Shown: positions 1 through 38,759 of the stretch, one piece after another | How the letters are laid out: each line of letters opens with the position of its first letter | How positions within the stretch are numbered: position 1 is the stretch's first letter | IMG/VR virus record: IMGVR_UViG_3300042507_004375 | Coordinates: 1 to 38,759 of that record | Direction: 5' to 3' (one strand) | DNA length: 38,759 bases | Source of the DNA: a virus | Notes under the pieces: model-generated | Told to the model about the DNA's origin: nothing | Database searches by the model: none | What the model saw: the letters and a program-made list of their open reading frames with translations, nothing else | Position numbers and translations under genes: made by a program

Positions 1-2
1 AT

Positions 3-68
3 CTCCATCAAATATCTGGAACTACTGAAGAACGTATATTAAAAGTTAAATCTATTTTATTTCCATAA
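3..68 (+). CDS. 3' end of an upstream gene (partial)
   Basis: An open frame enters from the left edge and stops at TAA 66-68. The 21 visible residues (LHQISGTTEERILKVK... ending LFP) are too few to assign a family. The call rests on codon use like that of the neighbouring genes. The stop is also immediately followed by the TATTTATA element, an arrangement seen after four definite or likely gene ends in this window (1022, 3636, 7227, 14165). Confidence 0.45.
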   Translation, partial: LHQISGTTEERILKVKSILFP

Positions 69-76
69 TATTTATA
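69..76 (+). promoter_or_regulatory. TATTTATA element, 9 nt before the gene at 86
   Basis: TATTTATA directly follows the TAA at 66-68, giving TAATATTTATAAC. It is one of eleven copies placed just before start codons, and is probably the phage late promoter -10 or a leader signal. It resembles, but is not identical to, the T4 late box TATAAATA. Confidence 0.5.
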
Positions 77-85
77 ACAAAAAAT

Positions 86-577
86 ATGGTAGGATTTTTT
101 CATGCTGCTACTTTTACATCAAGTGTAGTTAATACATCTGGTGGTAATTTTATATCAGCCTCAGGGACTGGCCCAGATAATTTTAAAGCAATGGCTCTTG
201 AGGACACTTATTTTAGTGAATGGGGTACAATACCAATTGTACCTAGAATAAATGTTACTCAATCATCACCAACTCATAATAATTTCCAAAAATTATTTAC
301 TTTAGAACCAACTCCACCTGAAGATGCTACCGCAATAGCTATTTTACCTTATGTAGATGATGGGGGTAATCCATCTACATTATTGTATTCTTTTGAAAAT
401 ACTAGATCTTTAATAGATAATAGTTATAGGATTCCATACCCTCAAATAGGTGCAACATCATCTCTTAGTACAGCATCTTTTGGAAATTCACTTACAGATA
501 CAGCAATTGCTTTATCAAATGTTGGGGGATTTATTTATTATTGGGATGGTACTAGAGATATTATATTTAGTGTATAA
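86..577 (+). CDS. Unknown protein, paralogue of the next gene (163 aa)
   Basis: I do not recognise the family. The protein is Ser/Thr/Asn-rich and soluble-looking, with no signal peptide or membrane segment. It aligns with the product of 594-1022 along its length. Shared points are an N-terminal GFFH/GSFH, a central AIAILPYVDDGG versus YWAIMPYASDG, and a C-terminal SFGN...TALxxVGG segment ending in an acidic IIF/IDF strand. The two are therefore a tandem duplication that has diverged strongly. The ATG at 86 is the first after the TATTTATA element, with a 9-nt A-rich leader and no Shine-Dalgarno. Position before the packaging genes suggests a late, perhaps virion-associated, product, but this is inference only. 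Confidence 0.75.
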   Translation: MVGFFHAATFTSSVVNTSGGNFISASGTGPDNFKAMALEDTYFSEWGTIPIVPRINVTQSSPTHNNFQKLFTLEPTPPEDATAIAILPYVDDGGNPSTLLYSFENTRSLIDNSYRIPYPQIGATSSLSTASFGNSLTDTAIALSNVGGFIYYWDGTRDIIFSV

Positions 578-593
578 ATTTAAAATATAAAAT

Positions 594-1022
594 ATGCCAA
601 CAATTAAAGGTAGTTTTCATGTAGTATCATTAACAAATACTGATGTAAATAATCTTCCATCAGAAAATAAAATAGCACCATCTACAGCAAATGCTAATGG
701 AAATAAATGCTGTGCTTATCCTAACGCTAATATATCAAATTTTGATTCATTTATAACTGATACTCAAAGAGTATTCCCATTACCTACTGATGCTTATTGG
801 GCTATAATGCCGTACGCAAGTGATGGTGCTTGTACTTATTATTCTTTTATTGATGAAACAGATTTACTTGCTAAAGCAGCAACTATTCCTGATCTAAATG
901 GAGGTGAATTAGGAGGAAGTTTTGGTAATGTAAATGATGTTAGTACAGCTTTAGATGCAGTTGGTGGTCTATTAATAAGAGATGGAGGAAGTGGGGAAAT
1001 TGATTTTATAACACCAGCTTAA
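594..1022 (+). CDS. Unknown protein, paralogue of the previous gene (142 aa)
   Basis: Second member of the tandem pair, starting 17 nt after the previous stop with no promoter element between, so probably co-transcribed. It keeps the GSFH start, the AIMPYASDG core and the SFGN...ALDAVGG tail of its neighbour. It differs in carrying a CC pair (residues about 39-40) and another Cys near the core. No catalytic motif is visible. Its TAA stop (1020-1022) runs directly into the next TATTTATA element. Confidence 0.75.
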   Translation: MPTIKGSFHVVSLTNTDVNNLPSENKIAPSTANANGNKCCAYPNANISNFDSFITDTQRVFPLPTDAYWAIMPYASDGACTYYSFIDETDLLAKAATIPDLNGGELGGSFGNVNDVSTALDAVGGLLIRDGGSGEIDFITPA

Positions 1023-1030
1023 TATTTATA
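1023..1030 (+). promoter_or_regulatory. TATTTATA element, 13 nt before the gene at 1044
   Basis: It directly follows the stop of the preceding gene (TAA-TATTTATAAC) and precedes ATG 1044 by 13 nt. Confidence 0.5.
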
Positions 1031-1043
1031 ACAAAATATACAC

Positions 1044-1493
1044 ATGAAAAAATCAGAATTAAAACAATTTATACGTGAAGAAATAATATCTACCCTTTCA
1101 GAAGCAGAACAAGGTATCATTCATACTAAAGATCAAAATAAAGCAGTAGAACTTGCTAAAAAAGGATTAAATGTAAGTATTGACGAAAAGAAGAAATCTG
1201 AAGATGAAGATGAGGATGTAGAGGTAAAAGATGATTGGAATAAAGTAGAAAAAGAAGATTCATTTGTTGAAAAAGAACCAACAGCTAAAGATCTTAAAAA
1301 AGGAGATAAAGTTACTAAGATGGCTGCTAAATTAGCTATGGTTACTAAAGAAATGAAATCTGTAGTATCTCAATGGAAGAAAGCAGAAGGTAGTGAAAAA
1401 GATAGACTGTTAAATAGATTAAAAGAATTAACTAAAGTCAAAAAAGAATTAGATGCTTTTATCACTCCAACAATAGGTACAGATGAAGACTAA
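1044..1493 (+). CDS. Lys/Glu-rich protein, possible internal head protein (149 aa)
   Basis: Highly charged, largely helical protein with no hydrophobic segments. The N-terminus is KKSELKQFIREEI followed by STLSEAEQG. LSE|A fits the T4 gp21 prohead protease consensus (L/I-x-E before A or G), and the layout recalls the short cleaved capsid-targeting peptide of T4 internal proteins (MKTYQEFIAE|A). Residues 50-70 are a run of Lys, Asp and Glu, and the C-terminal half (about 85-140) has heptad-like hydrophobic spacing. The location next to the packaging and head genes agrees with an internal-core role, but there is no direct family match. It could equally be a scaffold accessory. Confidence 0.7.
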   Translation: MKKSELKQFIREEIISTLSEAEQGIIHTKDQNKAVELAKKGLNVSIDEKKKSEDEDEDVEVKDDWNKVEKEDSFVEKEPTAKDLKKGDKVTKMAAKLAMVTKEMKSVVSQWKKAEGSEKDRLLNRLKELTKVKKELDAFITPTIGTDED

Positions 1494-1495
1494 AT

Positions 1496-2071
1496 ATGAA
1501 TTTATTTAATAACACAAAAAACATACTAATTTTAGTACTTGTCCTCATTATTATTTTAATGAGGACTTGTTCTACTACCCCATCCATCAAACCTAAAACA
1601 ATCACTAAAACAACTATCGAATATATCCCTGTAACTGATACAGTTCCTGAATATATTCCTAAGTGGAGAGAGAAAATAGTTGTTCAAATAGATAGTTTTA
1701 AGGAACCAATTGATACTACTGAAATATTAAGTGACTATTATAGCAAATATTACTATATAGATACATTAAAAGTAGATACATTTGGTTTTGTTCTAGTAAA
1801 AGATACAGTATCTCAAAACAAAATATCATCCCGTAATATTGAATACAACATAAGTATACCTAAGATAACAATAGAAAAAACAACATTCATTAATGAACGA
1901 GAATTTTATGTAGGTCCTGGGATACAAGGTAGTACAAGACAATTAGATTATATTGGGGGTGAGTTATATTTAAAAACAAAAACATCTCATCTATATGGAA
2001 TTGGTGTTGGAATAAACAACAATCTACAACCTGTACTTAGAGGAGGAATGTATTGGAGGATAAACAAATGA
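1496..2071 (+). CDS. Membrane-anchored protein of unknown function (191 aa)
   Basis: Starts 2 nt after the previous stop. Residues 9-23 form one very hydrophobic segment (NILILVLVLIIILM) followed by RTCSTTP. This looks like an N-terminal anchor with the rest outside the cytoplasm; the Cys has no proper lipobox. The middle is Thr/Ile/Asp-rich, beta-prone and mildly repetitive (TDTVPEYIPKW, IDTTEIL, YYYIDTLKVDTF). The C-terminal 55 residues (from FYVGPGIQ) look like amphipathic beta-strands ending in an aromatic-rich tail. Its size and single N-terminal anchor are compatible with a spanin or host-envelope protein, but I cannot assign it. It overlaps the terminase start in an ATGA arrangement. 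A perfect hairpin lies within its anchor codons. Confidence 0.75.
   Translation: MNLFNNTKNILILVLVLIIILMRTCSTTPSIKPKTITKTTIEYIPVTDTVPEYIPKWREKIVVQIDSFKEPIDTTEILSDYYSKYYYIDTLKVDTFGFVLVKDTVSQNKISSRNIEYNISIPKITIEKTTFINEREFYVGPGIQGSTRQLDYIGGELYLKTKTSHLYGIGVGINNNLQPVLRGGMYWRINK
1541..1566 (+). other. 10-bp perfect inverted repeat inside a coding region
   Basis: Arms GTCCTCATTA (1541-1550) and TAATGAGGAC (1557-1566) surround a 6-nt loop. It lies 45 nt into the gene at 1496, in the codons of the hydrophobic anchor. There is no following T tract, so it is not a classical terminator. Confidence 0.6.
2055..2060 (+). promoter_or_regulatory. Shine-Dalgarno sequence for the terminase gene
   Basis: GGAGGA lies 7 nt upstream of ATG 2068. 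It is one of the few strong Shine-Dalgarno sequences in the window. It supports ATG 2068 as the start rather than the in-frame TTG at 2053, which overlaps the signal. Confidence 0.6.
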
Positions 2072-3636
2072 GCCAACCAGACTTAAAAGCAATAATTCGA
2101 GAAGAATATATGAAATGTGCAGAAGATCCTGCTCATTTTATGAAGAAATATTGCAACATCCAACACCCTCAAAGAGGCCGTGTTTTATTTAATTTATACC
2201 CTTTCCAAGAAAAAACGCTACGCCTATTCCGAGATAACCCGTATTCTATCGTGTTAAAATCGCGTCAATTAGGCATTTCAACATTAGCTGCTGGGTATTC
2301 ATTATGGTTAATGTTATTCCATAAAGATAAAAACGTACTATGTATAGCTACTAAACAAGAAACAGCTAAAAACATGGTTACAAAAGTTAGATTTATGTTT
2401 GAAAGTTTACCTTCTTGGCTTAAAATACCACATGAAGAAAATAATAAACTAACTTTAAGATTAAATAATGGTTCTCAAATTAAAGCAACAGCCGCATCCT
2501 CAGATGCAGGTAGATCAGAAGCTGTATCTTTATTAATAGTGGATGAGGCTGCTTTTATTGAACAAATTGGAGAAATTTGGGCATCAGCCCAACAAACCCT
2601 AGCAACTGGTGGGGGTGCTATTGTATTATCTACTCCATATGGTACTGGTAATTGGTTTCATCAATCTTGGGTAAAAGCAGAAAATAATGAAAACGATTTT
2701 TTACCTATAAAATTACCATGGTATGTTCACCCTGAAAGAGATGAGACTTGGAGAAAACGTCAAGATGAATTACTAGGTGATCCTAGATTAGCTGCCCAAG
2801 AATGTGATTGTGATTTTAATACCTCTGGTGATACTGTATTCTATTCAGAATGGTTAGATTTTATAAAAGAAACAACTATACAAGATCCTATAGTACGTAG
2901 AGGAGCAGACCAAAACTTATGGGTTTGGGAACCAGCTGATTATACTAGAGAATATATGGTAATAGCGGATGTTGCTAGAGGTGATGGTAAAGACTCATCT
3001 GCATGTCATATTATAGATATAGCAACAAACACACAAGTGGCTGAATATAAAGGTCAATTACCTCCTAAAGAATATGGTTATTTTTTAGTAGGCTTAGCAT
3101 CAGAATATAATAATGCTTTACTAGTAATTGAAAATGCTTCTATAGGATGGGCCACATTAGATGCTGTTATAGAAAGAGGATATAGAAATTTATATTACTC
3201 ACCTAAATCAGATCATCTAACTGCAGAATCTTACTTAAACATATATGAGGGAAATTCAAATTTAACTCCTGGATTTACAATGTCTTTAAAAACAAGACCT
3301 TTAGTAGTTAATAAATTTAGAGAGTATATAGGAGATCGTTCAGTAACGATTCGTTCTAAAAGATTACTAGAAGAAATGAAAGTCTTTATATGGAAGAATG
3401 GTAGACCAGAAGCTCAAAGTGGGTATAATGATGATTTAGTAATGAGTTTTGGTATAGGAATGTATTTAAGAGACACATCTTTAAAATTCCAACAACAATC
3501 TCATGACATGACTAGAGCAACGCTTGGTAATATAACTAAGACTACGTATATTGGAGCTTACAACAATTCTAACACTCAAAATCCATACCTATTACAAACA
3601 GATAAAGGAATGGAAAATATTAGTTGGTTGTTGTAA
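2068..3636 (+). CDS. terL: Terminase large subunit (gp17-like packaging ATPase-nuclease)
   Basis: DNA-packaging motor: ATP-driven translocation into the prohead plus headful cutting. The ATPase domain has a Walker A-like SRQLGIST (residues 65-72), Walker B LLIVDEA with catalytic Glu about 160, and a coupling motif STPYGTGN (188-195). The RNase H-like nuclease domain shows the acidic triad: D301 in VIADVARGDGKD, E355 in LVIENAS and D455/D456 in GYNDDLV. At 522 residues it is somewhat shorter than T4 gp17 (610). The start at ATG 2068 overlaps the previous stop (ATGA) and has a GGAGGA signal. The N-terminus DLKAIIREEYMK resembles the start of the 149-aa protein at 1044. No small terminase is seen nearby. 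Confidence 0.97.
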   Translation: MSQPDLKAIIREEYMKCAEDPAHFMKKYCNIQHPQRGRVLFNLYPFQEKTLRLFRDNPYSIVLKSRQLGISTLAAGYSLWLMLFHKDKNVLCIATKQETAKNMVTKVRFMFESLPSWLKIPHEENNKLTLRLNNGSQIKATAASSDAGRSEAVSLLIVDEAAFIEQIGEIWASAQQTLATGGGAIVLSTPYGTGNWFHQSWVKAENNENDFLPIKLPWYVHPERDETWRKRQDELLGDPRLAAQECDCDFNTSGDTVFYSEWLDFIKETTIQDPIVRRGADQNLWVWEPADYTREYMVIADVARGDGKDSSACHIIDIATNTQVAEYKGQLPPKEYGYFLVGLASEYNNALLVIENASIGWATLDAVIERGYRNLYYSPKSDHLTAESYLNIYEGNSNLTPGFTMSLKTRPLVVNKFREYIGDRSVTIRSKRLLEEMKVFIWKNGRPEAQSGYNDDLVMSFGIGMYLRDTSLKFQQQSHDMTRATLGNITKTTYIGAYNNSNTQNPYLLQTDKGMENISWLL

Positions 3637-3644
3637 TATTTATA
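3637..3644 (+). promoter_or_regulatory. TATTTATA element, 16 nt before the portal gene
   Basis: It directly follows the terminase stop (TAA-TATTTATAAC) and precedes ATG 3661. Confidence 0.55.
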
Positions 3645-3660
3645 ACATATAAAAAACAAA

Positions 3661-5553
3661 ATGGCAGATACCAATTTATTCCCCCGATTAAAAAGATTAT
3701 TCTCAACAGACGTAATAATCAGAAATCAAGGTGGTGATACACTAAAAGTAATGGATGTTGATTCAATCCAACGTTCAGGTGATATAGCTACAAATTCCTT
3801 AGTAGACAGGTACAATCGTTTATATTCCCCAGCAACTACCTCATTATTAGGTTCTCAAATCAATATGAACTGGCAGTACTTACGTACTATGGTTTATTCA
3901 GACTATGATAATATGGATTATGATGCTATTGTAGCCTCAGCTTTAGATATTATCTCTGATGAGAGTACATTAAAAAATGATATGAATGAAGTATTACATA
4001 TCAAAAGTTCAAATGAGGATATTCAACAAATCCTATATAACTTATTTTATGATGTATTAAACATTGAATTTAACTTATGGTCTTGGATTCGTCAGATGTG
4101 TAAGTATGGTGATTTTTTCTTAAAGTTAGAGATTGCTGAAAAATTTGGTGTATATAATGTTATCCCATACACAGCATATCATATTGAAAGACAAGAAAAT
4201 TATGATAAAGATCACCCAAATGCTGTAAGATTTAAATATTCACCTGAAGGAGTATATGGTGGTGGTTCTGGATATTATGGTTCTCCTACTCTTAACACAT
4301 ATACAGACAATCAAAATGGCATATATTTTGATAATTATGAAATAGCTCACTTTAGATTATTAACAGATGTTAATTACTTACCTTATGGTCGTTCATATCT
4401 AGAACCAGCTCGTCGTATCTTTAAACAATATGTGTTAATGGAAGATGCTATGTTAATTCATAGAATATCACGTAGCCCAGATAGACGTATATTTTATATT
4501 AATGTGGGTTCAATACCACCAAATGAAGTAGAAAACTTCATGCAAAAAACAATCTCTACCATGAAACGTACCCCGTTAATGGATAGTAATACTGGTGAAT
4601 ATAATCTTAAGTATAATATGCAAAATTTACTTGAAGATTTTTATATTCCTGTAAGAGGTAATGACAGTGCCACTAAAATGGAAACTGCACCTGGTTTACA
4701 ATATGATGGTATTAATGATGTAGAGTATTTAAGAGACAAATTATTTGCTGCTCTTAAAGTACCTAAAGCATTCATGGGTTATGAAAAAGATTTATCTGGT
4801 AAGGCTACATTAGCTGCAGAAGATATTAGATTTGCCCGTACAATTGATAGAATTCAACGTATAACATTATCAGAATTATATAAAATAGCATTAGTACATT
4901 TATATTCACAAGGTTATACAGGTGAAGAATTAACTAATTTTGAATTAGATTTAACAGGTCCTTCAATTATATATGATCAGGAAAAAATAGCTTTATTAAC
5001 CCAAAAAGTTGATTTAGCTGCTAAAATCATGGAAACTCAATTACTTCCTACAGACTGGATTTATGATAACATATTCAAATTCAGTGAGGAACAATATGAT
5101 GAATATAGAGACATGATATTAGAAGATCAAAAACGTGCCTTTAGATATGCTCAAGTAAAAGAAGAAGGTAATGATCCTAAAATCACAGGTAAATCATATG
5201 GTACACCACATGATTTAGCCTCACTATATGGTAAAGGTAGAATGTATTCTGACCCAGAAAATGTACCTGTAGGATTTGGTGATGATGTAAAATTAGGTCG
5301 TCCTGAAGAAAGTCCAACAGATCGTAATACTCAAAATGATAATTTTGGTAAAGATAGATTAGGGGCTAAAGGAATGAAAAATGATGATAATGAATCAGAT
5401 TCTATTAATCCTAAATTTAAAGGTGGTTCACCATTAGCTTTAGAAGCTAAACAGGTTTATCTAAAAAATAAAAGTCTAATAGAAAGTTTAGTGAAAAACA
5501 AAACTGTAATTGCAGAAAGTTCACTATTAGATGAAAAACAAATAAGAGAATAA
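3661..5553 (+). CDS. gp20: Portal vertex protein (gp20-like)
   Basis: Dodecameric portal through which DNA enters and leaves the head; it docks terminase and neck. The 630-residue length, position after terminase, and segments such as YDAIVASALDIISDEST, FNLWSWIRQMCKYGDFFLKL, YGRSYLEPARRIFKQ and DVEYLRDKLFAALKVPKAF are typical of the T4 gp20 portal family. Residues 195-215 carry a Gly/Tyr-rich insertion (VYGGGSGYYGSP). The last roughly 110 residues are hydrophilic and low in complexity and end KNKTVIAESSLLDEKQIRE; VIAE|S is a possible gp21-type processing site. It is longer than T4 gp20 (524), mainly through this C-terminal tail. Confidence 0.95.
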   Translation: MADTNLFPRLKRLFSTDVIIRNQGGDTLKVMDVDSIQRSGDIATNSLVDRYNRLYSPATTSLLGSQINMNWQYLRTMVYSDYDNMDYDAIVASALDIISDESTLKNDMNEVLHIKSSNEDIQQILYNLFYDVLNIEFNLWSWIRQMCKYGDFFLKLEIAEKFGVYNVIPYTAYHIERQENYDKDHPNAVRFKYSPEGVYGGGSGYYGSPTLNTYTDNQNGIYFDNYEIAHFRLLTDVNYLPYGRSYLEPARRIFKQYVLMEDAMLIHRISRSPDRRIFYINVGSIPPNEVENFMQKTISTMKRTPLMDSNTGEYNLKYNMQNLLEDFYIPVRGNDSATKMETAPGLQYDGINDVEYLRDKLFAALKVPKAFMGYEKDLSGKATLAAEDIRFARTIDRIQRITLSELYKIALVHLYSQGYTGEELTNFELDLTGPSIIYDQEKIALLTQKVDLAAKIMETQLLPTDWIYDNIFKFSEEQYDEYRDMILEDQKRAFRYAQVKEEGNDPKITGKSYGTPHDLASLYGKGRMYSDPENVPVGFGDDVKLGRPEESPTDRNTQNDNFGKDRLGAKGMKNDDNESDSINPKFKGGSPLALEAKQVYLKNKSLIESLVKNKTVIAESSLLDEKQIRE

Positions 5554-5564
5554 AAATCTTTATA

Positions 5565-5572
5565 TATTTATA
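5565..5572 (+). promoter_or_regulatory. TATTTATA element, 15 nt before the gene at 5588
   Basis: TATTTATA lies in an AT-rich gap between portal and the next gene; ATG 5588 follows 15 nt later. Confidence 0.45.
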
Positions 5573-5587
5573 ATTAAACAACCAAGG

Positions 5588-6445
5588 ATGAATATAAAAC
5601 ATTCGAAGTATAAAAATACAGGAATCTTATTTGAATTACTTGTCAGACAAATTACATCAGATACATTGTCAGGTAAAGATTCTAAGGCGACTGATATTTT
5701 AAAAAAATACTTTATTAAGAGTGAACTAGGAAGAGAATATAAACTATATGAGGCTCTTTCAAAGTATAAAAATTTAACAGAGGGTAAAGCAGAATTAGTA
5801 ATTAATTCCATTGTTGAGTCTTCTAAAAATTTAAACAGAGGTACTTTAAAGAGACAAAAATATAACTTAATTAAAGAAATATCTAAACATTACAATTTAG
5901 AAGAATTTTTTAAAACTAAAATTTCTAGTTACAAATATTATGCCTCTTTATATACTTTATTAGAAATATATAACAGTGATCAATTATCTAACCCTGATCA
6001 AATCATAGATAATAAAATAGCAATTTTAGAGACATTAACCTCTAAAAATATTAACAAACAAAAGATTGAAGACGAATTATTAACTGAGTTTCAATCATAC
6101 GATAAAGATTTACGTATTCTAACATATAAAGTTATGTTAGAGAAATTTAATGGCAAATATGCCTCATTAAATGAAAACCAAAAAGAAATATTAAAAGAAT
6201 TTATTAACTCAGTAGATTCAACTCCTAAATTAAAAGAATTTTACAATACTAAAATTCAAGAAATTAAAACAAAATTAAATCAACATAAATCAAAAATAAC
6301 AGATAAAACTATTCAAATTAAATTGAATGAAGTTAATAGTTTACTGTCACCTGTAGGAAAAACTAAAAATATAGGTAATGATGATTTAGTAAACTTATTA
6401 CAATATTATGAACTTTTAGAAGAACTTAGTAAAGTAAATGGGTAA
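5588..6445 (+). CDS. Helical protein of unknown function, head block (285 aa)
   Basis: Lys/Glu/Leu-rich and predicted all-helical, with no signal peptide, membrane segment or catalytic motif that I can see. The start KYKNTGILFELLVRQITSDT and the following helices are well ordered; the C-terminal third (about 200-285) is coiled-coil-like. It lies directly between portal and the capsid-core genes, so a role in head assembly or portal initiation is plausible from position only. The last 8 nt overlap the next gene, so the two are probably translationally coupled. Confidence 0.8.
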   Translation: MNIKHSKYKNTGILFELLVRQITSDTLSGKDSKATDILKKYFIKSELGREYKLYEALSKYKNLTEGKAELVINSIVESSKNLNRGTLKRQKYNLIKEISKHYNLEEFFKTKISSYKYYASLYTLLEIYNSDQLSNPDQIIDNKIAILETLTSKNINKQKIEDELLTEFQSYDKDLRILTYKVMLEKFNGKYASLNENQKEILKEFINSVDSTPKLKEFYNTKIQEIKTKLNQHKSKITDKTIQIKLNEVNSLLSPVGKTKNIGNDDLVNLLQYYELLEELSKVNG

Positions 6446-6998
6446 GTTCAAATATAAAATAAAAGAAACATCCTCAATTGGTTCAAATTCAGGATTTATA
6501 TCAGGTGGTGAAGGTGAAAACCATACAGGTCCATCTCCTCGTAAATCAACATATGGAGCATATACTCAGGCTGGATTTAAAAAAGTAGAAGAAGGACCAG
6601 GAGCAACATTTGGTCCAGGTCCAGCTGCTGGTCCTGAAGGTGTAAAAGACAATGTTTATGTTAAAAAATTTAACTATAAACTAGTTAACCAAAAAGAATT
6701 AAATAAAAAAGCAAAAGGTATTATAGTTAAACCACTTTGGGAATCTGAAGATGTAGATTCATATTTAGATGGATTAAATATAACTGACCCTGATAGAAGA
6801 AAATTTATATCAAGCCGATTAAAAGGTTTTGATTTATTAGAAGATAAACTAAATGCTTTAATACCATTTCTACAAAAAGCAAAACATGAAACTATGGATT
6901 TCTATAGAGAAAATCCAGATTCATTCACTGTAGTATATGGTACAGATTTAGCTAACGATTATTTAAACGACTTAATAGAACTATTTAAACAAGAATAA
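6438..6998 (+). CDS. Unknown protein, head block (186 aa)
   Basis: Overlaps the previous gene by 8 nt. The N-terminal 75 residues are Gly/Pro/Ser-rich and probably disordered (ISGGEGENHTGPSPRKS, GPGATFGPGPAAGPEG). The remainder is a compact charged domain with helices (DPDRRKFISSRLKGFDLLEDKL, FLQKAKHETMDFYRENPDSF). No known motif is seen. Tight coupling with the gene at 5588 suggests partner proteins. Only 1 nt separates its stop from the next ATG. Confidence 0.8.
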   Translation: MGKFKYKIKETSSIGSNSGFISGGEGENHTGPSPRKSTYGAYTQAGFKKVEEGPGATFGPGPAAGPEGVKDNVYVKKFNYKLVNQKELNKKAKGIIVKPLWESEDVDSYLDGLNITDPDRRKFISSRLKGFDLLEDKLNALIPFLQKAKHETMDFYRENPDSFTVVYGTDLANDYLNDLIELFKQE

Positions 6999-6999
6999 A

Positions 7000-7227
7000 A
7001 TGGCAAACGTACCAGTTAACGCAACAGGATTAGTAACAACAGCATCAATAACAGGATCTTTCGCTGGATTCACAGTAGTCTCAGGTTCAGCAACTTTTAC
7101 AGGACTTAAAGATTATCAAGGAGTTAATTTAGCAACTACAAATTGGACACTTCCAGCAGGAACTACAGTACCAATTTATGTTACAAGTGCTTCTTTATCA
7201 TCAGGTGCAGTATTATTCTATCTATAA
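7000..7227 (+). CDS. Small beta-rich structural-type protein (75 aa)
   Basis: Short Thr/Ser/Ala/Gly-rich protein with regular beta-strand alternation. Its pattern GSFAGFTVVSGSATFTGL...NWTLPAGTTVPIYVTSASLSSGAVLFYL resembles small tail or capsid accessory proteins of phages of this type. No cysteine, membrane segment or catalytic motif is present. It starts 1 nt after the previous stop, and its own stop (TAA 7225-7227) fuses directly to the next TATTTATA element. A head-decoration or tail accessory role is a guess from composition. Confidence 0.7.
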   Translation: MANVPVNATGLVTTASITGSFAGFTVVSGSATFTGLKDYQGVNLATTNWTLPAGTTVPIYVTSASLSSGAVLFYL

Positions 7228-7235
7228 TATTTATA
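7228..7235 (+). promoter_or_regulatory. TATTTATA element, only 4 nt before the gene at 7240
   Basis: TAA-TATTTATAAC with the ATG 4 nt downstream. If transcription began 5-7 nt after the box, as at T4 late promoters, the message would start within or after the ATG. This copy therefore tests the promoter interpretation. Confidence 0.45.
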
Positions 7236-7239
7236 ACAA

Positions 7240-8118
7240 ATGGAAAAGACAATACAACAACAATACGACCTTATTAAAGAAGGCAAAGGAAACAAAGACG
7301 ACTTTTTAAAAAGTGCTCGTCGTGTATTCCCTGAACTAATAACTCCAGGAAATGACTATAATACTGCTGTTCATATATTAAAAAGCAAAAGCATATTATC
7401 TGAAGGTACTAGTACTGTAACAGCAAATAAAAATTGGTTCAAAATATTTGAAACAAATTTAAAAGAAGCTGTTGGTGTTAAAGACACTAAAGAATATGGT
7501 GACCAAAACACATTTGAAAAAATTGACAAAGATGTTAAAGCTGCTTTAGATCATCAATTTGACAATAAAGATCCTAAAAACATAGATAACGTTTATGGTC
7601 AATCATTCTTAATCGGGTATTTAGCTGAAATGGATGATCCAAAAAATGCTAAAAAAACAGTTGACGAATTAAAAGCTATTGTATTAAAAAACATGGCTAA
7701 AGATATTAACTATTATGCTAAGAATGGAATGTTTGGTGTTAAAGGTATTGGTTTAGAAACATCAAAAGTATCAAAACCACTTAAAGGTAAATTTAAATCA
7801 AGTGGATATGGTGATTTAAAAGAAAATCAATCAACAAATGAAGGTATTGGAATGTTTAATGATCCTATGGGATTTAAAAAACCTGAATTAAGTAATATAA
7901 ATAAAATATTTACTAAAGAATATAAAGGGGAGGGAATGTATGATATTTTTAAAAATGGAAAAAAAGTTAAATCTATTGAAGGTGAAGGCAATGCTAATGC
8001 TTGGATAAATACTGAAAAAAGAAAATTAAATGACATGAGTGAGGAAAAATTGGATTCTTTAAAAGAAAACAAACTCCGCTCAGTAATTCGTAATTTAATA
8101 AACGAAGAATTAAACTAA
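7240..8118 (+). CDS. Probable prohead core or internal protein (292 aa)
   Basis: Charged Lys-rich protein directly upstream of the prohead protease. The N-terminal module (DDFLKSARRVFPELITPGND then AVHILKSKSILSEG) is a compact helical unit ending in ILSE|G, which fits the gp21 consensus cleavage rule. The centre contains DKDVKAALDHQFDNKDPKN, and the C-terminus is NKLRSVIRNLINEELN, similar to the FIREEI helix of the 149-aa protein and the IIREEY helix of the terminase. These shared terminal helices and the cleavage-like site suggest a core component processed during head maturation. I know of no firm T4 equivalent. The stop abuts the protease start with no gap. Confidence 0.75.
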   Translation: MEKTIQQQYDLIKEGKGNKDDFLKSARRVFPELITPGNDYNTAVHILKSKSILSEGTSTVTANKNWFKIFETNLKEAVGVKDTKEYGDQNTFEKIDKDVKAALDHQFDNKDPKNIDNVYGQSFLIGYLAEMDDPKNAKKTVDELKAIVLKNMAKDINYYAKNGMFGVKGIGLETSKVSKPLKGKFKSSGYGDLKENQSTNEGIGMFNDPMGFKKPELSNINKIFTKEYKGEGMYDIFKNGKKVKSIEGEGNANAWINTEKRKLNDMSEEKLDSLKENKLRSVIRNLINEELN

Positions 8119-8724
8119 ATGAAACAAGTACTAATTGAAACTATACCATTTAATGTATCTCCCATACAATTAACTGAAGGTTTAAAAGCACCTTCTGGTA
8201 ATCCTATGGTAGAGGGTGTACTAGCCACAGCTGAAGTTAAAAATGGTAATGGTAGATATTATCCTAAAGAATTATGGGAGAGAGAAATGGATAAATACTC
8301 CCAAATCATTAAAGAAAATAGAGCTATGGGTGAATTAGACCATCCTGATTCTTCTATAATCAATTTAAAAAATGTATCTCATGTTATTAGAGAAGTAAGA
8401 TGGGATGGAGATAAAGTACTTGGTAAAATAGAAATATTACCTACTTCATCTGGAAATATATTAAAAGCACTCATAGAAAATAATGTTACAGTAGGTGTGT
8501 CTTCTCGTGGAATGGGAAGTTTAAAACAAATTGGTGAAACATTAGAAGTACAAGATGATTTTGAATTATTATGTTGGGATTTCGTTTCTACACCTTCAAA
8601 CCCAGGCTCATATATGCACTTGGTTAGAGAAGGTAAAGAACATAACATTGAAGATAAATTCGCAAAAGTAAATTCTTTATTAATGGAAATACTTTGCGCT
8701 AATGGGACTTGTCCTATTATTTAA
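8119..8724 (+). CDS. gp21: Prohead core protease (gp21-like)
   Basis: Serine protease that degrades the scaffold and trims head proteins before packaging. The 201-residue length is close to T4 gp21 (212). Key blocks are VEGVLATAEVKNGNGRYYPK (31-50), the catalytic His in GELDHPDSS (H75) and the nucleophile Ser in VGVSSRGMGS (S128 or S129), followed by the LLCWDFVSTPSNPGS block (about 150-164). IQLTE|GL near residue 20 is a plausible self-processing site. Location directly before the scaffold and capsid genes is as in T4. A strong terminator lies 50 nt downstream. Confidence 0.93.
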   Translation: MKQVLIETIPFNVSPIQLTEGLKAPSGNPMVEGVLATAEVKNGNGRYYPKELWEREMDKYSQIIKENRAMGELDHPDSSIINLKNVSHVIREVRWDGDKVLGKIEILPTSSGNILKALIENNVTVGVSSRGMGSLKQIGETLEVQDDFELLCWDFVSTPSNPGSYMHLVREGKEHNIEDKFAKVNSLLMEILCANGTCPII

Positions 8725-8733
8725 GAAGCCTGC

Positions 8734-8770
8734 TACCATAGGTAATCGCCCCTCAAAGATAGTATCTTTG
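8734..8770 (+). other. Small hairpins between protease stop and terminator
   Basis: A weak hairpin TACC-ATA-GGTA (8734-8744) is followed by CAAAGAT-AGT-ATCTTTG (8754-8770), 5 nt before the terminator stem. Together they give a compact structured 3' end to the head-block transcript. They could protect the RNA 3' end or be a small RNA; neither can be decided by eye. Confidence 0.4.
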
Positions 8771-8774
8771 GACT

Positions 8775-8801
8775 AAAGCCCACGAAAGTGGGCTTTTTTT
8801 T
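8775..8801 (+). terminator. Rho-independent terminator after the protease gene
   Basis: A 9-bp stem AAAGCCCAC/GTGGGCTTT with GAAA tetraloop (8784-8787) is followed by continuous T to 8801. It separates protease from scaffold. Confidence 0.9.
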
Positions 8802-8952
8802 CTAACTCTGCGATTTTCAAATATCCTCATATATGTATATGAGAAATATATGGTTTCTTATACCATATTAATATAAATAATTTCTATTACGCTTTAACAT
8901 TCGTTAACAATAAGCGTATTTCCAACAACAATTTAATTTGAGGACAAAAGGT
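8802..8952 (+). promoter_or_regulatory. Leader region of the scaffold gene with inverted repeats and a TATAAATA box
   Basis: This 151-nt stretch follows the terminator and holds no ORF. It contains a near-palindrome CTCATATA-TG-TATATGAG (8826-8843), a hairpin ATATGGT/ACCATAT with 7-nt loop (8848-8868), and TATAAATA (8872-8879), an exact match to the T4 late promoter box on the sense strand, 73 nt before ATG 8953. It is the longest gene-free interval in the window apart from the terminator region just before it, and probably drives scaffold and capsid genes. Near the start codon AAAAGG (8946-8951) could act as a weak ribosome binding site. Confidence 0.5.
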
Positions 8953-10056
8953 ATGAACAGAAGTTTGCTAACCGAAGCAATCGCTGATGCAAAAGCCGTA
9001 AAAGAAACCGCTATTGCAAATGCAAAAGCCGCTCTAGAAGAAGCATTCACACCGTATTTGAAAGAAAAGTTAGCTGCAAAGTTAGCTGAAATGGATAATA
9101 TGGATGAAGCTGATGATATGATGGCAGAGAAAAAGGAAGAAATGGAAGAAAATTTCGACATGGATGAATCTAAAGAAATGGATGAAGCAACTCACATGGA
9201 TGAGGCTGAAGACATGGAAGAAGGTAAAGATATGGAAGAAATGGACTTAGATGAACTCCTTAGAGAACTAGAAGGAATGGAAGAAGGTGAAAAAGAAGAA
9301 ATGATGGAAGGTGAAGAGGACTTAATCAACGATCCCAAAGGACCCACAGCACATGGTAATGTGGCTGAAGAGGAAGATATGGAAATGGGCGAAGAAGATG
9401 AAGAAATGGATCTGGAAAACATGACTGAAGAAGACCTTAAATCATTCATTGAAAGTGTAATCGCTGATATGGTAGCCGCAGGTGAACTGGAAGGTGAAGT
9501 AGAAGGCGAAATGGGTGATGATGAAATAGAAATGGAAGATGAAGAAGAAGTTGACATCGAAGAATTATTAGCCGAATTAATGACTGAAAGAAAGAAATAT
9601 GGTGGTAATAAAGGAGATGTACCTGCTAAAAAACGTGGTGATAAAAAAGACACAGCAGAAGAAGAAGGAGTTGAAGACTACAAGAAGAAAGCCAAGAAAA
9701 TGGAAGAACAACTTGCAGAAGCTAATAAAGCAATCAACACTATCAGAGCTGAACTTAACGAAGTTAATTTATTAAACGCTAAGTTACTTTACACTAACAA
9801 AATCTTCAAAGCCAGAACATTATCAGAATCACAAAAAGTGAAAGTATTGGAAGCTTTTGATAAAGCAGCAACAGTAAAAGAAGTTAAACTTGTATTTGAA
9901 ACACTATCTAATAATGCTAAAGAAAAGAAAACTTCTATCAACGAATCAATGTTCGGAGGTGCTTCTAAAGCATCAGGTGTTGCTCCAACAAAGAAACCAA
10001 TACTTGAAGTAAACGACCAATTCTCCAGATGGCAGAAATTGGCCGGTATTAAGTAA
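8953..10056 (+). CDS. gp22: Acidic prohead scaffold protein (gp22-like)
   Basis: Core scaffold around which the capsid assembles, destroyed later by the protease. Identification rests on position between gp21 and gp23 and on composition. Residues about 35-215 are extraordinarily rich in Glu, Asp and Met (DMEEMDLDELLRELEGMEEG and many similar runs), flanked by helical arms (EAIADAKAVKETAIANAKAA; KKMEEQLAEANKAINTIRAE). The C-terminus ends NDQFSRWQKLAGIK. LLTE|A at residues 5-9 is a candidate gp21 site. The start is ATG 8953 rather than the in-frame TTG 8938, because the ATG has an AAAAGG just upstream and yields the canonical short N-terminus. At 367 residues it is longer than T4 gp22 (269). 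Confidence 0.85.
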   Translation: MNRSLLTEAIADAKAVKETAIANAKAALEEAFTPYLKEKLAAKLAEMDNMDEADDMMAEKKEEMEENFDMDESKEMDEATHMDEAEDMEEGKDMEEMDLDELLRELEGMEEGEKEEMMEGEEDLINDPKGPTAHGNVAEEEDMEMGEEDEEMDLENMTEEDLKSFIESVIADMVAAGELEGEVEGEMGDDEIEMEDEEEVDIEELLAELMTERKKYGGNKGDVPAKKRGDKKDTAEEEGVEDYKKKAKKMEEQLAEANKAINTIRAELNEVNLLNAKLLYTNKIFKARTLSESQKVKVLEAFDKAATVKEVKLVFETLSNNAKEKKTSINESMFGGASKASGVAPTKKPILEVNDQFSRWQKLAGIK

Positions 10057-10092
10057 TAAAATTTAACAAAAACTAAAAACCAAATTTAAAAA

Positions 10093-11802
10093 ATGTCACA
10101 AGTACAACAATTATTAGAAAGCGCTGCAGGTTCTTGGAAGAACATGCAAAGCGATGCTGCTAGATTAGCTGGCAAGTGGGCTAAAACAGGCTTACTTGAA
10201 AGTTTAGGTGAAATCGAAAAGAATAACATGTCTATTCTATTAGAAAACCAAGCTAAGCAGTTAGTAACAGAAGCAAACACTATCTCTTCAAATTCATCTT
10301 TCGTATCAAACGGACAAGGTGAGAACTGGGCTGGTATTGCTCTTCCTTTAGTTAGAAAAGTATTCGGTACTATCGTAGCTAAAGAGTTTGTTTCAGTTCA
10401 ACCAATGAACATGCCTTCAGGCCTGGTGTTCTTCTTAGATTTCCAATATGGTAATTCTAAGTCACCATTTACTGCAGGTTCTTCATTATATGGTAACAGA
10501 AACACTGCCTCAAGATTCCCATTCTCTACTCCAGAAGCAGTTGGCGGTTTATATGGTGGTCCAGAAGGTCGTTTTACATATGCAACTAACCAATTCTCTG
10601 GTTCAGCTACAATCACTACAGCTTCAATTTCATCAGCTTCATTTGCTGACGTAAATTTTGATTCTGCTTTCTCAGCATCAGTAGCTGCTGGTACAATTAA
10701 GGAAATTATTTTCCCTGATGCTAGCACAAACTTAGTAGCATTTGACCAAGATGCAGTACGTGGATTTATCTTAACTTCAGGTTCAACTTTAGCCGTTGAG
10801 GATTGTTTAAACCAATTCACTACTTACAACTACACTAACAACACTATTACTTTCTACGTATCAGCTTCAACTGCTGAAATCGCAAACACTGGTCCATACG
10901 TTGTAACTTATCAGAAAGCCGGTAACCAAGAAGGTATTCCAGTATTCTCAGGTGGTAACAACTTCAGTGGTTCAGGTAGAGGTGATTTTGAAGCTGAAGG
11001 TGCTTTCTCAGTACCAAACGCTGCTTCAACAACAGACATCGTTATTCCTGAAATCAATGTTAGAATGCAATCATCTGCCATCACTGCAAAAACCAAGAAA
11101 TTGAAAGCAGTATGGACGCCAGAATTTGCTCAAGACTTAGCTGCTTACCAGAACATTGACGCAGAAGCTGAATTAACAAACATCATGAGTGAGTATATTT
11201 CAATGGAAATTGATTTAGAAATCTTAGATATGTTAATCGAAGATGCTGCTGCTGAAACTGAATACTGGTCAGCTATTAACAACCAAGTAATCAATGCTAC
11301 TGGTACTGCATTTGAAAACAATGCTTCAGCATTCTACAACACTCAAGGTCAGTGGTTCCAAACTTTAGGTACTAAAATCCAAAAAGTATCTAACAAGATC
11401 CACCAGTTAACCTTAAGAGGTGGTGCTAATTTCTTAATCACTTCACCAACTGTAGCAACTATCCTTGAGTCAATCCCAGGATTTGCTTCTACAAACAACG
11501 GTGAAGCTGATCAAATGGAATATGCATTCGGTGTTCAGAAAATTGGTTCAGTTAACGGTCGTTACAAGGTTTACAAGAACCCATACATGACTGAAAACTT
11601 GATCTTAATGGGATACAAAGGTTCACAATTCCTAGAAACAGGTGCTGTATTTGCTCCTTATATTCCGTTGATCATGACTCCATTAGTGTACGATCCAGAA
11701 ACCTTCACACCAAGAAAAGGTCTCTTAACCCGTTACGCTAAGAAAATGCTTCGTCCGGAATTCTATGGCAAAATTTATATCAATGGTTTAAACACCATCT
11801 AA
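10093..11802 (+). CDS. gp23: Major capsid protein (gp23-like)
   Basis: HK97-fold shell protein. Typical T4-family features are an N-terminal delta domain followed by LVTE|AN (residues 57-62), matching the T4 gp23 cleavage rule, then the conserved block VSVQPMNMPSGLVFFLDFQYG (about 100-120), a Ser/Thr-rich insertion (about 130-300), and the C-terminal core with YKVYKNPYM, LMGYKGSQFLETGAVFAPY and a final RKGLLTRYAKKMLRPEFYG. The 569-residue length is near T4 gp23 (521). Codon use includes more C-ending codons than neighbouring genes (AAC, TTC, ATC), consistent with high expression. The gene ends just before a strong terminator. Confidence 0.97.
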   Translation: MSQVQQLLESAAGSWKNMQSDAARLAGKWAKTGLLESLGEIEKNNMSILLENQAKQLVTEANTISSNSSFVSNGQGENWAGIALPLVRKVFGTIVAKEFVSVQPMNMPSGLVFFLDFQYGNSKSPFTAGSSLYGNRNTASRFPFSTPEAVGGLYGGPEGRFTYATNQFSGSATITTASISSASFADVNFDSAFSASVAAGTIKEIIFPDASTNLVAFDQDAVRGFILTSGSTLAVEDCLNQFTTYNYTNNTITFYVSASTAEIANTGPYVVTYQKAGNQEGIPVFSGGNNFSGSGRGDFEAEGAFSVPNAASTTDIVIPEINVRMQSSAITAKTKKLKAVWTPEFAQDLAAYQNIDAEAELTNIMSEYISMEIDLEILDMLIEDAAAETEYWSAINNQVINATGTAFENNASAFYNTQGQWFQTLGTKIQKVSNKIHQLTLRGGANFLITSPTVATILESIPGFASTNNGEADQMEYAFGVQKIGSVNGRYKVYKNPYMTENLILMGYKGSQFLETGAVFAPYIPLIMTPLVYDPETFTPRKGLLTRYAKKMLRPEFYGKIYINGLNTI

Positions 11803-11825
11803 TATAAAACCATAGAATGATTATT

Positions 11826-11851
11826 AAGAGCCGCATTTTGCGGCTCTTTTT
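11826..11851 (+). terminator. Rho-independent terminator after the capsid gene
   Basis: A 10-bp stem AAGAGCCGCA/TGCGGCTCTT with a TTT loop (11826-11848) is followed by a T tract to 11851. Confidence 0.9.
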
Positions 11852-11853
11852 AA

Positions 11854-11864
11854 TATGTATAATA
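11854..11864 (+). promoter_or_regulatory. TATGTATAATA element, probable -10 of the HNH gene
   Basis: ATATGTATAATA starts 2 nt after the terminator T tract and lies 19 nt before ATG 11884. The same 12 nt recur at 12505-12516 after the next terminator. It contains TATAAT with an upstream TG, like an extended -10 box. Confidence 0.5.
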
Positions 11865-11883
11865 GACCTGAAAATTCTGGACT

Positions 11884-12471
11884 ATGGATAATAAAATATG
11901 TAAAATGTGTAATTCACAATATAATATAAATGAATTTTATAATAAAAAAACATCAAGTGATGGTAAACATATTTACTGTAAAACTTGTATGAAACAAGAA
12001 AAAAAACAATATTATTTACAAACTAAAGATATTCGCTCAGACTACTATAAAACATACCGAGATCAAAATAAAGAATATTTTAATCAATATTGTAACAATC
12101 ATTACCATACTAAAAAAGAATTATATCGAGAATGGAATAAAAACCAATACCACACAGATATATCATTTAGAATAAAACATGTAACATCAGCTAGAATTAA
12201 TGAAGCTCTTAAAACATATCAGACATTAAAAAGAAATCGTACCATAGAATATTTAGGATGCAATATGGATGAATATACTCAGTATCTTGAATATCAATTT
12301 ACTTCAGAAATGAATTGGGATAATTATGGAGAATATTGGGAAATAGATCATATTAAACCAGTAGATTCTTTTGATTTGAATAACGAAGAAAATTTATATA
12401 AATGTTTTCATTACCTTAACACTCAACCTTTAGAAAAAACTAAAAACCGAGAAAAAAGTAATAAATATTAA
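11884..12471 (+). CDS. HNH endonuclease, free-standing homing type
   Basis: DNA endonuclease. An N-terminal four-Cys zinc-ribbon (C6-x2-C9 and C32-x2-C35: CKMC, CKTC) precedes a basic, Tyr-rich linker (about 40-110). The C-terminal HNH core has WEIDHIKPVDSF (D155, H156), LNTQPL (N179) and KNREKSN (N188). It sits alone between two terminators, directly after the major capsid gene, with its own -10-like element. It is thus an independent transcription unit, typical of a mobile, free-standing homing endonuclease that targets a neighbouring conserved gene. The base composition is more AT-rich than the capsid gene. Whether it is active, and whether it cuts the capsid locus of related phages, is inference. 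Confidence 0.88.
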   Translation: MDNKICKMCNSQYNINEFYNKKTSSDGKHIYCKTCMKQEKKQYYLQTKDIRSDYYKTYRDQNKEYFNQYCNNHYHTKKELYREWNKNQYHTDISFRIKHVTSARINEALKTYQTLKRNRTIEYLGCNMDEYTQYLEYQFTSEMNWDNYGEYWEIDHIKPVDSFDLNNEENLYKCFHYLNTQPLEKTKNREKSNKY

Positions 12472-12479
12472 ATGAATAA

Positions 12480-12503
12480 CCCCGCGAAAGCGGGGCTTTT
12501 TTT
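12480..12503 (+). terminator. Rho-independent terminator after the HNH gene
   Basis: A 6-bp stem CCCCGC/GCGGGG with GAAA loop (12486-12489) is followed by C and seven T. It lies between 12472 and 12525, which shows that the in-frame upstream ATG at 12472 is not the start of the next gene. Confidence 0.9.
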
Positions 12504-12505
12504 CA

Positions 12506-12516
12506 TATGTATAATA
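12506..12516 (+). promoter_or_regulatory. TATGTATAATA element, probable -10 of the gene at 12526
   Basis: Identical over 12 nt to the element at 11853-11864 and again placed immediately after a terminator. ATG 12526 follows 9 nt later. Confidence 0.5.
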
Positions 12517-12525
12517 AAAACACTC

Positions 12526-12807
12526 ATGTTTAATATTTTTGAAGAAATAACATGGCCTCAATTTAGCCAATTATCCCATATTTCTAAACTCCAAATAAAC
12601 GAACAAGTACAATACTACAATCAGTATTTATATCAATTAAGTGAAGCTAGAAGTAATTGGACAACATATCAAAATAAAGGTCCTTATATCCCTACAATTC
12701 AAAATATAGGATTTTTAGCACAGGAAGAATATAATTCTATTTCTCAAGATTATTTTACTATCTTACAAGAAGATAGTTCATCAATATTTGTAACAGCTTT
12801 AATTTAA
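12526..12807 (+). CDS. Small unknown protein (93 aa)
   Basis: Starts at ATG 12526; the longer in-frame ATG at 12472 would translate through the terminator hairpin and is rejected. The sequence is Tyr/Gln/Ile-rich (ITWPQFSQLSHISKLQINEQ, YYNQYLYQLSEARSNW), probably helical in the first half, with no Cys, membrane segment or known motif. It lies 4 nt before the next gene and heads the transcript that carries the fibre-like, PhoH and neck genes, so it may be a small virion component. Function unknown. Confidence 0.7.
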   Translation: MFNIFEEITWPQFSQLSHISKLQINEQVQYYNQYLYQLSEARSNWTTYQNKGPYIPTIQNIGFLAQEEYNSISQDYFTILQEDSSSIFVTALI

Positions 12808-12811
12808 TAAT

Positions 12812-13441
12812 ATGCCAAATTTACCAATATCACAACTTCCATCATCTGATCCTTTAACAGGTAATGAATTATTTGCTATAGTGCAAGATGGAGTAACAAA
12901 ACAAACAACATTTGATGAAATTTATACTGGATTAACTGGTTCCTTTGTATCATCTTCAACTTTTAATAGCTATACAAGCTCAGTTCAAAGCTATTATTTA
13001 TCGGCTTATCATACAGCTTCTTTAACTACAGTAGCCCAAAATACTCCATATTCTATGTCTTTTAGTTCAACAGATTTTAGTAGTGGTATAACTATAGGAG
13101 GACCAATTAGAAATCAAATTCAAATATCTAATACTGGAATATATGATATCCAATTTTCAGCCCAAGTTGATAAAACAAGTGGTACTACTGTAAATGGGTA
13201 TATTTGGTTAGCAAAAAATGGAACAAATGTACCTGAAACTAATACTCAAATAACATTAGCTGGGGGGCAAAATGATGCTCAAGTAGCTGCTTGGAATTTT
13301 TATATATCTGCCTCTGCTGGAGATTATTATGAATTAAGATATGGTGCAGATCAAACTAATTTTAGAATCCATTATAATACTTCACCAACTGTAGGTCCTG
13401 ATATCCCCTCAATTATATTAACTGTTGGTAGAATAGCTTAA
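12812..13441 (+). CDS. Fibre-like protein with C-terminal jelly-roll domain (209 aa)
   Basis: The N-terminus LPISQLPSSDPLTGNELFAI followed by VQDGVTKQTTFDEI is a recurrent attachment module at the start of phage tail-fibre-type proteins. After a short Ser/Thr/Tyr-rich stretch (about 45-75), the last 130 residues (from NTPYSMSFSSTDFSSGI) have the C1q/TNF-like jelly-roll pattern, including TGIYDIQFSAQVDK, NGYIWLAKNGTNVP and DYYELRYGADQ. This suggests a trimeric receptor-binding or head-fibre protein. It lies far from the two giant fibres and next to capsid genes, so a head fibre or decoration is possible. Confidence 0.75.
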   Translation: MPNLPISQLPSSDPLTGNELFAIVQDGVTKQTTFDEIYTGLTGSFVSSSTFNSYTSSVQSYYLSAYHTASLTTVAQNTPYSMSFSSTDFSSGITIGGPIRNQIQISNTGIYDIQFSAQVDKTSGTTVNGYIWLAKNGTNVPETNTQITLAGGQNDAQVAAWNFYISASAGDYYELRYGADQTNFRIHYNTSPTVGPDIPSIILTVGRIA

Positions 13442-13448
13442 AAATAAT

Positions 13449-13469
13449 AAACATTTAAAGAAAATGTTT
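13449..13469 (+). other. Weak AT-rich hairpin before phoH
   Basis: AAACATTT/AAATGTTT with a 5-nt loop, followed by TT. It could be a weak attenuator or terminator, but the stem is almost all A-T. Confidence 0.3.
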
Positions 13470-13487
13470 TAACTAAAAAAATAATTT

Positions 13488-14165
13488 ATGAGAGAATCAA
13501 ACAGAGAACGGAAATCTGAAATTAAAGCGATTAGTCAAATTCAACTTAACACTGAACAAAAAGAAGCCAAACAAACAATTATAGATAACCAAATTGTTAT
13601 AATAACAGGAAGAGCAGGTTCAGGTAAGTCTTTAGTTTGTGCTCAAACAGCCTTAGATTTCTTAAAAAAGAAACAAATAGATTGTATCTATAACACAAGA
13701 TCAGCAATTGAAGTAGGTCGTAGTCTAGGATATCTACCAGGAGCATTAAATGAAAAATTTGATCCATATATGGAGGCTTTAGTAGAAAATCTAAACAAAT
13801 GCTGTGTTGATAAAACTGAAGTTCCAAAACTTATTACAGATGGAAAAATTAAAGCAATGCCTGTTCAATTTATTAGAGGAAAAACAGTAGATGATGTTCT
13901 AATAGTTGAGGAAGCACAAAACCTAACAAAATCAGAAATGTTAGCCATATTAACTCGTTTAGGTAAAAATGGTAAAATCATAATTAATGGAGATAATGAA
14001 CAAACTGATATTAAAACTTCAACAGGTGAAATGAATGGTTTATCATATGTTATTGAATTATCTAAAAAAATAGATGAAATTAAATGGGTTAAATTAAAAG
14101 AAAACCATAGATCTGATTTAGTAGGTAAAATATTAGATTATGAATATAAAAACAAAACATCTTAA
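13488..14165 (+). CDS. phoH: PhoH-like P-loop ATPase
   Basis: Cytoplasmic nucleotide-binding protein of the PhoH family, common in marine and freshwater phages, with unclear function (RNA metabolism or phosphate stress have been proposed). Walker A GRAGSGKS is at residues 41-48 and Walker B VLIVEEAQ at 137-144; GDNEQTDI (about 168) and the terminal KLKENHRSDLVGKILDYEY are family features. The 225-residue length fits the core ATPase domain without extra RNA-binding domains. It is the only evident metabolic-type gene within the structural block. Its TAA stop fuses to the next TATTTATA element. Confidence 0.93.
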   Translation: MRESNRERKSEIKAISQIQLNTEQKEAKQTIIDNQIVIITGRAGSGKSLVCAQTALDFLKKKQIDCIYNTRSAIEVGRSLGYLPGALNEKFDPYMEALVENLNKCCVDKTEVPKLITDGKIKAMPVQFIRGKTVDDVLIVEEAQNLTKSEMLAILTRLGKNGKIIINGDNEQTDIKTSTGEMNGLSYVIELSKKIDEIKWVKLKENHRSDLVGKILDYEYKNKTS

Positions 14166-14173
14166 TATTTATA
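14166..14173 (+). promoter_or_regulatory. TATTTATA element, 9 nt before the gene at 14183
   Basis: It directly follows the phoH stop. The same stretch reads TATTTATAAATA, so it also contains TATAAATA (14170-14177), the exact T4 late box. Confidence 0.55.
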
Positions 14174-14182
14174 AATAAAAAC

Positions 14183-14605
14183 ATGGCAACTTTTACTTCT
14201 CAAATATTTGAAATATTAAATTTAAATGGAGACAATGTAGGATCCTCTGTTACTAACACTATTAATAATATTAATTATGTTGATAATAGAAGTCTTAGTG
14301 TCCCATCAGGATCAGTTACTACATTATTTTCAATGGATGCAAACCCAGGAGCTGGTACTTTTGTAACAAGTAGTATTCAGTATGTTAGAGTAACTAACAA
14401 TTCAACATCTACTCCTATTAAATTAATTATATCTTCATCAAATGAGGCTATGAGTTATTTAATTTCTACTGGTAGTTCATATATGTTATCTACTAGTAAA
14501 ATGACAGGAAGTACTAGTGGATTAACATTTGATGATATTAAATCAGTAAAAGTTCAACCTTCAACAACATCAGCAAATATAGAATATTATATTGCTACAA
14601 ACTAA
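14183..14605 (+). CDS. Small structural-type protein of unknown function (140 aa)
   Basis: Ser/Thr/Asn-rich, beta-prone protein (SLSVPSGSVTTLFSMDANPG, IQYVRVTNNSTSTPIKLIIS, SYLISTGSSYMLSTSKMTGS). No Cys, charged catalytic cluster or membrane segment is seen. The pattern of alternating polar beta-strands and its position before neck genes suggest a virion component, perhaps a decoration or tail protein. The family is not recognised. Confidence 0.75.
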   Translation: MATFTSQIFEILNLNGDNVGSSVTNTINNINYVDNRSLSVPSGSVTTLFSMDANPGAGTFVTSSIQYVRVTNNSTSTPIKLIISSSNEAMSYLISTGSSYMLSTSKMTGSTSGLTFDDIKSVKVQPSTTSANIEYYIATN

Positions 14606-14615
14606 ATAGAAAAAC

Positions 14616-15848
14616 ATGTCATCAACCTCAATAGCTATTTGGCCTGGTTCAAGTTCATTTGCCCAAGTATCATCATCATTCTATGTAAGCCAAAGTTGGC
14701 CACCACCAACTCCATTTGGTTTCTATGATAATGATGGTGAATTCCAAAATGATGCTAACAGGGTTGCTAACTTTTGTGCTCTTCGTTTAGGATATCCTAT
14801 TGAGAATGTTGAATTACAAGATATTAATTTTTGGGCTGGATTTGAAGAAGCCACAACTATATATGGTAATGAATTATACGCGTTTCAAACTAGAGACAAT
14901 TATTTATCTTTAGAAGGAGCATCAACTACTGTAAATGTAAACACAGATATTATTACTCCATCAATGGCTAATATTGTTAGAATATCTCAACAATATGGAG
15001 AAGAAGCAGGAGCTGGTGGTAATGTTACTTGGTATAAAGGTCAATTAGAACTACAACGAGGTGTACAGAGATATGATTTAACAAAATGGGCAGAAGATGA
15101 AAATATTGTAGGTGGAATTGAAATTAAAAATGTATTCTATCAACCACCCCCAGCAGTAAGTCAATTATATTCTACCACTCTAATGACTGGACAAGGTGGA
15201 TTAGGTGGAGTACCAGCAGCAGGTTTATATGGATTTGGATATGGATTCGCTAATTACTTAATGATGCCTACAAGTTTCAATATGCAAAATATACAAGCTA
15301 TTGAAATGCAGAATACAGTAATGTTATCTAATTATACTTTTAATATTGTAAATAATATATTAACTGTATTTCCTATTCCTGGTACTGGAGGATTTGATAT
15401 TGGAGAAGAAGATCGAGGAGATTTAGGGTATGGACATTTCTTAATATTTGATTTCATTAAGATCCAAGAACGATTAGACTCAGCATTTACTAATGGAACC
15501 AACAAAATAAATAACACCTCAGATGTTCCTTATGTTAACCCAACATACTCTAAAATTAACTCAATTGGTAGAAGTTGGATATTTGAATATACTTTAGCAT
15601 TAGCTAAAGAAATGTTAGGATACACTAGAAATAAATACTCTCAAATTCCAATCCCAGGTGCTGAAGTAACATTAAATGGTGATACTTTAATAACAAGTGC
15701 TCAAACATCAAAAGAAGCATTAATCTTAAGATTAAGAGAATATTTTGATCAAACTTCACGTCAAGCTTTACTTGAAAGAAGAGCAGCAGAAACAGTTGCT
15801 CGTGTTCAAGAAATTAGTCAAGTACCAATGCCAATATACATTGCTTAA
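14616..15848 (+). CDS. gp13: Neck protein (gp13-like)
   Basis: Head-closure protein at the portal exit. Matching features are the early segment NFCALRLGYPIENVELQDIN (about 51-70), which parallels the LRRLGAPVLDINV region of T4 gp13, and the C-terminal block LALAKEMLGYTRNKYSQIPI followed by PGAEVTLNGD and long helices, seen in gp13 homologues of T4-like phages. At 410 residues it is longer than T4 gp13 (309), with Gly-rich insertions about 185-215 and 245-275. It is followed immediately by gp14- and gp15-like genes in T4 order, which strengthens the assignment. Confidence 0.8.
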   Translation: MSSTSIAIWPGSSSFAQVSSSFYVSQSWPPPTPFGFYDNDGEFQNDANRVANFCALRLGYPIENVELQDINFWAGFEEATTIYGNELYAFQTRDNYLSLEGASTTVNVNTDIITPSMANIVRISQQYGEEAGAGGNVTWYKGQLELQRGVQRYDLTKWAEDENIVGGIEIKNVFYQPPPAVSQLYSTTLMTGQGGLGGVPAAGLYGFGYGFANYLMMPTSFNMQNIQAIEMQNTVMLSNYTFNIVNNILTVFPIPGTGGFDIGEEDRGDLGYGHFLIFDFIKIQERLDSAFTNGTNKINNTSDVPYVNPTYSKINSIGRSWIFEYTLALAKEMLGYTRNKYSQIPIPGAEVTLNGDTLITSAQTSKEALILRLREYFDQTSRQALLERRAAETVARVQEISQVPMPIYIA

Positions 15849-15857
15849 ATAAATAAT

Positions 15858-16379
15858 ATGGCTCTTTTTGGAGAAAAACGCGACATAAGCATGTTCAGAC
15901 ATGTTAATAGAGAATTGATGCATAAAATCATTTCTCAACAGATTGTCTTCTACAAATATAAAGTAGGAGAGACACCTGTTAACATGTATGGGGAAGCAGC
16001 TGAAGGAAGATATTTTGTAGACCCAGTATTATTATTTGCACTTATTGAACCATCAGCCTTTGATTATACAGTAGATGATTTAGGTACAGACTTTAACTGG
16101 TCTGTAACATTTAAATTTTTACGTGATGATCTTGTAGATTCTCAAGTATTCCCAGAAATAGGAGATGTAATTATGTATCAAAATGGATATTGGGAAATAG
16201 ATAATGTTAATACAACTCAATTCTTTGTAGGTAAAAATCCTCAATATCCTTATTTAGATGCAGATGGAAATAATCCATATGAAACAGATTTAGGAGATTT
16301 TGGATATAACGTATCTGTAATTTGTACATGTCATTACACTCCATCTGATAAAATTAACATTGAAATATCTAGACTATAA
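15858..16379 (+). CDS. gp14: Neck protein (gp14-like)
   Basis: The start LFGEKRDISMFRHVNRELMH followed by an IISQQIVFYKY helix and the NMYGEAAEGRYF segment (about 45-55) are typical of gp14 neck proteins in T4-like phages. The remainder is beta-rich (WSVTFKFLRDDL, PEIGDVIMYQNGYWEIDNVN). At 173 residues it is shorter than T4 gp14 (256). The assignment relies partly on its place between gp13- and gp15-like genes. Its stop overlaps the next start by one base (TAATG). Confidence 0.7.
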   Translation: MALFGEKRDISMFRHVNRELMHKIISQQIVFYKYKVGETPVNMYGEAAEGRYFVDPVLLFALIEPSAFDYTVDDLGTDFNWSVTFKFLRDDLVDSQVFPEIGDVIMYQNGYWEIDNVNTTQFFVGKNPQYPYLDADGNNPYETDLGDFGYNVSVICTCHYTPSDKINIEISRL

Positions 16380-17332
16380 TGAGCGAAGGAAGACTACATA
16401 AACCCACACCGAAGACCCAACGCCAAATTAGCGTAGACCAGCATAAATCAACGTATAGTCCTGCTGGAAACCCCAATTTCGCGGACCCTGATGTCCCTGG
16501 GATACAACGTGCGTTAAATACATCATTTAAAGGAGATAATGTAAAACCATTCAGTATCGGTATTCAAGATATTGATGAAGCTGTGTTTTACTATTTTGAA
16601 AACGTTATCCAACCCTCAGTAATACAAAATGGTCAACGTTTACCTGTTCCTGTAATTTATGGTTCTCCTGAAAAATGGAAATCATATCAAAAAGATGGAT
16701 ATTATAGAGATCAAAAAGGTAAAATTATGGCACCTTTAATGATGTTTAAAAGAGATTCCATGGAGAAAAACAGATCTATAGGAAACAAATTAGACGCTAA
16801 CAACCCCCACAACTACAGTATATCACAAAAGAAATATGATCCTAGAAATTCATATGACAATTTTAAAGTACTAAACAATAGAATTCCAGAAAAACAATAT
16901 TATGCTACTGTAATACCAGATTATGTAACAATAACTTACAGTTGTGTTGTATTCACATATTATGTTGAACAATTAAATAAAATTGTTGAAGCAATGGAAT
17001 ATGCTTCTGATTCATACTGGGGTGATCCACAACGTTTTAAATTTAAAACTATGATTGATTCGTTTGGATTCCAAACAGAATTAGTTCAAGACAATGATCG
17101 TATTGTTAAAAGTACATTTAATTTAAAATTACATGGATATATAACACCAAACATATTACAAAAAGATTTAAATTCATTAAAGAAATTCTCAGATAAAACT
17201 AAAGTTATATTCTCTATAGAAGCATCTTCAGTAGATGCTATATACGATGGTGAAGTAAATAATAATGGAACCATCACAACCCCAGAAACTATAAAAGCTT
17301 TAGAAATAAAGAAAAAAGTAAATGCAATATAA
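16379..17332 (+). CDS. gp15: Tail terminator / sheath stabiliser (gp15-like)
   Basis: Caps the tail tube and sheath and joins tail to neck. Several blocks line up with T4 gp15: RLPVPVIYGSPEKW with IRVPITYASKEHF, ITYSCVVFTYYVEQLNKIVE with MIYELSIFTRYEDDMFQIVE, and STFNLKLHGYITP with WSLTFEVNGWMYP. The 317-residue length is near T4 gp15 (272). The N-terminal 50 residues are disordered and basic. It is the last neck/tail gene before the large fibre and glycosylation island; in T4 the order continues 16, 17, 18, but here the sheath gene lies 19.5 kb away. Confidence 0.85.
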   Translation: MSEGRLHKPTPKTQRQISVDQHKSTYSPAGNPNFADPDVPGIQRALNTSFKGDNVKPFSIGIQDIDEAVFYYFENVIQPSVIQNGQRLPVPVIYGSPEKWKSYQKDGYYRDQKGKIMAPLMMFKRDSMEKNRSIGNKLDANNPHNYSISQKKYDPRNSYDNFKVLNNRIPEKQYYATVIPDYVTITYSCVVFTYYVEQLNKIVEAMEYASDSYWGDPQRFKFKTMIDSFGFQTELVQDNDRIVKSTFNLKLHGYITPNILQKDLNSLKKFSDKTKVIFSIEASSVDAIYDGEVNNNGTITTPETIKALEIKKKVNAI

Positions 17333-17344
17333 TTGTTTTTTAAA

Positions 17345-17352
17345 TATTTATA
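17345..17352 (+). promoter_or_regulatory. TATTTATA element, 17 nt before giant fibre 1
   Basis: TAAATATTTATAGAGGATAA precedes ATG 17370. The leader also has AGAGGA, which could help ribosome binding. Confidence 0.5.
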
Positions 17353-17369
17353 GAGGATAATAACATATA

Positions 17370-20300
17370 ATGGCTCAAGTAAGATTTTTAGACCAAGTTC
17401 CTGTAGGGGTATATAATATAGATCCAACAAGTGGTGGAGGCACAATTGATATTTACCAAAATGGTACATTAGTTAGTTCTAGTGTTCCCTTTATAAACTT
17501 TTCAGGCTCTGTTGAATTAACCTCTTTTGACACAAATGGTATAACAGTATATATTACTAGTTCTGGAGGTTCAGGAACAGGATTTCCTTTTTCAGGTTCA
17601 GCTGTTATTACTGGTTCTTTAGTAATTTCAGGTTCAACTCAACCAATTGTATTACAAACACTTCCTGTTCAATCTGGTCCTTATGTTGTAACTTACAATC
17701 CAGAAACAGGAATAATTGGATATGTAAATTCTACATCTGGTACAAGTGGACTTTCAGGCTCCTCAGGTACTGCAGGTGTATCAGGTACATCTGGCACATC
17801 AGGATCAAATGGATCTTCAGGAAATACAGGCATTTCAGGTACATCTGCTGAATCTGGTACATCAGGTTCAAGCGGTAGTGCTGGATCTTCAGGCAATATA
17901 GGAGCAAACGGAACTTCAGCAGCTTCAGGTACTTCAGGTACCTCAGGTTCATCTGGTTCAAATGGTGTAACCGGTGAAAATGGAACAAGTGCAATTTCAG
18001 GAACTAGTGGATCTTCAGGTTCATCTGGTACAAATGGTATAACCGGTGAAAATGGAACAAGTGCAATTTCAGGAACTTCAGGTTCAAGTGGTAGTGCTGG
18101 TTCATCAGGTAATATAGGAGCATCAGGTGAAAGTGCGGTCTCAGGAACTTCAGGTTCATCTGGCTCAACAGGTTCAAATGGTGTATCTGGAGGAAATGGC
18201 ACTTCAGGCACTTCAGGTGAATCAGGTTCATCTGGTTCAAACGGTGAATCTGGTATTTCAGGTCAAAGCGCAACCTCTGGCACTTCAGGTTCATCTGGTT
18301 CAAATGGTGAAACTGGTATTTCAGGCGAAAGTGCAATTTCAGGAACTAGTGGATCTTCAGGTTCAGCAGGTTCTTCAGGTAATATAGGGACAAATGGAAA
18401 TTCAGCAGTCTCAGGTACTTCAGGTTCATCAGGTTCTGCAGGTTCAAATGGTGTAGCTGGAGAAGATGGAGCAAGTGCCACCTCAGGTACATCAGGTTCT
18501 TCAGGTTCAAATGGTACTTCTGGTGATATAGGAATAAACGGAGCTTCCGCATCTTCAGGTACTTCAGGTTCATCAGGTTCAAACGGATCAAATGGTGTAG
18601 CTGGAGAAAATGGAACTTCAGGTACTTCAGGCACATCAGGTTCATCTGGTTCAAATGGTGAAGCCGGTATTTCAGGCGAAAGTGCAATTTCAGGTACTAG
18701 TGGATCTTCAGGTTCAGCTGGTTCAAATGGAGCAGTTGGAGCAAACGGAGCTTCAGCATCTTCAGGTACTTCAGGTTCATCTGGTTCAAACGGATCAAAT
18801 GGTATAGTTGGAGAAGATGGAATAAGTGCTATTTCAGGTACTTCAGGTTCATCAGGTTCATCAGGTTCAAACGGATCAAATGGTGTAGCTGGAGAAAATG
18901 GTACTTCAGGTACTTCAGGTGAATCAGGTTCAACAGGTTCAAATGGTACATCTGGAGAAAATGGAGCCTCAGGTATTTCAGGCACTTCAGGTACTTCAGG
19001 TACATCTGGCTCAACAGGTTCAAATGGTGTAGCCGGAGGAGATGGAGATAGTGCTATTTCAGGAACTTCAGGTTCATCTGGCTCAACAGGTTCAAATGGT
19101 ATAGCTGGAGAAAATGGAACTTCAGGCCTTTCAGGTACTTCTGGTTCAAACGGATCAAATGGTGTATCTGGAGGAAATGGCACTTCAGGCACTTCAGGTG
19201 AATCAGGTTCATCTGGTTCAATAGGAACAAGTGGTGAATCAGGAATTTCAGGTTCATCAGGTATTTCTGGAACTTCAGGTTCAACAGGTTCTTCTGGTTC
19301 TTCAGGAGCAAATGGTACTTCAGGAATAAGTGGTTTAAGTGGTAGCTCAGGTTCATCAGGTACGTCAGGTGAAGATGGTATATCTGGTACTTCAGGTACT
19401 TCAGGTTCATCAGGATCAAATGGTACTTCAGGAGATGATGGAATTTCAGGTACAAGTGCAATTTCAGGTACATCAGGTACCTCAGGTTCAAATGGTAATT
19501 CAGGACAAAATGGTACATCAGGTGTAAGTACTACATCTGGTACTAGCGGATCTTCAGGTTCTATAGGTACTTCAGGAGATGCAAGTACTTCAGGAGAAAG
19601 TACTACTTCAGGTACAAGTGGATCTTCAGGTTCTATAGGTACTTCAGGTAATGCCGGTGAATCAGGTCAATCTAATACATCAGGTACATCAGGTACATCA
19701 GGATCTATAGGTACTTCAGGAGAAAGTGCAACTTCAGGCACTTCTGGTACATCAGGTTCTTCAGGTACATTAGGTTCATCAGGTTCAAGTAGTGAGAGCG
19801 GAACATCAGGTTCTTCAGGTACATCAGGCTCATCAGGAGAAAGCGGAACTAGCGGTTCTTCAGGAACTTCAGGTTTATCAGGAGAAAGCGGAACTAGCGG
19901 TTCTTCAGGAACTTCAGGTTCATCAGGAGAAAGCGGAACTAGCGGTTCTTCAGGTTTAAGTGGTGAGAGCAGAACATCAGGTTCTTCAGGTACATCAGGT
20001 TCAAGTGGCTCATCAGGAGATAATGGTATATCAGGTATCAGTGCTACCTCAGGTACATCAGGTTCAAGTGGTTCATCAGGAGATAATGGAATTTCAGGAA
20101 TAAGTGCTACTTCAGGCACCTCAGGTACCTCAGGGTCAAATGGAATTAATGGAGATGCAGGTACCTCAGGTATAAGTGCAACTTCAGGCACATCAGGTTC
20201 AAATGGTACTTCAGGAAATGATGGAATTTCTGGTACAAGTGCTATTTCTGGTACTTCAGGAACTTCAGGTTCAAATGGTACCTCAGGAAATAATGGTAAT

Positions 20301-23300
20301 GCAGGTACTTCAGGTATAAGCTCAACTTCAGGTACTTCTGGTTCAAGTGGCACCTCAGGAGATAACGGAAACTCAGGTACAAGTGCTATTTCTGGTACTT
20401 CAGGTACCTCAGGTACATCAGGATCAAATGGAGTTAATGGAGAAAATGGAACTTCAGCAATCTCAGGTACTTCAGGTACAAATGGTTCAAGCGGTACCTC
20501 AGGAGTAGCAGGTGATTCAGGTCTATCCAGAACATCAGGTACTTCAGGAACTAATGGTTCATCAGGTACCTCAGGTAATGAAGGAACATCAGGTGTTAGT
20601 GCATTATCAGGAACATCAGGTACAAATGGCTCAAACGGAATTGATGGTATAGCAGGCACTTCAGGTGTTAGTGCAACATCTGGAACAAATGGTTCAAGCG
20701 GTACCTCAGGAGTAGCAGGTGATTCAGGTCTATCCAGAACATCAGGTACTTCAGGCACCTCAGGTTCATCTGGCTCAAATGGAGTCACAGGAGATGATGG
20801 TATAAGTGCAGCCTCAGGTACAAGTGGTACTTCAGGTTCAGCAGGTACAAATGGAGAGGCAGGTATAAATGGAACAAGTGCAATTTCAGGAACATCAGGA
20901 ACATCAGGTACTTCAGGTTCAAACGGAAATATAGGAGAAGATGGAACTTCAGCTCTATCTGGTACTAGTGGATCTTCAGGTTCAAATGGTACCTCAGGAA
21001 ATAATGGTGCCTCAGGAACAAGTGCTATCTCAGGTACTTCAGGTACAAATGGTTCAAGCGGTACCTCAGGAGTAGCAGGTGATTCAGGTCTATCCAGAAC
21101 ATCAGGTACTTCAGGCACCTCAGGTTCAGCCGGTACAAATGGTATTGATGGAGTTGCTGGTACCTCAGGTGTTAGTGCATTATCAGGAACATCAGGTACA
21201 AATGGTTCAAATGGTATTGATGGTGTAGCAGGTACCTCAGGTATAAGCTCAACTTCAGGTACAAATGGTTCCTCAGGTACAAATGGTATTAATGGTGTAG
21301 CAGGAACATCAGGTGTTAGCGCGGTCTCAGGCTCATCAGGTTCAAATGGCACAAATGGAATAAATGGAAATACAGGTACTTCAGGTGTAAGTGCAGTCTC
21401 AGGTACCTCAGGTACAAATGGTTCAAATGGTATTGATGGAGTTGCTGGTACTTCAGGTGTTAGCGCGGTCTCAGGTACCTCAGGTTCTAATGGTACAAAC
21501 GGAATCAATGGAGTCGAAGGCACATCAGGTGTAAGTGCTACCTCAGGTACTTCAGGTTCAAATGGTACCTCAGGTAACGCAGGAGCTTCAGGAGCTAGTG
21601 CTACTTCAGGTACTTCAGGAACAAATGGATCAAGTGGTACTGCTGGAGCAGCTGGAGCCTCAGGTGCAAGTGCGGCCTCAGGTACCTCAGGTACTAATGG
21701 CTCTTCAGGTACAAATGGAGTTAATGGTAATGCTGGAACTTCAGGTGTAAGCGCGGTCTCAGGCACAAATGGTACCTCAGGCACAAATGGTGTTAATGGT
21801 AACGCTGGAGCATCTGGTGTAAGCGCAACTTCGGGTACTAATGGTACAAATGGTACAACTGGAGCAACAGGTAATGCTGGAGCTTCAGGTGAATCAAGAA
21901 CCTCAGGTACAAATGGTACTTCAGGCACAAATGGCACTTCAGGAGTTAACGGAGCATCAGGTGTAAGCGCAGTCTCAGGTACAAACGGTACATCAGGTAC
22001 AAATGGAGTTAATGGTAATGCAGGAACTTCAGGTGTAAGCGCAGTCTCAGGTACAAACGGTACATCAGGTACAAATGGAGTTAATGGTAACGCTGGAGCA
22101 TCTGGTGTTAGCGCAGTTTCAGGTACCTCAGGTACAAATGGTACAAACGGAGCTAATGGTAATGCAGGTGCAAATGGTGCAAGTGCGGTATCAGGTACCT
22201 CAGGTACTTCAGGTACAGCAGGAAATAATGGTAATGCAGGAGGATCAGGTGTAAGTGCTACCTCAGGTACAAATGGTACTTCAGGTACTACAGGAGCTAA
22301 TGGTAATGCAGGAGGATCAGGTGTAAGTGCAGTCTCAGGCACATCAGGTACAAATGGTACAAATGGTGCTAATGGAGCAGCAGGTGCAAATGGTGCAAGT
22401 GCAGCCTCAGGTACCTCAGGTACTTCAGGTACAGCAGGTACAAATGGTTTATCTGTAAATGGTACTGCAGGTATAAGTGGAAATACATTTAATAATCAAC
22501 CAGGATTCCCAGTACTTACATGTAATACTACTCAAATTCAAAGTACAAGCTTAATGTTCTTTGATGCTGGAAATAGTAGAGTATGTACCCCTGGAGATAT
22601 GTTAATACATGGTGTATTTGTTGGTAAAGGTCCAGGAGCTATTGATACAAATACTAGAGTAGGGCCTGGAAATAATTTCAGCGGTAATACAACAGGTTAT
22701 AGTAATGTAGCTATTGGAAGTAATGCTATGAAAGATAATACTACTGGAGCAAATAACGTAGCTGTTGGTAAGGATGCTTTACTAGATAATACTACAGGAG
22801 CTAGTAACATAGGAATAGGACGTAATGCCTTATATAATACAAATTCCTCTAATAATATAGGTATTGGAACTAACTCTTCATTTAATAATTCAAGTGGTAA
22901 TAAAAATGTAGCAATTGGATCTTCAGCATTATATTCTAACACAACAGCTGCTACTAGTACAGCAATTGGTTATAGAGCGCAGTTATATTATAATCATTCT
23001 AATATTATAGCTGTTGGATCTGATTCTTTAGCATCAGCAGCTAACCACACAGTTTGGGGAAATTCAGCAAATGATGTTTGTAATTGTGTTTATGTAGCAT
23101 GGTCAGAAGTTTCTGATTGTAGAGATAAAACAGAAATAGAAACATTATCTTCTGATTTAGGATTAAATTTAATTCGTAAACTAAGACCAGTATCCTTTAA
23201 AAAGGATCATAGAGATACATATGTAAGAGAATGTGGTTTTAAATATGGAGAAAAAGATGGCACATTAGCTGGAGAAAAAGAACATTATGGTTTAATAGCT

Positions 23301-23474
23301 CAAGAATTAAACCAAGCATTAACAGAATTAGACACTAGATTTGATGCTTTAGGACATGATCCTAAAAAAGACGCATATCGTGTGACTTATACAGAATTAA
23401 TAGCTCCTGTAATTAAATCAATTCAAGAATTAGACGAAAGATTAAAAATTGTTGAAACTAGATTGGAAATCTAA
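17370..23474 (+). CDS. Giant tail fibre 1: Gly-X-Y repeats, YadA-like head and S74 chaperone (2034 aa)
   Basis: Probable trimeric fibre. Domains in order: a beta-rich N-terminal region (1-120) likely to attach to the tail; about 1580 residues of Gly-X-Y triplets dominated by GTS, GSS, GSN, GEN and GNA (121-1703), with no Pro or Lys seen; a junction domain (NGTAGISG...NQPGF...TTQIQS, about 1700-1745); repeats of the NNVAIGxxAL type (about 1770-1870) as in trimeric autotransporter heads; and a C-terminal peptidase S74 intramolecular chaperone with VSDCRDKTEI, YGLIAQEL and VTYTELIAPVIKSIQELD. Cleavage is expected before Ser1915, releasing 120 residues after trimerisation. One in-frame ORF spans everything. 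The Ser/Thr-rich stalk is a candidate acceptor for the modification enzymes encoded next to it. Confidence 0.93.
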   Translation: MAQVRFLDQVPVGVYNIDPTSGGGTIDIYQNGTLVSSSVPFINFSGSVELTSFDTNGITVYITSSGGSGTGFPFSGSAVITGSLVISGSTQPIVLQTLPVQSGPYVVTYNPETGIIGYVNSTSGTSGLSGSSGTAGVSGTSGTSGSNGSSGNTGISGTSAESGTSGSSGSAGSSGNIGANGTSAASGTSGTSGSSGSNGVTGENGTSAISGTSGSSGSSGTNGITGENGTSAISGTSGSSGSAGSSGNIGASGESAVSGTSGSSGSTGSNGVSGGNGTSGTSGESGSSGSNGESGISGQSATSGTSGSSGSNGETGISGESAISGTSGSSGSAGSSGNIGTNGNSAVSGTSGSSGSAGSNGVAGEDGASATSGTSGSSGSNGTSGDIGINGASASSGTSGSSGSNGSNGVAGENGTSGTSGTSGSSGSNGEAGISGESAISGTSGSSGSAGSNGAVGANGASASSGTSGSSGSNGSNGIVGEDGISAISGTSGSSGSSGSNGSNGVAGENGTSGTSGESGSTGSNGTSGENGASGISGTSGTSGTSGSTGSNGVAGGDGDSAISGTSGSSGSTGSNGIAGENGTSGLSGTSGSNGSNGVSGGNGTSGTSGESGSSGSIGTSGESGISGSSGISGTSGSTGSSGSSGANGTSGISGLSGSSGSSGTSGEDGISGTSGTSGSSGSNGTSGDDGISGTSAISGTSGTSGSNGNSGQNGTSGVSTTSGTSGSSGSIGTSGDASTSGESTTSGTSGSSGSIGTSGNAGESGQSNTSGTSGTSGSIGTSGESATSGTSGTSGSSGTLGSSGSSSESGTSGSSGTSGSSGESGTSGSSGTSGLSGESGTSGSSGTSGSSGESGTSGSSGLSGESRTSGSSGTSGSSGSSGDNGISGISATSGTSGSSGSSGDNGISGISATSGTSGTSGSNGINGDAGTSGISATSGTSGSNGTSGNDGISGTSAISGTSGTSGSNGTSGNNGNAGTSGISSTSGTSGSSGTSGDNGNSGTSAISGTSGTSGTSGSNGVNGENGTSAISGTSGTNGSSGTSGVAGDSGLSRTSGTSGTNGSSGTSGNEGTSGVSALSGTSGTNGSNGIDGIAGTSGVSATSGTNGSSGTSGVAGDSGLSRTSGTSGTSGSSGSNGVTGDDGISAASGTSGTSGSAGTNGEAGINGTSAISGTSGTSGTSGSNGNIGEDGTSALSGTSGSSGSNGTSGNNGASGTSAISGTSGTNGSSGTSGVAGDSGLSRTSGTSGTSGSAGTNGIDGVAGTSGVSALSGTSGTNGSNGIDGVAGTSGISSTSGTNGSSGTNGINGVAGTSGVSAVSGSSGSNGTNGINGNTGTSGVSAVSGTSGTNGSNGIDGVAGTSGVSAVSGTSGSNGTNGINGVEGTSGVSATSGTSGSNGTSGNAGASGASATSGTSGTNGSSGTAGAAGASGASAASGTSGTNGSSGTNGVNGNAGTSGVSAVSGTNGTSGTNGVNGNAGASGVSATSGTNGTNGTTGATGNAGASGESRTSGTNGTSGTNGTSGVNGASGVSAVSGTNGTSGTNGVNGNAGTSGVSAVSGTNGTSGTNGVNGNAGASGVSAVSGTSGTNGTNGANGNAGANGASAVSGTSGTSGTAGNNGNAGGSGVSATSGTNGTSGTTGANGNAGGSGVSAVSGTSGTNGTNGANGAAGANGASAASGTSGTSGTAGTNGLSVNGTAGISGNTFNNQPGFPVLTCNTTQIQSTSLMFFDAGNSRVCTPGDMLIHGVFVGKGPGAIDTNTRVGPGNNFSGNTTGYSNVAIGSNAMKDNTTGANNVAVGKDALLDNTTGASNIGIGRNALYNTNSSNNIGIGTNSSFNNSSGNKNVAIGSSALYSNTTAATSTAIGYRAQLYYNHSNIIAVGSDSLASAANHTVWGNSANDVCNCVYVAWSEVSDCRDKTEIETLSSDLGLNLIRKLRPVSFKKDHRDTYVRECGFKYGEKDGTLAGEKEHYGLIAQELNQALTELDTRFDALGHDPKKDAYRVTYTELIAPVIKSIQELDERLKIVETRLEI
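20478..20548 (+). repeat. 71-nt exact repeat, copy 1 (fibre 1)
   Basis: Identical to 20685-20755 and 21045-21115. Encodes TNGSSGTSGVAGDSG followed by LSRTSGTSG. Confidence 0.85.
20685..20768 (+). repeat. 71/84-nt exact repeat, copy 2 (fibre 1)
   Basis: Its first 71 nt match all copies; the full 84 nt match copy 3. Confidence 0.85.
21045..21128 (+). repeat. 71/84-nt exact repeat, copy 3 (fibre 1)
   Basis: Identical over 84 nt to 20685-20768, 360 nt apart, an exact multiple of three. Confidence 0.85.
21660..21720 (+). repeat. 61-nt block shared exactly with fibre 2
   Basis: Identical at every base to 28815-28875 in the second fibre gene, in direct orientation and the same reading register. 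Confidence 0.88.
23112..23474 (+). other. Peptidase S74 self-cleaving chaperone domain (part of fibre 1)
   Basis: Encodes residues 1915-2034, starting SDCRDK, with the family landmarks GLIAQEL and YTELIAPVIKSIQELD and a terminal coiled coil. In endosialidase-type fibres this domain directs trimer folding and is then removed by cleavage before the Ser. Confidence 0.9.
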
Positions 23475-23506
23475 AATTAAATTAATATATTTTATATCAA
23501 ATTAAA

Positions 23507-23514
23507 TACTTATA
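23507..23514 (+). promoter_or_regulatory. TACTTATA, variant of the TATTTATA element
   Basis: One-base variant, 13 nt before ATG 23528, in a 53-nt AT-rich gap after fibre 1. Confidence 0.4.
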
Positions 23515-23527
23515 ATAAAAAATAAAT

Positions 23528-23893
23528 ATGGCACAAACAGCAATTTTTGGCAAAATCAACCCAGTTATTAGTATTGTTGAACAAACAACATTATTTAATC
23601 CTTCTCCAGCATATATTACTGGAGATTACATTACAGCGACCGCAAATCCTTATGTCTTAGGAACTAATGAAGTAAATTTCCGTGTATATTATGGAAATTG
23701 TACTTTTAATAATGATGGAGAAGTAGTTAGTTTTAAAAGTATTTATGTTGACAGTGTAAAACTTTCAGGCAGTGCAATTACTAGTTGGGGAGAAGATGAT
23801 AGTGTTATTTTAGATACTATAGCTACTCAACAAGGTACCACAGTTACACAAGTTGTATCTGGTAGTTTAGGAATTGGAGAAATAATATATTAA
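23528..23893 (+). CDS. Small unknown protein following fibre 1 (121 aa)
   Basis: Beta-rich protein without recognisable motif (ITATANPYVLGTNEVNFRVY, SFKSIYVDSVKLSGSAITSW). It follows fibre 1 just as another small protein (31349-31681) follows fibre 2. Both are about 110-120 residues, have an upstream TATTTATA-type element, and contain an NPY followed by a beta-strand. This suggests a fibre accessory or tail component, but homology between the two is uncertain by eye. It has one Cys and no signal peptide. Confidence 0.75.
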   Translation: MAQTAIFGKINPVISIVEQTTLFNPSPAYITGDYITATANPYVLGTNEVNFRVYYGNCTFNNDGEVVSFKSIYVDSVKLSGSAITSWGEDDSVILDTIATQQGTTVTQVVSGSLGIGEIIY

Positions 23894-23926
23894 AAATATT
23901 TAAATTAGTTTTAAATTAAAAAAGTT

Positions 23927-24748
23927 ATGATAGAAAAAGTATTTTATAATAGTTCTATGCCGAGGGCTGGGTCTACTTTAATACAAAATATTTTAGGACA
24001 AAACCCAGAAATATATGCTACTCCAACATCTGGTTTATTTGAGATGATGGCTACCTCTAGAACTATATTTACAGATAGTTTAGAAATTAAAGCTCAAAAT
24101 GAGCAAGAAATGTTAAATGGCTTTAAAGGCTTCCTTAAAGGAGGTCTTTATAATTTTTACAATAATATAACTGATAAACCTTATGTAATAGATAAATCAA
24201 GAGGATGGAATTCAGAATGGGAATTTATTAATGCTTTTGATCCTAATCCTAAAATTATTTGTATGATTAGAGATATAAGAGCAGTATATTCTTCTTTAGA
24301 AAAAAAATTTAGAAAACATCCACTACAAGATCATCATTTAGCTAATTGGGTTAATTTAACAGGTACTACAACTGACAAAAGAATACAATTCTGGTTTACA
24401 AACCCACCTATTGGTCCTTCTATGGATAAAATATACCAAACATTAATTCAGGGAATACATAAAAATATTTTATTTATTAAGTTTGAGGAACTTTGTTCTG
24501 ATCCTGATATACAATTAAAAAAAATATATGAATATCTTGAATTACCATTCTATCAACATGATTTTAAAAATATTCAACAAATAACACATGAGGATGATAA
24601 ATGGTATGGTATTTTTGGAGATCATATTATTAGGCAAGAACTTAAACCTGTAGAAGATGATTATTTAGAGGTATTAGGACCTAATGCTTGTAGACTGATT
24701 GTAGAAAATTATGGTTGGTTTTTTAATGATTTTGGTTATAAAATTTAA
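23927..24748 (+). CDS. PAPS-dependent sulfotransferase
   Basis: Transfers sulfate from PAPS to a hydroxyl of a carbohydrate or peptide. The 5'-phosphosulfate loop SMPRAGSTLIQNIL is at residues 10-23 (PRAGST 12-17) and the 3'-phosphate-binding motif MIRDIRAVYSSL at 113-124, including the Arg and Ser expected. FIKFEELCSDPDIQLKKIYEYLE (about 185-207) is the usual C-terminal block. The 273-residue length is normal for a soluble bacterial or phage enzyme. It opens a tight five-gene cluster with an APS-kinase-like gene. The acceptor is unknown; flanking Ser/Thr-rich fibres and glycosyltransferases make a fibre glycan a plausible target. Confidence 0.9.
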   Translation: MIEKVFYNSSMPRAGSTLIQNILGQNPEIYATPTSGLFEMMATSRTIFTDSLEIKAQNEQEMLNGFKGFLKGGLYNFYNNITDKPYVIDKSRGWNSEWEFINAFDPNPKIICMIRDIRAVYSSLEKKFRKHPLQDHHLANWVNLTGTTTDKRIQFWFTNPPIGPSMDKIYQTLIQGIHKNILFIKFEELCSDPDIQLKKIYEYLELPFYQHDFKNIQQITHEDDKWYGIFGDHIIRQELKPVEDDYLEVLGPNACRLIVENYGWFFNDFGYKI

Positions 24749-24750
24749 TT

Positions 24751-25719
24751 ATGAAAGTAGGTTATAAATCTAAATTTGATACAGAAATTATTGAAGAAGA
24801 ATTAGATCAAGAAATCATTTCATTTGATAAGAAAACTAAATATTTAGTTTGGCATATTGAAGGAGGATTAGGGAAAAACATAGCAGCTACTGCTCTTTTA
24901 AAATCTATTGATGAAACATATCCTGACAGAAAAATAATTATTGTAGCCTCATATCCTGAGATTTTTATAAATAATCCATCTGTTTATAGAGTATATAAAG
25001 TTGGTATGACTAGTTATTTTTATGATGACTATATTAAAGATAAAGACACACTTATATTCAGGCATGAACCTTATTTTCAAACATCACATATTCTTAAACA
25101 AAAACATTTAATTGAAAATTGGGCAGATTTATTGGGGGTTAAATATAAAGGTCATTTTCCTGAAATACATTTTAATCTAGTTCAAAAACAATTACCTCTT
25201 AGTTGGCTTAGAGATAAACCAATATTATTATTACAAACAAATGGAGGTCCATTTTATAATCAAAAACTAAGTTATTCTTGGACTAGAGATATACCATATA
25301 ATATAGCAACTCAAATTGTTGAAGAGTTTAAAAAAGATTATCATATTATTCAAATAATGAGACAAGGTTCTATTCCATTAGAGAATGCTGAAGTTATTGA
25401 TTATCAAATGAGTAATATGGAATTATTTGGATTAGTAGGGGTATCTGATAAACGAGTATTAATAGACTCTAGCATCCAACATATAGCATCTGCTTTAAAT
25501 TTATCATCAACTGTTTTATGGGTAGGAACTTCACCTAAAAATTTTGGATATACTATTCATTCTAACATAGTATCAAAACCACCAAAAGGTAATACTAAAT
25601 TAATAGATGCTTATTTATTTGATTATTCATTTGAAGGTGTACCATATGAATGTCCATATATGGATGTTAATGAAATGTTTGATATTAATGAAATTATAAA
25701 CTCAATTAAAAACACATGA
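24751..25719 (+). CDS. GT9/heptosyltransferase-like glycosyltransferase
   Basis: GT-B fold enzyme resembling ADP-heptose:LPS heptosyltransferases. The N-terminal motif EGGLGKNIAATALLKSIDET (about 37-56) with YPDRKIIIVASYPEIFINNP parallels the GDxxxxTPxLRAL region. The C-terminal domain has LIDSSIQHIASALNLSSTVL and WVGTSP, like the sugar-nucleotide site of GT9 enzymes. It begins 2 nt after the sulfotransferase and overlaps the kinase by 4 nt. A second, TibC-like member of the same superfamily lies at 35337. Donor and acceptor are unknown. Confidence 0.8.
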   Translation: MKVGYKSKFDTEIIEEELDQEIISFDKKTKYLVWHIEGGLGKNIAATALLKSIDETYPDRKIIIVASYPEIFINNPSVYRVYKVGMTSYFYDDYIKDKDTLIFRHEPYFQTSHILKQKHLIENWADLLGVKYKGHFPEIHFNLVQKQLPLSWLRDKPILLLQTNGGPFYNQKLSYSWTRDIPYNIATQIVEEFKKDYHIIQIMRQGSIPLENAEVIDYQMSNMELFGLVGVSDKRVLIDSSIQHIASALNLSSTVLWVGTSPKNFGYTIHSNIVSKPPKGNTKLIDAYLFDYSFEGVPYECPYMDVNEMFDINEIINSIKNT

Positions 25720-26159
25720 TATATTGGCTCACAGGACAACCAGGACATGGTAAAACAGTTTTATCTAAAATGTTAAAACATTACATTGAATTAAATGAAA
25801 ATACAACAGTATTTAATATTGATGGAGATGATTTACGCGAAATTTTAACTAATAAAGATTATTCTAAACAAGGTAGAGAAAATAACATAAAAACAGCACA
25901 TTCTATTGCAAGATATTTGGCAAATCAAGGATTTGATGTTATCGTATCGTTAGTATCACCTTATAGAGAATTAAGAGAAGAATTTAAATCTTTAGGAAAT
26001 ATAACTGAAATATATGTTCATACAACTGAAATTAGAGGCAGAGAACAATTTCATGTAGAAGATTATGAACCACCATTATCTAATTTTATAGATATTGATA
26101 CTACTAACCAAACACCAGGACAAAGCTTAAGTACTATTTTAAATTATATTCATGGATAA
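25716..26159 (+). CDS. Adenylylsulfate (APS) kinase-like protein, compact
   Basis: Probably phosphorylates APS to PAPS, the sulfotransferase donor. Walker A is GQPGHGKT (7-14). DGDDLRE (37-42), the RENNIKTAHSIARYL helix (54-68) and LVSPYRELREEF (79-90) match the CysC family closely, and VEDYEPP (114-120) stands for its usual DDPYEPP. The protein is only 147 residues against about 200; the segment between the VHTT strand and the YEPP motif lacks most of the usual KARxGxIxxFTG lid. Another small-molecule kinase role cannot be excluded. It overlaps both neighbours (4 and 8 nt). Confidence 0.82.
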   Translation: MIYWLTGQPGHGKTVLSKMLKHYIELNENTTVFNIDGDDLREILTNKDYSKQGRENNIKTAHSIARYLANQGFDVIVSLVSPYRELREEFKSLGNITEIYVHTTEIRGREQFHVEDYEPPLSNFIDIDTTNQTPGQSLSTILNYIHG

Positions 26160-26562
26160 TAAAATATGGGATAAAAAATATCATGTAGAATCATCAATGG
26201 TTAATGATGAAGATGGATTCGCAATGTTCTTAGGTAGATGGCAACCTCTACATGACGGGCATAAAAATTTATTCTCACAAGCATTAAATTCAGATAAAAA
26301 TATCTGTATTATGATACGTGATACACCAGTAAGTGAAAAAAATCCATTTACCTCTGAACAAGTAAAACAAAATATTGAAGAATATTATAGTAAGGGTGTA
26401 AAAAATGGAAATGTAGTTGTTATGGTTGTACCAAATATTACTTCAATCAATTTTGGAAGAGGAGTAGGATATGATATTATAGAACATATCCCACCTACAG
26501 AAATTGCTGACATATCAGCAACTAAAATTAGAGAACAAATGAAACAAGATGGTAGACTATAA
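26152..26562 (+). CDS. HxGH nucleotidyltransferase (cytidylyl/adenylyltransferase-like)
   Basis: Rossmann-like nucleotidyltransferase: FLGRWQPLHDGHKNLF (26-41) contains the HxGH signature, SEKNPFTSEQ (61-70) is the NMN adenylyltransferase-like loop, and ISATKIRE (121-128) is the conserved ISxTxxR segment. Such proteins transfer AMP or CMP to phosphorylated substrates. The overlap with the APS kinase-like gene and nearness to a sulfotransferase suggest a shared pathway, perhaps sulfate or sugar activation. No canonical ATP sulfurylase is in the window, so a substitute role is conceivable but unproven. The 136-residue length is a single compact domain. Confidence 0.85.
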   Translation: MDNKIWDKKYHVESSMVNDEDGFAMFLGRWQPLHDGHKNLFSQALNSDKNICIMIRDTPVSEKNPFTSEQVKQNIEEYYSKGVKNGNVVVMVVPNITSINFGRGVGYDIIEHIPPTEIADISATKIREQMKQDGRL

Positions 26563-26767
26563 AAGACATATAGCCAAAACCATACGTTATCGTATCTTAA
26601 GTACAGGAATAGGTTTTATAACAATGTGGGTTATAACAGGCAGTATTAAAATAAGTACTGCCTTTAGTATTATAGAATTAGTATGGAAACCTATCCAATA
26701 TTATGTTCACGAAAGAATATGGTATAAATGGATAAAATACGGAGTTGAATCTAAAGAACAAAACTAA
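26549..26767 (+). CDS. DUF2061-like small membrane protein (72 aa)
   Basis: Pattern HIAKTIRYRILSTGIGFITMW...ELVWKPIQYYVHERIWYKW matches DUF2061 small membrane proteins: a basic amphipathic start, two hydrophobic segments (about 17-33 and 36-52) and the HERIW ending. I recall members of this family near APS kinase or sulfate-activation genes in bacteria, which would fit here, but this link needs checking. It overlaps the nucleotidyltransferase by 14 nt. Function is unknown; membrane tethering of the pathway is one possibility. Confidence 0.78.
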   Translation: MVDYKRHIAKTIRYRILSTGIGFITMWVITGSIKISTAFSIIELVWKPIQYYVHERIWYKWIKYGVESKEQN

Positions 26768-26789
26768 ATACATTTTGTAAAATTTTCAA

Positions 26790-26797
26790 TATTTATA
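26790..26797 (+). promoter_or_regulatory. TATTTATA element, 16 nt before giant fibre 2
   Basis: CAATATTTATATG lies in a 46-nt AT-rich gap before ATG 26814. Confidence 0.5.
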
Positions 26798-26813
26798 TGA
26801 AACAATCATATAG

Positions 26814-29800
26814 ATGGCTGAAAATAGAAGTAGTGGAGTTAATAGGTTAGATAGTCCAGATAAAGGTAGAGGATTTTTTAACAACTCTTTAGGTTTTAAT
26901 AAAAATAATCTACCTGTAGTTACTCAAGGATGGGAAAATTATGTATTAACAATAGATGATACAGGTCTTGTATCTTTAGTTCAAGTATCATCAACAAGCA
27001 CATCAGGAACAGCAGGTACTTCTGGTACAAGTGGTACATCAGGCTCAAACGGTACATCAGGTTCAAGTGGTGCTTCCGGTTCAAGTGGTATCTCAGGTTC
27101 AAGAGGTACATCAGGTATAACTGGTTCATCAGGTACATCAGGTAGCTCATCAGGTACTTCAGGCTCAAGTGGCTCTTCAGGTACAGCAGGTGCAGACGGT
27201 CAGTCAGGTTTAAGTGCTACTTCAGGTACCTCAGGCACTTCAGGATCCTCAGGTACCTCAGGTCTAACAGGTTCATCAGGAATATCTAGAACCTCAGGCA
27301 GTTCAGGCTCAAGTGGTACATCAGGTTCCTCAGGTACAGCAGGTGCAGATGGTCAATCAGGATTAAGTGCTACCTCAGGTACATCTGGTTCCTCAGGCTC
27401 TTCAGGTACATCAGGTCTAACAGGTTCTTCTGGATTATCTAGAACCTCAGGTACATCAGGCTCATCAGGTTCCTCAGGTACAGCAGGTGCAGATGGTCAA
27501 TCTGGCCTTAGCACTACATCTGGCACCTCAGGTTCATCAGGTTCAAGTGGTACCTCAGGTTTGGTAGGTTCATCAGGATTATCTAGAACCTCAGGTACTT
27601 CAGGCACCTCAGGATCAAATGGATCTTCAGGTACAGCAGGTGCAGATGGTCAATCAGGTTTAAGTGCTACATCTGGCACCTCAGGTTCATCAGGTTCAAG
27701 TGGTACCTCAGGTTTGGTAGGTTCATCAGGTTTATCTAGAACTTCAGGTTCAAGTGGTTCATCAGGTTCCTCAGGTACAGCAGGTGCAGACGGACAATCA
27801 GGTTTAAGTGCTACCTCAGGTACATCTGGTTCTTCTGGTTCTTCAGGTACCTCAGGTTTAGTAGGTTCTTCAGGACAGTCTAGAACCTCAGGTACATCAG
27901 GCTCAAGTGGCTCATCAGGTACAGCAGGTGCAGATGGTCAATCTGGACTAAGCTCAACTTCAGGCACTTCAGGATCAAGTGGCTCTTCAGGCACATCAGG
28001 TCTAGTTGGTTCATCAGGAATATCTAGAACTTCAGGTACATCTGGTACAAATGGCTCATCGGGTACAGCAGGAGCAGATGGTCAATCTGGATTAAGCGCT
28101 ACCTCAGGTACATCAGGTACTTCAGGTTCAAGTGGAACTTCAGGTTTAGTAGGTTCTTCTGGTTTATCTAGAACATCTGGTGCTTCAGGTACATCAGGTA
28201 CTTCTGGTACTAATGGTTCAAGTGGTACAGCAGGTGCAGACGGTCAGTCAGGTTTAAGTGCTACCTCAGGTACAAGTGGAACTTCAGGTTCAAGTGGTAC
28301 ATCAGGACTAGTAGGTTCCTCAGGACTATCTAGAACATCAGGTACCTCAGGTACCTCAGGTTCTTCAGGTACATCAGGAACAAATGGTTCTTCTGGTACT
28401 TCAGGAAATGCTGGAGTTTCAGGAGTAAGCTCAACTTCAGGCACTTCAGGTACCTCAGGATCATCAGGTACATCAGGTCTAGCTAGAAGTTCAGGTACTT
28501 CAGGTAGTTCAGGTACAAGTGGTACATCAGGAGATATAGGTTCCTCAGGTGCCAGTGCAGCTTCAGGAACCTCAGGTACAAATGGCTCAAATGGTACCTC
28601 AGGTAATGCAGGTGTCTCAGGTGTAAGTTCTACCTCAGGTACAAGTGGTACATCAGGTTCTTCAGGTACATCAGGTTTAGCTAGAACTTCAGGTACCTCA
28701 GGTACCTCAGGTTCTTCAGGTACATCTGGTGATATTGGGACAAGTGGTACAAGTACAGTCTCAGGTACCTCAGGTACCTCAGGTTCAAGTGGTACATCAG
28801 GAGATATAGGCACTTCAGGTGCAAGTGCGGCCTCAGGTACCTCAGGTACTAATGGCTCTTCAGGTACAAATGGAGCAATAGGTACTTCAGGAGCCAGTGC
28901 CACCTCAGGTACTTCAGGATCCTCAGGTACAAATGGTAATGCAGGTGTCTCAGGTGTTAGTTCAACCTCAGGTACTTCAGGTACCTCAGGTTCTTCAGGT
29001 ACATCTGGTCTATCCCAAAGTTCAGGCACTTCAGGCACCTCAGGTTCTTCAGGTACATCTGGTGATGCAGGAGCTTCAGGTTTATCTAGAACCTCAGGTA
29101 CTTCAGGCACTTCAGGATCAAATGGTACCTCAGGTAACGCTGGAGCCTCAGGTGCAAGTGCCACCTCAGGTACCTCAGGTACTAATGGATCTTCAGGTAC
29201 AAATGGAGCAATAGGTACTTCAGGAACAAGTGCAGCCTCAGGTACCTCAGGTACAAACGGATCCTCAGGCACAAATGGTAACGCAGGTGTTTCAGGTGTA
29301 AGCTCTACCTCAGGTACAAGTGGTACATCAGGCTCAAGTGGCACTTCAGGTTTAGCTAGAAGTTCAGGTTCCTCAAGTGCTTCAGGTACCTCAGGTACCT
29401 CAGGTTCAGCTGGTACTTCAGGTATATCATTTAATGGTACAAGTGGAATATCAGGTGGTGTATTTACAAACCAACCAGACTTTTTAGTACGAACTACAGG
29501 TACTACTACAATACAAAGTGTACCATTCCTATTTGCAGATATAACTAATAGTAGGTTGGGTATTGGTACTACTACCCCGAACGCTCTTTTAAGTCTAGGA
29601 ACATCAGTCCAAGATAATAAAATTTATCTTTACGATGGAACCTCAGATAAATACGGTCTAGGAATACGCAGTAATCAACTTATAATTTATAGTGGCGCAG
29701 CTGCGGCTTCTACTGGGGGAATTCTTTTTGGCACCTATGACGGTACAACGTTTGCCGAACTAATGAGAATAAGGAAAGATGGCAACGTAGGTATTGGAAT

Positions 29801-31313
29801 AACATCCCCTGGCTCCCGTCTAGTAGTCCAAGGTTCAGGTGCAACATCAGCAACCTCTGCTCTAAATATAACCAACTCAACTCCAACAAGTCTATTGTTT
29901 GTAAGAGATGATAGCAACGTCGGTATTGGGACGACGGCGCCTGAAGCACTGCTACATTTAAGTAAATCATCGGCAGGTGGAGAAGGGGCATTTTTGTTTA
30001 TTGATAACCCCGCAGCATCTACGTTAGACAATAAAGCTGGAATTAGATTTGCGACAAACGCTGGAGCTTCATTCTCAGGGTATGGTTCATTCATTGAAGC
30101 TATAAATACGAATGCTGGCAACGGTGCTGAATCATTAGCCTTTGGAACTTGGAATGGGGCAGCAAGAGGAGAGCGTATGCGTATTGATGCATCAGGCAAC
30201 GTCGGCATTGGTACTACGAGTCCAAGTTCTTTGCTTGATGTTGTTACAAACACGGTTGGCCTTGCTACAAATTCTATAAAATTAGGAAACGCAGCTGGAG
30301 ACTCTAGAAGTGTTGGTCAATTTCTTGGCGACCAAGCGGTTTATAATCCAGCAGCGGCAACAAACACTACAAATGGTTCAGTTGCTGGAATTAAGTTCAA
30401 TTGGTATAGCGAAAATTGGATGTTGTCTGCTACACGTGGTGGGGGCGCTGATATAGAAGGATTAGTAATTAGTAGAAATGGTACTGAAAGATTAGTTATT
30501 AGCTCAACAGGTAATGTAGGCATTGGCACGACGGCGCCATTCTCAACTGCAAAATTACAAGTTAAGACTGCCACGGATATAAACGTAGCAATACAAACTG
30601 GTACAACAAATACTTCCGGAATTAAAATAAATGCATTTAACGATGCTGGTAATGCAAATATACCTTTAGAATTAAACGGTTCTATTTTAAGTCTAAAAAC
30701 GGGTGAGGCAGAACGGATGCGTATTGATGCATCAGGCAACGTCGGCATTGGCACGACAAGTCCAGGCTCTCGCCTAGTAGTCCAAGGCTCAGGCACAACA
30801 TCAGCAACATCAGCTCTCAATGTAACCAACTCAACCCCAACAAGCCTATTGTTTGTAAGAGATGATGGAAACGTAGGTATTGGAACTTCTTCTCCTTTAT
30901 ACCCTGTAGTGATAGCAAATAGAGGTCCAGCAGGAACTCCTCAACGTTCTCTAGCAATAGGTAACACAGCAACTAATGGTACATTTATGTATCTTGGATC
31001 TTCAGCATCTACATCAGGATATAATTTAATACAATCAGTAACTACTGAGGGTACAGCTTACGGTAATTTAGTACTACAACCAGAAGCTGGTGATGTAGGT
31101 ATAGCGACAACATCTCCACAAGCAAAACTTCATGTAGCTGGAACAGTAAGAATAGATAGTACATCCTCTACCCCCAATAGTTTAGGAGGTAGTGTAGATA
31201 CATTATTAACAAATACAGCCACAGATAATATAGCTATGGGGGTTCCTGATACTTGGCTTCAAATTAATATAAATGGTGTAGATTATGCTATCCCAGTATA
31301 TCAACCTGCTTAA
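26814..31313 (+). CDS. Giant tail fibre 2: Gly-X-Y repeats with NVGIGTT-type tip (1499 aa)
   Basis: Second large fibre. A short N-terminal region (1-60, with GWENYVLTIDDTGLVSLVQV) leads into about 820 residues of Gly-X-Y repeats (61-881), ordered into eight copies of a 48-51-residue unit starting GTAGADGQSG and then related units. A junction (NGTSGISGGVFTNQPDF...TTTIQS) is homologous to that of fibre 1. The tip consists of beta-modules with (N/D)VGIGTTSPxxxL motifs about seven times. There is no S74 chaperone; the protein ends DTWLQININGVDYAIPVYQPA. Part of the tip (about 29560-30890) is richer in GC and in rare codons (CGC, GCG, GGC) and contains a 122-nt duplication, suggesting recombinational import. 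It is probably an alternative receptor-binding fibre. Confidence 0.9.
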   Translation: MAENRSSGVNRLDSPDKGRGFFNNSLGFNKNNLPVVTQGWENYVLTIDDTGLVSLVQVSSTSTSGTAGTSGTSGTSGSNGTSGSSGASGSSGISGSRGTSGITGSSGTSGSSSGTSGSSGSSGTAGADGQSGLSATSGTSGTSGSSGTSGLTGSSGISRTSGSSGSSGTSGSSGTAGADGQSGLSATSGTSGSSGSSGTSGLTGSSGLSRTSGTSGSSGSSGTAGADGQSGLSTTSGTSGSSGSSGTSGLVGSSGLSRTSGTSGTSGSNGSSGTAGADGQSGLSATSGTSGSSGSSGTSGLVGSSGLSRTSGSSGSSGSSGTAGADGQSGLSATSGTSGSSGSSGTSGLVGSSGQSRTSGTSGSSGSSGTAGADGQSGLSSTSGTSGSSGSSGTSGLVGSSGISRTSGTSGTNGSSGTAGADGQSGLSATSGTSGTSGSSGTSGLVGSSGLSRTSGASGTSGTSGTNGSSGTAGADGQSGLSATSGTSGTSGSSGTSGLVGSSGLSRTSGTSGTSGSSGTSGTNGSSGTSGNAGVSGVSSTSGTSGTSGSSGTSGLARSSGTSGSSGTSGTSGDIGSSGASAASGTSGTNGSNGTSGNAGVSGVSSTSGTSGTSGSSGTSGLARTSGTSGTSGSSGTSGDIGTSGTSTVSGTSGTSGSSGTSGDIGTSGASAASGTSGTNGSSGTNGAIGTSGASATSGTSGSSGTNGNAGVSGVSSTSGTSGTSGSSGTSGLSQSSGTSGTSGSSGTSGDAGASGLSRTSGTSGTSGSNGTSGNAGASGASATSGTSGTNGSSGTNGAIGTSGTSAASGTSGTNGSSGTNGNAGVSGVSSTSGTSGTSGSSGTSGLARSSGSSSASGTSGTSGSAGTSGISFNGTSGISGGVFTNQPDFLVRTTGTTTIQSVPFLFADITNSRLGIGTTTPNALLSLGTSVQDNKIYLYDGTSDKYGLGIRSNQLIIYSGAAAASTGGILFGTYDGTTFAELMRIRKDGNVGIGITSPGSRLVVQGSGATSATSALNITNSTPTSLLFVRDDSNVGIGTTAPEALLHLSKSSAGGEGAFLFIDNPAASTLDNKAGIRFATNAGASFSGYGSFIEAINTNAGNGAESLAFGTWNGAARGERMRIDASGNVGIGTTSPSSLLDVVTNTVGLATNSIKLGNAAGDSRSVGQFLGDQAVYNPAAATNTTNGSVAGIKFNWYSENWMLSATRGGGADIEGLVISRNGTERLVISSTGNVGIGTTAPFSTAKLQVKTATDINVAIQTGTTNTSGIKINAFNDAGNANIPLELNGSILSLKTGEAERMRIDASGNVGIGTTSPGSRLVVQGSGTTSATSALNVTNSTPTSLLFVRDDGNVGIGTSSPLYPVVIANRGPAGTPQRSLAIGNTATNGTFMYLGSSASTSGYNLIQSVTTEGTAYGNLVLQPEAGDVGIATTSPQAKLHVAGTVRIDSTSSTPNSLGGSVDTLLTNTATDNIAMGVPDTWLQININGVDYAIPVYQPA
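26994..29456 (+). repeat. Collagen-like triplet repeat region of fibre 2
   Basis: About 820 codons of Gly-X-Y with alternating Gly-to-Ala (GLSATSG) and Gly-to-Arg (GLSRTSG) substitutions, typically 24 residues apart, giving a 48-residue supra-repeat. No Pro or Lys seen. Confidence 0.92.
28815..28875 (+). repeat. 61-nt block shared exactly with fibre 1
   Basis: Direct repeat of 21660-21720 at 7155 bp distance; the end of fibre 1 and the whole sulfation cluster lie between. Confidence 0.88.
29808..29929 (+). repeat. 122-nt tip duplication, copy A (fibre 2)
   Basis: Near-identical to 30762-30883, same length, differing mainly at third codon positions; encodes PGSRLVVQGSG to the next VGIG motif. 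Confidence 0.8.
30762..30883 (+). repeat. 122-nt tip duplication, copy B (fibre 2)
   Basis: Partner of 29808-29929. A second shared stretch, CGTATTGATGCATCAGGCAA and onward, precedes it at 30719 and recurs at 30179. Confidence 0.8.
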
Positions 31314-31329
31314 TAACTTTTAAAATTAA

Positions 31330-31337
31330 TATTTATA
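31330..31337 (+). promoter_or_regulatory. TATTTATA element, 11 nt before the gene at 31349
   Basis: TTAATATTTATAAATAAATA; as at 14166 the overlapping TATAAATA (31334-31341) is also present. Confidence 0.5.
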
Positions 31338-31348
31338 AATAAATAATT

Positions 31349-31681
31349 ATGGCAATTCAAACAACATCAAATTTTGAGTACAATTATGGAACATATTCAA
31401 ATCCATATTTTCGTTTAGTACTTCATCTTCCCCAAAGCGGTCAAGATACACCAGTAGACTGTTTTATGTATCATTCTAAAGAAATGTATGAAAGCGGAAG
31501 TCAAGCTATTACATGTCTTCCATTCTATATCCCAAATGCTTCCGCCTCAATAAACAACCAAGGTATAGATGTAGTAAACAAATATCTACTATATGTTACT
31601 GAACAAGTTACAGGATCATTAGAAACTTTATCTTCAGGTTCAGTATTTGAAATAGTAGAAATACCTACAGAATTAGATTAA
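31349..31681 (+). CDS. Small unknown protein following fibre 2 (110 aa)
   Basis: Mixed beta protein (NPYFRLVLHLPQSGQDTPVD, CFMYHSKEMYESGSQAITCL) with two Cys and no known motif. Positioned after fibre 2 as 23528-23893 is after fibre 1, with its own upstream element. It may be an accessory protein for fibre assembly or a minor tail protein; this is inferred from position only. Confidence 0.75.
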   Translation: MAIQTTSNFEYNYGTYSNPYFRLVLHLPQSGQDTPVDCFMYHSKEMYESGSQAITCLPFYIPNASASINNQGIDVVNKYLLYVTEQVTGSLETLSSGSVFEIVEIPTELD

Positions 31682-31722
31682 TTAGGTTTGGAAAACTAAA
31701 AATTAGTTATTATATTATTGTT

Positions 31723-33717
31723 ATGAAAAAACTGTTATATATAGCCCCTCACCTATCAACTGGGGGATTACCACAATATCTAACTAAAAAAATAGAACTA
31801 CTTAAAGATAAATTTGAAATTTATCTTGTAGAATGGGTTGATTGTACAGGTGGTGTTTTAGTAGTTACTAGAAATAAAATTGTAAAGCTTATCGACAGTG
31901 ATAAGTTTTTTACATTAGGAGACAACAAACAAGAACTAATTAACATTATATCTAAAATAAAACCAGATATAATTCATTTAGAAGAAATACCAGAATTTTT
32001 TATGGATTCTGATATTACTAAACAAATATATAATCCTAATAGAAAATATGTTATTGTAGAAACATCTCATGACTCATCATATGATGTATCAAATAAACAG
32101 TTCTTTCCAGACAAATTTATGTTTGTCTCACAATGGCAGATAGATCAATATAAGAGCATTGATGTACCTAGTGTATTAATCGAATATCCTATTGAATATA
32201 TAGAACGTCCCGACCGTACTGAGGTACTACGTAATTTACACTTAGATCCAACAAAAAAACACATTTTACACGTTGGGTTATACACATCAAGAAAGAATCA
32301 AAAAGAATTCTTTGAATATGCTAAAGCATTTCCTGAGTATGAGTTTCATAGTTTAGGTAATAGAGCAGACAACTTTAAATGGTATTGGGAACCATTAGAA
32401 CAAAACACTCCTCCTAATTTAACATGGTGGAATGAAAGAACAGATGTAGATGCTTTTTATCAAGCAATGGATTTGTTTTTGTTTACTTCTAGAGGAACAA
32501 ACAATGATAAAGAAACAATGCCTTTAGTAATCCGAGAGGCAATATCATATCAGATACCAACCTTAATTTACAATCTAGAGGTATATCAGAATTATTTTGA
32601 TAAGTTTGAAAAAGTAAATTATCTTGATTTTGATAGTTTTAGAACAAATTGTGATATAATCAAAAATACTCTAGAACAAAATAATAATATAAATCTTGAT
32701 GAAGAAGCAATTGTTATATCAACATACCCTATATCAAGTTCTACAATACAAACAACTAAAGAATGTATTGAATCTTTAAGACAAACTGGTAGAAAAATTA
32801 TATTAACATCTCATATTCCTATTCCTGAAGAATTACAAAAAATTGTAGATTATTGTTTATATGATTCTAATAATATTTTAACTAAACATACATTCTATAA
32901 ACACACATGGGTTGATTATGATACATGGAGAGTTGATTTAAATTTAACCGGAGAAGATAATGATGTATATCATGGACCTGCTGTTTATACAAATTATTAT
33001 AATGCAGCTGTATTAGCTAATAATTTAGGTATTAAAAAATTGTACTTTTTAAATTATGATTACTATTTAAAAAATTCTTTATATATAGATAATATATCTT
33101 TAATTTTAAATAATAAAAAAGCATATGTTTGTTTAAAAAAAGAACAAGAAGGTAATACAGTTACTACTTTCTTTTTAGCATCTGATCCACAGTTCTATTT
33201 AAATCATTTTCCATTAATTAAAACATCTAAAGATTATGATGATTTAATGGTAAAATGGGGTAGTGAATCTAATGGTTTGGAAAATTTAGCATATCATACA
33301 TTTAATCAAGATAAAGATAAAATATATTGGGAAGAAGAATCTAAATTCAATAATTTAATAACTGAAAATTTTGAACATAAAGATTACTCTAGAATCGAAT
33401 ATTTTTCAGTAATCCCTATAAAAGATAATCTAAATCAATTTGCTGTATTTTTACATGTAAATAATTTTCAAGATAGTAGAGTTATTAATATAACAATAAC
33501 TGAAAATGATAATCTTATATCTGATGATAATATAAATTTTACCAATAAAATGTCATGGTTTAAACAAATATTTTCAAATATAGAAAATATATATGAAATA
33601 AAATATAAATCATTTGATGAAATAAATGGTTCTTTAATTGAAACAAAAGTTATTAAAATAGATAAAGATTATTTTGAAAATAAAATTAATCAAAACGGTT
33701 TACTTATATTAAAATGA
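31723..33717 (+). CDS. Two-domain glycosyltransferase (GT4-like plus second domain, 664 aa)
   Basis: The N-terminal half (1-320) is GT-B/GT4-like: LLYIAPHLSTGGLPQYLTKK at the start, KHILHVGLYTSRKNQKEFFE (179-198) and ETMPLVIREAISYQIPTLIY (264-283) at the donor site. The C-terminal half (from about 326) begins EEAIVISTYPISSSTIQTTK and continues ILTSHIPIPEELQKIVDYCL, YHGPAVYTNYYNAAVLANN and LYFLNYDYYL. This resembles domains attached to other phage and bacterial glycosyltransferases and may be a second, GT-A-like transferase. It therefore could add two sugars in sequence. Start of the second modification cluster; its stop overlaps the next ATG (ATGA). Confidence 0.85.
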   Translation: MKKLLYIAPHLSTGGLPQYLTKKIELLKDKFEIYLVEWVDCTGGVLVVTRNKIVKLIDSDKFFTLGDNKQELINIISKIKPDIIHLEEIPEFFMDSDITKQIYNPNRKYVIVETSHDSSYDVSNKQFFPDKFMFVSQWQIDQYKSIDVPSVLIEYPIEYIERPDRTEVLRNLHLDPTKKHILHVGLYTSRKNQKEFFEYAKAFPEYEFHSLGNRADNFKWYWEPLEQNTPPNLTWWNERTDVDAFYQAMDLFLFTSRGTNNDKETMPLVIREAISYQIPTLIYNLEVYQNYFDKFEKVNYLDFDSFRTNCDIIKNTLEQNNNINLDEEAIVISTYPISSSTIQTTKECIESLRQTGRKIILTSHIPIPEELQKIVDYCLYDSNNILTKHTFYKHTWVDYDTWRVDLNLTGEDNDVYHGPAVYTNYYNAAVLANNLGIKKLYFLNYDYYLKNSLYIDNISLILNNKKAYVCLKKEQEGNTVTTFFLASDPQFYLNHFPLIKTSKDYDDLMVKWGSESNGLENLAYHTFNQDKDKIYWEEESKFNNLITENFEHKDYSRIEYFSVIPIKDNLNQFAVFLHVNNFQDSRVINITITENDNLISDDNINFTNKMSWFKQIFSNIENIYEIKYKSFDEINGSLIETKVIKIDKDYFENKINQNGLLILK

Positions 33718-34664
33718 AAATAGCACAAATACATCCAGGTTGTGGGATATCAGTTCCTCCTCCATCTTGGGGAGCAATAGAAAAAATAGTATGGGAATTT
33801 ATGGTGAATCTTAAAAAATTAGGTCATCAAGTAGATTTAAAATGGGCTAACGAAGTTAAACCAGGAGAATATGATTTAGTAATGGTTCATGTTGCTAATT
33901 TAGCATTAGAATTAGCTGATAAAGGAATACCATATATTTTTCAACATCATGACCATCATGCTTTTCATTATGGAAAAACATCTGATGTATATAAACAAAA
34001 TAAAGAGGCTATGGAAAAATCAGTATTTTCCTTAGTTCCAGCAAGATATTTAGTTAATTATTTTGAGTTACCAAATGTTTATTATTTTTCACATGGTATA
34101 AACAATGAAGAATTTTATCCTATAAATAAATCTAAACCTACTGAACCTAAATTACTTATGATAGCTAACAATGGATTAGCAGGTGATCCTGGTTTTGATA
34201 GAAAAGGATTTACATATGGAATAGCATTAGCTCAAGCTCGTAATCTACCTATTACAATAGCAGGACCATCAAATAATAAACATTTCTTTAATAATCATTT
34301 ATGGGTGTTGGCTTATCCAAAACTTAATATTATATTTGATTTACCAAATGAACAACTATTAAATCTATACCATCAACATGATATATTTATACATCCAACA
34401 ATGTTAGAGGCAGGTCATCCTAATTTAACAATGTTAGAGGCAGTAGCTTCTGGTTTACCATTAATTGCAGATTGGGAACATGAAACTATATTTCATGGGG
34501 CTTGGAGGTCACCTAGAGATGTCTTTGAAATGTCTAGAGGATTAGATGATATAATGAATAATTGGGAATTATATAGAACAAAATGTTCAGAAACAGCTAA
34601 AGAATTATCATGGTACAATCGTTCAAAAGAATTAATAAATTTATATAATGAACATGCGAACTAA
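33714..34664 (+). CDS. Glycosyltransferase family 4-like protein (316 aa)
   Basis: GT-B retaining transferase. N-terminal IHPGCGISVPPPSWGAIEKI corresponds to the GGxExxV acceptor loop; the C-terminal domain has ANNGLAGDPGFDRKGFTYGI and the donor-binding HPTMLEAGHPNLTMLEAVASG (E232 and E242, an E-x7-E-like motif). Length is a little short for GT4 (usually 350-400). It overlaps both neighbours by 4 and 17 nt, so is translationally coupled. Sugar specificity cannot be read from sequence. Confidence 0.88.
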   Translation: MKIAQIHPGCGISVPPPSWGAIEKIVWEFMVNLKKLGHQVDLKWANEVKPGEYDLVMVHVANLALELADKGIPYIFQHHDHHAFHYGKTSDVYKQNKEAMEKSVFSLVPARYLVNYFELPNVYYFSHGINNEEFYPINKSKPTEPKLLMIANNGLAGDPGFDRKGFTYGIALAQARNLPITIAGPSNNKHFFNNHLWVLAYPKLNIIFDLPNEQLLNLYHQHDIFIHPTMLEAGHPNLTMLEAVASGLPLIADWEHETIFHGAWRSPRDVFEMSRGLDDIMNNWELYRTKCSETAKELSWYNRSKELINLYNEHAN

Positions 34665-35340
34665 ATTTTATACAAAAAATAACCAACTAATTGACATATC
34701 AACATGGGATATATCAGGTGATATAAATGATATAGGAAATAGATATGGTTGGGAAGGATCAATGGCTTATGGTAATTTAATACATGATGAATTAAATATC
34801 CATGGACCTGGAATGCAATATGGTGATATTTATTTAGATTTAGGGGCTAACATTGGTATGTCTGCTATTAGAGCTGAGTCCAAAGGATGTTCTAAAATAT
34901 ATTGTATCGAACCAGATCCTGGAGTGTTTGAGGCTTTAAATAAAAATAAAAGTTATAATTGGATCGTAGATAATATAGCTATAGGTACAGAACAAGGGTA
35001 TATTGATATTTCTAAATGGCCTGATTGGTGGGATGTACAACCAATTCAATGTATTACATTAGATCAATTTTTTGCGAAACATAATCTTAGTAAAGTAGAT
35101 TATATGAAGTGTGATATTGAAGGTCATGAAAAATATGTTTTTGAAAATGTAAGTCAAATAACATGGGATAAAATACAAAAAATATTTTTTGAATATCATG
35201 AAGACACTCAAAATTTAAATGAAGAACAAAGAAATGAAGAACGATTAAAATTTGTTAAATTTTTTGCTGATAAAGGTTTTAATAATCATTTTGTTTCTCT
35301 TGGATATTATCAAAGTTTTATATATTATTGGAAATCATGA
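34648..35340 (+). CDS. FkbM-family SAM methyltransferase
   Basis: O-methyltransferase domain of the FkbM type, often modifying sugars of surface glycans. SAM motif I is YLDLGANIGMSAIRAES (62-78), followed by IYCIEPDPGVFEAL (84-97), the family block CITLDQFF and VDYMKCDIEGHEKYVFENV, and a final YYQSFIYYWK. The 230-residue length is complete for the family. ATG 34648 is chosen; ATG 34654 is an in-frame alternative. It lies between two glycosyltransferase genes with overlaps on both sides, so it probably caps or modifies the glycan they build. Confidence 0.92.
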   Translation: MNMRTKFYTKNNQLIDISTWDISGDINDIGNRYGWEGSMAYGNLIHDELNIHGPGMQYGDIYLDLGANIGMSAIRAESKGCSKIYCIEPDPGVFEALNKNKSYNWIVDNIAIGTEQGYIDISKWPDWWDVQPIQCITLDQFFAKHNLSKVDYMKCDIEGHEKYVFENVSQITWDKIQKIFFEYHEDTQNLNEEQRNEERLKFVKFFADKGFNNHFVSLGYYQSFIYYWKS

Positions 35341-36533
35341 AAAACATATTAATTAACGAATACAACAATACCCCAATCCTAAATTTAGAGAATAAAAAAC
35401 CACAAAATAAATTTATAATTAATTTTATAGATGGTGCTTTCTTAGAAATATTAGGTCCTGTAAATCTAGAATATAAAGCTAAATTTATAGATCGAAAAAC
35501 TAAAAAAGTACTCCATGAAACTACACTTAGTAATAACATGTGGACTCGTACTAATATTAAATATTGTATTAATTGGCGAGTAGAAGTTTATCAAAACAAT
35601 AATTTAGTGTATGAACATGATTGGGATCCAACAGGTAAAAGAGTCTATATTGCTTTAGATTCAGGAGCCTTAGGTGATACATTAGCTTGGTTTCCATATG
35701 TAGAAGAATTTAGAAAAACATTTATGTGTGATGTTGTATGTTCTACATTCCATAATGATTGGTTTAAAGAAAACTATCCAAATATTGAATTTATAAAACC
35801 AGGTACAGTAGCGAATGATTTATATGCTATGTATCCAATTGGATGGTTTTATGATAATAAAAAAGTAGTATATGATAAAGTACCAATTGATTTTAAAAAA
35901 TATCCATTACAACAAACAGCTAGTGAAATTTTAGGATTAAGCTATAGTGAAACAAAACCAAATCTAGTTACACCTAATATAAAAACAGATATTGAAGGAG
36001 AATATGTAGTAATAGCACCTCATGCTTCAGCTCATGCTAAGTACTGGATGTATGAAAAAGGATGGCAATCTATAATAGACTATTTAAATGAAAAAGGATA
36101 TAAAGTAGTTATGTTAACTGGAGAGCCTTTAAATGATGAATGGCATGATTCAAAATTAGGAGGTACACTAACTGGAGTAATAAATAAAACTGGATATCAT
36201 ATAGATATTAAAGACCGAATGATTGATATTAGAGATGCTAAAGCATTTATAGGAGTAGGTAGTGGATTAAGTTGGTTATCATGGTCATTAAACACCCCTA
36301 CAATTTTAATATCTGGTTTTAGTTATCCATATACTGAAATGCAAGACTGTGAACGTATATTCCCTGAAAATAAATCAGTATGTACTGGATGTTTTAACAG
36401 ACATTGGCTAAACCCAGGAGATTGGGAATGGTGTCCTGATCATAAAGATACTCCAAGACAATTTGAATGTACTAAAACAATCACCCCAGATCAAATAATT
36501 AAATCAATAAATAAAATTTTAAAAATCAAATAA
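35337..36533 (+). CDS. TibC/BAHT-like protein O-heptosyltransferase
   Basis: Closely resembles the bacterial autotransporter heptosyltransferase family (TibC, AAH), which transfers heptose from ADP-heptose to Ser of repeat-rich adhesins. Evidence: the 398-residue length (TibC about 406); the GT9-like N-terminal site VYIALDSGALGDTLAWFPYV (103-122); donor-domain segments IAPHASAHAKYWM and FIGVGSGLSWLSWSLNTPTI; and the diagnostic C-terminal Cys4 motif CTGCFNRHWLNPGDWEWCPD with a fourth Cys in QFEC (C349, C352, C366, C378), the iron-binding element of TibC. Start is ATG 35337 (ATGA overlap with the methyltransferase stop); the TTG at 35328 is less likely. Near the Ser/Thr-rich fibres, these are its likeliest acceptors. 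Confidence 0.87.
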   Translation: MKNILINEYNNTPILNLENKKPQNKFIINFIDGAFLEILGPVNLEYKAKFIDRKTKKVLHETTLSNNMWTRTNIKYCINWRVEVYQNNNLVYEHDWDPTGKRVYIALDSGALGDTLAWFPYVEEFRKTFMCDVVCSTFHNDWFKENYPNIEFIKPGTVANDLYAMYPIGWFYDNKKVVYDKVPIDFKKYPLQQTASEILGLSYSETKPNLVTPNIKTDIEGEYVVIAPHASAHAKYWMYEKGWQSIIDYLNEKGYKVVMLTGEPLNDEWHDSKLGGTLTGVINKTGYHIDIKDRMIDIRDAKAFIGVGSGLSWLSWSLNTPTILISGFSYPYTEMQDCERIFPENKSVCTGCFNRHWLNPGDWEWCPDHKDTPRQFECTKTITPDQIIKSINKILKIK

Positions 36534-36536
36534 AAC

Positions 36537-36785
36537 ATGGAAAAATTAACAACAGAAGAATTACAAAAATTGCAAAATCTTCAAGATAAAGGTCAAGCTT
36601 TAATTAATGAATTAGGTCAAATTGAAGTAGCTAAAATTTCACTTGAAATTAGACATGAAAAAGCAAAACAAACATTAGTTGAACTTCAACAAGAAGAAAT
36701 AGACTATGGAAAACAAATGAGTGAAAAGTATGGTCCTATTTCAGTTAATCCAGAGACTGGAGAGATTACAAAAGTTGAGGCCTAA
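36537..36785 (+). CDS. Small coiled-coil protein (82 aa)
   Basis: Residues 5-65 are a continuous amphipathic helix with heptad spacing of Leu and Ile (EELQKLQNLQDKGQALINEL, QTLVELQQEEIDYGKQMSEK), followed by a short tail with VNPETGEITKVEA. It starts 3 nt after the heptosyltransferase stop. Such small coiled-coil proteins are common beside tail genes in T4-like phages; no function is assigned. It may be an adaptor or chaperone. Confidence 0.78.
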   Translation: MEKLTTEELQKLQNLQDKGQALINELGQIEVAKISLEIRHEKAKQTLVELQQEEIDYGKQMSEKYGPISVNPETGEITKVEA

Positions 36786-36810
36786 CATCGATTTTTAAAA
36801 GTTTCTGTCA

Positions 36811-36818
36811 TATTTATA
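36811..36818 (+). promoter_or_regulatory. TATTTATA element, 19 nt before the sheath gene
   Basis: CATATTTATAATC lies between the coiled-coil gene and ATG 36838. Confidence 0.55.
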
Positions 36819-36837
36819 ATCAACAAAATTATAAAAT

Positions 36838-38759
36838 ATGGCAGAAACCTTAATATCCCCAGGCGTATTAGCACTGGAAAACGACAATTCATTCGTATCA
36901 TCTCAACCAGTAACGGTTGGAGCAGCTATTATAGGACCAACAGTAAAAGGTCCAGTAGAAATTCCAACTATTGTTACATCTTATAGTGAGTATCAAAACA
37001 AATTTGGTACTACATTCATAAGTGGTGGTCAAGTTCAAAGCTACTTTACATCAGTAGCAGCTTTCAATTACTTTAACAACGGTGGTGAAACATTATTAGT
37101 AGCTAGAGTAGTAAGTGGATCATTCAATCCAGCTTCTTCTAGTATCTATAATTTAAATTTAGCTAGTACAGCCTCTGTAAACGCTAATTTAACTTATGTT
37201 TCAGCTAGTGTAGCTGCTGTTGGTTCAGGTTCATTTAGTGTTAATGGTATTGAATTCTTCTTTACTGGATCTACAGTAGCAAATACATCAACTAGAATAT
37301 CTGTTAATACAGGTTCATTTGCAGCTAGTACAGCAGCAGATTATGCGGCTACTGCATCAGCAGTATTTAATGTAAGTAAATCAATTGCCCCATACAGTAC
37401 TGTATTATCTGGTATAACATCTTCAGTATCAGCATCAACTGGAATTAAATTAGATGCTGGTGTAGTAGGAGGTGAATTTAATTATTTATTATTAAATGAA
37501 TTTACATTTACATCAGGAAGTACTGTTACTAAATTTAGTGGTGCTATAGGTACTGAAGCTTTAGAATTAAAAACTATTTCTGAAGGAAATATAATGAATA
37601 ATGCTGGACCTACAGGATCTAACAATTCATTAATATCAGGATCAGCAGATAATGTAAGATGGCAAATTACAAACAGAGACACAGCCTCAGGTACATTTAG
37701 TTTATTAATCAGAAGAGGTGACGATGATAATATCAATCCAGTTGTATTAGAAACATGGACTAACTTATCATTAGACCCAACCCAACCAAACTATGTATCT
37801 AAAGTAATTGGTAATCAATTCCAACAATTTAGTTCACAAGATAATCAGATTGAGGTAATTGGTGATTTTCCAACAAGATCAAGATACGTCTATGTAGCAT
37901 CAGTAAATTCTCCAACTCCTTTCTATTTAGGAAACAATGGTTTAGCTAAATCTGAATTTACTTCATCTATACCTTTCAATACCAATGGAACATTTGGTGG
38001 AGCAACAGGTGATTTATTTTATGGTGGAGGAGCTGATTATCATAATAACATTAATAGTGCTACAACTGCACCTCAAGGTATCTCATCCTCAGATTATAAT
38101 GGTATGATTAACTTATTAGCTAATGCTGATGATTATAGATTTAATGTATTGGTAGTTCCTGGTTTATTTGCTTCAACAGCAGATTTAGGTGCTTCACAAA
38201 TAACAGCTATTATTAATAACACTCAAAATAGAGGTGATTCTATTTATATATCTGATTTAGTACCATTTGGTTCAAATATAGGTGATGTTACAACTCAAGC
38301 AAATGCTAAAAACACATCATATGCTGCTACATATTGGCCTTGGGTTCAAACAATTGACCCAGACTCAGCTCAATTAGTATGGGTTCCAGCATCAACAATG
38401 ATGGTAGGTGTTTACGCTTATAATGATAATGTAAGTGAGCCTTGGTTCGCCCCAGCTGGTATTAACAGAGGTGGATTAGGAAATGTAATAAGAGCTGAAA
38501 AGAAATTAACTCAAGCTAACCGTGATACTTTATATTCAAATAAAGTAAATCCAATAGCAACATTCCCAGGAACTGGAATAGTAGCATATGGTCAGAAAAC
38601 ATTACAAACTAAAGCCTCAGCTCTTGATAGAGTAAATGTTCGTAGATTATTAATTTCTCTTAAGTCTTATATTTCTCAAGTAGCACAAAACTTAGTATTT
38701 GAACAAAACACAATTGCTACAAGAAATCAATTCTTAAGCCAAGTAAATCCATATCTAGA
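36838..38759 (+). CDS. gp18: Tail sheath protein (gp18-like), cut by the right edge
   Basis: Contractile sheath subunit. The frame is open from ATG 36838 to the end (640 codons seen; T4 gp18 has 659). Landmarks are the N-terminal SPGVLALENDNSF and AAIIGPTVKGPVEIPTIVTS, EYQNKFG, the NGGETLLVARVVSG strand, a Ser/Thr-rich insertion (about 100-260), RFNVLVVPGLFAST, NTSYAATYWPWVQTIDPDS, and the C-terminal core GINRGGLGNVIRAEKKLTQA, NPIATFPGTGIVAYGQKTL, DRVNVRRLLISLKSYIS and FEQNTIATRNQFLSQVNPYL. Only the last few residues of the conserved C-terminal domain should be missing. It restarts the virion block after the fibre-modification island. Confidence 0.96.
   Translation, partial: MAETLISPGVLALENDNSFVSSQPVTVGAAIIGPTVKGPVEIPTIVTSYSEYQNKFGTTFISGGQVQSYFTSVAAFNYFNNGGETLLVARVVSGSFNPASSSIYNLNLASTASVNANLTYVSASVAAVGSGSFSVNGIEFFFTGSTVANTSTRISVNTGSFAASTAADYAATASAVFNVSKSIAPYSTVLSGITSSVSASTGIKLDAGVVGGEFNYLLLNEFTFTSGSTVTKFSGAIGTEALELKTISEGNIMNNAGPTGSNNSLISGSADNVRWQITNRDTASGTFSLLIRRGDDDNINPVVLETWTNLSLDPTQPNYVSKVIGNQFQQFSSQDNQIEVIGDFPTRSRYVYVASVNSPTPFYLGNNGLAKSEFTSSIPFNTNGTFGGATGDLFYGGGADYHNNINSATTAPQGISSSDYNGMINLLANADDYRFNVLVVPGLFASTADLGASQITAIINNTQNRGDSIYISDLVPFGSNIGDVTTQANAKNTSYAATYWPWVQTIDPDSAQLVWVPASTMMVGVYAYNDNVSEPWFAPAGINRGGLGNVIRAEKKLTQANRDTLYSNKVNPIATFPGTGIVAYGQKTLQTKASALDRVNVRRLLISLKSYISQVAQNLVFEQNTIATRNQFLSQVNPYL

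Follow-up and report, generated by a model that had tools for sequence, protein, structure and literature searches.

A phage-encoded TibC-like enzyme proposed to glycosylate the collagen-like tail fibres beside which it lies

Why would a bacteriophage carry, close to its tail fibre genes, an enzyme resembling the O-heptosyltransferases that modify bacterial autotransporter adhesins? The gene in question lies in an IMG/VR record of 38,759 bases (referred to below, at its full length, as the window), which derives from an aquatic phage and contains genes for a large terminase, portal, head protease, major head protein, PhoH and tail; a search of all 38,759 bases revealed no tRNA. A 99-kb contig (L004/L085) encodes an enzyme and a head protein identical to those of the window, and since a tail sheath gene directly follows the cassette on that contig, the window phage is contractile-tailed. 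The features of the window relevant to this question are listed below.

17370..23474, + strand: collagen-like fibre 1, candidate substrate (2034 aa; PF01391, E 1.4e-170; C-terminal Peptidase_S74, PF13884)
23927..24748, + strand: sulfotransferase-like protein between the fibres (PF13469, 1.8e-16)
25716..26159, + strand: adenylyl-sulfate-kinase-like protein (PF01583, 2e-17; under the NCBIfam cut-offs)
26152..26562, + strand: nucleotidyltransferase-like protein (PF01467, 3.1e-06; weak NMN adenylyltransferase similarity)
26814..31313, + strand: collagen-like fibre 2, candidate substrate (1499 aa; PF01391, E 1.9e-83)
31723..33717, + strand: GT4-type glycosyltransferase GT664, conserved partner with an extended C-terminal region (PF00534)
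33714..34664, + strand: GT4-type glycosyltransferase GT316, conserved partner (PF00534)
34648..35340, + strand: FkbM-family methyltransferase, in some relatives only (TIGR01444, 76 bits)
35337..36533, + strand: TibC-like O-glycosyltransferase (398 aa; TIGR04414, 298.7 bits; PDB 4rap, 6e-51; Foldseek 4rap, E 1.9e-30)
36537..36785, + strand: 82-aa protein (p82), no Pfam match, in a conserved place after the enzyme in most relatives

The open reading frame at 35337-36533 is a real gene. It starts with an ATG at 35337 that overlaps the stop codon of the methyltransferase gene by four bases (ATGA), its opposite strand contains many stops, and dN/dS between paired phage copies is 0.04-0.22. The product matched the profile of the autotransporter O-heptosyltransferases Aah/TibC (TIGR04414) over model positions 15-374 of 374, well above the curated cut-off of 200 bits, and a phmmer search of the PDB retrieved TibC with the E value given above and WaaC with just 0.003. 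An AlphaFold2 model built from 34 phage homologues (mean pLDDT 84) was then compared to known structures by Foldseek; the top 21 PDB matches were all TibC chains (TM 0.76-0.83), followed by WaaC/GT9 structures at E ~1e-8. The preliminary description of this DNA had proposed a GT9-like enzyme of the TibC/AAH type and a structure search against TibC as its check; profile, PDB match and retained residues bear out the former, and the latter recovered the TibC fold. Taken together, the profile, the PDB sequence search, the fold search and the conservation of residues support the window enzyme as a true member of the TibC family. At loci L038, L039 and L040, about 220 additional C-terminal residues bring the TibC-like protein to 623 aa.

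The residues used by TibC are Asp110, Thr226, Lys230, Arg286 and Trp305, together with four cysteines holding an iron (PMC4358343). The window enzyme displays D114, S231, K235, R294, W313 and C349/C352/C366/C378, unchanged in all 34 phage copies, with D114, K235, R294 and W313 corresponding to Asp110, Lys230, Arg286 and Trp305 of TibC. The four cysteines, located exactly where the preliminary description had placed them, match C339/C342/C358/C370 of TibC and are invariant in 112 of 112 family rows, over which the donor-binding Lys and Trp are also constant. In the AlphaFold2 model the region of this Cys4 finger (residues 350-377) has a pLDDT below 50, and both metal and oligomer lie outside the model. 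Two positions set the group of the window enzyme apart: position 308, on which the stereoselectivity of TibC/AAH depends, is Gly in 53 of the 58 rows of this collagen-linked group, Ser in the other group and Pro in TibC, and the adenine-contacting Arg286 is missing in 15 of the 58, although the window enzyme retains it as R294. The Gly at 308 and the loss of the arginine point to an altered active site in this group.

The nearer of the two fibre genes ends 4.0 kb upstream of the enzyme gene, not 5 kb as initially estimated. Its product contains 211 in-register G-x-y triplets (shuffle mean 1.7), and that of the more distant fibre gene (17370-23474) contains 452 (shuffle mean 5.6). GTS and GSS are the most frequent triplets and proline is absent from the runs, so that the pattern reads Gly-(Thr/Ser)-Ser. 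The GTS/GSS runs noted earlier were thus found, but the stalks are not merely Ser/Thr-rich, being collagen-like according to PF01391, and a triple helix is predicted for them; the Peptidase_S74 chaperone domain at the C-terminus of fibre 1 fits a trimeric fibre. An 891-aa open frame runs antisense to the fibre repeats (19667-22342, minus strand) and is probably a by-product of their composition.

The same gene order recurs among relatives: a collagen-like fibre, the 664-aa GT4, the 316-aa GT4, sometimes FkbM, the TibC-like enzyme and p82. The GT4 pair was present in all 57 phage loci with 3 kb of upstream sequence. A collagen-like ORF was located within ~7 kb of the enzyme in 47 of 99 non-redundant phage loci, and the remaining 52 are truncated; none of the 99 had sufficient flank and yet lacked such an ORF. 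In some relatives, for example L050 and L063, the collagen gene is downstream on the opposite strand. In the isolated Microcystis phage Mel-JY01, GT4, methyltransferase and TibC domains are joined in a single protein near a collagen-like ORF, and the megaphage LR756501 encodes a GT4-TibC fusion, also with a collagen-like ORF near it. These fusions suggest that the enzymes belong to one pathway, and the overlapping reading frames within the cassette suggest a single operon. In LR756504 and in the L250 MAG contig the enzyme was found with no collagen-like ORF near it.

Relatives of the enzyme were detected in at least 584 IMG/VR stretches (scan with alignment), and a scan of bacterial genomes yielded 75 loci, two of which (L236 and L244) are by gene content phage contigs within MAGs. 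The bacteria nearest to the phage enzymes are Methylobacter, Methylomicrobium, Methylococcaceae, a Polaromonas MAG and several gammaproteobacterial MAGs. In these (L237-L252) the enzyme mostly adjoins small (GTS)n or (GSS)n repeat proteins, many of which have starts that by eye are signal-peptide-like or lipoprotein-like, and it stands there alone, without the GT4 pair. The distant bacterial members (Acetobacteraceae, Lentisphaeria, Bradyrhizobium, Polynucleobacter) have no (GTS)n/(GSS)n neighbours, and AIDA stalk/autotransporter domains were found beside all three members of the distant group that were tested. A tree separated the autotransporter-linked group from the phage and bacterial (GTS)n/(GSS)n-linked group with an SH-aLRT of 99; it is a quick tree, built from uncharacterised members of the family, in which several long branches are unsure in place. 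The collagen-linked state changes three times on it, compared to a shuffled mean of 21.7, after the resetting of two labels, and five times with the raw labels. The two labels, both collagen labels within the autotransporter-linked group, were rejected by judgement at L274, where the long repeat protein resembles its AIDA-type neighbours, and at L258, where the ORF is distant and weak.

The co-variation of enzyme and stalk composition was examined in 151 genomes of the Methylobacter family of methanotrophs, nine of which contain an enzyme of the collagen-linked type (matches of at least 218 bits; four matches of ~320 bits in three genomes were taken for the other enzyme group and left out). 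A collagen match was present in eight of the nine and in 34 of the 142 others (p 1.5e-4, a value that overstates independence because the genomes belong to one family). Loci picked by Pfam in the enzyme-free methanotroph genomes may favour proline-rich repeats; the genomes were therefore searched with a DNA pattern of five G-[ST]-[ST] triplets, and the listed matches were read by eye for serine runs. Runs of five G-[ST]-Ser triplets were found in six of the nine genomes with the enzyme and in none of the 142 without it (p 5.6e-9, again overstated among kin genomes). Not counted as serine runs were the pattern matches in G105, G126, G136 and G173 (in-frame TGA), in G123 (a non-S/T reading) and in G094, G182 and G188 (Thr only at Y). 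Of the genomes with the enzyme, G125 and G107 have no G-[ST]-Ser runs, and the run of G094 shows just Thr at Y. The collagen-like loci of enzyme-free genomes consist mainly of GPK, GDQ, GAQ and GAT triplets, in which Y is seldom Ser.

Among phages chosen by their head protein, the eight that encode the enzyme all show many collagen matches, and those of their stalks that were inspected belong to the GTS type. Only contigs spanning the slot between p317 and the tail sheath were counted as enzyme-free, plus G027, as most enzyme-free contigs stop inside the collagen gene. Seven such phages span the slot; they carry non-collagen fibres there, and neither GT4 partner was matched in them, and G027 has a collagen of GAQ/GAT/GPQ/GPT triplets with no Ser at Y. 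As judged from the slot and from the G027 collagen, GTS stalks were hence absent from all eight related enzyme-free phages, though these lineages are related and the cases are not independent events. The contigs of G017-G020, G028, G029, G031, G034 and G036 break off within the collagen-like gene or shortly behind it, which makes the absence of downstream genes from them an assembly effect, and G014, which stops short of the slot, was dropped. In G007, five collagen matches lie elsewhere, outside the slot.

The gene neighbourhood, the GTS/GSS-linked enzyme group in both phages and bacteria, and the co-variation of enzyme and stalk support the fibre as the substrate of the enzyme, as the preliminary description had predicted; its further predictions, heptose and a glycan on the virion, we infer with more reserve. 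We consider it quite probable that the phage cassette O-glycosylates its own collagen-like fibre stalk, with the TibC-like enzyme initiating on serine. In the infected cell, the enzyme would take a sugar off a nucleotide donor, of which ADP-heptose is the likeliest, and attach it to serines of the Gly-(Thr/Ser)-Ser repeats before or during fibre assembly. The two adjoining GT4 enzymes would probably extend the glycan, and the FkbM methyltransferase may cap it, as in the window phage may the sulfotransferase and the adenylyl-sulfate-kinase-like protein. The glycan would be likely to stabilise a proline-free triple-helical stalk, to shield it, or both, with protease resistance as a possible benefit. 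Arguing against this reading are the altered positions in the active site of the group, the two enzyme loci with no collagen-like ORF nearby, the enzyme-bearing genomes G125, G107 and G094, and the low confidence of the modelled finger. Family and fold, active-site and Cys4 residues, the location of the cassette beside the stalk gene and the co-variation were computed; from these we infer which reaction takes place, with which sugar and on which acceptor residue, what the partners do and what the benefit is.

The sugar itself deserves consideration. Heptose is the likely candidate, because the window enzyme keeps the donor residues and because LR756504 encodes a true GmhA (L413:6084-6653; 307 bits, cut-off 265) ~27 kb from its TibC-like gene. 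An enzyme that glycosylates the stalk with a sugar other than heptose is a doubtful alternative, though one with arguments of its own: the Gly at position 308, the arginine lost from part of the group, and the lack of convincing ADP-heptose synthesis genes in most of the phages tested, where a search of 21 records produced, apart from the GmhA of LR756504, only partial, sub-cut-off HldE-like matches in three. Against it, the window enzyme and the phage enzymes closely related to it conserve D114, K235, R294 and W313, LR756504 has that GmhA, and the donor may come from the hosts.

Two other explanations, both improbable in our view, would dispense with the glycosylated stalk. The cassette might modify LPS or other surface glycans of the host, in superinfection exclusion, and leave the virion unmodified; this is the customary reading of phage glycosyltransferases near fibre genes (PMC7029224), and LPS synthesis commonly involves enzymes of the GT4 and GT9 types. 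However, the known TibC/AAH members work on protein serines, the enzyme stands alone beside a GTS protein in related bacteria, its presence follows stalk composition, and the cassette sits among tail genes, ahead of the sheath. We give equally little credence to a scenario in which enzyme and fibre merely travel in one inherited module and the serine-rich repeats arose by repeat expansion with no link to the enzyme. Low-complexity repeats are indeed easily expanded, the phage loci share common ancestry, so that their counts are non-independent, and two enzyme loci have no collagen-like ORF nearby; but Mel-JY01, a megaphage, loci with the opposite-strand arrangement and several bacterial groups all show the link again, and collagens without the enzyme use different triplets.

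A glycosylated collagen-like stalk would have partial precedents. The window enzyme shares with TibC/AAH (BAHT; TIGR04414) the fold, the catalytic Asp, the donor-binding Lys/Arg/Trp, the Cys4 motif and the link to a long, repeated, serine-rich protein. It differs in being phage-encoded and, in phages, part of a multi-glycosyltransferase cassette, in that its neighbour is a collagen-like stalk, the place taken for TibC/AAH by an AIDA-type strand-loop-strand autotransporter, and in the Gly of its group at the stereoselectivity position, where TibC/AAH have Pro or Ser. BclA of Bacillus is an O-glycosylated bacterial collagen-like protein with GPT-rich repeats, modified by other enzymes with other sugars; there, too, the hydroxyl residues of G-x-y triplets are the likely acceptors, the triplets here being GTS/GSS without proline. 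The capsid and tail tube of mycobacteriophages are glycosylated (Freeman et al. 2023, as cited in PMC12619734), again with glycans on phage structural proteins, which there are attached to the C-termini of the subunits, compared to the collagen-like stalk and TibC-family enzyme proposed here.

The suggestion that a virion modification of this kind is not an established system hence holds in part: as virion glycosylation of phages is already known (PMC12619734), the novelty lies in the class of enzyme and in a target that is collagen-like. Phage glycosyltransferases are usually interpreted as modifiers of LPS or DNA (PMC7029224, PMC10202952), and in the literature searched, which covered few subscription papers, we found no account that places a TibC-like enzyme in a phage or together with a collagen-like protein. 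The results would extend the TibC family beyond autotransporter adhesins to collagen-like proteins, in phages as well as in bacteria, and the proposed phage-encoded glycosylation system for collagen-like tail fibres would give a reason for serine-rich, proline-free stalks, with a bearing on phage-host recognition, fibre stability and virion visibility. As a tentative generalization, somewhat less probable than its converse, a distinct TibC branch common to phages and bacteria may O-glycosylate Gly-(Thr/Ser)-Ser repeats and so stabilise triple helices without proline or hydroxyproline, which would give collagen-like fibres a second kind of chemistry, the phage cassette elaborating, methylating and sometimes sulfating the glycan.

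Sulfation is a possibility because the sulfotransferase, the adenylyl-sulfate-kinase-like protein and the nucleotidyltransferase sit between the fibres, and the genes at 23927-26562 may form a sulfation module, in which the adenylyl-sulfate-kinase-like protein might supply PAPS and the sulfotransferase might sulfate the glycan. The same interval encodes a 322-aa protein without a Pfam match, whose motifs appear GT9-like by eye. The sulfotransferase and the 322-aa protein also adjoin the collagen gene of G027, a phage without the TibC-like enzyme.
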